Source of the DNA: Haloterrigena salifodinae
Lineage (GTDB): Archaea; Halobacteriota; Halobacteria; Halobacteriales; Natrialbaceae
Length of the DNA stretch: 64,000 bases
Direction of reading: 5' to 3'
Assembly (NCBI RefSeq): GCF_003977755.1
Contig: NZ_RQWN01000004.1
Coordinates: 124,001-188,000, forward strand
Below are positions 1 through 64,000 of the stretch, one piece after another (within the stretch, counting starts at the first letter, position 1; the number at the start of each line of letters is the position of its first letter). The notes under the pieces were generated by a model. That model did no database searches, was not told the origin of the DNA, and worked only from the letters and a program-made list of their open reading frames with translations. The position numbers were made by a program, and so were the translations under genes.

Positions 1-3000
1 TCGAACTGGCCGACGTGGTGTTCGACATGATCGGCGTCGACGGAGACGGTCATCACCCAACGCCGCTCATCGGCGTTCTCGACCGGGAGCTCGAACAGAT
101 CGGGACATTCCCAGGCGACGCCATCGGACTCGTAGGTGCTCAGGTACGTCCAGTTCTTCAGGTCGTCGGACTCGTAGATCTCGATCCCCGCCGGTCGGTC
201 GGGTCCGTTCCCCTCGACGCGCGCGACAACCATCCGCCAGTTGCCGGTCGGATCGTACCAGAACGGGTTCGGATCGCGCCAGTTGCCGGTGTCCTCGTCG
301 AGCACCGGGTTCCCGCCGTACTTGGTGAAGGTGTCGCCGCCGTCGGTGCTGTAGGCGATGCGCTGGTCCTCTTCTCCGCCATCGTGGTGGCCCGTGTACA
401 TAGTCACGATTGTGTTCTCACCGAACCCGGCCGTGTCGTTCACGTCGACCACCGCGCCACCGGAGTACGCCTGAACGCTGTCCGTGTCCGGGATCTTGGT
501 TCCCTGCTCGGTCCAGTTGACCAGGTCCGTGCTGATGGCGTGATCCCACCGTCGGCGGGACTCGCCGGCCTGGTAGAACATGTGGTACGTACCGTCGTGG
601 TACACCAGACCGTTTGGATCGTTCATCCAGCCGCTCTCGCGTTCGAAGTGGTACCCGGGTCGGTACCGTTCCGAACTAGGCTGTCCGTTCTGGATGTCCT
701 CCATCTCCCAGATCTCGATTGATCGGACGGTGATGTCGCCGTCTCGGTACAGTCGCAGCTCCGTCGAGTCATCGCGCGACGGGTACGCACGCGTCGTGAC
801 GCTCTTGAGCGAGTTGACGTAGCACTCGATCAGCGACTTGTCGATGAACGCCCGCAGACGCAGGTTGTCGCTGCCGACATCGACCGGCCCCTGCGTCGTG
901 AGATTGCTCTTGTCTTGCTCCGCTTCCATCAGCGTCGAGTCCTGACTGGTCTGGTTCCGGTCGGTCTTGATCTCGCCGGTCGATTCGTCGTAGTAGACGA
1001 GCGTCTTTTCCTCGCCGTCGGGCGAGTGGTGGGAGTAGAAGCCGTACTCCGTCGCACCGTTCGACTCGATCTCTAACTGCAGTTCGACGGTATTGGCGGT
1101 GAGGTTCTCTAGCGCGTCGTCGACGAGCGCTGGATCAGCGTCGTTCATATCTAGGAGCTTCTCTGATCGGGCGCTCTCCATCTCCCCGATCGGCGCGATG
1201 CCGAGGCGGCCGTCGTCGCGCAGCGACAGTTCCATCGGCGTCCCGGCGTTGTGCGCCCACCCGGAGTCGTGCCAGAGCTGTTCCTTGCGGTGATCCTGTG
1301 CGATCGTGAACAGGATTGAGCGGCCCGTCTGCGGATCGACGAAGCCGCTGGGCCCGGTGAAGTGGAAGTCGCCCTCATCGATGAGCAGCGGATCTTGGTG
1401 ATCACGAACGAACTCGAAGTTAGCGGTGTCCCAAGTCCCGATCCAGTACCACACCTCTGTATCGCCGCCCTGAGGGCTGATGCAAAGGACGTGCTTCTCG
1501 TTTCCGTTGGCGTCCGTGCCGAGCGGCAGCAGAACTGGCAGTTCCCAGTTGTCGCCGAGGTGCGGGTAGTCGTCTGGACTGTCCAGCTGGAGCGCCCGTC
1601 CCTCGTAGTTCCAGTTGACGCAATCCGTGGAGTGAAACGCGAGCACGGTACCCCCGCCGCCGTTCTGGAGACCCGAGCCGACGAGACAGTACCATTCACC
1701 GTTCTCCTGCCAGACGTGGGGGTCGCGAAACTCGTTTTTCATCAGGTCGGGGTCGTCGGGCTGACGCATCACGACCCCCTGTTTGTTCCAGTCAGTGAGC
1801 GCTACGTCGTCGTCCTCGGGGAACGTCGACGTTGCCTCGGCGATGGCTTGATCGTCCGTTCCTTCCGTGAGGCCCGCGGTGTAGAGGAGCTTCGGACAGC
1901 CGTCGGCGTCGACGACGGCGTCGCCCGACCAGCAACCCGCCGGGTCGATTCCTTCCTCCGGTCGGAGCGCCTCCTCGACGGGGTTCCAGTGGACCATGTC
2001 GTCGCTGACCCAGTGACCCCAGTGGATCTGCCGCCAGTAGGATCCCTTCGGGTTATGCTGGTAGAACAGATGGTACTTCCCGTCGAAGTACAGCGGACCG
2101 TGGGGTTCGTTCATCCAGTGTGTCGGCGCGATCGCGTGGTACTCCGGCCGGTAGTTGTCGCCGTCGTACTGCTGTGGATTGACCGTCAACTCTTGGTAGC
2201 CGGTCGCGGTGAGGTCGCCGATTTCGTTGTTGTGTTTGCTCTGGATCTCGGAGCCGGAGAGCGCGGCATCGTAGGTTTCAAGCTGGCTGACGGCGCCGTT
2301 GAACATATTCTGCTTCCAGACGTCTTTTCCCTCGCCAATGTAGTCCATCTGGGAGTTCCTCCCGAGCTTGAGGGCAACATCGACAGGGCCGATCGTCCCC
2401 GTTGGAGTTGAGTTCTCGGCGACAAGGGTCCCGTCCTTGTAGAGCTGCAGTGACCCCGCGTTTCCGTCGAAGACGGCCGTGAGGTGGTTCCACTCGTAGA
2501 CGTCGATCAGATCGTCACTCTTGACCCAAATTTCCTCCCAGCTGTCGCCGAGACCCACCTGGAACGTCCAGTGGCCGTAGTTGTCGACGCCAAACGTGAA
2601 CCCCTGCTGGGCGCTCCGGTCGCGCTTCTCGATGATCGGGTCGATGTAATTCGACTCGGAGCCGTGAGAACACGGAGCGACCCAGGTGTCGATCGTCAGC
2701 TCCGAGAGCTCCTGACTGAACTCCGGCGCGAGTTCGTCGGCCTCCCAGGCTGCCCACGTGGTGTAGCCGTCGAACAGCAGGCCGTTCTGTCCTTTGCCGT
2801 CGACCCACAACGGATCTCGGTCGCCCTTATAGGCGACGTGTTTTCGGTACTCTGCGACGCTTTCAACGGTGGAATCACCGCTTCCCTCGTCGAGAGGCCA
2901 GTCACCGATCTTGGATTCGGTGTGCGACGCCGTTACGGACCCGGTGAGTGCGCCGCCGATGCTAGCCGAAACGGCGATCCCCCCGAACATCTGTAACCAA

Positions 3001-3089
3001 TCGCGCCGATTGACGTGGCCGATGCTGTCGGTACTAGCGGACTGCTTGTGGTTCTCTGTCACGGTTCGAGAGTCTATCACCATTAACAT
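1..3089 (-). CDS. Exported LamG protein with two tandem GH32 fructan-hydrolase domains (C-terminus outside window)
   Basis: Open frame entering from the window edge, so the C-terminus is missing. It begins at ATG 3089 (in-frame ATG also at 3083). A twin-arginine stretch (NRRDWLQMF) followed by a hydrophobic alanine/glycine segment near residues 27-55 predicts Tat export. A LamG/concanavalin-like domain follows. Then comes a first GH32 five-blade propeller (start near base 2120: WMNEPHG, then FRDP and WELP) with its beta-sandwich. A second GH32 domain starts in the same frame near base 640 (WMNDPNG, WRDPN, WECPDLF). GH32 enzymes hydrolyse beta-fructosidic bonds in levan, inulin or sucrose. The first domain has Glu in place of the usual nucleophile Asp in WMNDPNG, while the second is canonical. 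The frame was checked as continuous across the junction near base 700. Export plus two catalytic modules suggests an extracellular fructanase. The substrate is inferred from neighbouring levansucrase and transporter genes. Confidence 0.88.
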   Translation of the reverse strand, partial: MLMVIDSRTVTENHKQSASTDSIGHVNRRDWLQMFGGIAVSASIGGALTGSVTASHTESKIGDWPLDEGSGDSTVESVAEYRKHVAYKGDRDPLWVDGKGQNGLLFDGYTTWAAWEADELAPEFSQELSELTIDTWVAPCSHGSESNYIDPIIEKRDRSAQQGFTFGVDNYGHWTFQVGLGDSWEEIWVKSDDLIDVYEWNHLTAVFDGNAGSLQLYKDGTLVAENSTPTGTIGPVDVALKLGRNSQMDYIGEGKDVWKQNMFNGAVSQLETYDAALSGSEIQSKHNNEIGDLTATGYQELTVNPQQYDGDNYRPEYHAIAPTHWMNEPHGPLYFDGKYHLFYQHNPKGSYWRQIHWGHWVSDDMVHWNPVEEALRPEEGIDPAGCWSGDAVVDADGCPKLLYTAGLTEGTDDQAIAEATSTFPEDDDVALTDWNKQGVVMRQPDDPDLMKNEFRDPHVWQENGEWYCLVGSGLQNGGGGTVLAFHSTDCVNWNYEGRALQLDSPDDYPHLGDNWELPVLLPLGTDANGNEKHVLCISPQGGDTEVWYWIGTWDTANFEFVRDHQDPLLIDEGDFHFTGPSGFVDPQTGRSILFTIAQDHRKEQLWHDSGWAHNAGTPMELSLRDDGRLGIAPIGEMESARSEKLLDMNDADPALVDDALENLTANTVELQLEIESNGATEYGFYSHHSPDGEEKTLVYYDESTGEIKTDRNQTSQDSTLMEAEQDKSNLTTQGPVDVGSDNLRLRAFIDKSLIECYVNSLKSVTTRAYPSRDDSTELRLYRDGDITVRSIEIWEMEDIQNGQPSSERYRPGYHFERESGWMNDPNGLVYHDGTYHMFYQAGESRRRWDHAISTDLVNWTEQGTKIPDTDSVQAYSGGAVVDVNDTAGFGENTIVTMYTGHHDGGEEDQRIAYSTDGGDTFTKYGGNPVLDEDTGNWRDPNPFWYDPTGNWRMVVARVEGNGPDRPAGIEIYESDDLKNWTYLSTYESDGVAWECPDLFELPVENADERRWVMTVSVDADHVEHHVGQF

Positions 3090-3237
3090 AAAACTAATCG
3101 AGTGTCTGTAACTTCACATTCGAAATATCGTTCGATAACCGACGCCCGCTGAAATCGTGCAGCCATCGCCGGTGTGACTGGGATCCGCCGTGACCGTTAT
3201 ACTGAGAACAGAAAACTAGCGACAAGTCGGCGTGATT

Positions 3238-4206
3238 TCACTTGTGTGAAGTGTGAGAGTCCACGAATTCGGAGATCATTTTCCAGTCCGGTGGCCGTTC
3301 CATCGCTCCCGTCGTAGTCGCCGAGATCGCAGCAGACGCGTTCGCAAACCTGACGATTCGGTCCAGATCGGCAGTCCTTCGCGCAAGCGCGGCGACCGTT
3401 GCGGAGACGAACGCGTCACCCGCCCCAGTCGTGTCGACCACGTCGACATCGAATCCTTCGTGTTCGACGGTGCCGTTGCCCCATGGCGCGTCGGCTGTCG
3501 CGTACGCCATGGCTCCCTCATCGCCACGCGTAAGAAAGACAGTGTGCGGACCGTCCCGGCAGACTACTTCGCACCGTCGATTGAGCGACTCCTGCCTGTA
3601 CCCGAGTTGTTCCAGCTCATCGGGCGTCGCCTTGAGGACGTCGGCCATCTCGACCGCGTCTTCGAGGACGCCCGTATCGTCGTCGTCCCACAGTTCCGGA
3701 CGCCAGTTCGGATCGAAGTACACGGAACAGTTCGCCTCTCGTGCGCGCCGTAGCAGATCGAACACGGCTGATCGAGCTGGCTCGGCCGCGAGTACGACGC
3801 CGCCGACGTACACCCACTCGATCTCCTCGAGCGTGCTCGTCGGAACGGCGCCGGTTTCGAGTTTCGTATCGGCAGTGCCGTCGCGATAGAACGTGAACGA
3901 TCGGTCCCGTGTTTCGTCGTGAGCGACGAACGCGAGGGTCGTCTTCGCTGTGGGATCCTGCTCGACGAACCGTGATGGAACGCCACGGTCGTCCAACGTT
4001 TCGATGAGAAAGTCACCGAACCCGTCTTCGCCGACTCGAGTCCAGAACAGCGGGTCAGCACCGACCGCTGCGAGACGCGCTGCGACGTTGGCCGGGGCGC
4101 CGCCGGCGCGGCGCTGGTACGACTCCACGCCGCGGAGCTCCCCCGGTACCGCAGGCAGCATATCAACGAGTGTTTCGCCGACCACGAGGATATTCTGGTC
4201 ATCCAT
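3238..4206 (-). CDS. PfkB-family carbohydrate kinase, probable fructokinase
   Basis: 322 residues, normal length for the ribokinase/PfkB family. The N-terminal GETLVDMLP strand and GGAPANVA substrate-side motif are present. The C-terminal DTTGAGDAF motif holds the catalytic aspartate and anion hole near residue 265. It would phosphorylate a sugar, most likely fructose, using ATP in the cytoplasm. It starts 3 bp after the stop of the GfcR-like regulator gene at 4210-4839, so the two are almost certainly co-transcribed. In a locus with a levansucrase and three GH32 proteins, fructose is the most likely substrate. 2-keto-3-deoxygluconate or another ketose cannot be excluded from sequence alone, because PfkB members diverge in specificity. 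Confidence 0.9.
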   Translation of the reverse strand: MDDQNILVVGETLVDMLPAVPGELRGVESYQRRAGGAPANVAARLAAVGADPLFWTRVGEDGFGDFLIETLDDRGVPSRFVEQDPTAKTTLAFVAHDETRDRSFTFYRDGTADTKLETGAVPTSTLEEIEWVYVGGVVLAAEPARSAVFDLLRRAREANCSVYFDPNWRPELWDDDDTGVLEDAVEMADVLKATPDELEQLGYRQESLNRRCEVVCRDGPHTVFLTRGDEGAMAYATADAPWGNGTVEHEGFDVDVVDTTGAGDAFVSATVAALARRTADLDRIVRFANASAAISATTTGAMERPPDWKMISEFVDSHTSHK

Positions 4207-4209
4207 CAG

Positions 4210-4839
4210 TCATTCCTCCGCGGTTAGATTGACCAGTGTAATCAGCGACCTGACCGGGACGTCGTCGACGCGGTCCGTCCCGTTCTTGTCGACGATGACG
4301 GCACAACCCCTGACGTTACCTCCCTCGTTCTCGACGGCCCGAACGGTCTCAGAAATCGTTGTTCCCGACGTTATCATGTCGTCGACGACGTAGCAGTCGG
4401 CGCCGTCGACCGACGAGAAGTTGTGGGAGAATGAGCCACTGTACTCGTCGATATCTCCCTTTTCCCAGCGGTGTTTCCGCGGGGTGTAGGTACTGAGATC
4501 GACCTTTAGTTCGCTCGCGACGGCCGTCGCCAGCGGGACGCCCGCCTTTTCGATCCCAACGACGAGGTCAGCATCTCCGTCCGTCAAGAGGACGTCGGCC
4601 AGTATTCCGCCAAGGTGGTCGAGTCGGCGGCCGTTCTGGCCGACGGTACTCCAGTCAATGTGGATGTCCTGCGGAGACTTCGGGCGTTCGTTGGGCTGTT
4701 CAGCGTCCGGCGTCGCTCGTTCGATGAGCCAGCTAGCGGTCTCGCGGGAGACGTTGAGTTCGTCCGCGATCTCTCCCCTGGAGAGTCCGCTCTCAGCCAA
4801 ACCGGCGGCTTCGCTCACGAGACTATCGACGTTCTTCAT
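4210..4839 (-). CDS. GfcR-like transcriptional regulator (HTH plus phosphoribosyltransferase-type domain)
   Basis: 209 residues. A helix-turn-helix occupies about residues 18-42 (SRGEIADELNVSRETASWLI). A type I PRTase-fold domain follows, with the PRPP-loop pattern VVDDMITSGTT at 151-161. This architecture is that of haloarchaeal GfcR, once called a PyrE2-like protein, which in Haloferax regulates sugar-catabolic genes and uses the PRTase fold to sense a sugar-acid phosphate rather than for catalysis. This copy is directly followed by the PfkB kinase gene (3-bp gap), so it is probably a local paralogue controlling the fructose/fructan genes. An AT-rich element about 30 nt before ATG 4839 could be the TATA box. 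An active orotate-type phosphoribosyltransferase is the less likely alternative. Confidence 0.85.
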   Translation of the reverse strand: MKNVDSLVSEAAGLAESGLSRGEIADELNVSRETASWLIERATPDAEQPNERPKSPQDIHIDWSTVGQNGRRLDHLGGILADVLLTDGDADLVVGIEKAGVPLATAVASELKVDLSTYTPRKHRWEKGDIDEYSGSFSHNFSSVDGADCYVVDDMITSGTTISETVRAVENEGGNVRGCAVIVDKNGTDRVDDVPVRSLITLVNLTAEE

Positions 4840-4932
4840 TGTCTGTGTGATCTCTCAGTGATCCGCAATAATCTTTGTGCTCGACCGCAGTACCGACGGA
4901 TTTCGACGTGGAACATCTCACTATGCACCCCG

Positions 4933-6183
4933 TCATGATCGGTACGTCGCGGCCAGTTCGTTCAGTGCGTAAATCGCTCGCAGCATCTCGGAGCTCTTCC
5001 CCTCGTCGAACACCAGTTCGTCGGTCTCGCGGACGAAGTCTAGGACGTCGGTAGAGGCGTGTCCGGGGGCGGCGGAGATCCCGGTCCCCGTTTCCGTGAG
5101 CCAACGCATGACTCGGAGATCGCTCTTGCTGTCGCCCATCGCAACGGCGAACGGGTCGTCGATACCGAGCACGTCGAAGGCGGCTTCCACGCCGGCGACC
5201 TTATTCAGTTCGAGGCTGCCGATCTCCGCGGCGTCGGCCTCGTAGTACGCGACGTCGATGCGCTCGAAGAGTGCACTCACATCTTCCGGAACGTCACTAA
5301 CCTTACACTCAGAGGCCTCCTTACGCTCAGTGAGGACGCCGTCAATCTCGGGATCCGCGTCGGCGTAGAACGCTTTCGTCCACTGGCGTCCCTCGTCGCT
5401 CAAGTACCCTAACTGCGTCGCCACAGCGTCGCCAAGCAGTTCGAGCTGATGGACCAGCCCCGCGTCGATGATCTCTCGAGCTCGTTCGGAGCCGATCTTA
5501 AAGTTCGGCTTCACCGTGATGTTGAACTCGTTACCCTGTAGGTGGCAGTTCCGCCGCAAGTCTTCGGGGGCGTCCGAGAGCACACGTGAGCGAACCGCGT
5601 CGAACACGTCAACGATGTCGTCGTCGAGCGACTCATAGAGTAGCCGTTTCGTCTCCGCACCGTGTTCAGGTGTGAATACGCCGGTTCCGGCCTCGTAGAC
5701 GATCGAGAGGTCGCCCGAGTGGACGATTTCGCTTCCGAGCCCTTGTATCATGAATCCCTTGACGTTTTCCAAGGTCTGCCCGGTACAGATCACGATCGGA
5801 ACGCCGCGCTCGTGAAGTTCCGTCAGGAAGTATAGCGTGTCTCGCGGGATCTCGTTGTCGGTCGTTGACGCTGACCGGAGCGTCTCGTCGACGTCGAGGA
5901 CCAGTGCGTTGATCGGACGTTCGTACTTGTTGTACAGATCGAGTGCGGTGAACGCCTGGGTTTCCGTCGCGTGTGCGGCGATCTCCGCGTAGGCGTCTCC
6001 GTTCGGGAAATTCCGCCGAATCTGGGTCTTCTGCTGGTCGAGGTCGTCTCGAACGGACTCCCACTGCTGCAGGGAGACTTGTGAATCGAGCGCCGGGAAC
6101 ACATTGACGAGATCCTGACGTGCCCTGAGCGTCTCAGTGTCGGTACTATCGTACAGTCCATACAACTGACTATAAACTTGCAC
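4933..6183 (-). CDS. HAD-superfamily sugar-phosphatase-like protein
   Basis: 416 residues. All four HAD motifs are visible: LVLDVDETL (nucleophile D97, acid/base D99), ICTGQT near residue 132, a lysine in LNKVAG, and MGDSKSD near residue 370. The insert between motifs II and III fits the Cof/sucrose-phosphatase (IIB cap) type. About 90 N-terminal residues before the HAD core look helical and have no obvious family. The start is GTG at 6183, supported by a TATA-like tttatatc about 24 nt upstream, which implies a leaderless transcript. It lies between fructan hydrolase and kinase genes, so it probably dephosphorylates a sugar phosphate. Whether that is sucrose-6-phosphate, fructose-1-phosphate or something else cannot be read from the sequence. 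Confidence 0.75.
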   Translation of the reverse strand: MQVYSQLYGLYDSTDTETLRARQDLVNVFPALDSQVSLQQWESVRDDLDQQKTQIRRNFPNGDAYAEIAAHATETQAFTALDLYNKYERPINALVLDVDETLRSASTTDNEIPRDTLYFLTELHERGVPIVICTGQTLENVKGFMIQGLGSEIVHSGDLSIVYEAGTGVFTPEHGAETKRLLYESLDDDIVDVFDAVRSRVLSDAPEDLRRNCHLQGNEFNITVKPNFKIGSERAREIIDAGLVHQLELLGDAVATQLGYLSDEGRQWTKAFYADADPEIDGVLTERKEASECKVSDVPEDVSALFERIDVAYYEADAAEIGSLELNKVAGVEAAFDVLGIDDPFAVAMGDSKSDLRVMRWLTETGTGISAAPGHASTDVLDFVRETDELVFDEGKSSEMLRAIYALNELAATYRS

Positions 6184-6250
6184 GGAAACGTGTACATCCG
6201 GAACCGATATAAAAGTCCCGCCAGCCGCGATGCCACAAAGACTCGGTCGA

Positions 6251-8515
6251 TCACTCGTATGCGCTATCCAGTTCCCAGACGTCCAATCGCTGGACGGTCA
6301 CATCACCGTCCGCCCACGCCTCGATTCCGGTCGACCGCTCATCCTCCGGATACAGGCGAGTAGTGACACTCTTTAGGCTGTTCACGTATACCTCGAGCAT
6401 CGACCCGTCGAGGTACACTCGTAGTTCGAGGTCCTCGCCGTCGCGGTCGACCTCGCCACGGTGGACGAGCGAGCTTCGCTCCGAAACAGTCGCCCGTGTT
6501 TCGGCGTTTCGAGTGCTGTGTTCGCGGTGGACGACGATCCGCTCCGTCCGTTCGTCGTAATATATCAGCGTCTCCTCGGACCCATCAGGGTTCGCTCTTA
6601 CCTTCAGCCCGTACTTCTCAGCTCCGTCAGACGCCATTGTTGCTCGAATCTCGACTGCGGTTCCGCCAACGCCGTCCAGTTCGTCGTTCGCATTTGAGAC
6701 CTGCACGTTCCGGATCTCGGCGAGTCGCTCGGCTCGGAGCGATCGCAGTTCCTCAATCGGTTCGATGCCGAGCCGACCGTCGTCGCGAAGAAACAGGTGT
6801 ACCGGGAGACCGCCGTTGTGGGCCCATCCGGCGTCATAGTGATCCCGCGGACGACGGTCGTCCTGTGCAATCGTGAATAGGAGGCTCCGACCCGTTTCGG
6901 GGTCGACAATACCGTGAGGACCAGTGAAGTGAAACCCCCCGTAATCGATACGTCGCGGGTCCTCGTGGTCCGGAACGAACCGACAGGCGTCGGGGTCCCA
7001 CTCGCCGAGCCAGTAGTACACTTCCACTTCCGCGGCGCCCTCAATCGGACTGACGATGAACGCGTACTTCTCGGCGTCGGTCTCGTCTTCGCCAATCGGC
7101 AGCAAGACGGGCAACTCCCAGACGAGTCCGAGCTCCGGGTACTCGTCGTGATCCGTTCGATGGAGACAACCCCGGAACACCCACTCCGCCAAGCTCTCAG
7201 ACTCGTATACAAGGGCCGCACCGCCACCGGTAGCGAATCCGGAACCGACGAGACAGTACCACGTCCCGTTCTCCCGCCAAACGAACGGGTCGCGAAAGTC
7301 GTTGTCCCGAAGCCCGATCGAATGCGGGCGCTCGATCGCGGACTCGTCGTCCTGACGCCAAGACGTCAATTCGGGGTCGTCGGGATCAACAGGGGACGCT
7401 ACCACGACGCGCTGATCGGGAGTGCGGTCTATTTCTCCCGCGGTAAAGAGGAGAACAGGGTCCCCGTCCGCGTCGTGAGTCGACCCGCCGGACCAGATCC
7501 CATCGGGAGCCAGTCCGTCGCGTTCGGGCGCCAGTGCCGGTTTAAGGTGCCGCCAATGGACTAAATCGTCACTCACCCAGTGCCCCCAATGGATATTGCC
7601 CCAGTACGGTCCGCTGGGGTTGTGCTGGTAGAACAGGTGGTACTGGCCGTCGTGATACAGCGGTGCATGCGGTTCGTTCATCCAGTGACCAGGCGGGATC
7701 GGATGGTACTGCGGACGATGACGATCTCCGCGATATCGCGACGGATCGAGGGCGATCGTTTCGTAGTTCATCGAGGGGTGTTCGTCGTGGCACGGCGTCT
7801 CGTACCGCTCGCGGACGTCGGAGGCGGTGAACGCGCAGTCATAGATTTTGAGTTCGTCGATCGCCCCTGAGAAGTTGTGTAAAGCGAACGTGTCGTCGAC
7901 GCGTTCGGTTCGGTTGTTCTTTCCAATCAGAACCGGGACGTCGGCCGGGACGATCATGCTCCCCTCGGGAACTCGTTCCACTGCGGTGCATGCGGCGTCG
8001 ACGTAGAGTCGGAGTGAACCGTCGTCGCCCTCGAAGACTGCTGCGACGTGCGACCAGGAATATTTGGGTAGCGGTGATTCCGTCTGGACAGCCACCCACG
8101 TGTCTCCCAGTCCGACTTGGAACGAGCACCGGCCGTGTCCGTCGAGTCCAAACTCGAACCCGCGGTTATCGTCGACCGAGTGGTTGCTGACAATCGGGGA
8201 GAGACGCTCTGACGACTGACCCTCGAACGCTCGGGGGGCGATCCACGCTTCGACCGTGAACTCGGTCGTATCTCCGTCGAGAATCTGCCGGTCGTGTTCG
8301 ATTTGCGTGGAGTAACCATCGAACAACAGTCCGCTTCCCGTGACGCCGTCAATCCATCGCGGATCACTATCCGATTTGAACCGTGCGTCCGCGAACGCGT
8401 GCTCGACCGCGTCTCGGCATCCGGACACGACTTCCTCGGCGGACGAGCCCTCGCTTTCGTCGAACGGCCAGTACGCTACGACACGGCGGTTATCGCTATC
8501 GTCTCGGTCGGCCAT
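6251..8515 (-). CDS. LamG-GH32 beta-fructosidase without export signal
   Basis: 754 residues. An N-terminal LamG domain spans about residues 10-240. The GH32 propeller starts at HWMNEPHAP (276-284), with FRDP at 407-410 and WELP at 466-469, followed by a beta-sandwich to the end. The catalytic nucleophile position in WMNDPNG is Glu (E281) here; the transition-state Asp (D409) and acid/base Glu (E467) are kept. No Tat or Sec signal is visible, so the protein probably stays in the cytoplasm and would act on imported fructo-oligosaccharides or sucrose. It is closely similar in layout to the first GH32 domain of the exported protein at 1-3089, so the two look like paralogues. It is divergent from the TrmB-kinase regulator at 8670, and a shared control region of about 150 bp lies between them. 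Confidence 0.88.
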   Translation of the reverse strand: MADRDDSDNRRVVAYWPFDESEGSSAEEVVSGCRDAVEHAFADARFKSDSDPRWIDGVTGSGLLFDGYSTQIEHDRQILDGDTTEFTVEAWIAPRAFEGQSSERLSPIVSNHSVDDNRGFEFGLDGHGRCSFQVGLGDTWVAVQTESPLPKYSWSHVAAVFEGDDGSLRLYVDAACTAVERVPEGSMIVPADVPVLIGKNNRTERVDDTFALHNFSGAIDELKIYDCAFTASDVRERYETPCHDEHPSMNYETIALDPSRYRGDRHRPQYHPIPPGHWMNEPHAPLYHDGQYHLFYQHNPSGPYWGNIHWGHWVSDDLVHWRHLKPALAPERDGLAPDGIWSGGSTHDADGDPVLLFTAGEIDRTPDQRVVVASPVDPDDPELTSWRQDDESAIERPHSIGLRDNDFRDPFVWRENGTWYCLVGSGFATGGGAALVYESESLAEWVFRGCLHRTDHDEYPELGLVWELPVLLPIGEDETDAEKYAFIVSPIEGAAEVEVYYWLGEWDPDACRFVPDHEDPRRIDYGGFHFTGPHGIVDPETGRSLLFTIAQDDRRPRDHYDAGWAHNGGLPVHLFLRDDGRLGIEPIEELRSLRAERLAEIRNVQVSNANDELDGVGGTAVEIRATMASDGAEKYGLKVRANPDGSEETLIYYDERTERIVVHREHSTRNAETRATVSERSSLVHRGEVDRDGEDLELRVYLDGSMLEVYVNSLKSVTTRLYPEDERSTGIEAWADGDVTVQRLDVWELDSAYE

Positions 8516-8669
8516 ATCAGATGGAATGCCTCGTAATCATAAAAATACCACCCGTCTGTCGGACCGTCGATGGTGAGCTCGCAGCGGCGACAGCAGAGCG
8601 CGCGGACGGTTCCAACGTCGGTACTGACGCTCACAAACTACTATACTCCTCTAGTTCTTCGACAAGAGT
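8516..8669. promoter_or_regulatory. Divergent promoter region between GH32 and TrmB-fusion regulator
   Basis: 154 bp separating two divergent genes. On the plus strand, ctatact at 8641-8647 lies about 25 nt before ATG 8670, the spacing of a leaderless archaeal TATA box. On the minus side an AT-rich stretch at 8537-8548 is placed for the GH32 gene. The layout suggests that the regulator controls its own gene and the hydrolase; this is inference. Confidence 0.45.
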
Positions 8670-10898
8670 ATGAGTGGTTACGAGAACCTCGACGTATCCG
8701 AAATACGCGATTCGCTGCAACGCCACGTCGATATGTCGGAGTACGAGTCGCAGGTGTATCTCGCGCTCGTTCAAAACGGAAAGCAATCGATGCGAGACCT
8801 ATCCGAGGCGAGCGACGTCCCAAAACAGCGCGTATACGACATCGTCGAGGAACTCAGGGAGCAGGGCTTCGTCGAGCTCGACGACAGTTATCCCAAGAAG
8901 GCGTACGCGGTCGATCCCACGAAGACGCTTGGCCCGATCCAGACGCACGTCGAACAGGTCCAAAACGCGCTCGAGGAGTTTCACAAGTCGGTGTCCGACG
9001 TCGATAGCGGCGTCGCACAGTTCAGGAACCAGTCGACAATCGAGAAGTACATCTTCGAACTCCTCGACAGCGCCGAACGGACGATCTTCCTGATGACGTC
9101 CGTCGATCGACTGCAGATCTTCGAGGACGCGCTACGCGACAACTCCGACGTCCAGATCCGCGTCGTACTCACTGATCTCGACGAGGGGCACGTCGTCGAC
9201 GACCGTATCGAACTCAACAGTCCTATCCGCGAGTTTGCCGACTACGTCCGGGGGACCGTTCGTAGCGAACCGCTCGTACTCAGTGTGGATCGAAGTGCCG
9301 GGTTCTTTTGGCCGAGTACTACCGACGCACGTCGCCAGCCTCAGGAGGGATTCTACGTCACCGATGAGGAACTCGCGTTCATGTTCGATCGGTTCCTCTC
9401 GGACACGGTCTGGCCGCTCGGGTATCCGGTCAATCCCGATCAGCGCTGCTCTATCACGCTTCCGCAACGGTACTATCGGATCCACGATTGCCTCTCCGAC
9501 CTCGAGGTACTCACCGACTCCGTTCCCCTCCGAACTCTGACAGTCCGGTTCGAGGGGTACGACAACGTGACTGGCCAGCAGACCTCTCGAGAGGGCCGAC
9601 TCGCCGGGTACTACGCGCCGGAGTTCGATGACCAGGCGTACCTCGAAGTCGACATTGTTGAGGGCGACGATGAGCAGTCTCTGACGGTGACAGTCGGCGG
9701 CTGGCACTCGCGTCAGGAAGACTACATGGCGACGAGCATTGAACTGGAGAAACACGAAGACTGGTCCGCTGAAGAACTCGACGACGAGACGCTCGCACAC
9801 ATCGAGACGTGCCGGACGGAGCTCCCCGAGGAAATCGCCGGCGACGTCATCGTCGGCTTCGACGGTTACATCGACTATATCAGATCACTGGTCGGGGAAC
9901 GGAAGAGTCCTCGAATGTACGATGAGATCAGCGAGTTCGACACGCTGCGAGAGATGATCACGAGGGCATCGGCTCAGGACAAGACGCTCCAGTTCGAGTG
10001 GGTCGAGAGCAGGCGCTTGCCCGGCGGCCACACTGCCCACGTCGGACAGGTACTCGATACGGCCGGATACGATACTGAACTCGTCGGGTTCTTCGGGCAG
10101 CCGATTCGGAACGAGTTCAGCGACGCGTTCGACGACGACGCGCTCCTCAGCCTGGGACAGCCGACCGTGACGGAGTATCTACAGTTCGGCGACGGGAAGG
10201 TCCTGTTCACCGACTCCAGTGGACATCAAGCGTTGAACTGGGAAACGCTCAGAGAATACGTGCCGCTCGAAGATATCGTCGATCGACTCGACGAGACTGA
10301 TCTCGTGAGCATCGGCGGCTGGGCGCTCATCCCCGAGATATCGACGATCTGGGAGGGAATCTACGAGCAGGTGTATCCGCTGCTCTCGTCGCCGCCCGAC
10401 GACATCATCGTCTGTACGAGCGACGTGCATCGCCTAACGGAGACGACGCTCCGGTCGGATCTGGAGTCGTTGAGTATCCTCAACGATGCGATCCCAGTGA
10501 CGGTCGTGACGACCAGCGAACAGGCCGCACACTTGAGTGACGCTCTTCTGTCCGGCGACCGGGGGAAGCGAGCGCTCCACGCAACGGCAGAGTCACTTTG
10601 CCGCGAGATCGGCGTGTCTCGGGTCGCGGTGACCGCTGCGAAAGAGTCCGTCCTCGCCGGCCCCCACGGGAGCCAACGGATCCGATCGGCCCTGATTTCC
10701 GACCCGGCAGAGGAAGGGACGTTTGAGGATCACTTCAGCGCAGGTATCGCCCTGGGTCGCGCCGAGGACCTCTCGGACACATCGACACTCGCACTCGGAA
10801 TCGCAGTGGCGAGTTACTTCAAACAGTACCAGGAGACGCCGTCTCTGTCTGATATTCGGACGTTTCTCGATACCTATGAGGATCAGGGACCGGCCTGA
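8670..10898 (+). CDS. TrmB-family regulator fused to a C-terminal ribokinase-fold (PfkB-like) domain
   Basis: 742 residues, about twice a normal TrmB. A winged HTH lies at about 20-80. A phospholipase-D-like TrmB middle domain follows at about 110-250 (LLDSAERTIFLMTS). A TrmB C-terminal sugar-binding-like beta domain covers about 275-370. From residue 390 there is a separate domain resembling ribokinase-family kinases: GDVIVGFDGYIDYI (391-404), GGHTAHVG near 452, and FEDHFSAGIALG (685-696) where the GAGD catalytic loop should be. The conserved Gly-Ala-Gly before the Asp is replaced by Thr-Phe-Glu, so the domain may bind sugar without phosphorylating it. TrmB proteins repress or activate sugar genes on binding sugars. 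The placement between fructan hydrolase and importer genes makes this the likely local sensor-regulator. Confidence 0.82.
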   Translation: MSGYENLDVSEIRDSLQRHVDMSEYESQVYLALVQNGKQSMRDLSEASDVPKQRVYDIVEELREQGFVELDDSYPKKAYAVDPTKTLGPIQTHVEQVQNALEEFHKSVSDVDSGVAQFRNQSTIEKYIFELLDSAERTIFLMTSVDRLQIFEDALRDNSDVQIRVVLTDLDEGHVVDDRIELNSPIREFADYVRGTVRSEPLVLSVDRSAGFFWPSTTDARRQPQEGFYVTDEELAFMFDRFLSDTVWPLGYPVNPDQRCSITLPQRYYRIHDCLSDLEVLTDSVPLRTLTVRFEGYDNVTGQQTSREGRLAGYYAPEFDDQAYLEVDIVEGDDEQSLTVTVGGWHSRQEDYMATSIELEKHEDWSAEELDDETLAHIETCRTELPEEIAGDVIVGFDGYIDYIRSLVGERKSPRMYDEISEFDTLREMITRASAQDKTLQFEWVESRRLPGGHTAHVGQVLDTAGYDTELVGFFGQPIRNEFSDAFDDDALLSLGQPTVTEYLQFGDGKVLFTDSSGHQALNWETLREYVPLEDIVDRLDETDLVSIGGWALIPEISTIWEGIYEQVYPLLSSPPDDIIVCTSDVHRLTETTLRSDLESLSILNDAIPVTVVTTSEQAAHLSDALLSGDRGKRALHATAESLCREIGVSRVAVTAAKESVLAGPHGSQRIRSALISDPAEEGTFEDHFSAGIALGRAEDLSDTSTLALGIAVASYFKQYQETPSLSDIRTFLDTYEDQGPA

Positions 10899-10956
10899 GA
10901 CGGCACTAGTACTCGGTTCGGCGCCGTGCGGTTTCGCGGGAGAACACGGCCGTCGA

Positions 10957-11238
10957 TTAGCGGTCCGTGACGACGAGGAGACCCCAGAGAGCCATGACGA
11001 ACAGGAGACAGATTCCGAGCGCCAGAGCTGCCGCGCCGAGTAGCCCCGCAGTCTGGTGGGCGAGTTTCGTGTTGTCTGTCAGTGGACCAGACGCGGCATC
11101 GACCGTCGCTCCGAGAACGGCCAGTAGGACGGTCGCCCCGAACGTGTACAATAGCGCCCGGTACTGATCGAGCAGGATACGGACCCGGCTGCGCTCCCGG
11201 CCACCTTCGGTGTCCCAGTCGGTGTCGTTCACGCTCAT
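10957..11238 (-). CDS. Small two-helix membrane protein of the importer operon
   Basis: 93 residues with two hydrophobic segments (about 30-50 and 65-90) and a charged N-terminus rich in Asp, Glu and Arg. It overlaps the stop of the upstream ABC ATPase gene by 4 bp (ATGA-type overlap), so translation is probably coupled. It is the last gene of the oligopeptide-type transporter operon. No family is recognised. A role as a small accessory subunit of the transporter is inferred only from position. Confidence 0.65.
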   Translation of the reverse strand: MSVNDTDWDTEGGRERSRVRILLDQYRALLYTFGATVLLAVLGATVDAASGPLTDNTKLAHQTAGLLGAAALALGICLLFVMALWGLLVVTDR

Positions 11239-13523
11239 CGGTCCTCCCCCCGTACGTCCCCGAAGTGATCGTCCGAGGTCCGCTCGCCGCCGTCCGGTGC
11301 CGTGCGTTCTTCGGGCGGACGGTCGGGTCCGAAGATGGACTCATCGCCATCGGCACCGTCGAGCGGTTCGCTGTCCCAGTAGGGATGGTCACTATCGCAC
11401 TCGCGGAAGCAGGCGATCGCGTGATCGTCCGAACCCCCGCTCGCCGGATCAAGTGACGGACACTCCTCGGTGCAGTGCTTTCGGGCTTTCGGACACCGCG
11501 TCTGGAACGAACAGCCGCTTGGGGGGTCGACGGGATCCGGAATGTCGATGCTCCGCACCGGTAGTTCCCCACTGCTGTCGTCCGGGTCGATGTCCGCCGT
11601 CGACCAGCGAAGAATCTTCGTGTAGGGATGACGCGGATTCTGGATGATTTCCTCGGCGGGGCCGATTTCGACGATATTTCCGAGGTACATCACGCCGATC
11701 CGGCCGTCGACCCTTCCAGCGAGATACCGCGCGTTCTCGAAGTTGTGCGAGATGAACAGGTACGACGTATCAAACCGCTGTTGCAGTTCGAGCATCAGAT
11801 CCATCATCTCGACGCGGAGCGATACGTCCAGTGCACTCACCGCTTCGTCAGCCAGGATCAGGTCCGGGTTCATGAACAGTGCGCGCACGAGCGCAACGCG
11901 CTGTTTCTCACCACCGGATAGCTGGTGTGGGTACCGTTCGGCGTAATCACGTGCCGGAGAGAGGCCGACGTACTCGAGCATCGCGATGGTCCGTTCCCGT
12001 CGATCCTTGAAACTGAGGTCGTCCTGGGCCTGCTTGAGCGGTGTCTCGAGGATCTCCTGAACGCTCCGGTTGGGATTTAGCGAACTTCCCGGGTCCTGGT
12101 GGATGATCTGTAGCGCCGAGCGGATCTCGTCGTAGGCGTCGTCACCGCCGTCGCGAGCCTCCCAGACGTCGACTCCCCGATGCGAAACCCTCCCGTTGGT
12201 CGGTCGCTGGACACCGATAGCAGTCTTTCCGAGCGTCGTCTTGCCACAGCCAGATTCACCGACGAGCGCGACCACGTCGTTCTCGTAGATATCGAGGGTG
12301 ACGTTATTGACGGCATAGACAGTCTCGCTATCGCCAGTGAGTTTCGACCGAAGTCCCGAGCTCTGTTCGAAGTGGACGTCCACGTCGTTGAGCGAGAGTA
12401 CCGAATCATCTGACTGGCGACCTGTCACGACGTCTGTTTCAACCTGTTCGGGGCTTTCGGTCGGATCGAATGGGATCTCCTCACGCGCTCGCTCCCAGTG
12501 GTGACAGGCCGTCTCGTGGTCAGCACTGACGTCGAAGAACGGCGGGTCTTCGGACCGACACTCGCCGGTTGCCAGTGGACACCGAGACGCGTACCGGCAG
12601 CCGGTCGCCGTATTGACTGGATCGGGTGCCTGTCCCTCGATCGGTGTCATCGAGTCTAGTGGCGTTTCAAGGTTCGGGACGGCGTTGAGCAGGTCCCTCG
12701 TGTATGGGTGGGCGGGATCGCGGAGGATTTCGTCGGTCGGGCCGACCTCCGCCATCTGGAAGGCGTACAGGACGCCGATCCGGTCCGCTAGACCAGCTAC
12801 CAGTGGGAGGTCGTGAGTGATGAACACGACGGTGAGATCGTACCGCTCTTGGAGGTTCTCCAGAAGGCCGAGGATAGATCGCTGCATCAATAGGTCGAGC
12901 GCCGCGGTCGGCTCGTCCATCACCAGCACTCGCGGTTTCAACACTAGCGAGAGCGCGATGAGTGCTCGCTGCTGCATTCCGCCACTCAGTTCGTGGGGGT
13001 ACGCATCGAGCACCCGATCGGGATCGAGGTGGAGTTCTCGAAACAGCTTACGCGCGTGGTCCATCCCCGACTTGAGGTCGTGGTCGTGTGCCTTCAGCGT
13101 CTCCGTGAAGTGATCCCTGATCCGCTGGGTCGGATTGAACGAACTCATCGCGCCCTGAAACACCATCGAAATCTCCTTCCAACGGTATCGTTTCAGCAGG
13201 TCACGATCAGCATTCGCGATGTCGACCGGATCGCCGTCCTCGGGGTGATAGATCACTTCCCCGGAGAGTTGGCCCGGATCGACGACCGCGTCGAGGAGCG
13301 CCGAGGCGAACATTGACTTCCCAGAGCCCGACTCGCCGACGACGCCGAGGATTTCGCTCTGGCGGATATCCATCGAGACGTCGTCGAGGACCCGCGACGT
13401 CCCGCGGCCCATATCGAACTCGACCGAGGCGTTTCGAACCTCCAGAATCACGTCTTGGTCAGCTGACTCTGCGTTCGTTTGTCGTACTACTTCGCGTTCG
13501 TGTGTTTCGTAGTCGGAACTCAT
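11235..13523 (-). CDS. Fused double ATP-binding subunit of an oligopeptide/dipeptide-type ABC importer (OppD-OppF type)
   Basis: 762 residues. Two complete ABC modules lie in one chain. The first has Walker A GESGSGKS near residue 60, signature LSGGM and Walker B VLVMDEPT. The second has GESGCGKT near 420, LSGGE and LILADEAV. Each module ends in the cysteine-containing C-terminal extension typical of this subfamily (GCRYASRCPLATGEC and GCSFQTRCPKARKHC), which in related importers can carry an iron-sulfur cluster. It powers the DppB/DppC-type permeases encoded just upstream. A gene order with a GH32 enzyme inside the operon indicates fructo-oligosaccharide rather than peptide cargo; this is inferred. 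Confidence 0.92.
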   Translation of the reverse strand: MSSDYETHEREVVRQTNAESADQDVILEVRNASVEFDMGRGTSRVLDDVSMDIRQSEILGVVGESGSGKSMFASALLDAVVDPGQLSGEVIYHPEDGDPVDIANADRDLLKRYRWKEISMVFQGAMSSFNPTQRIRDHFTETLKAHDHDLKSGMDHARKLFRELHLDPDRVLDAYPHELSGGMQQRALIALSLVLKPRVLVMDEPTAALDLLMQRSILGLLENLQERYDLTVVFITHDLPLVAGLADRIGVLYAFQMAEVGPTDEILRDPAHPYTRDLLNAVPNLETPLDSMTPIEGQAPDPVNTATGCRYASRCPLATGECRSEDPPFFDVSADHETACHHWERAREEIPFDPTESPEQVETDVVTGRQSDDSVLSLNDVDVHFEQSSGLRSKLTGDSETVYAVNNVTLDIYENDVVALVGESGCGKTTLGKTAIGVQRPTNGRVSHRGVDVWEARDGGDDAYDEIRSALQIIHQDPGSSLNPNRSVQEILETPLKQAQDDLSFKDRRERTIAMLEYVGLSPARDYAERYPHQLSGGEKQRVALVRALFMNPDLILADEAVSALDVSLRVEMMDLMLELQQRFDTSYLFISHNFENARYLAGRVDGRIGVMYLGNIVEIGPAEEIIQNPRHPYTKILRWSTADIDPDDSSGELPVRSIDIPDPVDPPSGCSFQTRCPKARKHCTEECPSLDPASGGSDDHAIACFRECDSDHPYWDSEPLDGADGDESIFGPDRPPEERTAPDGGERTSDDHFGDVRGEDR

Positions 13524-13584
13524 GAGTACACCTTCGTTTGCGACGAGTGGCTATCTGCCGTGACCGTCCATTCGAGCGCAATCA

Positions 13585-14583
13585 TCACTTAGCCTCCCCG
13601 CCTTCGTGGCGGTCGCGAACCCTGACATTGACGACACGGTCGAGCCCCTGGGAGAGCATGATGAGTCCCCACGATAGGAGCACGATCGTCAGGAGTGGCC
13701 ACAACACCGTGTAGTACAGCTGTGGCGACGTGACTGCACCGGCGTTGTACGCCTTCTCCAGCATCACGCCCCAGTTGACGCCCTCGACCGGAAGCACCCC
13801 GAGGAAGTACAGCGCTACGGAGTTGAAGATCACTCCTCGCCCCGACATCACGAAATTGACGAGGATAAGCGGGAGGAGCTGCGGCGTGATGTCCTTGCGC
13901 AGGATCGATCCGGTCGAGACGCCCATGATCCGCGAGGCCTCGACGTACGCCTCTTCCCGGATCGTGAGGACCTGAGATCTGAGCGATCGCGCCGTCCCGG
14001 CCCACGCGTTGATCGACACGAGGATACCGACGAGGATCGGGCTGGTCGGCTCCCAGATCGCGCCGACGATGATGATCAGCGGGAGCCCGGGAATCATTAT
14101 CGCCGTGTCAGTCAGCGTCATCAGTATTTCGTCGGCTCGCCCGCCTTTGTAACCCGAGACGATACCGACGAACGCGCCGATCCCGGTAGCGAACACTGCC
14201 CCGCCCATCAGCATTAACAGCATGTCCGGGGTCGCGTGGATCAATAGCGCGGCGATGTCCTGTCCGAACTGGTCAGTGCCGAGCGGGTTCTCGCCGAAAT
14301 AGGACGGACTGTCCCATTTATTCCCGTCCTGATACGTCGGTGACTCGACGAGCCAGACGCCGACCGTTCCGGCAAGGACGAACCCGAACAGGATCAGGAA
14401 TCCGGCCTTGAAACGCCAGTCGGACCACGCCAGCAGGAACGTTTCCCAGTGTCCGCGAAGGTCCTTGGCGATCCGATCGCGTCGGGTGACGTCCTCCACG
14501 GAAACGCTCTCAAGCGGGATCTCCGCCGCGTTGATATCGCCGCCGTCGGCCATCGGATTCCTGTCCTCGTCAGTAGGCTTCAC
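13585..14583 (-). CDS. ABC importer permease, DppC/OppC type
   Basis: About 333 residues with an N-terminal cytoplasmic tail, a first membrane helix at about 60-85 of the protein, then a large extracytoplasmic loop and five more helices. The permease coupling motif region (EAYVEASRIMGVS) contacts the ATPase. GTG 14583 is chosen because a GGTG-rich ribosome-binding stretch lies just before it. GTG 14607 and ATG 14553 are alternatives. The gene overlaps the end of the DppB-type permease gene by 14 bp, so the two are translationally coupled. Confidence 0.88.
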   Translation of the reverse strand: MKPTDEDRNPMADGGDINAAEIPLESVSVEDVTRRDRIAKDLRGHWETFLLAWSDWRFKAGFLILFGFVLAGTVGVWLVESPTYQDGNKWDSPSYFGENPLGTDQFGQDIAALLIHATPDMLLMLMGGAVFATGIGAFVGIVSGYKGGRADEILMTLTDTAIMIPGLPLIIIVGAIWEPTSPILVGILVSINAWAGTARSLRSQVLTIREEAYVEASRIMGVSTGSILRKDITPQLLPLILVNFVMSGRGVIFNSVALYFLGVLPVEGVNWGVMLEKAYNAGAVTSPQLYYTVLWPLLTIVLLSWGLIMLSQGLDRVVNVRVRDRHEGGEAK

Positions 14584-15580
14584 TGGAATCACCCCCGGCA
14601 CCCGCACGCGGATCGATCAGCCCGTAGGTGAGATCGGCGATCGTGACCGCGATGACGACTGCGACCGATATGATGAGGAATCCACCCATCATCAACGGAT
14701 AGTCGCGCGCCGTGATCGCGTTGAAGAAGTAGTACCCGACGCCCGGATACTGGAAAATGTCCTCGAGGATGATCGAACCCCCGAAGATGAACCCGATCTG
14801 GATGACGAAGCCGGTGTAGATCGGGAGGATTGCGTTCCGAGCCACGTACTGGTTCGCGATGCGACTCGTAGGGAGCATCCGCAACCGTGCGACACGGATG
14901 TAATCCTCTCCGAGTACTCTGATACTGTTGCTCCGCATCGCGAGCGTCTGGACGCCGAAGCCCGTGATAATAACCGAGAGCATTGGCAGGGTCGCGTGTC
15001 GTAGCACGTCTACTATGAACGGGAGGTTGAAGCCCGGTGTGACGCCGAGGCTCGTTCTGCCGGAGAGCGGATACATTCCCAGGTTCGTGACGAAGATCGC
15101 GATGAGAATGATCGCCGCCACGTAATAGGGGACGGAGTTCATCACGATTGCGACAGTGCTGACGGCCGAGTCAAGCCGACTCCCCTCCTTGTAAGCGAGG
15201 AGCGCGCCAAGCGAGATCGAAATCGCGAACGTCACGAGCATCGCCGTTCCGAGGACGAACAGCGTCCACGGGATCGCCTCCGCGTAGATCTGGGCGACTG
15301 GCTCGTTATAGTACGTCGATTCGCCGAGGTCGCCCTGAAGGACGCTGGTGACGTAGTTCAGGTACTGCACGTAGATCGGTTCGTCTGGCTTGACACCGAC
15401 GTACGCCTGCACCATCTGGTCGATCTGCTCGGACGGCATGTTCGGATTTTGCTTGCGAAGTTTCGCTCGCATGTAATCGACAGGGCCGCCGGGCATCAGA
15501 CGTGTCAGACCGAACGTGATCGTGATGACCAGCACCAGAGTCACGAACGATCGGATCACACGCTTTACGTAGTAGTTCAT
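14570..15580 (-). CDS. ABC importer permease, DppB/OppB type
   Basis: 336 residues with six predicted membrane helices. The N-terminal MNYYVKRVIRSFVTLVLVI signature and the coupling loop GEDYIRVARLRML are classical for DppB/OppB permeases. It pairs with the overlapping DppC-type gene. A strong GGAGG ribosome-binding site precedes the ATG, so unlike many genes here this one seems to be read from a leadered transcript. AT-rich sequence at 15650-15680 may hold a promoter. Confidence 0.9.
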   Translation of the reverse strand: MNYYVKRVIRSFVTLVLVITITFGLTRLMPGGPVDYMRAKLRKQNPNMPSEQIDQMVQAYVGVKPDEPIYVQYLNYVTSVLQGDLGESTYYNEPVAQIYAEAIPWTLFVLGTAMLVTFAISISLGALLAYKEGSRLDSAVSTVAIVMNSVPYYVAAIILIAIFVTNLGMYPLSGRTSLGVTPGFNLPFIVDVLRHATLPMLSVIITGFGVQTLAMRSNSIRVLGEDYIRVARLRMLPTSRIANQYVARNAILPIYTGFVIQIGFIFGGSIILEDIFQYPGVGYYFFNAITARDYPLMMGGFLIISVAVVIAVTIADLTYGLIDPRAGAGGDSSEAY

Positions 15581-15679
15581 CCGCGGCGCCCCTCCGTCGT
15601 ATTTTTCACTCTCATAGTGCTATCAATTGTGACAGGCAGAATCACACGATGAAACGGTATATACTTAACGGTCATTATA

Positions 15680-17902
15680 TCAATCAAGGTTTATTTCGGG
15701 GTTTGAGGTCGCCTCGGCGCTCGAGTCGTCCGTGAATGCGGACTCCAGCGACCACATGTCTGCCGAGTAGAGTTCGACGGCTCCGCCGACCGCCTCGAGC
15801 GAGACGCCGGTGCTATCGGGCCGAGTCGGGTAGATTCGGCTGCTCACACTGGTTCGGTCGTTGACGAACACTTCGATGACTGAAGCGTCGACGAGCACGT
15901 GCAGGTGCACGATGCCGTCGTCGGACTGGGGTACCTCGTCGATTGACTGCGGATCGGAATTTGCGGCGTCCGAGAGGCTGGAGTGTTCACGATCGACGAT
16001 CAGACGATTGCCGTCCGTGTACCGGATCGATGTTCGTTCCTCGCTGTCATCGGAGCATGCGACGACAAGCTCGAACGCGTCAGCACCGTCAAGTTCCAGT
16101 TCGAGTTGAATTTCCAGTGCGTCGCCAGAGACACCGTCACACGGTGACGGATCGTCCGGGGAGAGCGTCTGACGGTCGATCGTCTCGCGTTCTCCCCGAA
16201 GACGAGTGAGTTCCTCGGCCGGCTGCACTACAAGAGTACCGTCGGACGAAAGCGAGAGCGAACGAGGGACAGACATGGCACCAGACCACCCCGCGTCCCA
16301 CTGCGCGGACGCACTGCGATCCTCACGGATCCAGCCCCACGAGAGGTACCGCCCGTCGCCGTCGGGGATTGATTGGGCGGCGTAGTAGTTCCCGTGATCG
16401 AGCGTCCCCGAGTCCTCTCGGTTGAACGTCTGACCGTCGAACGTTCCGAGGAAGTACGCGACCTTGTCGTAGTTCGAGACCTGCAGCAGCTGCAGGTCAC
16501 CAAAGTCGAGTAGTTCCGGGCACTCCCAGATCGGCCCGTCTTCGTCGCGGTCTCCGACTAGGATTGGACCGACGTACGCCCAATCGAGAAGATCGTCCGA
16601 CTGATACAACAGCGCCGTTCCACCGGCATCCTCGGTCCCGGAGCCGATGAGGTGATACCAGGTTCCGTCCTCCTTCCAGACGTCGTGGTCGCGAAACTCG
16701 GCGTTCCAGTCGTCGTTCGCGAGGATCTGCGGCCGCTCGGGAGGGTCGGTGATGATCGGATTCTGTGGGGACTTCTGCCAGGTATCGAGGTCGTCATCAG
16801 CCGCGCGAGCGAGACAGGGGAGCTGATCATGTCCGTCGCCGCCGGTGTAGACGAACGTGGGGACGTCGTCATCAAGTACCGTACAGCCTGACCAACACCC
16901 GTGCCGGTCCGGTCCCCCTGCGTCGGGCTCTAGCGCGATGGGCCTATCCTCCCAGTGAACGAGGTCGTCGCTCACCGCATGCCCCCAGTGGATCGATCCG
17001 TGGTACGGTCCAGCCGGGTTGTACTGGTAGAACAGGTGATACTCGCCGTTGCATTTGACTAGTCCGTTCGGATCGTTCATCCAGTTTGCCGGTGGCGTAA
17101 AATGGTACGAGGGGCGGTGAGGATCATCGTCAATCTCTGTCCTGACCTGTGTCAGTTCCGCGCCACTCCGCGGTCGAGTGTACATCGCGGCCTCCCCGCG
17201 GGCGATATGCTTGATCGTCCCGCGAAGAATCATCCGAAGTGTCGTCAGGTACTCCGACGGCACGCCATCGAACGTGAAGTGTTGGCCGATACCGACGACG
17301 GTTCCCGCCCCGACTTGCCAGCCGATGACGCTGTTCTCTCGGGGGACGTCCGTCTCACCGACAGCGGCGCTCGCGAGAACCGTTCCACGCTTCGGGATCC
17401 GGCGTTCGTAGGCCACTCGAGGTGTCGATTCGCTACGGGACGGCTGCGTGTGAACGCGGTTTCCGTCACATGACTCGAACAGGTCGGCGTCGGCGAACCG
17501 CGAACCGACCAGGAACCCCGCCGGGCGCTGCCCCCACTTGTGGACTGGTTTGTACGTCTCGTCGATGAGGTCCGGCGGCTGCGGATCGATCCCCAACTCC
17601 TCGACGGTCGTGACTCCGTGTAGACTCAACAGAAGTCCGCCGCCCCCGTCGAGATACGCCATCAATGCGTCGACCGCACCGGAAGGGAACGTTTCGTCCG
17701 CGAAAGAGAGATCACGGTGCCACCAGAGCGCGTCGAACGACGACAGCGATTGTTCCGTCGGTAGATCCTCGAGTGAAACACAATCCACGCCCGCCATGTC
17801 CCGTACAGCTCGAAGCGCTGCGCACTGTTCGTCCGTCAATTCACCCGCGGTCAGAAACCCAAGGCTGGGAGAGTCTTTCGACTCTGAGTCCTCAGCTTGC
17901 AT
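15680..17902 (-). CDS. GH32 beta-fructosidase with N-terminal class-I glutamine-amidotransferase-like domain
   Basis: 740 residues from ATG 17902. An upstream in-frame start at 17935 is rejected because a TATA box (tttatacta) lies about 25 nt before 17902. Residues 1-235 form a ThuA/amidotransferase-like alpha/beta domain (SFDALWWHRD, YLDGGGGLLLSLHG) that may bind sugars but lacks an obvious catalytic Cys. The GH32 propeller follows: NWMNDPNG with canonical nucleophile Asp, FRDHDVW (Pro of the RDP motif replaced by His) and WECPEL with the acid/base Glu. A beta-sandwich completes the protein. No export signal, so the protein is cytoplasmic. It sits between the solute-binding protein and permease genes, which ties imported substrate to fructoside hydrolysis. 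Confidence 0.88.
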   Translation of the reverse strand: MQAEDSESKDSPSLGFLTAGELTDEQCAALRAVRDMAGVDCVSLEDLPTEQSLSSFDALWWHRDLSFADETFPSGAVDALMAYLDGGGGLLLSLHGVTTVEELGIDPQPPDLIDETYKPVHKWGQRPAGFLVGSRFADADLFESCDGNRVHTQPSRSESTPRVAYERRIPKRGTVLASAAVGETDVPRENSVIGWQVGAGTVVGIGQHFTFDGVPSEYLTTLRMILRGTIKHIARGEAAMYTRPRSGAELTQVRTEIDDDPHRPSYHFTPPANWMNDPNGLVKCNGEYHLFYQYNPAGPYHGSIHWGHAVSDDLVHWEDRPIALEPDAGGPDRHGCWSGCTVLDDDVPTFVYTGGDGHDQLPCLARAADDDLDTWQKSPQNPIITDPPERPQILANDDWNAEFRDHDVWKEDGTWYHLIGSGTEDAGGTALLYQSDDLLDWAYVGPILVGDRDEDGPIWECPELLDFGDLQLLQVSNYDKVAYFLGTFDGQTFNREDSGTLDHGNYYAAQSIPDGDGRYLSWGWIREDRSASAQWDAGWSGAMSVPRSLSLSSDGTLVVQPAEELTRLRGERETIDRQTLSPDDPSPCDGVSGDALEIQLELELDGADAFELVVACSDDSEERTSIRYTDGNRLIVDREHSSLSDAANSDPQSIDEVPQSDDGIVHLHVLVDASVIEVFVNDRTSVSSRIYPTRPDSTGVSLEAVGGAVELYSADMWSLESAFTDDSSAEATSNPEINLD

Positions 17903-18115
17903 ATCTATCACACGGTGTTTATAGTATAAAAGCATTTTGGCCTCTATTGAAATCCGAGCAAAGGAAGACCCTAGGTTCCGATTTCCATAGGGCAGATAAC
18001 GATACCTGGGGTGTTTAAGTACTTAACGGGTGCAGCAGCTACTCCACACCGAGGGGCGGTCGGAATCGGGAGCAACACGCTCACGTAACCGATCGTTGCG
18101 AGCCAGGACGTTCGC

Positions 18116-19969
18116 TTATTCGTTGGGCGTCGGCTGGCCCTGGCGGACAGGCCAGTCTTGCACACTCGGTGTCTTCATGATCGCACTGTCGTTTGCGGGC
18201 CAGTTCCAGTTCTCGGTGTTGTAGTACTCAGAGGCGATGTACAGTGTCCATGGTCCCCAAGAAGCGTCCATCCAATTCCAGAACCACGCTAGCTGCTGGA
18301 TGTGCGGCCGCTGTTCTTCCTTGCTCTGGCCTCGCGCGATCGCCTGGAGGCGTTCCCGGATGTTCATCTCTCGAGGCTCCCCGTCGGGCTCACCGATCGG
18401 CGGAACCTCGACGATGAACTCGCTGGTACCCTCCCCGTTCCACTCCGAGACGGAGGGTACGCCGAGTGGGTACGCGGTCACCCACGCCTCGTTGACGAGG
18501 TGGTTCTGGAATCCCTCGTACGGAAGCGGTGCGGACTGGCCGACCCACCAGTTAGTGAGATCGTAGTCCCGCTCGGGGATCGTCTGTCCGAAGTACGTGG
18601 TATCCTCGACGATGATCGCTTCGGTCTCGATACCGAAGTCGCTCAGGATCCGCGACGCAGTTTCCGTCCGATTGCTGTGGAAACCGGCGTCCCTGAACGT
18701 GAGCGTGAACTGCTCGCCGTCGGGCTTGTACCACGTACCGTTCTCCTGGGTGAACCCTTCGTCCCGAAGGAGTTCTGTAGCTCGTTCGGTCCCGCCGTCG
18801 AACTGCATGAACTGACCTTTGACGTCTCCGAGCCACTCATCGATGAGCGGCTGTGACATTCCCGCGGACAGATCGACGCGCTCCTTGTTCACGTCCGAGA
18901 GTGGCAGGTTCTGCATCAGCGTGTCATGGCTCGCTTGCAGCACGTTCGAGAGCGCCCACCGGACCTGCTGGTTGTCGAGAGGCTCGCGGCGGCAGTTGAA
19001 TGAGATCGACTCGCCGCTATGGCTGTAGAACCTGACGGACTCGTAGTTGTCCGGGATCTGGTCTGCCTGTGCCGAGTTGAACGCCACGTTGTGAAGCGCA
19101 TCTACCTCGTTATTGCGCAGCGATCGGAGCTTCTCCTGAGGCCCCTGGAGCGGCAGCGCCTCCATCGTATCGAACGCGATGTCGTCCGCCGTGATGTGAG
19201 GGTTCTGGTAGTCCTCGTACTTCTCTAGGAGGAGCTGGTTTGCCGTCGCCTCCGACGGCATAAACGGCCCGTTCCCGAGCCCTTTCTCACGGGCCTCGTT
19301 GAGAGAAACGTTCCATTCGGCGAGTTCTTGGAGGATCGCACTCTGGTCTTCGTCAGACCCAGCATCTTCCATGCGCTCGAGATAGTCCCTGAAGACGTCG
19401 AATTTGAATGTCCAGTTGGTCGGGGCGTCGCCCATCCCGAACAGCGCGTTCTCGAACAGTTGAGTGTCGATCTTCTCTGCGAGCGTCATCTCGACGCTGT
19501 ATTCGCCCGTCTGCTCGACATCGTCGAGAAAGTCCCAGACGGCGTCGTTGTTCACGTTCCGCCAGCGCATTTGGCCCACGAAGTCTTCGGCCGTGTACGC
19601 GTCTCCGTTGAACCACGTATACGTATCAGACAGGTCGAACTGAACAGTCGCCCCAGACTGGACCGTCGACGGGTATTCCCAGTTCTCGACGAGTAGTGGC
19701 ACCCATTCTTCCTCGTCGGCATGCCATCGCGCGCCTTGCTCGAAGATGATCTTGTTCAAGACGCCGGGAGTCTGCTGTCCGAAGGGGTTGTAGTTGATCT
19801 GATCCGGCTGGTTGGCCATCTCGACTCGGAGTCGATCCGAACCTGTCTCGTTCCCGTATCCGAAACAGCCAGCGATTGATGCAACACCGGCGCCTGCGAT
19901 ACCTTTCAGCACCCGTCGACGACGAGGGCGCACACGCTCCCTACCGTCATCTGAGTTACCATCTACCAT
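18116..19969 (-). CDS. ABC importer solute-binding lipoprotein, family 5 (oligopeptide type)
   Basis: 617 residues. A twin-arginine region (RRRRVLKGIAGAG) and a lipobox (SIAGC) near residue 35 indicate a Tat-exported, lipid-anchored protein. The rest has the family-5 layout with ANQPDQINYNPFG near the mature N-terminus and the large two-lobed body. It would capture the substrate outside the membrane and hand it to the DppB/DppC-type permeases at 13.6-15.6 kb. Family 5 proteins also bind oligosaccharides in some archaea and Thermotogales. Its neighbours here point to fructo-oligosaccharides or sucrose. Confidence 0.9.
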   Translation of the reverse strand: MVDGNSDDGRERVRPRRRRVLKGIAGAGVASIAGCFGYGNETGSDRLRVEMANQPDQINYNPFGQQTPGVLNKIIFEQGARWHADEEEWVPLLVENWEYPSTVQSGATVQFDLSDTYTWFNGDAYTAEDFVGQMRWRNVNNDAVWDFLDDVEQTGEYSVEMTLAEKIDTQLFENALFGMGDAPTNWTFKFDVFRDYLERMEDAGSDEDQSAILQELAEWNVSLNEAREKGLGNGPFMPSEATANQLLLEKYEDYQNPHITADDIAFDTMEALPLQGPQEKLRSLRNNEVDALHNVAFNSAQADQIPDNYESVRFYSHSGESISFNCRREPLDNQQVRWALSNVLQASHDTLMQNLPLSDVNKERVDLSAGMSQPLIDEWLGDVKGQFMQFDGGTERATELLRDEGFTQENGTWYKPDGEQFTLTFRDAGFHSNRTETASRILSDFGIETEAIIVEDTTYFGQTIPERDYDLTNWWVGQSAPLPYEGFQNHLVNEAWVTAYPLGVPSVSEWNGEGTSEFIVEVPPIGEPDGEPREMNIRERLQAIARGQSKEEQRPHIQQLAWFWNWMDASWGPWTLYIASEYYNTENWNWPANDSAIMKTPSVQDWPVRQGQPTPNE

Positions 19970-19995
19970 ACACGTATGCGATACTGGTTCATACT

Positions 19996-20021
19996 ACTTA
20001 TAATTTGGTCTGGTGACCAGA
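19996..20021 (-). promoter_or_regulatory. Promoter of the importer operon with palindromic operator
   Basis: On the minus strand a TATA-like ttataagt lies about 30 nt before the ATG at 19969. Immediately upstream is TCTGGTGACCAGA (20009-20021), a 6-bp inverted repeat around one central base. A site directly upstream of the TATA/BRE is the usual position for an activator. The regulator is unknown; the TrmB fusion protein is a candidate. Confidence 0.5.
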
Positions 20022-20479
20022 TATCCAGACGCCCGCGTTCGGTACGCAGATCTGGTTTCCCGGCGAGAACGAGACTGGTCAGCAATATTCACTACGGCTG
20101 TGAATCAATGTGATGGTTACTGGACAATCTCCTTCCTCGGGTGAGTGAACTTCTCACGGTCCGGCGCATATCGGAACGTACAGCGCCCGAAGACCGATTC
20201 TAACCTTCATCATAATCAAGGTTGATTATGTATCGTGTAGAATGGGTGTATTCACTGTCTCGGGAAAACTCCTCGGTACGGCGAGAAAAATCGTTCCGGT
20301 CCTGGCGAGTGGTTACAGAGGTACAATTGTAAACAGCGTCGGCGGTTTCCTAGCACCGGAGAACAAAAATCACTGCGTGCTATCAAGGAATCGTGCTACG
20401 GAAGGTGCTGGCAGAGCGATGACCTCTCTGTCTCAACGAGTGACAACGCTTTTATTTCTCTTGTCTGAAACGGACACCT
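20022..20479. other. Intergenic, no supported gene
   Basis: A plus-strand frame of 84 codons exists at 20242-20496 but has no domain, odd composition and overlaps the better small ORF that follows. A TATA-like tttattt at 20453-20459 is about 25 nt before ATG 20480. Confidence 0.4.
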
Positions 20480-20725
20480 ATGAAGACATTCACTGATCGA
20501 TTCTGGGATCGCGTGCGTGGGTACGAACTGGTACTTCGTCTTTTCTTCGTCGCCGACGTACTGTTCCTCGTGCTCGCACTTGTAGCGTACCCGATCGTCG
20601 AATCAGGATCGGCTGCCCACGTCTTAGTTGTCCTCGACTTGCTCATCTTTGTCGTTCTATTAATGCCTCTGGCATATCTTTTGTATCAGTGTCGAAAGCG
20701 ACGAGCTGAGGAAGAGATGTTGTAA
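20480..20725 (+). CDS. Small two-helix membrane protein, unknown
   Basis: 81 residues. Two hydrophobic segments (about 20-42 and 47-70) are flanked by basic tails (RCRKRR near the C-terminus). A TATA-like element about 25 nt before ATG 20480 supports a leaderless transcript. Its orientation differs from the neighbouring importer and levansucrase genes. No family is recognised. Confidence 0.5.
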   Translation: MKTFTDRFWDRVRGYELVLRLFFVADVLFLVLALVAYPIVESGSAAHVLVVLDLLIFVVLLMPLAYLLYQCRKRRAEEEML

Positions 20726-21939
20726 AGTTCCTCTCTAACTTTCCCGGAGGCCGCTACCCAACTGGCTCCCGTCCGATGTGGGACACGAAAAGCGGTATTG
20801 TCGACCAACCTTTTGACTTTACTGTAACTGTGACACTATTTCTGCTGTAATTCTGGACGGGGCTTCGGCGACAATCGCGAGAGGCAAATCGACCTACTTA
20901 AGTCCCATTGTATTCAGTCAAGCAAATCATTTCATATTTATATAGATACTATTGCAATTGTTGTATTTCATCGATAGCGTATCTGTTTTACAATGGCTTC
21001 CGTACGAATAGGTTCATAGTTCATGAGAACACTCCGTCAGTGTGTATATTGTAATTGGTAGTTATATAAATAAAGAACGAGCATTAATTCAGGTACTCTA
21101 GCCTGTTTCTCTCTCTAATTTTCCAACCGCTGTCCATTTAGTTTCCAATGGGAATACAACCCTTCCTACGTTTTCACAGGTAATCAGAATTAAGTTGTTT
21201 CAACCGTAGTACTCGTGATCACTTAGGGCTATTTACAGAAGTCGTGACCGCTACTCTCCTATCAGTCGTAGCGCTCGTACGGCCATTCGGTTTCAGCAAA
21301 ATCTCTGCAGAATCTTCAAACGAGTGCGAAGCACTCTTTTCAACTTGCGGAAAATCCATTCCGCTTGGCTTCGATGAAAAGCACTCCTCTTTAGAAGTCC
21401 GTCGTCGTCCCGCTCGCTCACTTCGTTCGCTCACGGCTGTAGCGGTGATCTCTCTACCTCCTGAATCGGTCTGAGCGATGTCGAAGCAAATACGTGGAAC
21501 GATTAGATTTCGTGAAACGACGGTCCAACAGTTGGTGACTACTACTGCTGACAACCTATCCGGAATCAAACAGATCGAAAAAACTTTCTCGAAACACACC
21601 ACAGGGATGTTTAGCTCGAGCAATCGACCTTGGATGAGACACACAACTGCCAGACGCAACTCAAACGAACCACCGATGTGGTCACGGACTGCAGTCTACC
21701 AAGCCTCCAGAGCAGATCATTGAAAGAGGGTTTCTTTCCACGATATTCTGATCCCCTTCTGCGCTAAGGTTCCTTGCAGCTAGATTCTATTATCGGAAAG
21801 GCCCTCTGAGATTGATCTTGCCACTCGATTAGTGTCCCAGCTGCCTGCAGGTCGTGATCCGTAGATCCGCTAGACTCTGCGACCTTTCGAGAGCCGAACT
21901 CAGATAGGTAGCAGAGCCCTCAGGAGCCAACTCGTTCCC
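20726..21939. other. 1.2-kb AT-rich intergenic region, probably degraded insertion DNA
   Basis: No convincing gene. The stretch 20880-21200 is much more AT-rich than the surroundings. Around 21405-21435 there is the short direct-repeat stretch CGCTCGCTCACTTCG/TTCGCTCACGG, a type of low-complexity GC repeat. A 146-codon minus frame (21219-21659) crosses it but has no recognisable domain and looks spurious. Confidence 0.4.
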
Positions 21940-23295
21940 TTACCGATTATTTCCGTTCGCCCCCTTGTTCGATCCGCCCGAGGGAAGAAAGTGGCCGTCA
22001 TTAAGTTCGCTGACGACCCGTGTTTCAGTCCCCTCGAGTTGTAGCTTCAGACTCGGCGCCAGCGTCCCACCGAACAGTTCCTTCTGCTCTTCGGGGGGCA
22101 GATGGCCGACCTCGTCAAGGCCGATCTCGCCCCGAGACGTATCGTCGAGTCCGCGGAAGTTCTCGAAGCTTTCGATCAGCACGTCGTTCCCGTGGGGCAT
22201 CGCCAGCCACGAATACGCCTGGAAGGGAGCCGACTCGGGGTTTGCGAGGACCAGTCCGCTCCCGTTGAGCGGTTCGTACTCACCGTAGAGCGAATCGCTC
22301 ACGAACCCGTACAGCGCGTCGGGACCGCTGAGGCCGGGAGCGAACGTAAACTTGTGGCTGAGGACGAACAGATACCACTTTCCGTTATTGAAGACGTAAT
22401 GCGGGCGTTCCAACTGTTGGTTGACCTCGATCGCCTCCAGGTTAGGCGGGAGGAGCTCCCACTCGGTGAGTTCGTCGTTGGTCGCTCGCATTACGCCAAC
22501 GTTCCCGTTGTAGCTTTGCGGATCATCCGGGCTATCGCCTTCCGTGGGCGTGTTCCCCTCGAACACGACGAGATCCTCGCCAGTCTCGGGATGCTCGAAG
22601 TACCACGGGTCACGGAACGCGTAGACGATGCCCTGCTCCCGGGACTGCTCTAGGGTCTGATAGAGGTCCCCGTCGGCTTCACCGATGATAACGTGCTCCT
22701 GGTCACCGGTCAGCTCGACGCCGTGCGGACTGGTCCGGAGGGACGCGCCCTTGCCGAGTGCGAGTCGCTGGCGGAACTCCGGTTCCGGGCTGGTCGCTGT
22801 GTAGAAGTGGTAAATCTGGTCCTCGCTCTGATCGTACATCGCAGAGCCGGCCCACTGGTGGTGCCCAAGCGGGTTCTCGAAGGCCGTCCCGCCCTCCTGC
22901 CAGTCATGACCATTCCGGGAATAGAAGTAGCGAATCGTCGCTTCATTGTGCCGAGCACCCGGCACGAGGTCCTTTGACGCCGTGAGGGAGAAGACGACCT
23001 GCCAGCCGTTGATCTTTGCAATCGAGCCGTCGCGGTATCGAAGCGGCCAGGTGTCCCAGATCCAGTAATCGTCCGAGATTACGTCGGAGTTCTCATTGAT
23101 GACCGGAGCAGTCGTATCGTCTGTAAGTTCGATACTGTTTGCGTGTTCGCGAGTCCACTGGCTCGCTTCACCTGTCTCGAGAGCGGCTCCGGAGCCAGTC
23201 CCAAACGGTAGCGCGAGACCGGCCGCACCAATTGCGCCAGTTGTTTTGAGTATACTGCGCCTGCTTAGCTCAATATTAGCACTCTTATCTACCAT
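21940..23295 (-). CDS. Tat-exported GH68 levansucrase (sucrose 6-fructosyltransferase)
   Basis: 451 residues. A twin-arginine signal (LSRRSILKTTGAIGAAGLALP) occupies the N-terminus. The GH68 catalytic triad is visible: nucleophile D81 in IWDTWPL, transition-state D229 in FRDPWYF, and acid/base E296 in QLERPHYV. GH68 enzymes move fructosyl units from sucrose onto a growing beta-fructan and release glucose, or hydrolyse sucrose. The size and motifs fit archaeal levansucrases. Secretion would put levan synthesis outside the cell, matching the exported fructanase at 1-3089. An AT-rich promoter (ttttagtactatag) lies about 30 nt upstream of the ATG. Levan versus inulin product cannot be told by eye. 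Confidence 0.92.
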   Translation of the reverse strand: MVDKSANIELSRRSILKTTGAIGAAGLALPFGTGSGAALETGEASQWTREHANSIELTDDTTAPVINENSDVISDDYWIWDTWPLRYRDGSIAKINGWQVVFSLTASKDLVPGARHNEATIRYFYSRNGHDWQEGGTAFENPLGHHQWAGSAMYDQSEDQIYHFYTATSPEPEFRQRLALGKGASLRTSPHGVELTGDQEHVIIGEADGDLYQTLEQSREQGIVYAFRDPWYFEHPETGEDLVVFEGNTPTEGDSPDDPQSYNGNVGVMRATNDELTEWELLPPNLEAIEVNQQLERPHYVFNNGKWYLFVLSHKFTFAPGLSGPDALYGFVSDSLYGEYEPLNGSGLVLANPESAPFQAYSWLAMPHGNDVLIESFENFRGLDDTSRGEIGLDEVGHLPPEEQKELFGGTLAPSLKLQLEGTETRVVSELNDGHFLPSGGSNKGANGNNR

Positions 23296-23518
23296 CGCAT
23301 CTGAGTATTAACTTCTATAGTACTAAAAGATTTCTGGATGGATGAACCATGGAGTATGATCATTATATAATTAACTTACATGAATCTACACAGCTATAGC
23401 TTATATTTTAGCTATTCAAAATATTATTTAGATATCAAAACTAAATGCCAAATATGTGTGTTAGCGAACATCATTGAGCACACTAGACTTATATAACTAC
23501 CTCGTTATAGCATGGATT

Positions 23519-24574
23519 ATGGACGGTAGAGATCTTAGAACAGCTCTTAAGCGATTCGGACTCTCTGAGAAGGAAGTAGCAGCATACCTCACCTCCATCG
23601 GGCATGGTAAAATTAAGATGAGCGATTTAGCTGATGAAGCAGACATTTCAGTTCGACATGCGTACAAGGTCGCCGATCGACTTGAACAGCGGGGTCTCAT
23701 AGTCGTCAATGACCATACTACACCGACAACATTGAATGCAATCCACCCTTCTGAGGCAATATCTCAATTGAAGGAAAACCTATCAACAATTGAATCAGAA
23801 CTTATCACACGTTTCAAAGAGGCTTCGTTCGAGTCGAAGACAGAGGTCTACAAATCTAAACCAACCCTTTTCAAACGTCTCCGGGAGAGTATTTTGAAAG
23901 CAGAAAATGAGATTTTATTATCGCTTCCAGTCGAAGCGGTGCCTGACATTGCTGATGACCTACGAAGAGCGCTTGACCGAGGTGTATTTATCCTTCTGTT
24001 AGTGACTAATACAAAAACAGCAGTCTCTAGAGACAGTACAATCGCATCCGTTATGCGTATATCTGAAGGTGATTTTCCTGCGATGATGTGTGTTGACCGT
24101 AGGGATGGAATTTTTTCACCGCCAGACCTGCTCCGCCATGCCTATTCATCTAAGCAAGGTATCTCTCTTCAACAAAACTCCTTCATACCAATTCTAATCA
24201 GTGCCTTTCTAGGTAACTTCTGGGGTGCAGGATACGAAGCCTACATTAGTCGGCCGAATAATCTTCCCCAAGAATACACCGCGTTTTGTCACGCAGTAGT
24301 AGATGCTACGTGCAAATTGAGGCAAAATACAGAACTCTACGCAGAAATAAAAGCTCGAGCTGTGTCTGTTGGTGACGGATTTGAAACCATTCGTGGACAA
24401 GTCACTAATGTACAACAGTCAATCATTGCCCCAGAGTCAAGTTCTCGTGCTATCAAAAATACTCTTTTTATAGAGAGCGAGGATACTGTAGTATCTATTG
24501 GTGGGCCAGGAGCATTTATGGAAGATTTTGAAGCAAAGATGATTAGGTTATCCACAGATGTAGGAACTAGGTGA
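23519..24574 (+). CDS. TrmB-family transcriptional regulator
   Basis: 351 residues from ATG 23519; a TTG start 15 codons upstream is possible. The N-terminal winged HTH (about 5-75: LRTALKRFGLSEKEVAAYL, VADRLEQRGLIV) is followed by a coiled segment and the PLD-like TrmB effector domain (AENEILLSLPVEAVPDI). It is divergent from the levansucrase gene and could regulate it. It lacks the C-terminal kinase domain of the other TrmB protein. Base composition is clearly more AT-rich than the rest of the locus, which suggests recent acquisition. Confidence 0.8.
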   Translation: MDGRDLRTALKRFGLSEKEVAAYLTSIGHGKIKMSDLADEADISVRHAYKVADRLEQRGLIVVNDHTTPTTLNAIHPSEAISQLKENLSTIESELITRFKEASFESKTEVYKSKPTLFKRLRESILKAENEILLSLPVEAVPDIADDLRRALDRGVFILLLVTNTKTAVSRDSTIASVMRISEGDFPAMMCVDRRDGIFSPPDLLRHAYSSKQGISLQQNSFIPILISAFLGNFWGAGYEAYISRPNNLPQEYTAFCHAVVDATCKLRQNTELYAEIKARAVSVGDGFETIRGQVTNVQQSIIAPESSSRAIKNTLFIESEDTVVSIGGPGAFMEDFEAKMIRLSTDVGTR

Positions 24575-25514
24575 ACGGAATCACTCAGTTGATCCCTTCT
24601 CAGTCTCAGGTGGAAACTTGTAGCGAAATTCTTCAGTCGTAGCTGTGATAGTGGTCAGCCATTACCTGTATTTCATATCTTGTTCAACCCTCAATAGGTA
24701 AACTCTCTACATTGAAATCTTTGAGACGAGAGCACATTTATAATATATCCTATATTAAGGCCCATAATGCCGCTGGAGGAGATAGCGTGTTTACACTCGT
24801 ACTAATGTAAATAAGTCGTATATAGGGATCGGGGTGGAAATGATAGTATTTTATGTTGTTTTCACTATCATATCTATACCTTATTTCTATCTATCTATAA
24901 AGTAATTTTAGATGGGCACATAATAGCTGGAGTTCATCGCTAGTTAGATATTGAAGTACAGTATCAAACATACACTCGTAACCAAGTTAATTTCCTATGC
25001 TTAGGAGGGGACCAGTCACTCTTGGATCGTAACGTCTCGAACCCTCTACGCACGCGTGAACAACAAAGCAATCTTCGATCAGTCATTCTAGCAGTGGCGG
25101 CGGCGAGTAGGCGAGATATTCCTCAGTTCGCGGAGGATGAGCTGTGGGACTGGAAGGTCGTCATCCAGCGTTCCGGTGGGAAGACGAGCCCATCATCAGA
25201 ATGCTCTATGGCCAGACCGGGCAAATCACGACTCACGGCCAAAGATAACGATGCTGTGTACAGCAGAATTGCTACGATGTGCTTCTTCGTCGTATCGAGC
25301 TCATCCCGCTCGTACTGTATTGGTAGGAGAAGATACCGGCTGCCCAAACGCTGAAAAGTGAATTACAAAAAATCACGTACTGCGTTCTCGGACGCGGTCA
25401 GCCCACATAGTACCAGGTGAGATCTGCGATCACGGTAAACTGTGCTCAAGCAGGTCCGATGCGGTCGACTCGAGTTCGCCAGCGCTGGCTGTTGCGGTGA
25501 CGAAATCATAACTA
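24575..25514. other. AT-rich intergenic region, gene remnants at most
   Basis: About 940 bp with no supported gene. A 26-codon minus-strand tail ending near 24575 (sense EEFRYKFPPETEKGSTE) reads like a real C-terminus but has no start. Frames at 25022-25354 on either strand have no recognisable domain. Confidence 0.4.
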
Positions 25515-25526
25515 TAACTATAGTTA
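25515..25526. promoter_or_regulatory. Palindrome upstream of UspA gene
   Basis: TAACTATAGTTA is a perfect 12-bp palindrome within an AT-rich stretch 47 bp before ATG 25573. It may be an operator or overlap the promoter. Confidence 0.4.
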
Positions 25527-25572
25527 ATCTATAGAAATTTACTTACCGCTCGGCAACTATTTTCCACTAAGC

Positions 25573-26061
25573 ATGAACGAAGGATCATACTCTAGAGAGC
25601 CGTCACGCGAACCCGAACTGCGAACAATTCTGCTCGGCGTTGGCGGGCGTGATGACTCCCGTGTCGACGCACTCGTGGATGTCGTCAAAGAAGTAGCCTC
25701 CAGTAACACCACGGTAATCATCGTCCACGTTTTCGATACGGATTCCTACAAAGAAACGGTCAAGCAGGTAGCGAATACGGAGGACGAACACATCGAACCT
25801 GACGAACTAGCTGCTCAGATGAGCACTACCGAGGAGATTACTGGCCGCCTGAAAGCTGATTCGATCGACTACGAGGCTCGCGCGACAACCGGCAGAAAGG
25901 GAGACGGGGTTGTCGAGATCGCCAAGGAGGTCGACGCTGATCGCGTGATCATCGGCGGCCGGCAACGCTCTCCCGCCGGAAAGGCACTCTTCGGGAGCAC
26001 GGCACAGAAAGTCATGCTGAACGCGCCCTGTCCGGTCACGTTCGTCCGCGATCGAAAGTGA
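25573..26061 (+). CDS. Universal stress protein, UspA family
   Basis: 162 residues. The fold pattern is typical: an N-terminal strand TILLGVGGRDDSRVDALV, a long central acidic helix, and the C-terminal ATP-binding motif IIGGRQRSPAGKALFGSTAQKV (G-2x-G-9x-G-S/T). It is a cytoplasmic nucleotide-binding stress protein. It stands alone with its own AT-rich promoter containing a palindrome. The adjacent MFS transporter gene is convergent. A role in transport regulation is only a guess. Confidence 0.88.
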   Translation: MNEGSYSREPSREPELRTILLGVGGRDDSRVDALVDVVKEVASSNTTVIIVHVFDTDSYKETVKQVANTEDEHIEPDELAAQMSTTEEITGRLKADSIDYEARATTGRKGDGVVEIAKEVDADRVIIGGRQRSPAGKALFGSTAQKVMLNAPCPVTFVRDRK

Positions 26062-26281
26062 GATCGCGATTCTCCTGACGCGCCCGTATTGCGGACCAGG
26101 TATCACGGCTCCGAAACCGTATTCATCGCTGTTATCCGACTGAGTTTCCGATCAGCAGAGGCAGAGACAGAGGATGCTCGGTACGTCCCGAACAAATCGA
26201 TTAGCCAGTGACAGGTCACGACCGCACGAGTGCACATCGCCCAGAAACGCTGGTGCTGACGCCGTTTCGAGATCGACCCGG

Positions 26282-27714
26282 TTAGTCGTCCGATTTCACG
26301 GTGCTAGAGCGCTCGGCTTTCTTGCCGATGGTCGTCTCGCGCAGATTGGATTCGATCTCCTCGAGCGATCGGCCCTTCGTTTCGGGGACAAGCTGGTAAC
26401 AGAAGACCAGTGCGATGAAACAGAGCCCGCCGTAGAGCCAGAATGTGCCCGTCTGGTCGAAGACGTCGACTAGACGGAGGAACGTCAGCGACACGATCAG
26501 GTTCGCAGCCCAGTTGAGGACCGTAACGGTCCCCATCGCGGTTCCGCGGACCTGCATCGGATAGATCTCGGAGATCAGCAGCCAGAACGCCGGTCCGAGT
26601 CCGATTGCGAAGAACGCGACGTACAGCATCAGGCTCCCGGTCGCGACCCAGCCGATGATGCCCGAGAGGCCGGGTAGGAAGAACGCGAAGCCGAGGATGG
26701 CGAGCATCAAGGTCATTCCGCTGAGTCCGCTCAGCAACAGCGGTCGGCGTCCAACCCGGTCAATGAGGAGGACGGCAACAATGGTCATCACGACGTTGAC
26801 AACGCCGATTCCGGCAGTCACGAGAATCGAAGCGGTGTCTTCGAAGCTAGTGGACTCGAGGATCGTCGAAGCGTAGTAGATGACCGTGTTGATGCCGGTC
26901 ACTTGCTGGAATACCGCCAGTCCGACGCCGACGATCAGCATCGGGCGGACCCACGGCTGGAACAGATCACGAAACGAACTGGACTCGACCTGGACCGTTT
27001 CTTTGATTTCGCTGAGTTCGGTACCGACCTGGCTTTCGACGCGGGTTCGGGACAGGACCTCGCGGGCATCCGTCTCACGGCCCTGTTCGTAGAGCCAGCG
27101 CGGACTTTCCGGCATGAAGAGCATCCCGACGAATAGGACGGCTGCAGGGACCATTCCGAGACCGAGCATCCAGCGCCATTCACCACCGCCGGCGAACGCG
27201 AGATTCACCAGATACGCGATGAGGATACCGCTTCTAATGGTTAACTGGTTCAGCGAGACCAGCGATCCCCGTATCTTCGGGGGCGAGATTTCGGAGATAT
27301 AGAGTGGACCGACTACCGACGCGAAGCCGATCCCGACCCCGTCAAGGATGCGGCCGACAATTAGTATTTCGACGGTCGGTGCGATCGCCATGATGAGCGA
27401 GCCGACGAAGAAGACGACTGTGCTGACGAGGATGAGTCGGCGTCGGCCGAGCCGGTCGGCGAGACGACCGCCGAGTGCTGCGCCGATGATTGCGCCGACC
27501 ATTCCCCCACTGACGACCACCCCTTCGACGTAGGACGGATTCATCGTATAGCCGAACACTGTGGTGAGTTCGAACGCATCCCGAATGTAGAGCATTGCAC
27601 CGGAGATAACCCCGGTTCGAAGCCGAATAGTAATCCGTTCAGTGCGGCTAACGCCGCGACTACGTAAATAAACGTGTTCTGTCCGTCGGCAGTATCTGTG
27701 TGTGATGTCGGCAT
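26282..27714 (-). pseudogene. Sugar-porter MFS transporter, frameshifted near the N-terminus
   Basis: The main frame (26282-27595) codes for 437 residues of a 12-helix sugar porter with GGRLADRLGRRR, PESPRWLYEQGR and PETKGRSLEEIE signatures. The true N-terminus lies in another frame: ATG 27714 gives MPTSHTDTADGQNTFIYVV and reads to GLLFGF. One base is missing between 27616 and 27617, exactly in the Asp codon of the family's FGFDTGVISGA helix-1 motif. Repairing it joins the two frames into a protein of about 478 residues. Either the gene is inactive or the base was lost in sequencing. Substrate is likely a monosaccharide by family. Confidence 0.85.
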
Positions 27715-28087
27715 GGATGAGTGCTATAACTATTTATCCAGATTAGAGTTAATGATTTTTGCTCCGAAGGAGGATGCGATAGTTATCTCGAGGTGCACGG
27801 TGTCTGTAGATAGATATCGGCGGTCCACACCCCGGGTCACCTTCGCACTTGCTCGCGTTTCACCGTTGACGGTTGTTCGCGAACGCTTCGCGCCGTGCAC
27901 TCTCTCTTCGCAGTGAGTCGCAGGCGCTGTTTCGTTACGCGTGAAAAGTGAGGCGGCACGATTTTGTGGTATCCTTGCCAAAAATCGCCCACCTCAGCGG
28001 GTATCGCGACTGGATCGATTTGAGTTTTGTAGAGCGAGAGCGGACACCGCGTCAACTGATCGTGCTCGGTATTCAACTCCATCTTGC

Positions 28088-28814
28088 GGCACTGTCTAGT
28101 TGAGCCAGTTTGAGAAGTGAGCAGGTCGTAATATTGAGTTGGTTGCGGGAGACAACAGCGATTCTCGCTGAATTAGGCGTTGAACGCTCTCACGGAGCGG
28201 TTTAGAACGGGGTACATCGGCTGGCTGACAGCGAACACGACCCGCCGACGTCCACGAGAGCGAAGCTCTCGTGCGGCCTCTTGGAGCGCAAAGCGCTCCA
28301 ATGGTCGGCGAATCGAAGATTCGCCTCGACAGCAGAACGCGGAGCGTTCTGCGGACGGCGTCGCCGTCGCGGGTCGCTGTCGATGAAACTACTGTCAAGA
28401 TTAACGGCGAGTGGTCTTGGTTGTACGCTGCAATAGACATCGAGACAAAACTGATTCTCGACGTCGCGCTGTTTCGTCGACATAGAACTGATCCGGCGGC
28501 GGCGTTTCTGCAGAAACTCCGCGAGAAACACGATCTCTCCGAGACTGAGTTTCTCGTCGATCAATTTGGCTATCGGCTGCCCTCTCCCGAGTCGGACTGA
28601 GCGGTCGGGTTAACTATACCGACCGAAACCGCATCGAACAGTGGTTTCACACGCTCAAAATGAGAACCGACCGCTTCCCTAATTCGTGGGTGGGCAGTCG
28701 GGCGAGCGGCCGAGAGTGGCTTGAACAGTTCGTGCATTACTACAACCACCAAAGACCGCATCAAGCTCTCGACGGAAACGTGCCAGTCGAGGAGGTGCAG
28801 AACTAGACAGTGCC
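28088..28814 (+). mobile_element. IS6-like DDE insertion sequence with broken transposase and hairpin array
   Basis: Bounded by 14-bp perfect inverted repeats GGCACTGTCTAGTT (28088-28101) and its complement (28801-28814), total 727 bp. Transposase pieces are seen: an N-terminal part with an in-frame TAG (28190-28192), then VAVDETTVKINGEWSWLYAA, FLVDQFGYR and NRIEQWFHTLKMR with the DDE-type order. Frames do not join, so it is inactive. A row of five small hairpins replaces the sequence just before VAVDET. The flanking 8-mers (catcttgc and tatctgtc) are only partly alike. Confidence 0.75.
28250..28375. repeat. Array of five different triloop hairpins
   Basis: Five consecutive perfect inverted repeats, each with a 3-nt loop: ACGAGAGC-gaa-GCTCTCGT, TTGGAGCGC-aaa-GCGCTCCAA, GGCGAATC-gaa-GATTCGCC, CAGAACGC-gga-GCGTTCTG and GACGGC-gtc-GCCGTC. 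Stem sequences differ from each other, so this is not a tandem repeat. It interrupts the transposase between DPPT and RVAVDET. Confidence 0.8.
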
Positions 28815-28947
28815 TATCTGTCGATGTTGTCACTTTCGCATACTGTGTCAGTCTTAGAGAAATCCGGTGTCAAACGGACAAGATCGACGATCCATAATTG
28901 GGTGCAGAAAGCCGATCTACAGAGTCTATGGTTAAATTGCCGGTCGA

Positions 28948-29856
28948 TCAGTGCATCATGGTCCGACTGACGAGTGTAAACCCTGCTGCGACAGCGAGGA
29001 ATCCAATAACTGTCGTCATATTAATCGTCTGATTGAGAACCAAGACCGATACGACTGTTGCTGCAACTGGTTCCAGATACGCCACGAGTGTCGTTTCTGT
29101 CGCTCCAACTTGACGCACTAACCGGAAGTACAGGAGGTAGCCACCAGCACCAGCAATTAATGTAATGTATATTAACGAAACAACTGCAGTCGGAGAAAGG
29201 GACTGAGCGTTTGGGAGCGATTCACCGCGAAGGATCCCGCCAGAAAACAGTAGTGTCGCTCCAATAAGCATCGCCCATCCTTGGAGGGCTTCCGCTGGCA
29301 GTTCTTCATCGAACAACTGGAGTAGAACAGAGCCAACTGCGAACAGTGTTGTTCCGAGAAAAACCAGTCCAACCCCGAGTACCGTCGATGAAAGCAATGT
29401 AGTGTCAATTGACGGTTGCGAGAGAACCAAGACACCACTCAGACCAAGGCAGAACCCGATAACGTCAAGAAGGTCTCGAGACTCACCGAGGATCGGGACT
29501 GCAACGAGGGCTGCTATGACTGGTGACATTGTAGTAACGACAGACGCAACTGCACCCGAAATATGCTGAGTGCCGAGGTATAATCCTGCTTGATAGCCAC
29601 CAAACATGAATCCCCCAACAATAATGATGTTCAAGAGTTCGCGGTTAGTTTGTGGAAGCACTCGATCTGTCGCCATTCGTGCGTATCCAAGGACGAGGCA
29701 GCCGGAGATAGCGTAACGGATGCCTGCCGCACTAAGTGGCGGTAGTTGGGTGACTATAATCTCGATTGCTGGGAAACCGGCCCCCCATAGAAAACCCAGT
29801 CCAATGATGGTGAGACCTGCAGGAATGTGGAATCGTTGTTGGGTTGTCGCTCTCAT
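28948..29856 (-). CDS. EamA/DMT-family transporter (drug/metabolite exporter type)
   Basis: About 302 residues from ATG 29856. An upstream in-frame start at 29973 adds a non-membrane stretch and is rejected. Ten hydrophobic segments form the two EamA repeats; GFLWGAGFPAIEIIV opens the first and LIYITLIAGAGGYLLYFRL is in the second. Members export amino acids or other metabolites. It is divergent from the Lrp/AsnC regulator at 30013, a common pairing for amino-acid exporters. Its 3' end almost touches the IS remnant, but the protein looks complete. Confidence 0.85.
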   Translation of the reverse strand: MRATTQQRFHIPAGLTIIGLGFLWGAGFPAIEIIVTQLPPLSAAGIRYAISGCLVLGYARMATDRVLPQTNRELLNIIIVGGFMFGGYQAGLYLGTQHISGAVASVVTTMSPVIAALVAVPILGESRDLLDVIGFCLGLSGVLVLSQPSIDTTLLSSTVLGVGLVFLGTTLFAVGSVLLQLFDEELPAEALQGWAMLIGATLLFSGGILRGESLPNAQSLSPTAVVSLIYITLIAGAGGYLLYFRLVRQVGATETTLVAYLEPVAATVVSVLVLNQTINMTTVIGFLAVAAGFTLVSRTMMH

Positions 29857-30012
29857 ATTACGTTGATTAGTATAACCCGCTGGATTGCTAATAATAGAGC
29901 GAATACGGCAGTCCTCCACGCGATTTTCGGTTATTCTGAAGCAGCTTCGATATAGATGCGATAAAGTCGACAAAGTTTGAAGTTACTACGAGTTTTAGGT
30001 CATTCACACGCT

Positions 30013-30495
30013 ATGGATGAGAAAGACATTCGGATCTTGAAATCACTGGAGGAACTCGAGACGACGAGCACCGAGAAGATTAGAGAATCAACAGGAATTC
30101 CGCTGTCGACAATTCATTATAGACTTAACAATCTTCGAGACGCCGGAGTGATCACAAACGATCGACTGGATCTTGATCTTGATAAATTCGGATTAGGTGT
30201 GACAATACTTGTACATGTATTCACGAAAGATGATCAATCTCACACGGAGTGTGGCCAGGTTATCGCTGACATTGAAGGGGTTACAAAGGTCTTCTTCACA
30301 ATGGGGGATACCGATTTCATTGCATTAGCTCGGCTCTCTGACAGTGATAGCGTTGGGCGGCTCATTTCTGACTTCGAAGAACTTGACGAGGTTGCTCGAA
30401 CTGACTCCACGTTTGTGATCGAACGTGAACTCGACAGTCATTACCCGCTCCAACATTACAGCGAAGAAACTCTTCTTAAAGAATTTACGGAGTAA
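30013..30495 (+). CDS. Lrp/AsnC-family transcriptional regulator
   Basis: 160 residues from ATG 30013; the longer TTG start at 29977 is unlikely. The N-terminal HTH MDEKDIRILKSLEEL ... GIPLSTIHYRLNNLRDAGVI is followed by an Lrp-type alpha/beta effector domain (VTKVFFTMGDTDFIALARL). It is divergent from the DMT exporter and probably regulates it in response to an amino acid. Downstream at 30542-30562 the inverted repeat ATCCCGG...CCGGGAT could end transcription. Confidence 0.85.
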   Translation: MDEKDIRILKSLEELETTSTEKIRESTGIPLSTIHYRLNNLRDAGVITNDRLDLDLDKFGLGVTILVHVFTKDDQSHTECGQVIADIEGVTKVFFTMGDTDFIALARLSDSDSVGRLISDFEELDEVARTDSTFVIERELDSHYPLQHYSEETLLKEFTE

Positions 30496-30729
30496 TCTAC
30501 TCAGCTGGGCGTTCCCTCACTAGGAGAAATGTAAAAGAATATCCCGGAACTTTACCCGGGATGAATACGGAAGTTATAGCGGTGACAAGAGCGTCCGCTC
30601 TACTAGGAGCAGCGGAACGTTGTAGTTGCTGTTAAGGAGGTTCAGCCGCTCTTCTTGCCGGTGCGTAATTCAGTTAGCAGCGCCCTCGAGAGAGGGATTA
30701 ATCAGAATAGCTAGCTGCAAACTTAGTCT

Positions 30730-32131
30730 CAGTACCTCACAAAGCCGGTTAGTTAGAACGTCTGCTTGCTGCGAATGTGACTAACAAACAGCAGCAAGCA
30801 GACAGTGAAATCCACGAGAACCAACTCCTTGACTTCCTCGTCAACCGGCTTGACGAGGAAGTTTCTCTTGACCTTGCCAACAACGCAGATATCGACACAG
30901 AGGACATTCACGAGGTCCTCGTCGGCGCGGCCGCCGACGGGACCTCGATTTCCACGCTGTACAACTCCAGTGAAGACTCGCCACCGGCGAACACGATTCT
31001 CTACCACCTCCGGACGAAGTTCGAGCCGGAACGGCTCGAACGAGTCGCTAACACACTCCTTCGGAAGGATGTCGTCGAACTGCTCCCCAAGCAGGTGGAG
31101 GTCTGCGCAGACCTCCACCTGCGGCCCTACTACGGTAACGAACATGAGACAAACCACCTCTACCACTCGGAGGCCAAGCGTGGGACCACTACGTTCCACG
31201 CGTACGCGACGCTCTACGCACGTGTGAAGAACAAGCGCTACACGCTAGCGGTGCGCCGTCTCGAAGACGGCGACACCGCCAGCAGTGTCCTCGTCGAGTT
31301 CCTTGGTGTTCTCGATGGCCTTGACGCCGGGGTCAAGGCCGTTTACCCCGATCGCGGATTCTACGACAGCAAGTGTCTCACGCTGCTACAAGCGCACAAC
31401 TACGCCTACGTCGTCCCGATCATTCGGTGGGGTGAGACGATTCAGCAGGAACTCTCGGAAGGGTGGAGTCGCGTGATCGAACACGATCTGACAGGGAAAC
31501 TCGACGGTCACAGCTGGACCGTCGAGTTTCCCGTCTACATCGACTGTACGTACCTGAACGGCCGATACGACGAAAACGGTGTGGCGCGTCACGGCTACGC
31601 CGCTGACGCGCCGTTCATCGAGACCCCACGCGAAGCTCGATACCACTACTCGAAACGCTTCGGTATCGAGTCGAGCTATCGCTTGTCCGAGCAAGCGATA
31701 GCGACGACAACAACGCAAGATGCGACGGTTCGGTTCCTGTACGTAGTGGTGAGTCTGCTGTTGGGGAACGTTTGGCGGTATCTCCACTACGAGTTTGTGG
31801 CGACGCCCCGCCGAGGCGGGCGTCGCCTCTGGCGGTGGCCGTACAAGGAGTTCATCAATATGATTCGGCGGGCTGCGTGGACGGCCCTCGCGGTGCGTCG
31901 GGCCGTCCCCGCGAACCGACCACCAGACAACCGGTTTACACGGTAACTCTCGATCGGGCTAGCCTGCGGTGTGAGTGACAACCCTGTCGCGTCGGCGGCT
32001 GACCGCCGCCGACAGCGACGCCTTTCCGTCGATTCGTCCATGATTCTCTCGTCAAGATCGTCAGTGTAACCGCTTCGACACAGAACTCAGGCCTCAGAAA
32101 CAGTTAGCCGAGGATGCTTTGTGAGGTACTG
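30730..32131 (+). mobile_element. Complete ISH3-family insertion sequence with 5-bp target duplication
   Basis: The element is 1402 bp. Terminal inverted repeats CAGTACCTCACAAAGC lie at 30730-30745 and, inverted, at 32116-32131. The host sequence AGTCT is found directly outside both ends (30725-30729 and 32132-32136), the mark of a recent clean insertion. It carries one intact transposase. On its right it cuts into a lipoprotein gene. Confidence 0.9.
30777..31946 (+). CDS. ISH3-family transposase
   Basis: 389 residues with GTG start 30777. Catalytic-core landmarks of the DDE type are visible: CADLHLRPYYG (first Asp), YPDRGFYDSK (second Asp) and YSKRFGIESSYR (Glu). Length and sequence fit ISH3/ISH27-group transposases of haloarchaea. 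No frameshift or stop, so it may be active. The region 30800-31100 has few matches to other families, as expected for the N-terminal DNA-binding part. Confidence 0.9.
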   Translation: MTNKQQQADSEIHENQLLDFLVNRLDEEVSLDLANNADIDTEDIHEVLVGAAADGTSISTLYNSSEDSPPANTILYHLRTKFEPERLERVANTLLRKDVVELLPKQVEVCADLHLRPYYGNEHETNHLYHSEAKRGTTTFHAYATLYARVKNKRYTLAVRRLEDGDTASSVLVEFLGVLDGLDAGVKAVYPDRGFYDSKCLTLLQAHNYAYVVPIIRWGETIQQELSEGWSRVIEHDLTGKLDGHSWTVEFPVYIDCTYLNGRYDENGVARHGYAADAPFIETPREARYHYSKRFGIESSYRLSEQAIATTTTQDATVRFLYVVVSLLLGNVWRYLHYEFVATPRRGGRRLWRWPYKEFINMIRRAAWTALAVRRAVPANRPPDNRFTR

Positions 32132-32596
32132 AGTCTAGCAATCTTCCCGTCAGTCGGTTTAGCTGGGTGTCTCGACCAACTAGCGGCTACCAGTTCCGAC
32201 TCCACATCACTGCCCGATCCAGTGTCGGAACTCGAATTCGAGATCACCGATACCGATTTCGATCCAAGGGCTGATCCCGTGATCTCGTTTCCCGAGGAAG
32301 CCGACGAAGCGACGGTTGAAGGAACGATCTGGGTAGGATCGAAGAAATGTAACGAAGCGACGCTCACTGACGTTTCCTTCGACAGGGCGGACGGGTCTGT
32401 GGAGCTTCGTATCAGCCCCGGGAAATCGGATGAACACCCCAATAATCGCCTTCTCGGCGGTTCCTGCGATGATGTCTCGAGTTCGATCTGCTCGCGTTCG
32501 GCGTCGATAATTCGCCAGCGCATCAGTGTTCCCCTCCGAACTTGCAGTCGTCTCAGTGAGCGTCCTCTGGCAGCAATGCTCGGGTTGAATTCGTAA
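32132..32596 (+). pseudogene. Lipoprotein gene cut at its 5' end by the ISH3 element
   Basis: Directly after the target duplication the frame reads SLAIFPSVGLAGCLDQLA, a signal-peptide end with lipobox LAGC, then an acidic beta-rich body (ELEFEITDTDFDPR, VEGTIWVGSKKCNEATLTDV). The start codon and first signal residues are missing; none is found in frame left of the IS. The C-terminal part after about 32450 turns Ser/Arg-rich and is probably out of frame. Function unknown. Confidence 0.65.
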
Positions 32597-34988
32597 CGAC
32601 CAGTAAGCTACTTGCACCCATCGCAAGTGCGGCGAAAAGCGGATTTAGAAGGCCTAGCACAGCCAGCGGGATTGCAATTGCGTTGTAGCAAAACGCCCAC
32701 CCAATATTTCCTTTCACGCGTCGGTTTGTCGCCTGGGCGAGATCAAAGATAGTTTCGACAGACGAGAGATCGTCGTCGACGAGAGCGACGTCCGCAGCAT
32801 CAGCGGCCATCGCAGTACCGCCACCGAGCGCGATACCGAGGTCAGCTGCGGCTAACGCCGGCGCATCATTGGTACCATCACCGATCATCACTGTTCGCCC
32901 AGTCTCGTTGAATTGTTCGACAGTCGCTGCTTTTCCTTCAGGGGGGACACCCGCAAACACTTCGTCAACAGCACGATGCTCACGAAAGCTCTCCGCCGCT
33001 CGAGCATCGTCTCCGGTAAGGACAATGACCTCCCGTTCGGTATCCGAAATCGCGGTCAACGTCTCGTCCCAGTTCGCTCGTAGTTCGTCACCAACGACGA
33101 CAACGCCCTCGGTGGTTCCGTCGCGTCCGACAGCGACTGGAACCCGACCCGTTTCGCGGCTGCCGTCAATACGCTCGGCGACTACCGCAGGGACCTCCCA
33201 CCCCTGGTCACGGAACAGATCTGGATGGCCGACGATGATTTCGTCTCCGTCTACGATACCCGTAACACCGGTTCGATGACTATCAAAGGATTCGACGCGA
33301 TCATCTATCGAACTGGCGTCTGAGGCGGATTCAGCTGTACTACCGTCAGGCACCGGCCGTTCGGCGGCAATTGCTCGCCCGACCGGATGTGATGACCGCT
33401 CCTCAAGGAGCGCCGCCTTCTCAAGTAGGGCTGCCTCTAAATTGGTGTCGGTGACAGTCATCTCGCCCGTCGTCAATGTACCTGTCTTGTCGAAGACAAT
33501 GGTGTCCGCATCACTGATTCGCTCAAACACGGTATCGTCAAAGATGACAATCGAGCGTTCCAACGCGTCGCGGATCCCCGCAGCGACTGCGAGCGGTGTC
33601 GCCAGTCCGAGCGCACATGGACAGGAAACGATCAGTACTGTGAGACCGACGAGAAGGGCTGAGGCCCCATTACCGAGCAGGAGATACACGCCGGTGACGA
33701 TAACTGCGAGGACGAGAACAACCGGCACGAAGATCGTCGCTAATTTGTCTGCGAGCTTCTGAATACCGTGAGAGCCGCTCTGGAGGTCCCAGACAAGTTC
33801 AGCAATCCGATCAAGGCTGTTCGTAGCATCTTCTCCAACACGGATGGTCACCGCACCATTAGTCACCATCGAGCCGCCAACTACGGTATCCCTGATACGC
33901 TTCCGTACAGGAAGAGACTCACCAGTGACAACTGCTTCGTCGACGGCTGCGTCGCCATCAACTACCACACCATCAATGGGGATTCGCTCTCCAGACCGTA
34001 CTAGTACGTGATCATCAACCTCGAGGTCATCGACTGCGATATTTTCATATTCACCGTTTCCGCCAACGCGGCGGGCCTCATCGACCTGAATAGCCGTCAA
34101 ATCGGAGAGACGGTCGGTCGCCTGTTGCTTGATCGACGATTCATAATAGTTGCCGACCGTGACGATGACAATGATAGCAACAGTCACGTCGTAGTAGATG
34201 TGCTTGCCCCCCAGTGCGATCGAAAGTGTACTGTAGAGGTAGGCACTCACAGCTGCGATCGCGACGAGTAGATCCATATTTGGAGACCGCATCCGAATAC
34301 TGACGTACGCGCCCTGGAGGATTGGCTTTCCAGTCACTGCCAGGATGATTGTCGTGAGCGCCGCGATGACAACGTAGAAAGGCGTCGCAAGGGGACCCGC
34401 GAGTGTGGCTTCGAAGAACTCCGTGACCCGCTCACCGTAAAACAGTCCGCCGAAATACGTTGGATAGATGATGACAAGATACTGCAGCATCACGGACATC
34501 CCCATGAGAACACCGACCGCAACTCGCCCCATCTCCCAATTGTTCGCTCTCCGGCGGCTAAACGCATCATCACGTGAGTAAGCGCTGTAACCGAGACCAC
34601 TGATCGTCTCCTGAAGATCAGCCTTTGAGACACGATCTGGATCGTGATCGATCCGAACCGTGTCCGTCACATAGCTCGAGTTCGCGTCACTGACACCCTC
34701 AACTGCAGTTGCAGCCGATTCGATGAAGGCCTCACAGGTTGCACAGTGCATTCCATCAACTTCCAGAAACGTTGCTTCGTGATCCGGTGGAATCTCCCGA
34801 TTAGCCTCTGATTTGTCTCGAGCACGGCGGACGTCTTCCGCCTCGATATCGTCGACGTCGCCGAGCGCATTGTAGACATCGCGACAACCGATACAACAAA
34901 ACGGGTTCCCATCGTCGACGATATCACTTCCTTCTACGGGAAGCTCACAGAGCGTACAACCAGTTTTAGTTGTGTTATTATTGCTCAT
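32553..34988 (-). CDS. Copper-type P1B ATPase with N-terminal metal-binding cysteine region (CcoI/FixI-like)
   Basis: 811 residues. The N-terminus has a CTLC ... FCCIGC cysteine cluster (residues 11-35) like FixI/CcoI-type pumps. An HMA domain follows with GMHCATC (79-85). Membrane helices include the CPC ion site (SCPCALGLATP). The catalytic DKTGTLT, TGES and MIGDGTNDAPAL motifs are all present. P1B ATPases of this class export Cu(I) across the membrane; the CcoI subgroup supplies copper to haem-copper oxidases. The gene lies 9 bp downstream of a SafE/DsbD-like membrane protein, the usual partner of CcoI-type pumps. No oxidase genes are in the window. Confidence 0.9.
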   Translation of the reverse strand: MSNNNTTKTGCTLCELPVEGSDIVDDGNPFCCIGCRDVYNALGDVDDIEAEDVRRARDKSEANREIPPDHEATFLEVDGMHCATCEAFIESAATAVEGVSDANSSYVTDTVRIDHDPDRVSKADLQETISGLGYSAYSRDDAFSRRRANNWEMGRVAVGVLMGMSVMLQYLVIIYPTYFGGLFYGERVTEFFEATLAGPLATPFYVVIAALTTIILAVTGKPILQGAYVSIRMRSPNMDLLVAIAAVSAYLYSTLSIALGGKHIYYDVTVAIIVIVTVGNYYESSIKQQATDRLSDLTAIQVDEARRVGGNGEYENIAVDDLEVDDHVLVRSGERIPIDGVVVDGDAAVDEAVVTGESLPVRKRIRDTVVGGSMVTNGAVTIRVGEDATNSLDRIAELVWDLQSGSHGIQKLADKLATIFVPVVLVLAVIVTGVYLLLGNGASALLVGLTVLIVSCPCALGLATPLAVAAGIRDALERSIVIFDDTVFERISDADTIVFDKTGTLTTGEMTVTDTNLEAALLEKAALLEERSSHPVGRAIAAERPVPDGSTAESASDASSIDDRVESFDSHRTGVTGIVDGDEIIVGHPDLFRDQGWEVPAVVAERIDGSRETGRVPVAVGRDGTTEGVVVVGDELRANWDETLTAISDTEREVIVLTGDDARAAESFREHRAVDEVFAGVPPEGKAATVEQFNETGRTVMIGDGTNDAPALAAADLGIALGGGTAMAADAADVALVDDDLSSVETIFDLAQATNRRVKGNIGWAFCYNAIAIPLAVLGLLNPLFAALAMGASSLLVVTNSTRALLPEDAH

Positions 34989-34997
34989 TGTATCTTA

Positions 34998-35789
34998 CTA
35001 GCTAGTGTGACCACTTGCCGCTTCGATTCCGTCATAGAACGGTAATCTAGGATGCGGTAGATGAATCCCTAGACTCATCAATCCATGTGTGAGCAGGATG
35101 TAGCCGAGGACGACGAACGCAACCCCAAGCAATCTATGCACTCGTTGCCGATGAACCACGCCGACGGCGTCAATGATGGTTCCATACGCGAAGACAGTAG
35201 GAATTGTACCGAGTCCAAGTGCGCCAAGAGCTACTGCCCCACCGACAGGTGAGCCGATTGCAAACGCATACAGAAACGCTGGGTAGAGGATCGGGCACGG
35301 TAACAGGCCGTGAACTGCACCAAGTCCGACGATACCAGGGCCGTTCGCAAGACGATCAACACGTGCCGCAAGCCAGCCAGATATTCGCTCGAGGCCTGGT
35401 AAGTGAATACCACCAGTTGTTCGTCCCAGTAAGTAATATACCCCGACGACCATGACGAGGCCACCGATAATGAGACCGATTCCGCCACGGACGAACTCGA
35501 CGACAGATGAAAGCGATGCAGTCGTCACAAACAACGTACTGCCGAGTGCACCGAACACCGCCCCGAGAAGCGTATAACTCGCCGCTCGTCCGATGTTGAA
35601 CAGTGCATGCTGGCGCACCTCGTAGGTTGTAAGATGATTCTCCCGACCGCTATCTGATGTGCTGCTCTTCATTTGACTCGCATAAACGGTGACGAGCGGA
35701 CCACACATTCCGATACAGTGGGCACCGGCGAGGACACCGATTACGAGAAACAACAGCACGTCGACGCCAAGGAATGTGAATAGGTTCAT
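34998..35789 (-). CDS. SafE/TauE-like (DsbD_2) membrane protein, partner of the copper ATPase
   Basis: 263 residues, six to seven membrane helices. It begins with the family motif GAHCIGMCGPLVTVYAS and has a second conserved loop HGLLPCPILYPAF. Proteins of this type are found beside CcoI-like copper pumps and are linked to copper delivery for cytochrome oxidase. The downstream ATPase gene follows after 9 bp, so they form an operon. The C-terminal ALGTIPTVFAYG region is a further repeat of the fold. Substrate uncertain. Confidence 0.82.
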   Translation of the reverse strand: MNLFTFLGVDVLLFLVIGVLAGAHCIGMCGPLVTVYASQMKSSTSDSGRENHLTTYEVRQHALFNIGRAASYTLLGAVFGALGSTLFVTTASLSSVVEFVRGGIGLIIGGLVMVVGVYYLLGRTTGGIHLPGLERISGWLAARVDRLANGPGIVGLGAVHGLLPCPILYPAFLYAFAIGSPVGGAVALGALGLGTIPTVFAYGTIIDAVGVVHRQRVHRLLGVAFVVLGYILLTHGLMSLGIHLPHPRLPFYDGIEAASGHTS

Positions 35790-35812
35790 ATCTATGTGAG
35801 TAGCGAGTGATA

Positions 35813-35980
35813 CTAGTCGAAGTAGCTGTTCCAGATAGTAATGGATTCCGTCTCGAACTCACCGTTCTCCTCTTCAGTTTGGTCGAAACAACCGGCAATG
35901 GTAACTGTGATTTCGCCGCTCACTGCTGGCACAAACCAGTGCCGTTTGATGGTTGCATCACTACAGGTATCGCATCGCAC
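35813..35980 (-). CDS. Short reading frame upstream of the SafE gene, possible small or truncated protein
   Basis: 55 codons from GTG 35980. The sense is credible coding sequence: VRCDTCSDATIKRHWFVPAV, then EITVTIAGCFDQTEEENGEF and ending WNSYFD. It has a CxxC pair at the start. A stop lies just upstream in frame, so it is either a tiny protein or the tail of a truncated gene. It ends 24 bp before the SafE gene start and could be part of that operon. No family is recognised. Confidence 0.4.
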   Translation of the reverse strand: MRCDTCSDATIKRHWFVPAVSGEITVTIAGCFDQTEEENGEFETESITIWNSYFD

Positions 35981-36059
35981 CTAACGCGACCTCCAAGCCG
36001 AGTCAGAACAGCACATCGATACCTGTCTACACAATCTCGATCTATACGAATCCGAAACA

Positions 36060-36205
36060 CCGACGAGTACCTATCGTACACGACGATGCAGAATATACTA
36101 TCTAATCTGAAAAACTGGTGGGATGAGTTGAACGACGTGTACTCGAAGGTGTTGCAAATGATCGCTCGTCGTGTCAGCAACAACCTCGACCGCCTCGATT
36201 TTGAC
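36060..36205 (+). pseudogene. TnpB (IS200/IS605 OrfB) N-terminal fragment
   Basis: The frame reads TMQNILSNLKNWWDELNDVY and SKVLQMIARRVSNNLDRL, the characteristic start region of haloarchaeal TnpB proteins. It breaks off near 36200 and runs into unrelated sequence. No RuvC part and no TnpA are nearby. Confidence 0.6.
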
Positions 36206-36231
36206 GGGGCCGTCGTTCTCAAGAGTGTAGA

Positions 36232-36371
36232 GCGATCAAGAGTGGATCGATCAGGCGCTCGAGGATGTCGACGAGATTCTCGAGCCCGCTCTCGAGACCG
36301 TCGTTCAGAACAAGGTCGCACGGGTGCGATACCCTGACGAGATCGACGAGAAGACACGATATCTGATGTGA
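36232..36371 (+). pseudogene. Fragment of an acidic helical protein
   Basis: Frame ending at TGA 36369-36371 reads EWIDQALEDVDEILEPALE and VRYPDEIDEKTRYLM. It has no start codon and is joined directly to the TnpB fragment. It lies 3 bp before the next frame, suggesting an original operon. Confidence 0.45.
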
Positions 36372-36374
36372 GAG

Positions 36375-36701
36375 GTGAGAGTTCCAGGCGCGGTGGTCTG
36401 GTTCGACGAGGCGGTCGAAGATCTCGCGTGTCGTCGCGGCGTACTCTCGGCGGTGGATCGAGAGTTTCGCGAGACGATTGCAGCGATGATGATAGCCGAC
36501 ACGCACCCGGAACTCGAGGATCCGGACGACGTCAGGGAGGGTGATATCGATCTGGCTCTCGTCGAGGCCGGGCTCGGGGTGGACGTAGTCCCGGTCGATC
36601 CCGACGCTATCGAAGATCCCAAGTCGATCAGCGCGTTCTCACGACAATCGGACGGGGAAATCAGCAGCTATCCAGTGGATCAGAGCCGAGGAGGAACGTG
36701 A
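36375..36701 (+). CDS. Small acidic protein of unknown function, perhaps virus- or plasmid-derived
   Basis: 108 codons from GTG 36375. Coding-like composition (VVWFDEAVEDLACRRGVLSA, DTHPELEDPDDVREGDIDLA). The last 25 residues look out of frame. In another frame the sequence 36622-36760 continues with a different fragment (AAIQWIRAEEEREDRPQTFE), so the gene end may be damaged. Neighbours are gene fragments. No function is assigned. Confidence 0.45.
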   Translation: MRVPGAVVWFDEAVEDLACRRGVLSAVDREFRETIAAMMIADTHPELEDPDDVREGDIDLALVEAGLGVDVVPVDPDAIEDPKSISAFSRQSDGEISSYPVDQSRGGT

Positions 36702-36876
36702 GGATCGGCCGCAGACATTCGAAAAGGTGAACGAACGGGTTGGCGACCGATGCCCGAACGGACAGGATCGCGGCGAACGCCCAGCACCGCACCGCGGCCG
36801 CTGCTGCTGGCGACCGGTGGACAGTCGACCTAGAACACGCAAGATGGACAGTCCCACCGAAACAGCGCTCGCAATT

Positions 36877-37918
36877 GACAGTCCCTACTGTTGTCGAGTT
36901 CACGCATGAACTCGAGTTCAGTGATACGCTGGAATACAGGGTGTCAAAGAAAGTTCCCATACCCTCTCTGTGACTACCCGACAAACGGGAAGTACAGGCC
37001 AAGGACTTACCACAGAAGCTGTTCTCATCAGTCCACTCGCATAACTGCTAACCGAAACTGCTCGAACGACCGAATTAGCTCAACGAACTCGCCGGGATCA
37101 ACCGGTTTTTCGAGCACTGCATCTTCGTCTGCATCATGATCGAGATCCCGGGATTCAATCAAGTCTTCCTTCATCCCAGTCAGGACAATCACTGGCACCT
37201 GATCTAGTTCTGGGTGATGTTTGATCTCGTGTAGAACGTCCTCACCGTCTACTTTTGGCAGGTTCAGGTCAAGCAGTACAATGTCTGGTTGGGAAGCGTC
37301 TTCGTACTCGCCGCGTTGATAAATAAAGTCGAGTGCTGCTTGGCCATCAGTGACGGTGGTGAGTGTATTTCCGATGTTGCCGTCTGAGAAGGCTTCTTCG
37401 ATGAGACGAATATCGCCGGGGTTGTCTTCTACCAACAGTATCACCGCCCCTGATGAGCCACTTCCCATAGTCTGATACTCCGGGTGAATAGGTATAAGAA
37501 ATTCGGTGAGATGCCTATTAAGCGGACTTTCAAGGCTCGAGCATCAGCTATTGCTGAGGACTCTTGATCAGTAAGCACGTGTAGTGAACGGATAGTTCGA
37601 TCCAGAGTAGGTGAAAAGAACATCATCCGAATTGTTCTCTGATACCCTCTGAAACAAGTAAGATGGACAGTCCCTTGTTCTTACTCGAGTTCAGTGATTC
37701 GCTGGTCACCAGGGCTGACAGTCCACTCGGCTGGAAGCCGCCGAAGTCCAGGACATGCTGGTCACCAGAACTGACAGTCCCCCTGTTGCATGTTGGCTGA
37801 CACGGTGCCGTGTCGCTCGTGGATGGTCCTACTGAACTGGAGTTCACAAGTGACAGTCCCCTACTGTCGTCGAGTTCACTCATGAACTCGAGTCTACGTG
37901 ATCCGCTGTTCTGGAACC
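36877..37918. repeat. Diverged direct repeats flanking the response-regulator gene, with internal hairpin
   Basis: Segments at 36877-36942 and 37852-37918 are similar along their length, and part recurs at 37680-37703. The two long copies contain CGAGTTCA-nnnn-TGAACTCG, a perfect 8-bp hairpin stem. Confidence 0.6.
37028..37468 (-). CDS. Stand-alone response regulator receiver protein
   Basis: 146 residues, a single receiver domain. The acidic pocket LLVEDNPGD (E14, D15), the phospho-acceptor D67 in IVLLDLNLPK, the LTG switch threonine near 97 and K121 in VLEKPVDP are all present. It resembles Rcp1-type receivers that pair with bacteriophytochrome or haloarchaeal HATPase kinases. No output domain and no kinase gene are nearby. 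The gene is bracketed by similar non-coding repeats at 36846-36940 and 37664-37918, which suggests it was inserted into, or duplicated together with, the repeat zone. Confidence 0.88.
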   Translation of the reverse strand: MGSGSSGAVILLVEDNPGDIRLIEEAFSDGNIGNTLTTVTDGQAALDFIYQRGEYEDASQPDIVLLDLNLPKVDGEDVLHEIKHHPELDQVPVIVLTGMKEDLIESRDLDHDADEDAVLEKPVDPGEFVELIRSFEQFRLAVMRVD

Positions 37919-37937
37919 CCCGTGTTTCGCACAAGAC

Positions 37938-38075
37938 GGCACCCAACTAGTGCGGTCACGGTGGCCCAGATGGTGCGTCGATGCTGGCACCCCTAGCAGT
38001 GCATTAAGATAAGAGGAATTGATCTATGTTACTCACGTTGGCACCCAATAGGCCGGTCCTACCGGTTGGCACCCC
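37938..38075 (+). repeat. Four GGCACCC iteron-like repeats
   Basis: GGCACCC occurs at 37938, 37986, 38040 and 38069 in the same orientation, three of them followed by an (A/C)TAG-like tail. They sit where the GACWGTCC motif reverses orientation. Such arrays often bind replication initiators; no initiator gene is seen here. Confidence 0.55.
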
Positions 38076-38142
38076 CCCACACTGACGCTTTGCGTCTTTG
38101 TTGGCCTATTTCGGCAGCAGAGGACTGTCCTCACTCTCGTCG

Positions 38143-38580
38143 GTGGTGACTGTCCTGTGCAGTCCCACAGCCATGCTTTGCTGGACCTCACTCAGTCCCT
38201 GGGGTTACCTCATCGCTGTCGCCGTTGTGTCCTACTGTTGCAGCCTCTCGCTGCGCGATCTCCTACTGTGCGGTACACTGGTCTGTTGGCGGCTTGCCGT
38301 TCTCCCGGTGTTGACTGTCCGCTGGCAGTACACTCTGCTTTGGGGGACCACTGCTCGCACTGCTGGACGTCCCTCTCTTGCCGGGAGAGACCAGCGCTGT
38401 GCTGTCCTAGCGCTGTCGCTATCGTTACGCGGTCTCCAGAGTCGCGCTGCTCGAGTTCACGTGGTCACAGTTTCTCGCTGTCCTGGATGGCGGCGCTGTC
38501 GGCGCTCTCAGTGCTGACTGTCCTGCTGCGCGGTATACTCTGCTCTGCGGGCGCTGCTCGCATTGCTGGACTGTCCCCCT
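38143..38580. repeat. Degenerate ~80-bp repeats in pyrimidine-rich DNA
   Basis: The stretch 38501-38577 aligns by eye with 38291-38370, including a GACTGTCC site and the sequence actctgct. Weaker copies are at 38143-38200 and 38235-38300. The plus strand is rich in CTG and TCC over 38100-38900. Confidence 0.55.
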
Positions 38581-39063
38581 TCATCTCTGCACCTTTCCGC
38601 TCTGGGTCTGATACACCCTGACTGTCCCACAGTCTCATTCCGGCTGTCTTCCTCGCCGTCACTCTCGAGTGGACTGTCCCACTGCTGGTTGTTCCCTACT
38701 CTGGGTACCTGGAGCTCACTCGAGTTTCCGTCGGCTCTCTGCGTCCGCTGGGGTGCCCCTGTTCGCGTCATTTTGTCCATCCTCTCTCTTGTGATATATT
38801 CGGGTGCCATCCTCTGCTGTTGCACTCGTCAGTCTGACTCTGGTTCCCACCTCGATTTCCCCGTGGTTTCTGTGCTGAACTCTCCTCGAGATCTGTCGCG
38901 CACATCTGTGACAGGATGTTGATACTACTCTGGATTTTCCCACTCTGCGTTATTTTTTGGTTTTCGGCTGGCTCATGTACAGCACTCGGTGTTTCTTGAC
39001 TCAATTGAATCCAACCAGAATATTATTGTTGGAGTAGTTCGTTAGCCTTGAGTATAGTAGACT

Positions 39064-39573
39064 ATGACATCTGATACATCCGCCACCCTCTCCCCCAAAG
39101 AAGCCGACGAAATCCAGGAAAAACTTGACCAGGGAAATGAACATCGACGCAACATCCTGAGTGCACTGGTAAGCGCTGAGAGCGACACTCTGAACACGTC
39201 AGAAATCCGAAATCGAGCCAACGTCCCTAGCGGGAGTATGAATCACTATCTCGTTACCCTCACCGAGTGGGGCATCCTCGAAGAGACGGGGGAGCGAGAG
39301 TACAGCCAAGGCGGCGGACGGAAAGCCCGCGTCTGGCGGCTCAGCGAGAAGGGAGAAGAATTCGTCGAAGAGTACTCAGATGCACTCACTCCGCCAAAAG
39401 GGGCCGCAACAGCGGAGCGCGTGACAGCACTGGAAAATCGGATCGAAGATCTCGAAGACGAAACGCGCAAACGCCGGAAAACGATCGTAGAGATACTGAA
39501 AGTGATTGCCGAATCTCAAGATAAACAGACCCAACAGCAGGTCTCAGAGATTGTGACCAACGCCGATTTATAG
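39064..39573 (+). CDS. Winged-helix DNA-binding protein with C-terminal coiled coil
   Basis: 169 residues. A winged HTH covers about 25-105 (RNILSALVSAESDTLNTSEI, GSMNHYLVTLTEWGILEE, RVWRLSEKGEEFV), and a charged coiled coil (RVTALENRIEDLEDETRKRR) runs at 118-150, suited to dimerisation. It borders the repeat-rich zone at 37-39 kb and ends tail-to-tail with the VirD4-like gene, overlapping it by 6 bp. It may bind the nearby palindromes to control replication or transfer of the element; this is inference. Confidence 0.75.
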   Translation: MTSDTSATLSPKEADEIQEKLDQGNEHRRNILSALVSAESDTLNTSEIRNRANVPSGSMNHYLVTLTEWGILEETGEREYSQGGGRKARVWRLSEKGEEFVEEYSDALTPPKGAATAERVTALENRIEDLEDETRKRRKTIVEILKVIAESQDKQTQQQVSEIVTNADL

Positions 39574-42384
39574 GAGTCGGTCAAGCGATTCCATGTTCTT
39601 GTTGTTCGTGTTCTCGTTGCTGCTAGCAGTCGTCTCGCTGGCTGCCTCGCTGTTATCGTCTTCTTCTGGATCGGGCTCCAGATCGTCGTTGCTCTCATTC
39701 TGGGGCTCGTCGCCGCCGTCGTCACGATCGTCACGACCGAGACTCGAGAGCGGGATGGTCATCCCGTCAACGTAGACCTTGAGGTCGTCGACGGACAGCG
39801 TCTCGTCCTCGTCGATCGTCGGCACCACGATGATGTACCAGTCCTTGCCAGGCTCCGGGGTCTCGCCGTTGAACTCGTATTCCGGGATTATCGGCGTTTT
39901 GATGGTTCGCATACTCTTGTCGACCTCGTTGTCGACCGCTGGGTAGCGATCGATGTCGGTGAAGACACTCTTGGCGTCGGGGAACCGAGCGTGCTCCTCG
40001 CCGGCGCCATCTCGGAGAATAATCTCGCCGGTGGTTTCGTCGCGGACCCACACGTCTTCGCGAGCGCCGGGACGATACACTCTTTCCCCGTCAATACTCA
40101 GGGGTCGAAGGTTGTAGAACCGGATTTTTCCGGAAACGGAGTGTCGCTCTCGAGCGCCTCGTGGCTCCTCGGCCAGCGTTTTCCAGACGTTCTCGGCGAC
40201 GTCCTCTCGGCAGACGAATAGACAGTTCTTACCCTCGCTGAACGCACTCGCGAGGTTGCGGACGGTCTGTCCCTGTTTCGTCGATCCTGTGCTCTTCTCG
40301 GCCTCGAGAACGGCCTCTCGGCCGCCAGTGAGAGCGTCGACCGTCGGATACTCTTCGCGGAACTCCTCGAGCGCTTCGGCGATTGCCACGGGATCGGCGT
40401 CACTGTCGACCTCAAGCAGCGGCATCGGATCAAGCGTCCCATCTGGAAGGCTCTTGGTGCCCTCGCCTTGCTCGGCGATTGCCACGTCGGCACCGAGCTC
40501 GTTGAACGCGGGGTACGCGTCCTGCAGAACGAGTGCGTGCAGTGCACCGCCGGAACTCTCGTCGTCGCCTACGTCCTGGATGGCCGATATAGTCTCGTCG
40601 CCGACAGACAGCCATAGATCGCCGTCCCGCTCGGTCTCCGAGAGCATCGAGTCGGGAATCGGCTGCAGAACGTTCCGCCAGAGGCGTTCTCGGCTGTCTG
40701 TCCGAGTCTCGTCATGTTCCGGGAGCGCGGCTCGAATCACGTCCTCGCACTCCTCGAGTGGGATCGAGAGGTCATCCCGGTCCGACCGGAGTGCTTCATC
40801 GTGGACGGCCTTGCAGACGTCTCCTTGCGTGCTCTCGTCGGTAAGGAGATCGACGCCCGACTCGGCGAGTCCACCGAATGGCAGCTCTCGTTGAATCTGT
40901 TCGTCAGTGAGTGGCTGCTCGCCGTACCGCTCGAGACTGTCGGAGATAATCTCGTCGACGGCGCCTTTGCCCCGAAGCGGCGGGTAGGGCGCGAATGCCG
41001 AGAGTTTCAGCGGCCTCGAGTACTCGCCCCCGCCGGTTGGGAGCCGAGTCCATACTTTGTACTTCTCGGTTTGTATGAGGTCGTCTGGATTGTACCCCTT
41101 GAACCGGTCTGTCAAGATTTTCGCGTCATCGGCGTCGTTCGCCTTGAACGTGACCAGATTGTCAGCGTTATTCTTGAACGGCTTCAACACGCTCTCGTCG
41201 AGTTGTGACGGGTATTGGACGGCAGCAGTGACGCTCAGGTTCATCGATCGCGCTCTCGCGAGCATCGATTTGATGTCAAGTTGCTCACTGGCGATGTCGT
41301 CGAACTCGTCGGCAAATATGAAGTAGGGGTCCGGGTCCATCGTCTCGTACGACCGATTTTGCACCGCTGACCAAATCCCACGCATCGCGGCGAGTGTCGT
41401 CAGTCGTTTCACGTCTGTACTGTCGACAGGCGTGCGAAGGACGACAATCCGATCCTCATCGATGAGGTCGCGCCAGTCGATCGTTGACTCTCGCCGGGCA
41501 ATGATCCGACGCACGACGCCATTCTCAACCCACGCTTTCACACGCTTCATGAGCGGGCGGAGTTGTTCCTCGTCCATCTCGGCGACTTGCTCGAGGAACT
41601 CGCCGACATAGGGGTCGGGACACTCCTCAGCGAACGTCTCCCGGCGCTCCTGGTTCAACAGGATGAAATAGAAGTCAATAACGCCGTAGTTGGGCCGCTC
41701 CGGGTCGGCGTTCGCCTTCATCATGGCTCGAGCCATCGATTCGGTCACTGACTCCATCGTCGCGTGAAGTTCGCCTTTCGCGGCTAACGCGGCTTTCAGA
41801 TTCTCGAGGCGACTTTCAATTCCCGTCTCGAGTTCGACGTCACTGGCTGTCTCCGGGACATCAAGCAGGTTCAGACCGATCTCCTGCTCGTTCTCGGTCC
41901 CCGGCTCAATCCAAACCACGTCATCGAGCCGCTGTTCTGGGAGTTTCCGAAGGAGTTCCCGTGAGTCCTTGCCCTTGGGATCGAAGTACGCGAACCCGTG
42001 TCCAGAGTACGCCAACTGGATCATCCAGTTGAGTAGTTCCGTCGTTTTGCCGGCGCCAGAAACGCCAGCCACCCAGAGGTGTTGGGCGAGTGACCCGAAC
42101 GGGATCCCGGCCTCGCGGAACCCTTCTTGTGGATCTTCAGTGTATCCGACCCACAAGTCCTTCTCCGGATTACTGTGGCCCTCCTCGAGAATCCGACGGA
42201 CGGCAGGGCCAGCAACGACACCTTCCGCTTCGGTCTCTGTGATGGCCTCGACGCCGCCGATACGTTCCACACCAGTCGGCGTGATATCGTACGTCTCTCC
42301 CGTGGCGGTCGTCTCCTCGTCCTGGACGTCCTCGCTCTCGTCGCTGTCGTCGTCGGAACTTGATCCAAATCCAAACAGGTTCAT
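39568..42384 (-). CDS. VirD4/TraG-like coupling ATPase with large C-terminal extension
   Basis: 938 residues. After a short acidic leader the FtsK/HerA/VirD4-type ATPase core begins: LWVAGVSGAGKTTELLNW with Walker A 107-114, HGFAYFDPKGKDSRELL, IGLNLLDV, and Walker B YFIFADEFDDIAS near 355. A QYPSQLDE segment follows, where related enzymes have their Gln switch. From about residue 480 to 938 there is a long extension with no family I recognise; its last 70 residues are a low-complexity acidic tail. It lacks N-terminal membrane helices. It overlaps the preceding gene by 4 bp. It should feed DNA to the type IV channel encoded by the same operon. Confidence 0.82.
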   Translation of the reverse strand: MNLFGFGSSSDDDSDESEDVQDEETTATGETYDITPTGVERIGGVEAITETEAEGVVAGPAVRRILEEGHSNPEKDLWVGYTEDPQEGFREAGIPFGSLAQHLWVAGVSGAGKTTELLNWMIQLAYSGHGFAYFDPKGKDSRELLRKLPEQRLDDVVWIEPGTENEQEIGLNLLDVPETASDVELETGIESRLENLKAALAAKGELHATMESVTESMARAMMKANADPERPNYGVIDFYFILLNQERRETFAEECPDPYVGEFLEQVAEMDEEQLRPLMKRVKAWVENGVVRRIIARRESTIDWRDLIDEDRIVVLRTPVDSTDVKRLTTLAAMRGIWSAVQNRSYETMDPDPYFIFADEFDDIASEQLDIKSMLARARSMNLSVTAAVQYPSQLDESVLKPFKNNADNLVTFKANDADDAKILTDRFKGYNPDDLIQTEKYKVWTRLPTGGGEYSRPLKLSAFAPYPPLRGKGAVDEIISDSLERYGEQPLTDEQIQRELPFGGLAESGVDLLTDESTQGDVCKAVHDEALRSDRDDLSIPLEECEDVIRAALPEHDETRTDSRERLWRNVLQPIPDSMLSETERDGDLWLSVGDETISAIQDVGDDESSGGALHALVLQDAYPAFNELGADVAIAEQGEGTKSLPDGTLDPMPLLEVDSDADPVAIAEALEEFREEYPTVDALTGGREAVLEAEKSTGSTKQGQTVRNLASAFSEGKNCLFVCREDVAENVWKTLAEEPRGARERHSVSGKIRFYNLRPLSIDGERVYRPGAREDVWVRDETTGEIILRDGAGEEHARFPDAKSVFTDIDRYPAVDNEVDKSMRTIKTPIIPEYEFNGETPEPGKDWYIIVVPTIDEDETLSVDDLKVYVDGMTIPLSSLGRDDRDDGGDEPQNESNDDLEPDPEEDDNSEAASETTASSNENTNNKNMESLDRLL

Positions 42385-43439
42385 CGGTTCTCACTCTTGT
42401 TCGAGTCCGCAGGAACCCGCGAGCCCTCTTGCGTGTGTTTCCAGTCGATCCGTGGTGTCTCGATCTCCTCGTTCGGGATGTGTGCAGCGCTGGCGAGCTC
42501 GTCGACGGTCAAGATCATCTCCCGCTCGGACCACGCCCTCGAGTGGACGTCGTTGATCAGCGTCCGAGCATCAGCGACCGACTCGGCGACGAATCCTTGC
42601 TCTGTCGTCGCGTTATAGTACTTCACGAACATCCCCGCCACGCCTCGAGCGCGAGCTTCGGCCTCAGTCTGGTTCGGAGAGGCCGCGAGAACGCGGATAT
42701 TCGTGCTAAAGGCCTGTTGCCCGCGCTGTTGCTCGACGATCTTCGCCGACTGTTTCTCTTTCGAAGATGCGTCCCGAACGCGGGGATTGATCCACCCCTT
42801 CACGTGACCGTCGCGAAGGCCCTCGGCGACATCATCGACGGATTCGCCACGCCAGCCGCCGTCGGTCCAATTCGCCGGCTCCGGGCGGAATGCGACCTGG
42901 ACGACGACGGCCGTCTCCTCGGTCGAGAGCATCTCGCTGGTGATCTCGCCGTAGGGATCGCGCTCGAATCCCTCGCCGTCACGGAAGTGGTGAATCGGGT
43001 AGTAGTAGTGTCGCGCAAGGCTCAGGCGAGCACCAGCGACGTACTCACCCGCCTCGAGCGGCGGGAAGCCCTCGCCGCCGGCCTCGAAAACGGCGCTGTT
43101 GGCGTAGTTGTTGCCGACGCGTCGGCGGAACTTGTCAGCCGCGGACTCGCTTGCGGCGTGCATGAAGAACCGAATGCGCTCGCCGTCGAACCAGAGCTCG
43201 TACGTGTGCGAGTCGCTCGTGTTCTTGCCGCGAAAGTTGGTCGTTACGTCATGGACCGACTGGAGCAGGCCTGCCGCGTCGACCATGCCCTGATTCTCGG
43301 CATGTGGCTGAATCTGCAGGAGGACACCAGGTGTCTCGTCTGCGGTCTGTATGTGCGAACTCGTGAGCTGTGTCGAGGCGTAGTTCGATGGATTCGGATC
43401 TGAGGCATTGTCACCGAACAGCCGAGAAAGGAGCGACAT
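42381..43439 (-). CDS. Separate coupling-protein N-terminal module (T4SS-associated)
   Basis: 352 residues from ATG 43439; a longer frame to 43559 only overlaps the VirB4 gene and is rejected. ATG and the upstream TAA share a base (TAATG). The pattern YYYPIHHFRD ... DPYGEITSEM ... VVVQVAFRP ... FSTNIRVLAA and the end ELASAAHIPNEEIETPRIDW resembles, to my reading, the domain that precedes VirD4-like ATPases within single proteins of some bacterial elements. Here it is an independent gene directly before the ATPase gene, with a 4-bp overlap. It probably forms a complex with that ATPase. The family match should be treated as an inference. Confidence 0.6.
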   Translation of the reverse strand: MSLLSRLFGDNASDPNPSNYASTQLTSSHIQTADETPGVLLQIQPHAENQGMVDAAGLLQSVHDVTTNFRGKNTSDSHTYELWFDGERIRFFMHAASESAADKFRRRVGNNYANSAVFEAGGEGFPPLEAGEYVAGARLSLARHYYYPIHHFRDGEGFERDPYGEITSEMLSTEETAVVVQVAFRPEPANWTDGGWRGESVDDVAEGLRDGHVKGWINPRVRDASSKEKQSAKIVEQQRGQQAFSTNIRVLAASPNQTEAEARARGVAGMFVKYYNATTEQGFVAESVADARTLINDVHSRAWSEREMILTVDELASAAHIPNEEIETPRIDWKHTQEGSRVPADSNKSENR

Positions 43440-46396
43440 TACGCCGTCACCTCCCCATACTCGGCGCGAATGTGCTCCTCGAGGCTCACGTCGTCCTCGG
43501 GCTCGTACGTCAATACGGCCGTCTCGAAGTCTGATGCCCGAATTCGAGTCCGGAACCACCCCTCGATCGCATTGAAGTTGATCAAGGCCTCGGAGTACCC
43601 CTGTCCCGAGTCGCCTCGAGTGGCCCGCTCTCTGATGAACTCGTACTGCAGGTCATTGAAATCGAAGAGTTCGGCGGTCTCGCGATCGAGGTCCGTCTGT
43701 GTAAACTGGATCGTCGTTGCCTGTTTGCGGATCGTGTCCTTGTGATCGTCCTCATCCTCACCGGAGACGAACTCCGCGGGCGACTGACTAGCGAACCAGA
43801 CGCCCGCCTCGTAGTGTCTCCAGTGGCGGGCCGCCCGCTGCAGCCACTCGACAGTCTCCGCAGACTCGAGCAAGTAATGGGCCTCGTCGATCAGGAACAG
43901 CGTCTCTCCGGGCGCGTTCTGGACAGCCTCATAGACTCTGTCGAGCATCAGCTGCAGCATGACGGACTTGCCGACCGCGCCCTCGTTCTCCATCTGTTGC
44001 AGATCCAGGTAGGAGACGCCGCCGGGCGTGATCTCGGCACTGCCCGTCCCGGCGAGTTCGGCGTACTCACGACCCTCCTGGAAGCCAGAGAGCTTGCGGA
44101 GTAGCGTCGCCGCGTTGCTCTCGATCTCGGTAACCTCCATTGTCGACTCGGAGAGCGCAGGGCCTTCGGGATTGTTCGCGATCTCGCGAAGTGTGTCGAT
44201 GTAGTCGGCCATCGTCGGGCTCTCGAGGCCGTGCGTCGAGTAGTCGTCCGGCTTGATCCCTGCCTTCCGGTAGGTTTCGTATGCGCACTCCTTGATCAGC
44301 GTCGTGTACTCGCCAGCATCGACACCCTGCTCGCGGAGGACGCCGCTGATGAACGCGTTGACGGCGTCGATCTTCATCCCGAACGGGTCGATCCCGGTCT
44401 CACGAACACGCTCGGGCGTCTCGGAGATATTCAGCGGATTGATGGAGTCCTTGCCGCCGAGAACGACGTGTGTCCCGTTCAGTAGTTCGGCGATCCCGGC
44501 GAAGTCGCCAAAGGTATCGCACAGCACGACCGTCCGATCGTCCTCGGCGAGATACCAGCGGACGATTTTCTGTAAGGTGGAGAACGACTTCCCGGAGCCA
44601 GAGTCGCCAATAAACAGCGCATGCGCGGGGCCACCAACAGCGGCCGGATCCGCCGAGACCTCGCTTCCGTCCTGCAGTTTCCGGCCCCACTCGACGCCGT
44701 TCTCGTGACGAATCTCGACCGAGAGTCCCGGGAATGCGGCACCAAGGACGCCGCCCAAGACCATCGTATAGCGGTCGCGATGACTGACGTCGTCGTACAC
44801 GTCAGGCGCAGTCGGACTCCCGGAAACGTAGAGGTCGCGCTGTCGGGTATCGGGCGAGAGGAGCGTGAGACTCGCGGGCGTTGACTCAGCGACATCGCGG
44901 ATGTCCTCGCACCGATCCTCGAGCGCCCGGCGCTTCTCGACGTCGAAGTTGAGATCGTCCGAATTCGCGCCGTTTTCGATCGTTGTCTCTGCTCGCTCGA
45001 GTGCGGCTCTCGTCCCGGCGCGAACAGTGATGTACCCGTTGAGGTCCCACGGACGAACGGACGTGTTATGGAGGAGCTTGTACGCCTGGACGTACGCCTC
45101 CATGTCGTCACTGACCGTCATCGCTGAGATATCAGTCGCCTCTTCGCGCTCCTCGATATCGGCATTGATCTCGGCAATTGCGTGTTCGAGCTCGTACTCG
45201 GTATCCGCTTTATCCCGTGCTCGAGCGTGGAGTGTCACGTCGACGTCGACGCCGCTCATCGTCACGAGCCCCTGCAAGAATCCAGGATCGGGTTCGACCG
45301 GCCACTCGGCGATCCAGTAGGTTCTGCAGTATTGATCGCCGACGCGGATGTGATCGGAGTCGATGTCATAGCTTGGCGCCGAGAGGATCTCCTCGAGCCG
45401 TCCCTCTCGAACCTCAGTCACATCGTCGAAGTTGTGATCAACGCCGGACCAATAGCGGCTGTGGAGGAGCGCGTTTTCGGCGGGACCAACGCGTTCGACC
45501 TCGACGCCGGTCACAGCGCCGAAGACTGTCCCAACCCGCTCGAGACGCTTCTCGAGGGCAGCAGACATCCGACTGTACCATTCCTCGTCGTCGACACCGG
45601 CATCAGAGCCGGAGCCGAAGACCTCTTTTATCCCGTCGAGAACAGAGGCGGACAGATCGAGGCCGGTTGTGTCGACGTCTTCGCTGTCGACCGCGACGAC
45701 GACGTAGTGGCGCCACTGCTTCGCGTCCCAGCGCGGTGTCTCGCTTCGCTCATACCAGTCGGCGACGTCGTGCAAGAGTTCGCGAGCGCCAGCCCAGTTG
45801 TCGCCAGCGAGGTGCTCTGAAAACGCAGCCTCACGGTACTTGCCGACCACGTCCGAGGGATCGAATTCGGTTGTCGTCGAATAGTATCGAAAGCCATGCT
45901 CGAGCGTCTCGTCGATCCGCGTCGAGAGCGACGAGAGGACTGCCTGCAGCTCGTTGCGTGTCTCAGTGTCTGTATTCCGCGGCTCGATCCGAAGCAAGCC
46001 AACCATCCGCCCATCAGCCATGACCGCCGCGCCGTCACGGCGGATCTTCCGGACGCCATGCACGAGGTCGTCAGCGGCGTCCTCTTGAGGGATCGGATGC
46101 TGTCGTTTCTGCCGGAAGTAGCGAACAGGGGAGCGCATTTTGTCGAGTCCAGTCGTGGTGTCGTCAGCCCGGCTCGCAAACACTGGGCCGATTGCCGCCG
46201 CCGGCAGCCCAATTGATGTGAGTGGAATGATGAGGTCGTCCGCTCCCACGGTCAGTGCGCCGATCGCGCCGCCGAGAGCGATGAATCCCGGAGTGCCGTA
46301 CCACAGGTCTCGAGCGCGGTAGTCGCCGATTTTCAGTCCGGATTCCACATACGGGAGCGTGATCTGAGACGGGTCCGTTCCGCCGTCATCATTCAT
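43439..46396 (-). CDS. VirB4-like conjugation ATPase with VirB3/PrgI-like membrane N-terminus
   Basis: 985 residues. The N-terminus (about 30-75) has two hydrophobic helices like VirB3/PrgI proteins. A VirB4 N-terminal domain follows up to about 540, and then the ATPase: Walker A IGDSGSGKSFSTLQ (597-604 core), VVLCDTFGDF, Walker B ETLFLIDEAHYLLE, and motif WRHYEAGVWFASQSPAEF. VirB4 drives pilus or channel assembly in type IV secretion. The fused VirB3-like part fits systems in which VirB3 and VirB4 are one chain. The gene lies 77 bp downstream of the VirB6-like gene and overlaps the coupling-module gene by 1 bp. Confidence 0.87.
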   Translation of the reverse strand: MNDDGGTDPSQITLPYVESGLKIGDYRARDLWYGTPGFIALGGAIGALTVGADDLIIPLTSIGLPAAAIGPVFASRADDTTTGLDKMRSPVRYFRQKRQHPIPQEDAADDLVHGVRKIRRDGAAVMADGRMVGLLRIEPRNTDTETRNELQAVLSSLSTRIDETLEHGFRYYSTTTEFDPSDVVGKYREAAFSEHLAGDNWAGARELLHDVADWYERSETPRWDAKQWRHYVVVAVDSEDVDTTGLDLSASVLDGIKEVFGSGSDAGVDDEEWYSRMSAALEKRLERVGTVFGAVTGVEVERVGPAENALLHSRYWSGVDHNFDDVTEVREGRLEEILSAPSYDIDSDHIRVGDQYCRTYWIAEWPVEPDPGFLQGLVTMSGVDVDVTLHARARDKADTEYELEHAIAEINADIEEREEATDISAMTVSDDMEAYVQAYKLLHNTSVRPWDLNGYITVRAGTRAALERAETTIENGANSDDLNFDVEKRRALEDRCEDIRDVAESTPASLTLLSPDTRQRDLYVSGSPTAPDVYDDVSHRDRYTMVLGGVLGAAFPGLSVEIRHENGVEWGRKLQDGSEVSADPAAVGGPAHALFIGDSGSGKSFSTLQKIVRWYLAEDDRTVVLCDTFGDFAGIAELLNGTHVVLGGKDSINPLNISETPERVRETGIDPFGMKIDAVNAFISGVLREQGVDAGEYTTLIKECAYETYRKAGIKPDDYSTHGLESPTMADYIDTLREIANNPEGPALSESTMEVTEIESNAATLLRKLSGFQEGREYAELAGTGSAEITPGGVSYLDLQQMENEGAVGKSVMLQLMLDRVYEAVQNAPGETLFLIDEAHYLLESAETVEWLQRAARHWRHYEAGVWFASQSPAEFVSGEDEDDHKDTIRKQATTIQFTQTDLDRETAELFDFNDLQYEFIRERATRGDSGQGYSEALINFNAIEGWFRTRIRASDFETAVLTYEPEDDVSLEEHIRAEYGEVTA

Positions 46397-46473
46397 GATA
46401 CATATTGTATTATGGTTTTAGCCATAATGTTTGTTGGGGTACGTAGTACAGAACGAAGCCGAAAAAGAGCGGA

Positions 46474-47811
46474 TTACTGGAAGCCGCGGTCTCGATCTCG
46501 CTCAAACTGCTCTCGAGTGCGGCTACCATCGGTCGAGTAGCGTCCCGTGCTGTCCGACGACTGGATTGATCCCACCTGGCCGATCCTTCGGCTCGAGGCC
46601 GACGAGACGCCTGGAGAGTCGGTTGAGTGCGGCGCTCCGGACCTGGTGTCCGTAGTCGAGCCGCGCCACGTCTCGACGCGCTCTTTGACGTGACCGACGC
46701 GCTCGTTCGCACTCTGTGCGTGTTCCTTGCCCTTGTGCCGACTCATGGCACTCATTCCGAGACCGACGTTGGCGGCTCGATCGGCCGTCTGCAGCGCCGA
46801 CCACGGGAGATAAACACCGACGAATCCGAGTCCAACGATCGTCGCAATCAGTCCGATAACCGGCCCTGAGACTCCCGCATCCCACGGGAGTAGGTACAGT
46901 AACCGCAAGAACATCGCTTGCGTGATATTGACGCCGATTAGGAGTCCGAATAGCCAGACAACGAAGTTGCCGAGGCTTGCGACCGTCCCCTCGCCGTACG
47001 CCTTGCAGCCCCATGCGACCGGCCAGAAGGCCACACACAGGTGGATCAAGACGTGTTGTGCGATAATCGCGAATAGTCCAAGGACGATTACGCCGGCATA
47101 GGCATAGAGCAAGATGAACGCCAACATCCCACCTGACAGGATTTTTCCCATCCCGTCTGGTGTCCCAAGTAACTCCTCGCCGCCCGGAGCGAACGCGGCC
47201 GACGCCTGAGCGCCGAAGTGCAAGAGAAAGCCGGTCACTTGCCACGTCAAGATGATCATCACGAACGCAATGAGCGCGGTCCGTAACTTCTGGCGTCGGC
47301 GAAACGGATCGTTGTGCCGAAATGCGAGCGTCGCAGCGCCGCCGACGAGAACGACACCCAGGCTCGTCGTCCACATCGTCATCTCCCAAATCCCCGGCCA
47401 CCAGCCGTTTTGTGGGTTCGTCCACGAGGTTGGATCGTCGTGTGTTCCCGGCGCCGGGACGTTCGCGATGATTGCGTTTACGAAGTTGAGCCCAGCTGTC
47501 ACGGCTCCGGCACCCATGTTCATCAGCCACTCGAGGGCGCCATTCAGCCACGAATAGGGGTTGAATGTCCCCCCGAGGAGACCGCCACCTTCTTTTTCCG
47601 ACTCGACCTCGAGTGTCTCGTTTCCGAGCGTCACGTTTCCAGACGCCTGGTCTCCAAAGGATTCGTTGTTGTACGTGTTGTTTCCGAGTTCGTCCTCGGG
47701 CTGGTTCATCTGTGCGGCCGCCCCGATCGGGACGGTCGCCGTGATCAAGAGGAGGATGACTGCAACGCGAGCGATACCTGCTGCTCGTCGATCCTGTGTG
47801 TCTGAAAGCAT
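46474..47811 (-). CDS. VirB6/TrbL-like polytopic membrane channel protein
   Basis: 445 residues. A cleavable-type signal (VAVILLLITATVPIGAAAQ) is followed by an outside acidic, Asn-rich stretch, then about seven hydrophobic segments between 115 and 345 (e.g. LGVVLVGGAATLAF, VIVLGLFAIIAQHVLIHLCV), and a hydrophilic charged C-terminal tail of about 90 residues. This layout and the position next to VirB4 fit the VirB6/TrbL inner-channel component. Primary sequence similarity to bacterial VirB6 is not obvious, so the call rests on topology and context. Confidence 0.7.
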   Translation of the reverse strand: MLSDTQDRRAAGIARVAVILLLITATVPIGAAAQMNQPEDELGNNTYNNESFGDQASGNVTLGNETLEVESEKEGGGLLGGTFNPYSWLNGALEWLMNMGAGAVTAGLNFVNAIIANVPAPGTHDDPTSWTNPQNGWWPGIWEMTMWTTSLGVVLVGGAATLAFRHNDPFRRRQKLRTALIAFVMIILTWQVTGFLLHFGAQASAAFAPGGEELLGTPDGMGKILSGGMLAFILLYAYAGVIVLGLFAIIAQHVLIHLCVAFWPVAWGCKAYGEGTVASLGNFVVWLFGLLIGVNITQAMFLRLLYLLPWDAGVSGPVIGLIATIVGLGFVGVYLPWSALQTADRAANVGLGMSAMSRHKGKEHAQSANERVGHVKERVETWRGSTTDTRSGAPHSTDSPGVSSASSRRIGQVGSIQSSDSTGRYSTDGSRTREQFERDRDRGFQ

Positions 47812-47836
47812 TGATGTTCTTCATCAAACCACCCGC

Positions 47837-48325
47837 TTAGAACGGGACACCAGTCACGGCCATGCCAACGATACCACTCCACTCGATGCACGAGAACGCG
47901 CCGATGCCGACGCGGTCAAGCGCCATTCCGAAGATTGCCGGGAAGAACGCCCCAACTGCGGTAATTCCGGCGCCCATCATCTTCTCGCGGCCCTCACGCT
48001 TCTTCTCGCTCCGGCCTTGCCCCAGGTCTTTGAATGCCATCGTTCCCCGGAAGGCGGCAAGTAGGAGGAGCAACACGACTGCAGCACCGAGTCCGAGACC
48101 GATGAGCTCGCCGAGCCCAGATTGACATATCATCCCCGCTGCCTCGCTAGCCTGCTGTGCCATTGCCGTCCCAATGGTGAGATTCACCGCCGTGACTGTC
48201 ACGACCGCCCGCCGAATGGGCGATGAGAACAGTATTTCGCGAGGGTTCTGGAATCCGCGGCGCACCTGTCGGAGCGTACTCGTCACACCGTTCTTTTCAT
48301 CCTCGGCTATCTCGTTTGGTGACAT
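47837..48325 (-). CDS. Small membrane protein of the conjugation operon, VirB2/pilin-like
   Basis: 162 residues. A basic N-terminus and signal-like helix (VVTVTAVNLTIGTAMAQQ) precede two further hydrophobic segments (GELIGLGLGAAVVLLLLLAA and GAGITAVGAFFPAIFGMAL) separated by a basic loop (RSEKKREGREK). A VirB2-type pilin has this short, signal-plus-two-helix plan and lies at the head of such operons. It is 25 bp upstream of the VirB6-like gene. Two cysteines in the mature part may pair. The pilin role is inferred from layout and position. Confidence 0.6.
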   Translation of the reverse strand: MSPNEIAEDEKNGVTSTLRQVRRGFQNPREILFSSPIRRAVVTVTAVNLTIGTAMAQQASEAAGMICQSGLGELIGLGLGAAVVLLLLLAAFRGTMAFKDLGQGRSEKKREGREKMMGAGITAVGAFFPAIFGMALDRVGIGAFSCIEWSGIVGMAVTGVPF

Positions 48326-48466
48326 CTACAAACTAGACTGCGATATATTTACTGATTAATTTTTGGATTAGTAGTAATATCTATAGTATGGATAGTACTA
48401 CGAACCGTAGCAATAATGATCTACAATCCGTAGGATAAAGTGATAGCGGCGTAATATCTAGCAAAT

Positions 48467-48682
48467 ATGGAAGTCGACGAGACCGACAAGATCCTCCTTG
48501 ATATGCTCGCAGAAGGACGATGTACGCAGGGGTACCTCGTCACCGAAACCGACCTTCCGCGGTACAAAATCCACGACCGGCTGAAGATGTACGGGAAAAT
48601 GGGATATGCGAAAAATCTCCACGAGAACACTGCGCTATGGGAGCTCGTAAAGGACCCGCGAGAAGAAAGTGATGACGGCTGA
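48467..48682 (+). CDS. Small winged-helix protein
   Basis: 71 residues: DETDKILLDMLAEGRCTQGY and IHDRLKMYGKMGYAKNL are a typical single wHTH. It is divergent from the conjugation operon, which starts at 48325, and could be its repressor. The AT-rich spacer 48326-48466 holds promoters for both sides. Confidence 0.7.
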   Translation: MEVDETDKILLDMLAEGRCTQGYLVTETDLPRYKIHDRLKMYGKMGYAKNLHENTALWELVKDPREESDDG

Positions 48683-49029
48683 CGATCCCGCCTGAGAGGC
48701 AGCGAGAGGTCACTTAAGCGCAATATGGAAGCTGATTTGAGCCATTCCTGGTAGTATGTAAGGGAAGTTTTGGAATTCATAACCAAGACCTCATAGTGAG
48801 TAGTTACAGGTCCGTGATACGGTCCGCTGTACTGTGTAGACTGGTTGTATCGATGTGTTCGATTGGCTCTCGCCGGTACAGACTATCCAGCCGAAAGTAC
48901 GATCGTGGCCCGTTCTGACGCGTGAGCCGCCAGCGCTGGCGGGTGGGCTCAGAAATGGATATTCTCGAGTGCTGAGAGAATCACGAGCGGGTTGGGAATA
49001 GACGCGAGCAGGTCTGAGCGGATGGTATC
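48683..49029. other. Intergenic, contains a strong GC hairpin
   Basis: No gene supported. At 48927-48953 GAGCC and GGGCTC flank the palindrome CCGCCAGCGCTGGCGG, a stable hairpin. It may end transcription or mark a recombination edge between the conjugation module and the pseudogene region. Confidence 0.4.
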
Positions 49030-50138
49030 GGAGAGTCGAGACGAGACGTGGTACTCGAGTTGCTGGAGGATCCACCGGCAATCTTGCGAGACGCTCGTTG
49101 TATCGGTGCCCTTTCCGACGAAGCGCTCGATGATCCAGAGACGCTTCGTAAGGCATTCATCGAGTGGGGCACCGACCTCGAGGATCTCACCGTGAAACTC
49201 TCCGCTGGCGAGTACGAGGATCGCAACCGCTTCCGCAGCGAGATTATGCGATCGGCTCACGGCCTTGCTGACTCGATCATCCATCTGTTCAATGCTCTCG
49301 AGATCGACATCACTCGCGAACTTCGAGTACCGTTCGGACTCGATACGAACTCGCTCACAGAACTCGTAACCTCGATCAGCATTTCGACGGCAATTCAGTC
49401 GAAATACGGTGTGTTTGCCTCGTACCGACAACTGTTCGAGTCTCGCGAGGAAAAGCGTCACACCGCACTCACACCGACAGTCGATGCCGACGTCCCGTTA
49501 GGGACGCTCATTGGCTCCGTGGTCGTTCGTGGTGAAGATGTCCATCGTCTTACCCATACCTTGAGGAGGCACTCGAGACGCCAGCAGCGGTCGCTGATGA
49601 CGCTCCCGAATTCGCTGTCCACGTCTTCCTCTTGACGGTCGGCCGGATCGTTCAGACGCTGTTGACAGCCGATAATCGTCTCTCACAGCGAGAACCCGCC
49701 GACCGAGCAGACGTATTAACACGAGCGATTCGAAACTATCGAGATCGGCTCGAGGCACTTGATCTCATCTGCATCGACGAGCACGGCTATCGACTGCCGC
49801 TGTCCTTCCAGACACCCGCTGAGCGGCGTACTCCCGTCGTTCCCAACTTCTCCGGGAACGATCAGGCGCTGCTCGACGCGGCCGATGCACTCCTCGAGAT
49901 AATACTACCACCAGAGCGATACGGCGATCCTGATGATCCACTCGGCAGTGTGCTGTTTTGGCCATCGGATCCCTATCGACTACTCGAACATCCAGCAGTC
50001 GGCGCATGGCTTGGTGTGGCAGCTGCTTTCGAAGGGACAGCACAACCCGGGGATGGACAGATAGTGATAATTGTCCCACATATCAAGCAAGAGTCATTGG
50101 CTGGCAGTGGAACTATGAGAAAGAAACAGCCACGATAG
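49030..50138 (+). pseudogene. Plasmid-type HTH protein, copy A, frameshifted and with internal deletion
   Basis: The first part (49048-49555) reads LRDARCIGALSDEALDDPET, FRSEIMRSAHGLADSIIHLF and FASYRQLFESREEKRH. The frame changes near 49556; the continuation in the other frame is YLEEALETPAAVADDAPEFA, then TVGRIVQTLL, an HTH (ADVLTRAIRNYRDRLEALDL) and GSVLFWPSDPYRLLEHPAVG. Compared with copy B at 55.8-56.6 kb, about 80 residues are missing between VHV and TVGR. The start is lost. The family is unknown to me; the HTH suggests DNA binding. Confidence 0.7.
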
Positions 50139-50232
50139 ATCAATGGATGAGAGTGTAGACGTCTCACAACAATACACCTTTTCGCCTCCAATCGATCTCC
50201 TCTCGGCTTTAGAGTCCCTAAATATCCAGTAT

Positions 50233-50424
50233 TTAGCGCTTCAGGGTGATCGCCTCATAGAGTGGTGGTAGTTCAACGGGGTCAGATCCCTTGACTTCTG
50301 CAACCGCCGCGACAACTGCAGAAACAGGCGTATTCTCGGTACCCCGCTCCCATTCAACAGTGGTAGATGTAGTCACGTTAGTTTGAGAGTCGTTTTTGTT
50401 GATTCGTGTGCTAGTCTCCCTCAT
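50233..50424 (-). pseudogene. HalOD1-domain protein remnant, frameshifted
   Basis: ATG 50424 reads VSAVVAAVAEVKGSDPVELP and PLYEAI, the pattern of the haloarchaeal output domain HalOD1. One base is missing after GCGATC; restoring it gives the conserved IDPEALN in the other frame. The expected final beta strands are absent, so the gene is also truncated. An AT-rich promoter precedes it. Confidence 0.6.
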
Positions 50425-50695
50425 AGATGCTCTACTCCCAGGGTCTATTATAAATGGATTCCCAAAATCTACCGAATGAGATACGGTTTTACATGTTTGA
50501 TAGGGGTCTTCCCACAGGAGTATACGGGTTGTTACCATCATTCATTATAATGGGCTCAGGCTTACTCGATCGGTCTCCTCAAACGAGATGCAGAGAATCT
50601 GGCCACGCCGTCCACACAGTTGCCTGTAGTTTCGGAACTCACCTCCTATGAGCATGTCTCCTATTACCTTATATCCTTACGAAACCTACTGTTAA
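50425..50695. other. Intergenic
   Basis: No supported gene. A TATA-like ttatatcct at 50670-50678 lies about 20-25 nt before ATG 50696. Confidence 0.35.
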
Positions 50696-51139
50696 ATGGT
50701 GATGGATATGGCCACAACCACGACAAAGGAGAACAAGCAAATTGCACGTCGCTTCCCGGAGGAAGTAGCGACGAAGGGAAAGATCGATGTTATCGATGAG
50801 ATATGCGCCGAGGACGTAATTGACCACAGTCCGCTTGGGGAGATGCGAGGCCGCGAAGACCTCAAGAGCCAACTTGAATCCCTTCGCACCGCGTTTGGGG
50901 ACTTCTCGGCGACCGTCGAGGATATCGTCGCCGATGGAGATACCGTCGCTATGCGGGTGACCCTGCGAGGGACCCACGAGAGCGAGTTTATGGGTGTTGA
51001 GCCGACTGGCCAAGAATTCGAGGTCGGAAATATGGTCTTCACCCGAATCGAGGATGGTGAAATCGTCGAACGATGGGTGCAGCCTGATACACTCGGATTG
51101 ATGCAGCAACTCGGAGCTGTCGACCAACCCGGGAAATAA
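50696..51139 (+). CDS. SnoaL-like / ester cyclase-type protein
   Basis: 147 residues, the normal size for a SnoaL-like alpha+beta barrel. Signature stretches are NKQIARRFPEEV, DEICAEDVIDHSPLGEMRGR, LRTAFGDFSATVEDIVADGD and FTRIEDGEIVERWVQPD. The family includes polyketide cyclases and many ester-cyclase-like proteins of unknown substrate. The gene stands alone with its own promoter between two remnants. The IS6-type element lies just downstream in the opposite direction. Confidence 0.85.
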   Translation: MVMDMATTTTKENKQIARRFPEEVATKGKIDVIDEICAEDVIDHSPLGEMRGREDLKSQLESLRTAFGDFSATVEDIVADGDTVAMRVTLRGTHESEFMGVEPTGQEFEVGNMVFTRIEDGEIVERWVQPDTLGLMQQLGAVDQPGK

Positions 51140-51164
51140 CCTGTCCCCGTTCTTTCGGTCGTGT

Positions 51165-51803
51165 TTAGTTTGTCGCATTGTGCCAGACGGCGAAGGCGTG
51201 GAGCCACGATTCAGCTGTCGACGGTTTTGCATGGCTAAAGCAGTTTGAGAACGAAGAAGTACGCCGTTTTATGTCACGGGAGATACGTTCGGCACTGTTC
51301 CGATTTCCATGTTTTTCGTATCGAAATCGGAGCCCAGCTTGGCGGAGTGCAGTCTGGAGATGTTTTGCGCCATCGACGAGAACCATGGCATCGTCGAGGT
51401 TATGTTTCTCAGTGAGTTCCCGCAGAAACCGTTCTGTCAACGCGGTCGTAGTCGTTGGATACAGCCATATATGGAGGATATTGTTCGTTTGCGGATCGAC
51501 AGTAGTATACAGCCAATAGCGATATTCATCAAGTTGAATCACCGTCTCATCGAGCGCGACGTGATTCGGTTCCTTGTCAACTGCCGGCTGTAGGTCGCAT
51601 TTGTGAACCCAATCGTGAACGACCTTCTGACTGCGATCGACACCGAACTTCTCCATTTCCTGAACGGTATTCGAAAGCGAGAGATCAGCAAGATGGAGTC
51701 GAATACCGACCTCCATCAGCTGACGCGGTGTCCGTTCGCGCTCCACAAAACTCAAATCAATCCAGTCGCGACACCCGCTAAGGCGGTCGATTTTTGACAT
51801 AGG
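51165..51803 (-). CDS. IS6-family (ISH14/ISH15-like) transposase
   Basis: 212 residues from ATG 51803; an in-frame start 8 codons earlier is less likely. Landmarks: GCRDWIDLSFVERERTPRQL, VVHDWVHKCDLQP (HTH end), then DDE residues in VALDETVIQLDEYRYWLY, AMVLVDGAKHLQTAL and RNSAERISRDIKRRTSSFSN. The usual NAVERVFREVKRR is changed here to NSAERISRDIKRR; the Glu is kept. No stop or frameshift, so the element may be active if both ends are intact. Confidence 0.88.
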   Translation of the reverse strand, partial: PMSKIDRLSGCRDWIDLSFVERERTPRQLMEVGIRLHLADLSLSNTVQEMEKFGVDRSQKVVHDWVHKCDLQPAVDKEPNHVALDETVIQLDEYRYWLYTTVDPQTNNILHIWLYPTTTTALTERFLRELTEKHNLDDAMVLVDGAKHLQTALRQAGLRFRYEKHGNRNSAERISRDIKRRTSSFSNCFSHAKPSTAESWLHAFAVWHNATN

Positions 51804-51848
51804 CACCATAAAATCGCACCGCCTCACTTTTCACGCGTAACGAAACAA
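51165..51848 (-). mobile_element. IS6-type insertion sequence, right end recognised
   Basis: Contains one full-length transposase. The right end (51820-51848) is identical over 29 bp to the terminal sequence at 27926-27954. I could not find the matching inverted copy at the left side near 51140, so that end may be truncated by the neighbouring SnoaL-like gene region. Confidence 0.75.
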
Positions 51849-51923
51849 TGCCGCAGTAGGCGTCGTCCTGGCGAACAGTTCCTCCGGCTCGATCGTCATA
51901 AACGAAGATGGAGGCGAGTCAAT

Positions 51924-52324
51924 TCACCGACCCCGACCGCGATTCCGACCCCGATTGCCCTTCGCCACGATCGTGTCGATGGCGGCTGTGACAGCGAGCA
52001 CGAACGCGTGGTCTTCACCGGCCATCACCTCGACGCCATATAGATCGCGGAATCGGAACCACCGCCTGGAGATGGTGGCGACAGGGGCGCCGTTCCGCGT
52101 GATGGTGTACTCGTGAGCGAAAATGTTCCCTTGCACTTGGAGGTTCTAGCCGTCGGCGACCTCGATCTCGAATCTGTTCCGGAGGGGTTTCACGAGGGCC
52201 ATGTGACCGTCGCAACCCGTCGGCCGTCTCGCTCGATCACCATCGTCTCCCTGATCCTAGCGATGCGCTCCTGAATGTGGTAGAGTGATCGGCCCTGCAG
52301 GTCGTTGAGCTGGAACCCGAGCTG
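51924..52324 (-). pseudogene. LURP-one-related protein, decayed
   Basis: Reads from about 52324: FQLNDLQGRSLYHIQERIAR, IRETMVIERDGRRVATV, one missing base, MALVKPLRNRFEIEVADG, an in-frame TAG where Glu is expected (52147-52149), then NLQVQGNIFAHEYTITRNG and SRRWFRFRDLYGVEVMAGED. The LURP-one (DUF567) beta-barrel fold is clear. The N-terminus is cut at 52324, where another fragment begins on the other strand. Confidence 0.75.
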
Positions 52325-52513
52325 TTACGGCGATTGCTGTCATTCGCCGGTGGCGCATCCGTGACATACGTATTCGTGCTCCTTCTCCCGGAGGTGAGCG
52401 AGGCTGCGTTAACGGTTGGTACGATTGAAGGGGCGGCGTTTCTCACTGCGCAGCGAGTCTATGAAGCAACGTTTTCGTCGCTGATAGCCACGAGCTTCTG
52501 GGTCATCTTGTAG
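52313..52513 (+). pseudogene. Fragment of a polytopic membrane protein
   Basis: Frame reads LLSFAGGASVTYVFVLLLPE, VSEAALTVGTIEGAAF and FSSLIATSFWVIL before a TAG. The first helix pattern FAGGxSVxYVFVxLLPE is common in haloarchaeal ZIP-like or related membrane proteins. It has no start codon and abuts the LURP-one remnant. Confidence 0.5.
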
Positions 52514-52608
52514 GCCTTTCAGTCGCGGCTCCCGCTTGGCCGTCGGCCACGCCGTCCTTCGCGTCGATTCTGGACGTCCCCGACGAACAGGACGCGGGGA
52601 ACGACCGA

Positions 52609-53982
52609 TCAACTGACGCTGAGACGGTCGTATCGAAGTTCGCCCGCGGCGTAGTCCGAGGAGGTGGGCCATCCGAGCGGGGGGTTCGGTGGTTCTTCCT
52701 CGGAAACCTCCGCCTCAACGAATCCGACCCGGACGTAGACGTCCTGTCCCAGTCGCTCGGTCAAGAGGTCGTCAAGTTGTTGGGCGAGGTCAGGTGGTGC
52801 CTCGCGGTCGCGAGGAATTCCGATGAGGACGTTGACTTCCGGCTCGTTCCCGAGCAGTAAGTCGACGGGTTCGTAGTCGACGGTCACCTCGACGAGCTCG
52901 ACGCCTTCGATGCCCCCTTCGTCGAACTCTCTCTGGATTTGATCCTGAGCCTGCGCCTCGAAAGACTGCGTCTGGAACGTGGTCCAGGTGACGGCACCGA
53001 GGGCGAGAGAGAGGACAGCAACCCCAATGATGATAATTACGATACGAGAGAACACTGCCGCTCGCATGCTCTCGAACTGTCCCGCATCGACCGGTTTGAA
53101 GCCGGCTACGTAGAACAGGATGAGCGCCGAGAGGTTGATAGCGAGGAGGTTCACGAGGACGAGTATCCCCGCTCCGACAGCGGCTCCAGGGACCCCGAAC
53201 GCGATTCCCAGACCGGAGGTTGCCGCAGGGGGAATGAGCGCCACGGCGATGGCCACGCCCACGAGTGCCGAACCGGCACCCCGCATGATGCTAATCGCCC
53301 CGGCGAGGCCCGAACCGAGAGCGAGAAACAGCGCCAGAAAGTTCGGATTTGTCCGTTCTGTGACCTGCGGGATGCTCAAAATGTCGAGCTGGGGGGGAAC
53401 GAGAATCGTCTGCTGCACTACCCAGCCCATGACGGCACCGACCGCGATGGCTGTGACGAGCCCCGTCACTTGGAGCTTAACACCTCGAGATGCCATCCGC
53501 TGGTCGTCGAGAATCGTCCCGACGCTCGCGGAGATGGCGGGACCCATGAGTGGCGCGACTACCATCGCACCGATGATGGTGGCGGCGGAGTCGAGTAATA
53601 GTCCTGTAGTTGCGATGATCGTACTCAGGATGAGGAATGCGAAAAACGTCGAGTTGGCTGGCGCGAGGTCTTGCGCTCGCGTATACAACTCCTCCCGCGA
53701 GATGCGTAGCCCCGGGAACCGTTCTACCAACTCCGGGAGCCGTTGTGAGACGACGGTCTCCGTCGCCATGACGATCGTGTAAGCGTCCTCTCGAACTCCC
53801 GCCTCCGTCAGTCGCTCCAGTATCGGTTCGACACCGCTCGCCGGGACGGGGAACTGGACCATGGCCTCGAAATCCCCCCGGCCGACTTCTTCGAAGACCG
53901 CGTAGTCGATCCCTTCCTCGTCGAGAGCCCCGAGAACACTCTCTCGTGATCCGTCGGGGATCAATACTTGTACGAGGCGCAT
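52609..53982 (-). CDS. DUF389 (TIGR00341-type) membrane protein
   Basis: 457 residues. An N-terminal ACT-like regulatory region (MRLVQVLIPDGSRESVLGAL) precedes six to eight membrane helices with the conserved GAMVVAPLMGPAISASVGTI and LVGVAIAVALIPPAATSGLG motifs. A C-terminal acidic domain (about 340-457) ends the protein. The molecular function of DUF389 proteins is unknown. It is in the same direction as the GAP-family gene 168 bp upstream and could form an operon with it. Sequence looks intact. Confidence 0.88.
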   Translation of the reverse strand: MRLVQVLIPDGSRESVLGALDEEGIDYAVFEEVGRGDFEAMVQFPVPASGVEPILERLTEAGVREDAYTIVMATETVVSQRLPELVERFPGLRISREELYTRAQDLAPANSTFFAFLILSTIIATTGLLLDSAATIIGAMVVAPLMGPAISASVGTILDDQRMASRGVKLQVTGLVTAIAVGAVMGWVVQQTILVPPQLDILSIPQVTERTNPNFLALFLALGSGLAGAISIMRGAGSALVGVAIAVALIPPAATSGLGIAFGVPGAAVGAGILVLVNLLAINLSALILFYVAGFKPVDAGQFESMRAAVFSRIVIIIIGVAVLSLALGAVTWTTFQTQSFEAQAQDQIQREFDEGGIEGVELVEVTVDYEPVDLLLGNEPEVNVLIGIPRDREAPPDLAQQLDDLLTERLGQDVYVRVGFVEAEVSEEEPPNPPLGWPTSSDYAAGELRYDRLSVS

Positions 53983-54149
53983 ACGGTGTAAAGGACGTCT
54001 GTAGCAATAAATAATTGTTAAGATGACATGTTAGTCAGGAATATCGCGGAGGACAAACCGGCTTCGAAGCCCCACGGTACCACCACTATTCGATTCCGTG
54101 CGACGAGGGAATACCAGTATCAGTTTCGTCTTGTCTGTAGATAGCGGTC

Positions 54150-54782
54150 TTACCCGAGGAGGTTCTGAAGCGTCAGGACGACGAACAGACCGATCACCAG
54201 TTCGGAGATAATCCACGAGTTGTCGTTCATCCAGTCGCGGATCTTCGGGAGTGTGGCTTCTGCCCGCTTGCCCAAGACAAACACACCAAGAGACGGAAGT
54301 GCTAAAATAAAGAGTGTGAGCAGGACGAACCCAGCCGCGTCCGTGACCGGGTCGCCGTTCGCCGCGAGGTAGGTTCCGACGCTAATCGAGGTGACAATGT
54401 CGGTCGGGAAGACCCCCAACAGGAGAAACCCCAGCCGAAACGAGAACCGCGGTGACGCGCTGGTCAACTTCCCCATCCACTCCGGCGGTTCGGATACGTT
54501 CCGCTTTCGGTAGGTCTCCACCGCCGCGTAGAGGAGGAGGACGAGGACAACGAGATAGAGCAGTTGCTTCGCGCTCGCACCGAGTAGACCGCCACCACCG
54601 CCGAAACGGTTCCCGAGGAGGTACGCGACGACGACGATGAGACTGATCGAAAGAGACGCGCCGAAGACGTACGCCGCAGAGTTCTTCCGCCACTCTTCGC
54701 TCGTGGCGAGAAAGATGGGCGAGAGTATCTGTGGACCCGCGATCATCACGATGGCCAACGGGAGCACCTGCACGAGACTCAT
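54150..54782 (-). CDS. GAP-family (LysE-like) membrane protein
   Basis: 210 residues with six hydrophobic segments. It starts MSLVQVLPLAIVMIAGPQIL and has LGFLLLGVFPTDIVTSISVG, typical of the GAP/Sap family related to lipid-addressing proteins of actinobacteria and LysE exporters. It ends LVIGLFVVLTLQNLLG. The cargo is unknown in archaea. It precedes the DUF389 gene in the same direction. Confidence 0.8.
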   Translation of the reverse strand: MSLVQVLPLAIVMIAGPQILSPIFLATSEEWRKNSAAYVFGASLSISLIVVVAYLLGNRFGGGGGLLGASAKQLLYLVVLVLLLYAAVETYRKRNVSEPPEWMGKLTSASPRFSFRLGFLLLGVFPTDIVTSISVGTYLAANGDPVTDAAGFVLLTLFILALPSLGVFVLGKRAEATLPKIRDWMNDNSWIISELVIGLFVVLTLQNLLG

Positions 54783-55567
54783 AGCTCGTGCTCGTTGTGA
54801 TCCGATTCGTTCTGTCGACCAGAGCCTCTATTTGCGGGAACGTATGAATTGTGCAACATTATCGGGCTCCCTTGTCGGAGAGTAGTAAGCCGACGATGGC
54901 ATTAGTGTTATTGGGGGAACACGATAGCCATTGTTTCTTACACGTACTGCGTTCGCCTGGAGTCGCTCTGTTGCCGATTGAACCCCATGCCGTAGCCCCC
55001 TTGACGATCAAGATGAGGCACTTCTCGGAACGTTTTATCATCTCAGGAATGTTGATTCAAAAGAAGGGAGTACTAATATAGCGACACATCTTCTCGACGA
55101 CGAGTACCGCATAATACGCGACGGCGAGCGCACCGCCGAGAGCTCGAAGGGTTCGAGATACGTACGGCGTATCTCGTATTTTAGCGTTCTCTGAGTAGGA
55201 ATTGAACAGCGCAAAAAAGTTGTGAGGTTCGGTATTTTCTACATTCGCACTGTATACTCAACACGGCTCTGCCAACATCACCAATAGCTGAGAGAAGGAC
55301 CAGCGTTAGATCTGCGCGATCTATTCAGCACGGCTTGTTTGAATTACTCGAATCTGTCAGAGGTGGCGTGATCGACTCAGAGGATGAGTTCAGTGCGATG
55401 ATCTCGTTTGTTTCACGCCTAATCTAATGAACCAGCCGTTCGGTAGGTCTGCGAACTGAGCGCCGGAAAGTAATGACGTTCAATGGAAATTGAGAGGGTA
55501 TAATACCAGAATGATATATGTGGATTAAAGCCTGCTTTTAATACTCTTAGGGGGATAGCCACCAGCA
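54783..55567. other. Intergenic with a possible membrane-protein remnant
   Basis: On the minus strand 55057-55250 an open stretch without a start reads NFFALFNSYSENAKI ... LRALGGALAVAYYAVLVVEK, a plausible membrane-protein end. At 55155-55180 CGAGATACG-tacgg-CGTATCTCG forms a 9-bp hairpin. A half copy of the GCTGAATAC palindrome lies near 55325. Nothing else is supported. Confidence 0.4.
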
Positions 55568-56610
55568 ATGGATACAGAAGACAAAGAAATCCTTCGTATA
55601 CTTACAGACTCTACTAATAGTGAAATTTTAACAGCGCTCACTGATGCTCCTCGCGGCCTCTCTGTAACGGAACTCGCCGAACAACTCGTTTCAGGGGAGG
55701 AAACGGAACTCAAGCAGACGATCATCTCGCTCCATCACAATTACCTGCCCCGACTCGATGAAGCGTGTCTCCCGTACGCGGAGAACGCCATCGAACGCGG
55801 CGTCGACCTTCACGCCGGGACGAAAAACCGAGACGCTCGAGAGGCCAGCAGCGGTCGCTGATGACGCTCCCGAATTCGCTGTCCACGTCTCCCTCTCGAC
55901 GGTCGATCGGACGTCCTATGCAGCAACTGTGACGCGGATCCTGCAGTCGAAAAACCTGCGACCGACTCGAGACGCTGTCTCGCTGCTTCACGCATTGACC
56001 AACTCACCGTACGCCACTGCTCGAGCACTGCAGCAACTGGCCGATGAAGAGAAACATCGTGAACTCCGACCAGACGAACTCCGCTACGCGTTAGGAGCAC
56101 TCGATCCCGAGCAGTTGCTCTCCGGTCTCCCACTAACAGTTGGACGAATCGTTCAGACGCTTCTCACAGCCAAAAACCGCCTGTCACAGCGTGACCTCGC
56201 CGACCAAGCAGGCGTCTCAACACGGACCATCCGGAACTATCGCAACCGGTTCGAGGCGTTCGATCTCATCCAGATTGACGAGACCGGGTACCGCCTAGCA
56301 CTCTCATTCCAGACTACTTCCGAACGCCGCGATCCCGTTGGTCCACCAGTCCTCGAGGTGAACCAGACGCTCCTCGACGCCGCCGACGCGTTTCTCGAGA
56401 CACTCCTCCCGCCAGCGCGATACAGTGATCCCCGATGACCCACTCGGCAGCGTGCTGTTCTGGCCGCCGGATCCGTCGCGATTACTCGATCACCACCGAG
56501 TCGGATCGTGGCTGCGATTAGCAGCTGCGCTCACAGCGATAGAACCTACCGGGAATAACCGAGCGGTGCAGATGGGCCCACCGCTTGAACAGCAAGCGCT
56601 TTGCGCTTGA
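55568..56610 (+). pseudogene. Composite pseudogene: DUF7344-like HTH N-terminus joined to plasmid-type protein copy B
   Basis: ATG 55568 begins MDTEDKEILRILTDSTNSEI and LSVTELAEQLVSGEE, a small haloarchaeal HTH of the DUF7344 kind, up to the helix LHHNYLPRLDEA. The frame is then lost and a second family takes over: RPAAVADDAPEFAVHVSLST, LLHALTNSPYATARALQQLA, VGRIVQTLLTAKNRLSQRDL, HTH GVSTRTIRNYRNRFEAFDLI. Another one-base insertion near 56427 separates the tail DDPLGSVLFWPPDPSRLLDH. Copy B keeps the 80-residue block missing in copy A. No function can be assigned. Confidence 0.7.
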
Positions 56611-56839
56611 CACCCTCTCGTGCCTAACCAGTCGATGGTAGCACGGTTCCTTCCTTCAGAACTCTGTCTGAAACTGAATCGGGTAGTTCAGTAAGTACGT
56701 GTGCGAACCTAACGCGCTTACTTCCATCAGCCAATATGGATGTTGGGAGAGCCGTGCTGAATACAGAGCGCGTATTTAGTATCGCAACGAACTCAGATAC
56801 AGGTTCACCCGGAGCCCTGCGGGGTTTTCGTCGTCCCAG

Positions 56840-57844
56840 TCACTCCGAATGGGGTGCTTCCGTTGCGGGTGGCACTCGAGACCGGCCTGCGAGACTCCCG
56901 AACAGCCACTCGGATCGCGTGAGCTGGGCCTCTCGCTCTTGTTGCTTGGGGAACCTCCGTTCACGGGTTTGGGCGTAGTTCAGCAATGCAACGAGGACTA
57001 CGCCTCCGATCGTGTTGCCGAGGAGGACCGGGAGGAAGAGATCTACGGTGACGGCTGCCAGGCTGGCTGCATCGGAGAACACCAAGTACATGGCTTCGCA
57101 GGATGTGACGACGACGTGATGGAGCCCGGTCGCTGGAATCATATAGATGATCCCGTAAATGAGCAGCAGACGGGCGGTCGAGTCCCGCGTTGCATGGTTG
57201 AGCCAGACCATGCCCGCGACGAGCCATCCAGCGAAGATTGCCTTGAAGAACAGGTCCCACCACGGTGTCTCAACGGCCTCTAATCCAAACTCCACGGCCA
57301 ACCGCGTTGATTCGGGGGTGAACACGCCGGTCTTCGCCAGTACTAGCGCGCCCATCGTCGCACCCAAGACGTTGCCTACGAGAACGATCATCCACAGACG
57401 TAACAGGAGCGGCAGACTGGCGATACGGGTCAACACCAGCGTCACCGGTGGAAGCGTGTTCTCGGTGAACAGCTGGTACCGTCCCATGACGATGAACAGG
57501 AACCCGATCGGGTACAACGTCGCTGCCAGTAAGCCGGTCGGCTCGCCGGGCACCGCTGCCGCGACTGCGGCGTGACCGAGGAACGTCAGTGTGATCGCGA
57601 ATCCGGCTGCCAATCCGCTGTAAAACAGTTCGCGGCTGCTTGAGTCGATCTCCTCTTCAGCGGTCGCGACGACCCGCTGGAAAATCTCGTCGGTCGAAAA
57701 CCAGTCTCGAACGGCTGCACCGGCAGCGGGTGCGCCGCTTTGTGCGTGATCGAGCGCATCCCGGAACCGCTCCTCGACCTTGTCGGGATGGAGGGATTGA
57801 TTTTCTCCTGTCTCCTCCTCGTCAGGCGAGTCCCCACCTGTCAT
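56840..57844 (-). CDS. Formate/nitrite-transporter-family (FNT, YfdC-like) membrane protein
   Basis: 334 residues. A hydrophilic acidic N-terminus of about 70 residues precedes six membrane helices in the FNT/aquaporin-like fold, with FYSGLAAGFAITLTFLG, LVGNVLGATMGALVLA and LLGNTIGGVVLVALLNYAQ. FNT proteins are pentameric channels for small anions; the YfdC subgroup has unknown substrate. The basic C-terminal tail is about 40 residues. The gene stands alone, flanked by dispersed repeats. Intact. Confidence 0.85.
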   Translation of the reverse strand: MTGGDSPDEEETGENQSLHPDKVEERFRDALDHAQSGAPAAGAAVRDWFSTDEIFQRVVATAEEEIDSSSRELFYSGLAAGFAITLTFLGHAAVAAAVPGEPTGLLAATLYPIGFLFIVMGRYQLFTENTLPPVTLVLTRIASLPLLLRLWMIVLVGNVLGATMGALVLAKTGVFTPESTRLAVEFGLEAVETPWWDLFFKAIFAGWLVAGMVWLNHATRDSTARLLLIYGIIYMIPATGLHHVVVTSCEAMYLVFSDAASLAAVTVDLFLPVLLGNTIGGVVLVALLNYAQTRERRFPKQQEREAQLTRSEWLFGSLAGRSRVPPATEAPHSE

Positions 57845-58565
57845 AGAGTCATTACGGCACCACCGGATATGTAATCCCTCCCCGGGGCATTACGGACCGG
57901 CGCTGGAGTGGTTCATCCGGGTGAATATGAGCGGAACTACCCGCTGAATAACGTCTCTGGCCGTATTTAGACACGGGATTCGAAGGCGATAGAACCCACA
58001 GTCGGGTGTCGTCACGCGAAAGTAAGAGGTGCTATCGAAAGAAAGCCCGTCACCACAATCTCTCGTTCTATCGAGGCTATAGGATTATCGCTTTGACCGC
58101 TAGTCGAAGTTCTCGGCGACGATTCGCATATTGGATCAGACTTACGCCCCAGAGCTGCTCTCACTAGACTAACGTCTAAACGAGGCCGAGCCCCTGTATT
58201 CAGCAGTCGGGTACTGACAGTGCCGGGGAGATAGTATTCGACGTGCTGCACTTATCCTCTCTATCTCGCACACGGTTTCCATCTGAAATATGATGGTTTG
58301 TTCAGCTACTGCTGAATACTGGACGCGTATTCAGCGGATTCCGATGATCACTCGGTGAGTACGGCCGACCGTCGGAACGAAGAACTGCCGTCTCACTAAA
58401 CTGGTATCGGGAATTCACTCAATTGATCCATCAGCTCGAAGAAAACCACCCTTATCGTGCATCGTGGTGTGCTCTTGCAACAGTTGCATGACCAGCAATG
58501 GCTGCCAGATTATCACTAGATGCCTATCTATTCCCTGTGATCGTACCTCGCTTGAGGCGTGACTT
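57845..58565. other. 720-bp intergenic region, no gene seen
   Basis: Contains the perfect copy of the GCTGAATAC palindrome at 58308-58332 and a half copy near 58196. Short frames on both strands have no coding character. Confidence 0.4.
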
Positions 58566-59960
58566 ATGACGATCACCGCTCCGATCGACGAACTCGAATA
58601 CGAAAAGCTTGCTAAGGAAACCCATGGCAAGGTGCTCCGTCCCGGAGACGACGGCTACGACGAGGCCCGATCGATCTGGAATGCGATGATCGACCGGGAA
58701 CCGGCCGTCATCGTCCGCCCCGCCGGGGCAGCCGACGTGATGACCGCCGTGGAGTTTGCCCGCGATCGCGATCTCCCGCTCTCAGTCAAAGGTGGCGGCC
58801 ATAACGTCGCTGGTAACGCCATCTGTGACAACGGTCTCACGATCGATCTGTCCACAATCTCATTGGTACGAGTTGATTCCTCATCACGAACCGCCCGCAT
58901 CGGGCCCGGTGCGACGATGGCCGACCTCGACCACGAGACGCAGGCGTTCGGCCTCGCTACACCTGGCGGCGTCATCTCGACGACCGGCGTCGCCGGGGTC
59001 ACGCTCGGCGGTGGGATCGGCTGGCTCAGCCGTAAATACGGCCTTTCGATCGACAACCTTCGGTCGGTCGATGTCGTCACCGCGGACGGGGAGCTTGTAA
59101 CCGCAAATGAAGACGAGAACCTGGACCTCTTCTGGGCGATCCGCGGCGGAAGCGGTAACTTCGGGATCATCACGTCGTTCGAATTCGATCTCCACGAAGT
59201 CGGCCCGCAAGTGCTTTTCGGGCCGATTGTCTATCCGTACGAGGACGCACCTGACGTGCTCGCCCGCTACGGAGAGTTTACTCGAGGCGCACCGCGAGAG
59301 TGCACTGTCTGGGCGAACAGCGTCGCTGCGCCGCCGCTTCCGTTCCTTCCCGAAGCGATCCACGGAACTACGGTTCTCATACTGATGGGATTCTATGCCG
59401 GCGATCTCGATGAGGGCAAAGCGGTGCTCGAACCGCTCCGTAAGTACGGCGATCCCATCGCCGACGCCGTCGAACCGATGCGCTATACCGAGGTCCAGAG
59501 CCTGCTGGACGAACTGTACGCTGAGGGTGCCCGAAACTACTGGAAGGCGCCCAATTTCACGGCCCTCACCGAAGAGACGATCGACACCGTAATCGACTCC
59601 GCTGAACGGTCCCCGACCCCGCAATCTGAGGTACTCATCCATCAGGTCGGCGGGGCCGTCAACGATGTCGCGTCGGATGCGACCGCATACCCACACCGGA
59701 ATACGGAGTACATCGTAACCGTCGGCGCACGCTGGGAGGATCCGGCGAAGGACGACGAGTGCATCGCGTGGGTTCGAGAGTGTCACGATGCGCTCGCTGA
59801 AGGTGCGACGGGCGGGACGTACGTCAACTTCGAGGGCGACCGCGAGGGCCGTGAGCGGAACGCATACGGTGAGAACTACGACCGACTCGTCGAGTCGAAA
59901 AACGAGTACGACCCGGAGAACCTCTTCCAACTGAATCAAAACGTGAAGCCGGCGGACTAG
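58566..59960 (+). CDS. FAD-linked oxidoreductase, berberine-bridge-enzyme type
   Basis: 464 residues. The FAD_binding_4 domain has VKGGGHNVAGNAICDNGLTI, with H79 in the position that binds FAD covalently, and the STTGVAGVTLGGGIGWLSRK loop. There the second covalent-site Cys of plant BBE enzymes is absent, so attachment is probably through His only. The C-terminal BBE motif is YVNFEGDREGRERNAYGENY ... DPENLFQLNQNV. Such enzymes oxidise sugars or other alcohols. The gene stands alone. No signal peptide, so it is cytoplasmic. Substrate unknown. Confidence 0.9.
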   Translation: MTITAPIDELEYEKLAKETHGKVLRPGDDGYDEARSIWNAMIDREPAVIVRPAGAADVMTAVEFARDRDLPLSVKGGGHNVAGNAICDNGLTIDLSTISLVRVDSSSRTARIGPGATMADLDHETQAFGLATPGGVISTTGVAGVTLGGGIGWLSRKYGLSIDNLRSVDVVTADGELVTANEDENLDLFWAIRGGSGNFGIITSFEFDLHEVGPQVLFGPIVYPYEDAPDVLARYGEFTRGAPRECTVWANSVAAPPLPFLPEAIHGTTVLILMGFYAGDLDEGKAVLEPLRKYGDPIADAVEPMRYTEVQSLLDELYAEGARNYWKAPNFTALTEETIDTVIDSAERSPTPQSEVLIHQVGGAVNDVASDATAYPHRNTEYIVTVGARWEDPAKDDECIAWVRECHDALAEGATGGTYVNFEGDREGRERNAYGENYDRLVESKNEYDPENLFQLNQNVKPAD

Positions 59961-60115
59961 GAGGGAAGTGGTTCATACATTCTTTGTATCCAGCACACCT
60001 CTCTTGACAGCGACTCGGGAGTTTGGACAGAGCCTGCTGAATACAGAGCGCGTATGCATCACCAAGATTACGAACGACCACAGCATTATCCCGCTTGCTT
60101 CCCTAAGGTGCAGGG

Positions 60116-60409
60116 ATGGTAGACACGGAAAACGGCCGAGAGAAGCAAGCAAACGACGAGAACCGACGCGGGGACGGAGTTCCGGACTCGCTTCCCGAGT
60201 GCCACCGTCGCGGCTGCACCGAGAGGGCGACGTTTGTCGTCCTCGAACGATATCAGGAAGAAACCGGGCACGGTGCCGTTGAAGCAGAGGCCGTTCTCTG
60301 TCAAGAGCATGCCGACGAAGAGAGTCCCACGAATCTTGATGGTAGTTATGCGGATTACGTGTTTCGTGTCGAGCCTCTCCAAGGGACACTGGACATGGAC
60401 ACAGAGTAA
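60116..60409 (+). CDS. Small Cys/His-containing haloarchaeal protein
   Basis: 97 residues. CHRRGCTERATFVVLERYQE and AVLCQEHADEES give a C-x4-C ... C-x2-H arrangement that could hold zinc. The N-terminus is hydrophilic and disordered-looking. Composition is acidic like true haloarchaeal genes. No neighbours suggest a role. Confidence 0.6.
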   Translation: MVDTENGREKQANDENRRGDGVPDSLPECHRRGCTERATFVVLERYQEETGHGAVEAEAVLCQEHADEESPTNLDGSYADYVFRVEPLQGTLDMDTE

Positions 60410-60837
<428 letters not shown>

Positions 60838-62219
60838 ATGGACCTATTCGTCGGCCGACAAACCGAGCTCTCGCGGCTTCAGGACTGCTATGGGTCCGAC
60901 GAGGCCGGCATAGTCGTCATCTTCGGCCGACGCCGGCTCGGTAAGACAGAACTTGTTCGGCAGTCACTGAGCGATCGCGACAATACCGTCTTCTACCAGG
61001 CAACCGAGACGACGTCGCAGGTGCAACTCGACGAGTTCATCAATGTCGCGTCGGAGTCGTTCCCCAGCATCGACCGCATCAAAGGGGAGTGGGAGTCACT
61101 TCTGGGCTATCTCGCTGAGCAGGACGCGGTCGTCGTACTGGACGAGTTCCCGTACCTCATCGACGCAGATGAGAGCCTTCTGTCAGTCATCCAGCGGCTA
61201 TGGGACCAAGAGATACAGGACACGGCCGCGACGCTCGTGCTCGTGGGTTCGTCAATCAGCATGATGGAGGAAGCGACGCTCCTCGGGAACAGTCCACTGT
61301 ACGGCCGGCTCACCGAGAAGATCGACCTTCGACAGCTCGACTTCGACGCTGCGTGCGAGTTCTTCCCCACTCGTATACCCCGGAGGAACAGATGTTCGCG
61401 TGGGGCGTGTTCGGCGGGACGCCGTACTACCTCGACGGCGTCGAACTGGACCACGATCTCGGAACTGTCATCCAGCGCTCAATTCTCTCCCAGCAGGGGT
61501 ACCTTCACAACGAACCCGAGTACGTCCTGCGTACCGAACTCACCGAACCCAACCGGTACTTCGCCATCCTGAAAGCGATCGCCGCCGGGAACACGACCGC
61601 GAACGGGATTGCGGGGACAGTCGGCATCGATGGGAAGCAGATTTCGACGTATGCCCAGAAGCTAGAACGGCTTCGCCTCGTCGAGCGTGAAGTCCCGATC
61701 ACTGAGGACAAGACGAAGTCACGACGGGGGAGATACCGGATCGTCGACCCCCTGTTCCGGTTCTGGTTCCGGTTCGTCTACGGCAACGAAGACCGATACG
61801 AGCGCCTCGGTGACGACGCCTACGAGACAGTTATCGAACCAGAGATGGCCGACTTCGTGAGCCAAGAGTTCGAGAGGCTCTGTCAGGATGCACTCCCCGA
61901 GCTGTATCCCGAAGAGACATTCGTCGACATCGGTCGGTGGTGGTACAAGGAACACGAGGTCGACATCGTCGGTCTGACGGACGACGGGACGATGGTCGCT
62001 GGCGAGTGCAAGTTCACGTCGTCGCCACTTGACTACAGTGCACTCGCGTCGCTCGAAGACCACACCGACCAGATTCGATGGGCACCCAACAGTGGCGATG
62101 TGGAGCGGAAGTACGTGCTCTTCGCCAGAAGTAGATTCACGCAGTCGGTTCGTGAGGCCGCCGCTGAACGCGACGACCTCGAACTGGTCGACCTCGCAGA
62201 AATTATCGAGAACGTCTGA
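60838..62219 (+). pseudogene. Archaeal AAA-type ATPase with C-terminal DUF234 nuclease-like domain, single frameshift
   Basis: ATG 60838 (MDLFVGRQTELSRL) opens the archaeal ATPase domain: Walker A GRRRLGKTELV, Walker B AVVVLDEFPYLI, sensor LVLVGSSISMM. At 61365-61368 a run of four C is one short; adding a C joins FDAACEFFP to HSYTPEEQMFAWGVFGGTPY. The second part has a wHTH (AGTVGIDGKQISTYAQKLER) and a PD-(D/E)XK-like end (HEVDIVGLTDDGTMVAGECK). The full protein is about 460 residues. These ATPases are common in archaeal genomes and of uncertain role. A sequencing slip in the C run is possible. Confidence 0.8.
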
Positions 62220-62228
62220 CTGCGCCGG

Positions 62229-62330
62229 ACGAGGATCTCACCACGAAACTCACAGCCGGCAACTATGAGGATCGCGACCGCTTCCGTAGCGAGATTATGC
62301 GGTCGGCTCACGGCCTTGGTGAACACTGAT
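62229..62330 (+). pseudogene. Third fragment of the plasmid-type HTH protein family
   Basis: Reads DEDLTTKLTAGNYEDRDRFR and SEIMRSAHGLGEH, nearly the same as part of copy A at 49180-49260. It is cut on both sides. Confidence 0.65.
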
Positions 62331-62540
62331 TCATTTCGTCTTTCGATGGGAGTTCGATCGGCTCGCCCGTTGGTTCGATGAGTTCGCTCATGTGTCTCTC
62401 TTCCAGTCGGGAAAGTCTAGTTAATTATCTTGCCGCTACTCGTCTGCCCCGGACCCCTCGAACATCTCCATTTGATTCGAGCAAGCGTGTAGGACGCCCT
62501 GATTGTCCAAGAAGACCCGCTTGTACCGTTCTGTGACGTG
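62323..62540 (-). pseudogene. Two adjoining gene remnants
   Basis: 62436-62540 holds a C-terminus (VTERYKRVFLDNQGVLHACS ... EGSGADE). ATG 62391 then starts MSELIEPTGEPIELPSKDEM and is cut by the repeat fragment at 62330. They look like consecutive genes of an operon whose outer parts were lost. Confidence 0.5.
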
Positions 62541-62589
62541 ACTTCTAATTCTAATGTAACCTAACATGATTAGGTATATTCAAACCGGC

Positions 62590-63015
62590 AGCCGTTCCGG
62601 ATGAACGGCAAGTGGTCTTGGCTGTATGCTGCAATAGACACCGAGACAACGTTGATCCTCGACGTTGCGTTGTTTAGTCGACATAGCACTGATCCGGCGG
62701 TTGCGCTTCTGCAGAAACTCCGCGAGAAACATGATTTCTCCGAGGCTGCGTTTCTCGTTGATCAATTTGGCTATCAGACTACCCCTCTCTCAAGTCGGAC
62801 TGAGCGGTCGGGTTAACTATACCGACCGAAACCGCCTCGAAAAGTGGTTTCACACCCTCAAAATGCGAATTGACCGCTTCCATAATTCATGGGTGGGCAG
62901 TCGGACGAGCGTCCGAGAGTGGCTTGAACAGTTTATGCATTATGAACCAGTTGCACTACCCGAGGAAGTTTCACGTTCTATACTGACTCAATCTCTCACT
63001 GAGGGTACTAACTAA
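62590..63015 (+). mobile_element. Remnant of the same IS type as at 28088-28814
   Basis: Transposase pieces NGKWSWLYAAIDTETTLILD, FLVDQFGYQ and, after a frame change near 62785, NYTDRNRLEKWFHTLKMRI and WVGSRTSVREWLEQF. Both ends are missing. After MHY (62943) the frame runs into an unrelated short tail (PVALPEEVSRSILTQSLTEG) ending at 63015. Confidence 0.75.
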
Positions 63016-63063
63016 ACAGCTCGAAAATCCACCACCCCTAATTAGCCTAGACTCACTCAAAGT

Positions 63064-63085
63064 TTAGACGCGTCTAATTTATATA
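63064..63085 (+). promoter_or_regulatory. Promoter with 14-bp palindromic operator before the multicopper oxidase gene
   Basis: TTAGACGCGTCTAA (63064-63077) is a perfect palindrome touching the TATA-like tttatatat. The form resembles sites of metal-responsive DtxR-type regulators, but the binding protein is unknown. Confidence 0.5.
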
Positions 63086-63142
63086 TTGGGAGTGCCAACT
63101 AGCGCATATGGGTATCCGTAGGCTCAACCAGCGGAGGAGATC

Positions 63143-64000
63143 ATGCCCTCGATAGATTACGATAGTGCAGCAGACGTCATAGAACGTCTCGAACAGCGAT
63201 TGATCGAATCACTCACCGGTGAAACGAGCGTCAGTCGTCGCACAGTACTCGGCAGTCTCGGTGTTGCCGGGAGTGCAGCAGTCGGACTCGGGAGTACCCG
63301 AGCAAGTGTGGTGCCTGGCCACAACGACGAGGATGGACACGGTAACTTCGGCACGGTGGGCGAATACCAGGATCTGGATTTCGACCCGCACGAGTTCCTC
63401 ACCGCGTTCAACACCGGAGACAGCGGACAGGATAACGTTCCCCAGCAGATCTATGAGGTGGATGGCCGAACCATCCGGGAGTTCGAATTAACTGCCGTCG
63501 ACACGACGATTACCATCGCGCCGGGCGTTGAGTTCCAGGCATGGGCGTACAACGGCCAGGTGCCGGGTCCGACGATCCGCGCCGTTGAGGGAGACCTGCT
63601 CCGGATCAAGTTCACGAACTTGGGACGGCATGCTCACACGATTCACCCGCATCTGAAGAACCTCAACCCGCGAATGGATGGAATCCCTCAGAACGGGCCT
63701 GGTGTACTCGATACGGGGGAATCCTTCACCTACGAGTGGATCGCCCAGCCTACCGGCACGCACTTCTATCACTGCCACTCGCTCCCACTGAAAGAGCACA
63801 TCCACCGCGGACTCTACGGCACGATCATCGTTGATCCGGACCCCGAACGCGTTAGGGAGAACCCACGCGACTATGTCAATTACCCTGGCCCGATTACTGA
63901 CGACTTCCGGACACAGCTCGTCGAAGAGGCAAGGAGTCGGAATCACGAGTACGCCGAAAACGACGCCGTCAACGAGATGGTAATGATAATGAACTCGTTC
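63143..64000 (+). CDS. Tat-exported multicopper oxidase / copper nitrite reductase-like protein (cut by window end)
   Basis: 286 residues visible from ATG 63143, preceded by a GGAGG ribosome-binding site. The twin-arginine signal SRRTVLGSLGVAGSAAVG lies at 31-48. The first cupredoxin domain has VPGPTIRAVEGDLLRIKFTN. The copper-site histidines are in HAHTIHPH and in THFYHCHSLPLKEHIHRG. This arrangement fits NirK-type and two-domain multicopper oxidases. The C-terminal part is outside the window, so which of the two it is cannot be settled. The promoter palindrome suggests metal control. Confidence 0.88.
   Translation, partial: MPSIDYDSAADVIERLEQRLIESLTGETSVSRRTVLGSLGVAGSAAVGLGSTRASVVPGHNDEDGHGNFGTVGEYQDLDFDPHEFLTAFNTGDSGQDNVPQQIYEVDGRTIREFELTAVDTTITIAPGVEFQAWAYNGQVPGPTIRAVEGDLLRIKFTNLGRHAHTIHPHLKNLNPRMDGIPQNGPGVLDTGESFTYEWIAQPTGTHFYHCHSLPLKEHIHRGLYGTIIVDPDPERVRENPRDYVNYPGPITDDFRTQLVEEARSRNHEYAENDAVNEMVMIMNSF

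Follow-up and report, generated by a model that had tools for sequence, protein, structure and literature searches.

A haloarchaeal TrmB-family regulator fused to a ketohexokinase-like domain that has lost its catalytic motifs and may serve as a sugar sensor

What does a sugar-kinase fold do at the end of a transcriptional regulator? The question is raised by a gene of Haloterrigena salifodinae that lies in the 64,000-nucleotide stretch of DNA analysed here (the window) and that is publicly annotated (RefSeq) as a TrmB sugar-binding protein, a label that overlooks an additional kinase domain. An initial annotation of this DNA described one intact frame of 742 residues, and this description stands: a single frame runs from ATG to stop, with the following layout.

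8670..10898, plus strand: TrmB-pseudoketohexokinase fusion gene, 742 aa; single open frame, with full-length copies in other genomes
8715..8918, plus strand: TrmB winged helix-turn-helix, residues 16-83 (PF01978, E 1.6e-18)
9021..9749, plus strand: TrmB effector (sugar-binding) domain, Regulator_TrmB, residues 118-360 (PF11495, E 2.1e-21)
9777..10877, plus strand: ketohexokinase-like (ribokinase fold) domain, residues 370-736 (PF25270, E 3.6e-96)

Both regulator modules that had been claimed, the winged helix and the TrmB effector region, are present in Pfam terms (66.7 bits against a cut-off of 25.6 and 76.7 bits against a cut-off of 22.2, respectively). In an alignment to 3qph, G344 and E350 of the window protein correspond to G320 and E326 of Thermococcales TrmB, which are among the residues involved in sugar binding and are essential in that protein (PMC4158304, PMC10817205). 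The ribokinase-like domain had been placed from about residue 390; its fold and family are borne out, and its start has to be moved to about residue 370, the PF25270 profile (Khk, prokaryotic ketohexokinase) being matched end to end (positions 1-365, 323 bits against a cut-off of 35). The AlphaFold2 model of this domain has a mean pLDDT of 89 (the model of the full-length fusion is less certain, with pLDDT 80.7 and pTM 0.64), and fold searches, Foldseek among them, match it at Z 25-27 to ribokinase-type structures, with about 280-300 residues aligned, namely 3in1 (Z 27.4, rmsd 3.3, 296 aligned), 1vm7 (Z 26.6) and 1rkd (Z 25.0, rmsd 3.4, 290 aligned), so that the predicted fold is not an unrelated one. 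The ADP-dependent glucokinase 5o5x scores level with the ribokinases (Z 27.3, rmsd 3.9, 342 aligned) because the folds are shared; an ADP-dependent kinase identity lacks sequence support, the sequence match being to PF25270 only, and a ROK repressor identity was rejected, no ROK profile appearing among the Pfam matches up to E 1. Judged by its profile match, the kinase-fold half is a relative of the prokaryotic ketohexokinases.

The architecture belongs to a widespread family. Frames of about 740 residues with PF25270 were sought among the relatives of the window and in 391 genomes of the class, and local comparison located a TrmB half and a kinase half in each of these frames. The 22 fusion loci recovered across Halobacteria comprise 19 pseudokinase fusions, two whose kinase motifs are intact and one with a truncated kinase domain. 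Full-length orthologs in many genomes rule out a frameshift or assembly error joining two genes near residue 385: the ortholog HTUR_RS20080 on plasmid pHTUR01 of Haloterrigena turkmenica is 96.8% identical to the window protein, and other full-length copies come from Natrinema sp. (94%), Haloferax gibbonsii (56%) and Halomontanus rarus (51%), with one further copy at 86% and others at 34-39%. Species of Haloarcula, Halogeometricum, Halogranum and Halomarina are further hosts; in the phylum-wide sample, none of the matches listed lies beyond the order of the window.

Several of the loci have peculiarities of their own. One Haloferax gibbonsii contig carries two distinct fusions about 24 kb apart (L085 and L087), both accompanied by GH32 and transporter genes of their own. 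The plasmid record of Haloarcula halophila contains the fusion and its cluster twice (L081, 9109-11324, and L082, 8998-11214), one copy being broken in frame (196 + 579 aa); the second copy is either a duplication or an assembly overlap. At L086 (9494-11314), the kinase domain ends after about 223 profile positions and is followed by an unrelated gene fragment, and this fusion was probably truncated by rearrangement.

When the TrmB halves are placed in trees with 21-23 ordinary haloarchaeal TrmBs, the fusions all fall into a single clade, with support of 99-100. In the tree of the kinase domain, the pseudokinase fusions group together (100/99) and the three remaining fusions, the two with intact motifs and the truncated one, are placed beside a standalone kinase. 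A single clade of all fusions is not recovered in this kinase tree, and a tree constrained to contain it is not rejected (p-AU 0.097); a single origin of the fusion therefore rests on the TrmB tree.

The state of the kinase domain was assessed by comparing 17 aligned pseudokinase fusions with 36 intact kinases (34 standalone and 2 fused); two further pseudokinase fusions, L186 and L187, were added after this alignment, which brings the group to 19. Four motifs are central to the comparison.

9861..9875, plus strand: D398-x-x-x-D402, a retained motif predicted to lie on the sugar side (17/17 pseudokinase fusions have D402 and 16/17 have D398; D402 is also present in 36/36 kinases)
10023..10040, plus strand: GGH(T/V)xH motif, residues 452-457, retained (G452 and G453 in 17/17 pseudokinase fusions, H457 in 16/17)
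10512..10523, plus strand: position of the NxxE motif, residues 615-618, lost (T..Q; Glu is present in all 36 kinases and in none of the 17 pseudokinase fusions)
10719..10730, plus strand: damaged GxGD loop, T684 F685 E686 D687 (none of the 17 pseudokinase fusions has Gly686, against 36/36 kinases)

The motifs quoted in the initial annotation are all found in the window protein (GFDGYID at 396-402, GGHTAH at 452-457 and EEGTFEDHFSAG at 681-692). Its reading of the catalytic loop as a change from Gly-Ala-Gly to Thr-Phe-Glu is right for the generic GAGD loop; the intact loop of PF25270 kinases themselves reads S-(A/S)-G-D. At position 686, the glycine is replaced by Asp or Glu in 16 of the 17 pseudokinase fusions and by Ile in the remaining one, and the catalytic Asp687, present in every one of the 36 kinases, is gone from 10 of the 17 and kept in seven; in L186 and L187 the loop reads VVED and NVDE. 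The damage to the NxxE motif had escaped notice: Glu618 is lost throughout the aligned group and is replaced by Gln in 15 of 17. These losses agree with the earlier description of a dead or slow kinase, so far as sequence can tell. The score against PF25270 is no guide to the state of the kinase and was dropped for this purpose, the pseudokinase fusion L088 scoring like standalone kinases.

The sugar side of the domain has fared differently. The GGH(T/V)xH motif corresponds to GGxxxN, the sugar motif of PfkB kinases, and its GG aligns, in a profile alignment to PDB, with the substrate motif of a 1-phosphofructokinase of known structure; the correspondence rests on this alignment because the profile-profile comparison with the PfkB protein of the window covered no more than the C-terminal third (probability 84%). 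The sugar pocket is a prediction from motif correspondence and fold. As read from these alignments, the residues of phosphoryl transfer are gone from the kinase-fold domain while the predicted sugar pocket persists; its retention could also serve folding.

Loss of the catalytic motifs could be taken to mean that the domain is a decaying passenger of a fusion that was once useful only for its enzyme, and Halomarina offers an example of the two halves parting (see below). This explanation is very improbable. For the kinase domain, dN/dS stays near 0.1 in the window lineage (0.105 and 0.080 in comparisons with its two closest orthologs; 0.14-0.25 in a different lineage), which indicates that the domain is under purifying selection and hence is not decaying; frames are intact in divergent orthologs, and 29 of 95 kinase-invariant positions, those of the predicted pocket included, are still kept. 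Such selection, together with the retained pocket residues, is in keeping with the earlier suggestion that the domain was recruited for another use.

The use in question is suggested by the neighbouring genes, which in the window form a fructan cluster.

3..3089, minus strand: GH32 fructan hydrolase, runs past the window edge (PF00251, E 1.2e-117)
3238..4206, minus strand: PfkB fructokinase-like enzyme (PF00294, E 5.2e-59; top NCBIfam match fructokinase, under its cut-off)
4210..4839, minus strand: GfcR-like phosphoribosyltransferase regulator (NF045507, 301.9 bits, cut-off 300)
4933..6183, minus strand: HAD-family hydrolase (PF08282, E 1.9e-10)
6251..8515, minus strand: GH32 fructan/sucrose hydrolase, divergent neighbour of the fusion gene (PF00251, E 1.4e-60)
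11235..15580, minus strand: ABC transporter, fused ATPases and two permeases (annotated in the orthologous cluster of H. turkmenica)
15680..17935, minus strand: GH32 fructan hydrolase (PF00251, E 6.9e-80)
18116..19969, minus strand: ABC substrate-binding protein (H. turkmenica ortholog annotated)
21940..23295, minus strand: GH68 levansucrase/inulosucrase family enzyme (PF02435, E 7e-90)
23519..24574, plus strand: second TrmB regulator of the cluster, unfused (PF01978 and PF11495)

The four GH32 domains detected in the genome all fall within this cluster, and the divergent arrangement of fusion and GH32 genes recurs in many fusion loci. The GfcR-like regulator sits in the fructan operon; the other copy in the genome that scores above the cut-off is on contig C1 (393 bits). 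Across the family, fructoside-enzyme genes (GH32, GH172 or GH68) adjoin 19/19 pseudokinase-fusion loci and 4/43 controls (4/23 loci of standalone kinases and 0/20 of ordinary TrmBs; Fisher p 2e-12, with counts that are not independent, given that the fusion loci share ancestry and include closely related pairs). GH32 is found in the fetched stretch of 18 of the 19 loci, and the remaining locus has a DUF2961/GH172 gene; the GH172 family includes a characterised fructofuranosidase as well as arabinan-degrading members (PMC8605356). By location, then, the proposed link to fructan genes holds, and control of these genes by the fusion would follow from it by inference.

Taken together, the sequence evidence favours, with some confidence, the reading of the fusion as a TrmB-family one-component transcription factor, the C-terminal half of which would be a former ketohexokinase that now senses fructose. 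Under this proposal, fructose released by fructan hydrolysis, or another ketohexose, would bind the dead kinase domain without turnover; binding would alter the dimer, and the winged helix would bind or release the promoters of the fusion gene itself, of its divergent GH32 neighbour and of the transporter. G344 and E350 being kept, a second ligand, for instance sucrose or a fructo-oligosaccharide, probably acts through the TrmB effector domain. The haloarchaeal ketohexokinase is a fructose-specific kinase with a KM of 3.25 mM (PMC11519228).

Retention of Asp687 in the window protein (loop T-F-E-D) would permit slow turnover, and the domain could be a slow or altered kinase, or a sensor of ATP/ADP plus sugar acting through this residue, in which case the regulator would report turnover or energy state. 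Asn615, His655 and Asn711, kept by part of the pseudokinase group, point in the same direction. All three are, however, absent from the window protein, the anion-hole glycine and Glu618 are lost from the entire aligned group and Asp687 from most of it, and the PfkB fructokinase-like gene in the cluster means that the domain of the fusion need not be the kinase; we consider this possibility quite improbable. The ligand itself might differ from the one proposed: several further residues that are invariant in kinases and adjacent to the sugar motifs, R450 and G399 among them, are changed in the pseudokinase group, as might be expected of a sensor of another effector, for example fructose-1-phosphate or an oligofructoside, whereas the core D402/GG/H457 motif is unchanged in almost all members, which makes such a shift rather unlikely.

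Finally, the domain might be a structural or dimerisation module, with sugar sensed by the TrmB effector domain alone. The haloarchaeal ketohexokinase is a homodimer (PMC11519228), and the effector domain retains its own pair of sugar-binding positions. Nevertheless, Pyrococcus TrmB dimerises without a kinase domain (PMC4158304), and this explanation, which appears unlikely, accounts neither for the retention of the predicted pocket beside catalytic loss nor for the strict tie to fructoside genes.

Candidate regulatory elements were found upstream of some fusion genes. A weak candidate in the window is the following.

8632..8648, plus strand: CACAAACTACTATACTC, a conserved 17-bp element upstream of the fusion gene and a candidate for its promoter/operator (identical in L079)

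This element has one exact site in the window, is unchanged in L079, where the intergenic DNA around it has largely diverged, and occurs upstream of the fusion gene of the window and of close relatives only. In another lineage, the TCAC-N7-GTGA palindrome TTCACAACTATCGTGAGGA is perfectly conserved between the fusion gene and GH32 (L073 11430, L075 11779, L076 11470, L078 8638), and it is a candidate operator of that lineage. A shared operator was sought across the fusion lineages and target promoters and no common site was found; neither element is therefore used as evidence for regulation.

The fusions outside the pseudokinase group bear on how the sensor might have arisen. The two intact fusions, the truncated one and one remnant are located in polyol-dehydrogenase/ABC clusters, where all four have an MDR dehydrogenase and an SDR as neighbours and three of the four an aldolase; Haloarcula hispanica uses a similar gene set for mannitol/sorbitol and fructose (PMC11519228). 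The remnant, from Halomarina BND7 (L184, 7929-9212), is a ketohexokinase with intact motifs and an IclR regulator gene nearby; its N-terminus, VTVGEWKASQEEYEAREVRL, is the tail of a TrmB effector domain, and by this sequence it looks like a fusion that shed its regulator half. In Haloarcula marina (L183, 7992-10103), a TrmB that belongs to the fusion clade is unfused, and a gene for a PfkB-type kinase, with GAVD where GAGD is expected, follows after 40 bp. The intact fusions of the polyol clusters, the truncated fusion and the remnant suggest a path from a kinase-regulator to a pseudoenzyme sensor. The likely history is a single TrmB-ketohexokinase fusion with an active kinase, still found in polyol clusters, in which the kinase died later in the fructan lineage. 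More tentatively, haloarchaea may keep several stages between enzyme and sensor: the standalone ketohexokinase, a bifunctional regulator-enzyme of polyol-degradation clusters in which an active kinase is fused to TrmB, a remnant devoid of its regulator and a fully pseudoenzymatic fructose sensor controlling fructan genes.

If these readings are correct, the fusion is an archaeal gene switch derived from a sugar kinase, analogous in principle to yeast Gal3, and the living intermediates allow the change from enzyme to sensor to be tested within a single, genetically tractable group. A likely regulator of haloarchaeal fructan use would thereby be named and the annotation of a family now labelled just TrmB corrected. 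No description of a TrmB-ketohexokinase fusion was found in the open-access papers searched, and the word kinase does not occur in a review of TrmB.

Among known systems, the closest to the two halves are their haloarchaeal relatives. The haloarchaeal TrmB (VNG1451C; PF01978 and PF11495) has the same order of winged helix and effector domain, and the equivalents of G320 and E326 are kept in the fusion; the TrmB halves of the fusions differ in forming a separate clade and in carrying a kinase domain. The haloarchaeal ketohexokinase (HAH_1078, rrnAC0343; PF25270) is homologous over the full length of the domain and has the sugar-side motifs in common with the fusion, which differs by the loss of the GxGD glycine, the NxxE glutamate and other catalytic positions and by the attached regulator. 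Bacterial HTH-PfkB proteins (PRK09954 family) combine a helix-turn-helix with a ribokinase-fold domain of a different kinase family and have no TrmB effector domain, whereas the ROK repressors (NagC, Mlc) join a winged helix to a sugar-kinase fold, as the fusion does, but are bacterial and of the hexokinase/actin-type fold. Kinase-like sensors and enzyme-derived regulators are already known in principle from Gal3p, the ROK repressors and GfcR. The haloarchaeal GfcR resembles the fusion in that a sugar-gene regulator uses an enzyme-derived ligand domain, in this case a phosphoribosyltransferase of unrelated fold, and yeast Gal3p resembles it in role, as a relative of a sugar kinase that acts as a sugar sensor in gene control, but belongs to another fold family (GHMP), works through Gal80p and carries no fused DNA-binding domain.

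Follow-up and report, generated by a model that had tools for sequence, protein, structure and literature searches.

A two-armed GACWGTCC array beside a VirD4/VirB4-type operon, a possible conjugative-transfer locus of haloarchaeal megaplasmids

The analyzed stretch of Haloterrigena salifodinae DNA (64,000 nucleotides, hereafter the window) comprises bases 124001-188000 of contig NZ_RQWN01000004.1 (C4, 460,411 bases) and contains an array of the motif GACWGTCC next to the gene of a small winged-helix protein (Table 1). Thirteen such sites were counted in 36846-38680, six GACAGTCC sites in the left arm and seven GACTGTCC sites in the right one, and their exact positions bore out the sequence-only reading, according to which the two kinds lie unmixed on either side of 38000 and five sites are full GGACWGTCC palindromes. 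An extra site in the left arm, GGACAGTCG at 36820, brings the total to 14, seven with central A and seven with central T; with random labels, such a perfect separation would be expected once in 3,432 cases for a given order and once in 1,716 for either. The density of the 13 sites is far beyond chance, as 5,000 dinucleotide shuffles yielded 0.26 sites on average and three at most. According to the motif count on contig C4, 14 of its 46 sites fall in this 1.9 kb, a second cluster of five is located at 190.5 kb, and other 1.9-kb stretches contain no more than two each. The second cluster (L009; C4:190565-190923, sites at 190,565-190,786), lying just outside the window, is a copy of the left arm only and is devoid of the inserted element E1 (see below), as though the sites 36847 and 37666 were joined.

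The array had been described as flipping its orientation near 38 kb, and this holds for the central base of the motif, which is A on the left and T on the right, but not for the outer bases. Upon a true inversion, the right-hand non-palindromic sites would read GGACTGTCN; in a tally over ten related loci, 24 of the 25 non-palindromic T-sites read NGACTGTCC, i.e., had the outer orientation NGAC.GTCC, so that the flip concerns the central base only. The same outer orientation was found in 23 of the 33 non-palindromic A-sites.

At the flip point, the four GGCACCC repeats of one orientation reported earlier are present (the c+ block), while two inverted copies (GGGTGCC), previously overlooked, close the array on the right (the c- block); these six copies within 37901-38850 compare with a shuffle mean of 0.23 and a maximum of 3. 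The small hairpin next to the c+ block is largely kept in the relatives, reading GACGC-ACA-GCGTT in Haladaptatus, and is absent in one of them (L006). The right side is indeed pyrimidine-rich and A-poor, as had been noticed: 38100-38899 contains 10% A with an AT skew of -0.48, and lies inside the sole region of C4 with |AT skew| of at least 0.45 in 800-bp windows. The GC-skew switch at 38 kb, proposed earlier as a check, was not observed (-0.06, -0.11, -0.12 and -0.01 at 37.6, 38.0, 38.4 and 38.8 kb, respectively), the quantity that changes there being AT skew, not GC skew.

In agreement with the earlier description, the array neighbors a winged-helix gene and a conjugation operon, with the winged-helix gene and the VirD4/VirB4-type genes located at 39064-48325. 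For the winged-helix protein, a single-sequence AlphaFold2 model (mean pLDDT 76), MarR/Sso10a-like according to Foldseek at low TM-scores, tells no more than that it is a winged helix. Judging by the layout of their hydrophobic segments, the 445-aa and 162-aa operon proteins may be VirB6-like and VirB2-like, respectively. No relaxase family match was obtained among the operon proteins scanned, and no nick site was found in the array region. Since transcription of the operon runs in the direction of the array, the latter is not the operon promoter. The same gene order was found in plasmid 2 of Haloterrigena sp. KLK7 and, judged by gene lengths, in plasmid 3 of Haladaptatus pallidirubidus.

Table 1. 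Features of the array and its surroundings (window coordinates unless a locus is named)
Feature	Coordinates	Strand	Remarks
Outer A-block copy	36820-36884	+	Sites 36820 (GGACAGTCG), 36847, 36877 (GACAGTCC); duplicates part of the A-block (37650-37910)
Element E1	36936-37649	.	Terminal inverted repeats AGGGTGTCAAAGAA / TTCTCTGATACCCT; carries the response-regulator gene; sits between two A-block copies
Response regulator gene, 146 aa	37028-37468	-	PF00072, E 1.5e-16
A-block	37666-37859	+	GACAGTCC at 37666, 37717, 37773, 37852
c+ block	37938-38074	+	GGCACCC at 37938, 37986, 38040, 38068
Small hairpin GACGC-TTT-GCGTC	38084-38096	.	Between c+ block and first T-site
T-block	38123-38679	+	GACTGTCC at 38123, 38148, 38313, 38516, 38569, 38620, 38672; top strand poor in A; spacing of the last three sites ~51 bp, similar to the relatives
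c- block	38751-38808	-	GGGTGCC (inverted GGCACCC) at 38751, 38802
Winged-helix protein, C-terminal coiled coil, 169 aa	39064-39573	+	Weak Pfam/NCBIfam wHTH matches
VirD4/TraD-like coupling ATPase, 938 aa	39568-42384	-	TIGR03743 E 1.7e-6, PF12696 E 7e-4; convergent with winged-helix gene
Soluble operon protein, 392 aa	42381-43559	-	No family match; AlphaFold2 pLDDT 34
VirB4-like ATPase, 985 aa	43439-46396	-	NF045971 E 5e-29
445-aa protein	46474-47811	-	About six hydrophobic segments (layout)
162-aa protein	47837-48325	-	Two hydrophobic segments (layout)
E2 copies	L003:7073-7545; L002:7137-8598; L294 (pHTUR03 ~176.7-177.2 kb)		

A BLAST search of plasmids with 36700-39060 returned 27 records, from haloarchaeal genera throughout. 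Ten two-armed loci were compared, belonging to Natrialbaceae (the window; L001, pHTUR02; L002 and L003, Haloterrigena sp. KLK7; L004, Natrinema zhouii; L005, Natrinema sp. SYSU A 869) and to Haladaptatus (L006, H. halobius; L007 and L286, two plasmids of H. pallidirubidus; L189, Haladaptatus sp. DYF46); the count leaves out L138 (whose array runs off the end of the locus and looks consistent by eye), L174 and L185 (from the Haladaptatus plasmids already represented by L286 and L007) and the copies consisting of a left arm only, L009, L282, L283, L284 and L285. The order A-sites, GGCACCC, T-sites is kept at all ten, on Haloterrigena, Natrinema and Haladaptatus plasmids alike, and a terminal GGGTGCC is present at nine, with no exact copy in L001 (in L006, one of the two copies sits among the T-sites). 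Within hand-set core spans, which leave the L006 T-site at 5245 outside, 44 A-sites lie to the left and 49 T-sites to the right of the c+ block, so that 93 of the 94 sites obey the order, although the loci are kin by descent and the sites do not amount to 94 independent trials; the lone exception, an A-site at L005:4426, is close to an ISH3 insertion. The last three T-sites are spaced by ~49-58 bp in the window, L002, L003, L005, L007 and L286.

When the array was aligned with the four Haladaptatus arrays, gaps being counted as mismatches, identity reached 65-82% in the columns of the sites and 71-88% in those of GGCACCC versus 44-46% in the others, with Fisher p values of 1.2e-3 to 3.6e-11 for the excess in site columns. 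With L005, site columns were 86% and the others 63% identical, and with the close relative L004 site columns displayed no excess (61% versus 63%). Identity over the T-block as a whole is 78-92% within the five Natrialbaceae loci that were compared, falling to 56-64% across families; the T-blocks of the co-resident plasmids of H. pallidirubidus (L007 and L286) are 97.4% identical.

The zone is not free of genes, contrary to the earlier description, as the left arm is interrupted by the element E1 with its response-regulator gene. The ends of E1 (AGGGTGTCA...TGATACCCT) recur at unrelated sites of Natrinema zhouii (L295:2500-2567, L296:2501-2583), and in other plasmids the same ends enclose other genes or none (L002, L284, L003), a 78-aa gene being carried in L002 and a 221-aa gene in L284, both at the place that E1 has in the window. 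E1 represents a dispersed type of element, with different small genes between conserved ends, occurring in several haloarchaeal plasmids. A second type, E2, with the ends GGCTCTAT(C/T)GAAA (GGCTCTATYGAAA), is found at the first T-site on each of the two KLK7 plasmids and encloses different genes in them; across its copies the cargo is either an amphi-Trp gene or a hypothetical gene with or without an HTH gene. The copy in L003 is flanked on both sides by GACTGTCC, and L002 has a near-copy of this site. Site-specific insertion of cassettes at GACWGTCC, suspected from these two loci, was weakened as an idea by the E2 copy of pHTUR03, which has other flanks. The flanks in L003 and L002, along with the shorter copy at C4:190.5 kb, speak for the array being a recombination or insertion scaffold, in which GACWGTCC would be the target or crossover site and the array would grow by nested insertion of gene-bearing elements. 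We find this very improbable, considering that E2 of pHTUR03 lacks motif flanks, that E1 is flanked by other sequences, that the T-block is free of such insertions at most loci, and that its spacing is conserved across families.

The winged-helix gene lies to the right of the right arm at all ten loci, in a decayed form in L001 (a frameshift, as read from the alignment), L007 (truncated, residues 1-62 only) and apparently L005, where the match is ~1 kb away from an annotated 97-aa remainder, with an IS5 transposase between them. A VirD4-like gene, convergent where intact, or its remnant is present next at eight loci (the window, L001, L002, L003, L004, L005, L286 and L189, in the last case ~3.5 kb further on), while tblastn detected no VirD4 remnant in L006 and L007.

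The sequence-only reading offered the winged-helix protein as a possible binder of the array, and the comparison speaks against it. Another plasmid of this genome, C8 (51,335 bases; circular, its contig ends overlapping in an 18-bp tandem repeat, L044-L046), encodes a VirD4 protein 84% identical and a winged-helix protein, and has no GACWGTCC array, with only 3 scattered sites in 51 kb. The winged-helix protein of C8 shares 71% identity with its L002 counterpart and 69% with that of L106, while the protein of the window shares 26% with L002, 50% with L286 and 93% with L004; thus, a relative of 71% identity goes without the array and proteins of 26-30% identity share it. The C8 protein also has nearly the same segment as that of L002 around the presumed recognition helix, and the winged-helix protein was dropped as a simple GACWGTCC binder. 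In the place of the array, just upstream of its winged-helix/VirD4 pair (71-84% identical to array-bearing relatives), C8 possesses the 18-bp tandem TTTGGAGATTTGCTCGAG in ~5 copies per contig end. The array seems to follow the host, while the winged-helix gene does not: the two H. pallidirubidus plasmids have winged-helix genes of different types, the L007 remnant being 79% identical to that of the window. A recogniser shared by co-resident plasmids, or gene conversion between them, would explain near-identical arrays next to differing winged-helix genes. The likeness of the L007 and L286 arrays could itself mean that arrays were recently exchanged or underwent gene conversion.

These observations also bear on whether the array is an operator of the winged-helix gene, or whether the T-block is transcribed leftwards as a purine-rich long non-coding RNA. 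The strong conserved depletion of A in the top strand, with an A content of 8-10% over four T-blocks (8-9% in Haladaptatus T-blocks), is in line with such a role, which nevertheless appears improbable: a single 169-aa gene would be expected to need less than 1.9 kb with 14 sites, the winged-helix type does not track the motif, the Rfam search gave no match at E 0.5, and the folding of the T-block is not clearly above that of shuffles (z -1.16, -0.25). As single-stranded DNA, 37650-38100 of the window folds well (z -4.4 for the plus and -3.6 for the minus strand); a conserved single-strand structure was dropped from consideration, with z of -0.18 in L286, -1.08 in L003 and -0.79 in L006.

Two of the three functions proposed earlier, replication origin and partition site, are disfavored by the layout of the contig. 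The Orc1/Cdc6 gene is located at C4:427,864-428,961, ~265 kb from the array, and is surrounded at 427,586-429,551 by 9 of the 29 TTTCCGTCG-type repeats of C4, on both strands; this region (L292), with its initiator gene and repeats with ACCCC runs in two orientations, is the probable replication origin. The ParA gene (AAA_31 match) is found at C4:433,262-433,792, ~270 kb from the array. Like haloarchaeal Orc1/Cdc6 origins with their origin recognition boxes, the array has repeats of both orientations arranged about a defined point, but its repeat is different and it has beside it neither an initiator gene, the orc1/cdc6 match of C4 lying elsewhere, nor a ParA gene, as a ParABS system would have. 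With both genes and the origin-type repeats so distant, the array is unlikely to be a replication origin or a partition site.

An iteron-type origin, with GGCACCC as iterons and the winged-helix protein as Rep, would be compatible with direct repeats standing next to the winged-helix gene, several of them ~25-27 bp apart in L006 and L007. It is nevertheless hardly probable, given that the replicon has an Orc1/Cdc6 gene accompanied by repeats; moreover, the locus comparison revealed no conserved AT-rich patch in the array, the neighboring gene is broken in L001 and truncated in L007, yet these plasmids persist, and the close winged-helix relative on C8 is without the motif. In a study of pR1SE-like plasmids, repeats of 25 bp or more, either direct or palindromic, are listed near the core genes as possible origins, along with a protein, ORF25, whose predicted structure is VirB4-like (PMC10818511).

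A centromere-like or incompatibility site, on which a complex for plasmid stability would assemble next to the transfer genes, has a model in the stbDRs of plasmid R388. These are 9-bp direct repeats in two sets of five, with 2 nt between repeats, which precede the operon that encodes StbA, are bound by this protein and act in both stability and transfer (PMC3098194). Since these 9-bp arrays by oriT serve both ends at once, the centromere reading has to be retained, albeit as an unlikely one. The array, too, consists of short (8-9-bp) sites next to a gene of a small DNA-binding protein and near transfer genes, and the co-resident Haladaptatus arrays are nearly the same despite differing winged-helix genes. 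On the other hand, in contrast to the tight stbDRs, its sites are mostly ~50-80 bp apart and its neighbor is not a likely binder; the ParA gene accompanies Orc1/Cdc6, the winged-helix type of the neighbor does not track the array, and identical centromeres on co-resident plasmids are expected to conflict.

Transfer origin, the third function proposed earlier, is the best supported of the three, in view of the conserved place of the array beside winged-helix, VirD4-like and VirB4-like genes. The array may well be a cis-acting conjugative-transfer locus (oriT/clt-like) of haloarchaeal megaplasmids with a small VirD4/VirB4-type secretion operon, a reading that we hold tentatively and infer from synteny and conservation. 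It draws on the fixed order of the sites at ten loci, the constant winged-helix neighbor and the frequent VirD4-like one, the two ATPases of the operon and its direction, which leaves the array no role as its promoter, the better conservation of the motif columns with respect to the four Haladaptatus arrays, the separate Orc1/Cdc6-ParA locus of C4, and the parallel with Streptomyces clt loci discussed below. Against the transfer reading stand the operon, where no relaxase-like domain was found, the single-strand fold of the window, which is not kept in three relatives, the motif columns of L004, which are no better conserved than the rest, and the absence of a VirD4 remnant from L006 and L007, as well as the left arms that occur alone. 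So do C8, in which 18-bp tandem repeats replace the array beside a closely related VirD4 gene, and more distant VirD4 relatives, as none of 20 loci (L106-L125, chosen from many VirD4 places and in some cases, e.g., L121, cut by contig ends) carries the array; the idea that the array marks this VirD4 family in general was rejected. Other repeat arrays at these 20 loci were only short runs of ~2-3 copies, and no relative of the VirD4 protein was found in viral contigs.

Among known systems, the nearest working parallel would be the clt loci of the Streptomyces plasmids pSVH1, pWTY27, pIJ101 and pJV1, non-coding arrays of 7-9-bp repeats with inverted repeats beside a translocase gene, clt being recognized in pSVH1 by the winged-helix domain of TraB (PMC3583192, PMC5365140). 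The array resembles them as a set of short repeats in non-coding DNA beside a translocase gene, with the winged-helix gene here placed between the array and VirD4. It differs in its size (~1.2-1.9 kb versus ~50-175 bp) and in its motif, a palindrome with a position-dependent central base combined with a second, interleaved motif; instead of one FtsK/TraB-type translocase whose own winged helix binds the repeats, there are VirD4- and VirB4-like ATPases, membrane proteins and a separate winged helix which does not track the motif. The oriT regions of F and RP4 are likewise non-coding and repeat-rich and lie by a gene of a small DNA-binding protein and transfer genes. The same is described for R388 (PMC3098194). 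The array shares with these T4SS oriT regions the adjacent genes of a VirD4-type coupling protein and a T4SS, but no relaxase family was matched among the operon proteins scanned and no nic-like site was found. Many haloarchaeal megaplasmids carry VirD4/VirB4-type genes. In the literature collection searched, no report of an oriT or clt for megaplasmids of this type was recognized, and the four motif strings occur in one unrelated paper.

If the array acts in transfer, the GACWGTCC palindromes would be the binding sites of a trans-acting factor, and the GGCACCC repeats those of a second factor or of a further component of the complex. A direction would be conferred on this nucleoprotein complex by the fixed order A - c+ - T - c-, and the c+ block, enclosed between two oppositely marked arms, could be the place where the coupling ATPase is loaded. 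A more specific version, which we regard as doubtful, is that of a transfer start site of a new build in haloarchaea, composed of interleaved GACWGTCC and GGCACCC, with its direction set by the central base alone (A left, T right) and with a recogniser that is not the plasmid's own winged-helix protein but a factor common to the co-resident plasmids of a strain, so that transfer modules would be exchangeable and the start site constant. The arrays common to plasmids with different transfer genes suggest such a common recogniser, and the position-dependent central base would be an unusual rule for a putative binding site. Archaeal plasmid transfer is a little-known process, and a conserved, bounded candidate of ~1.2 kb beside transfer genes makes the choice of plasmid DNA in haloarchaea directly testable.

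Among 391 halobacterial genomes, including the same-genus relatives G026 and G027, which match Haloterrigena sp. KLK7 and Haloterrigena turkmenica plasmids by coordinates, the triple-T pattern was matched in four, two of them real (this genome, G000, and G026) and two with other sequence (G195, G280), and the triple-A pattern in seven, four real (G000, G026, G027, G077) and three with other repeats (G177, G371, G382), as judged from the matched letters. A wider pattern scan of genome contigs yielded at least 119 stretches, the only haloarchaeal ones among the 80 matches listed being four Haladaptatus loci, and a scan of viral contigs yielded 18 raw stretches. To the left of the array, gene content varies between the plasmids; in the window, genes of a heavy-metal P-type ATPase and a DsbD-like membrane protein are situated there, at 32553-35789.
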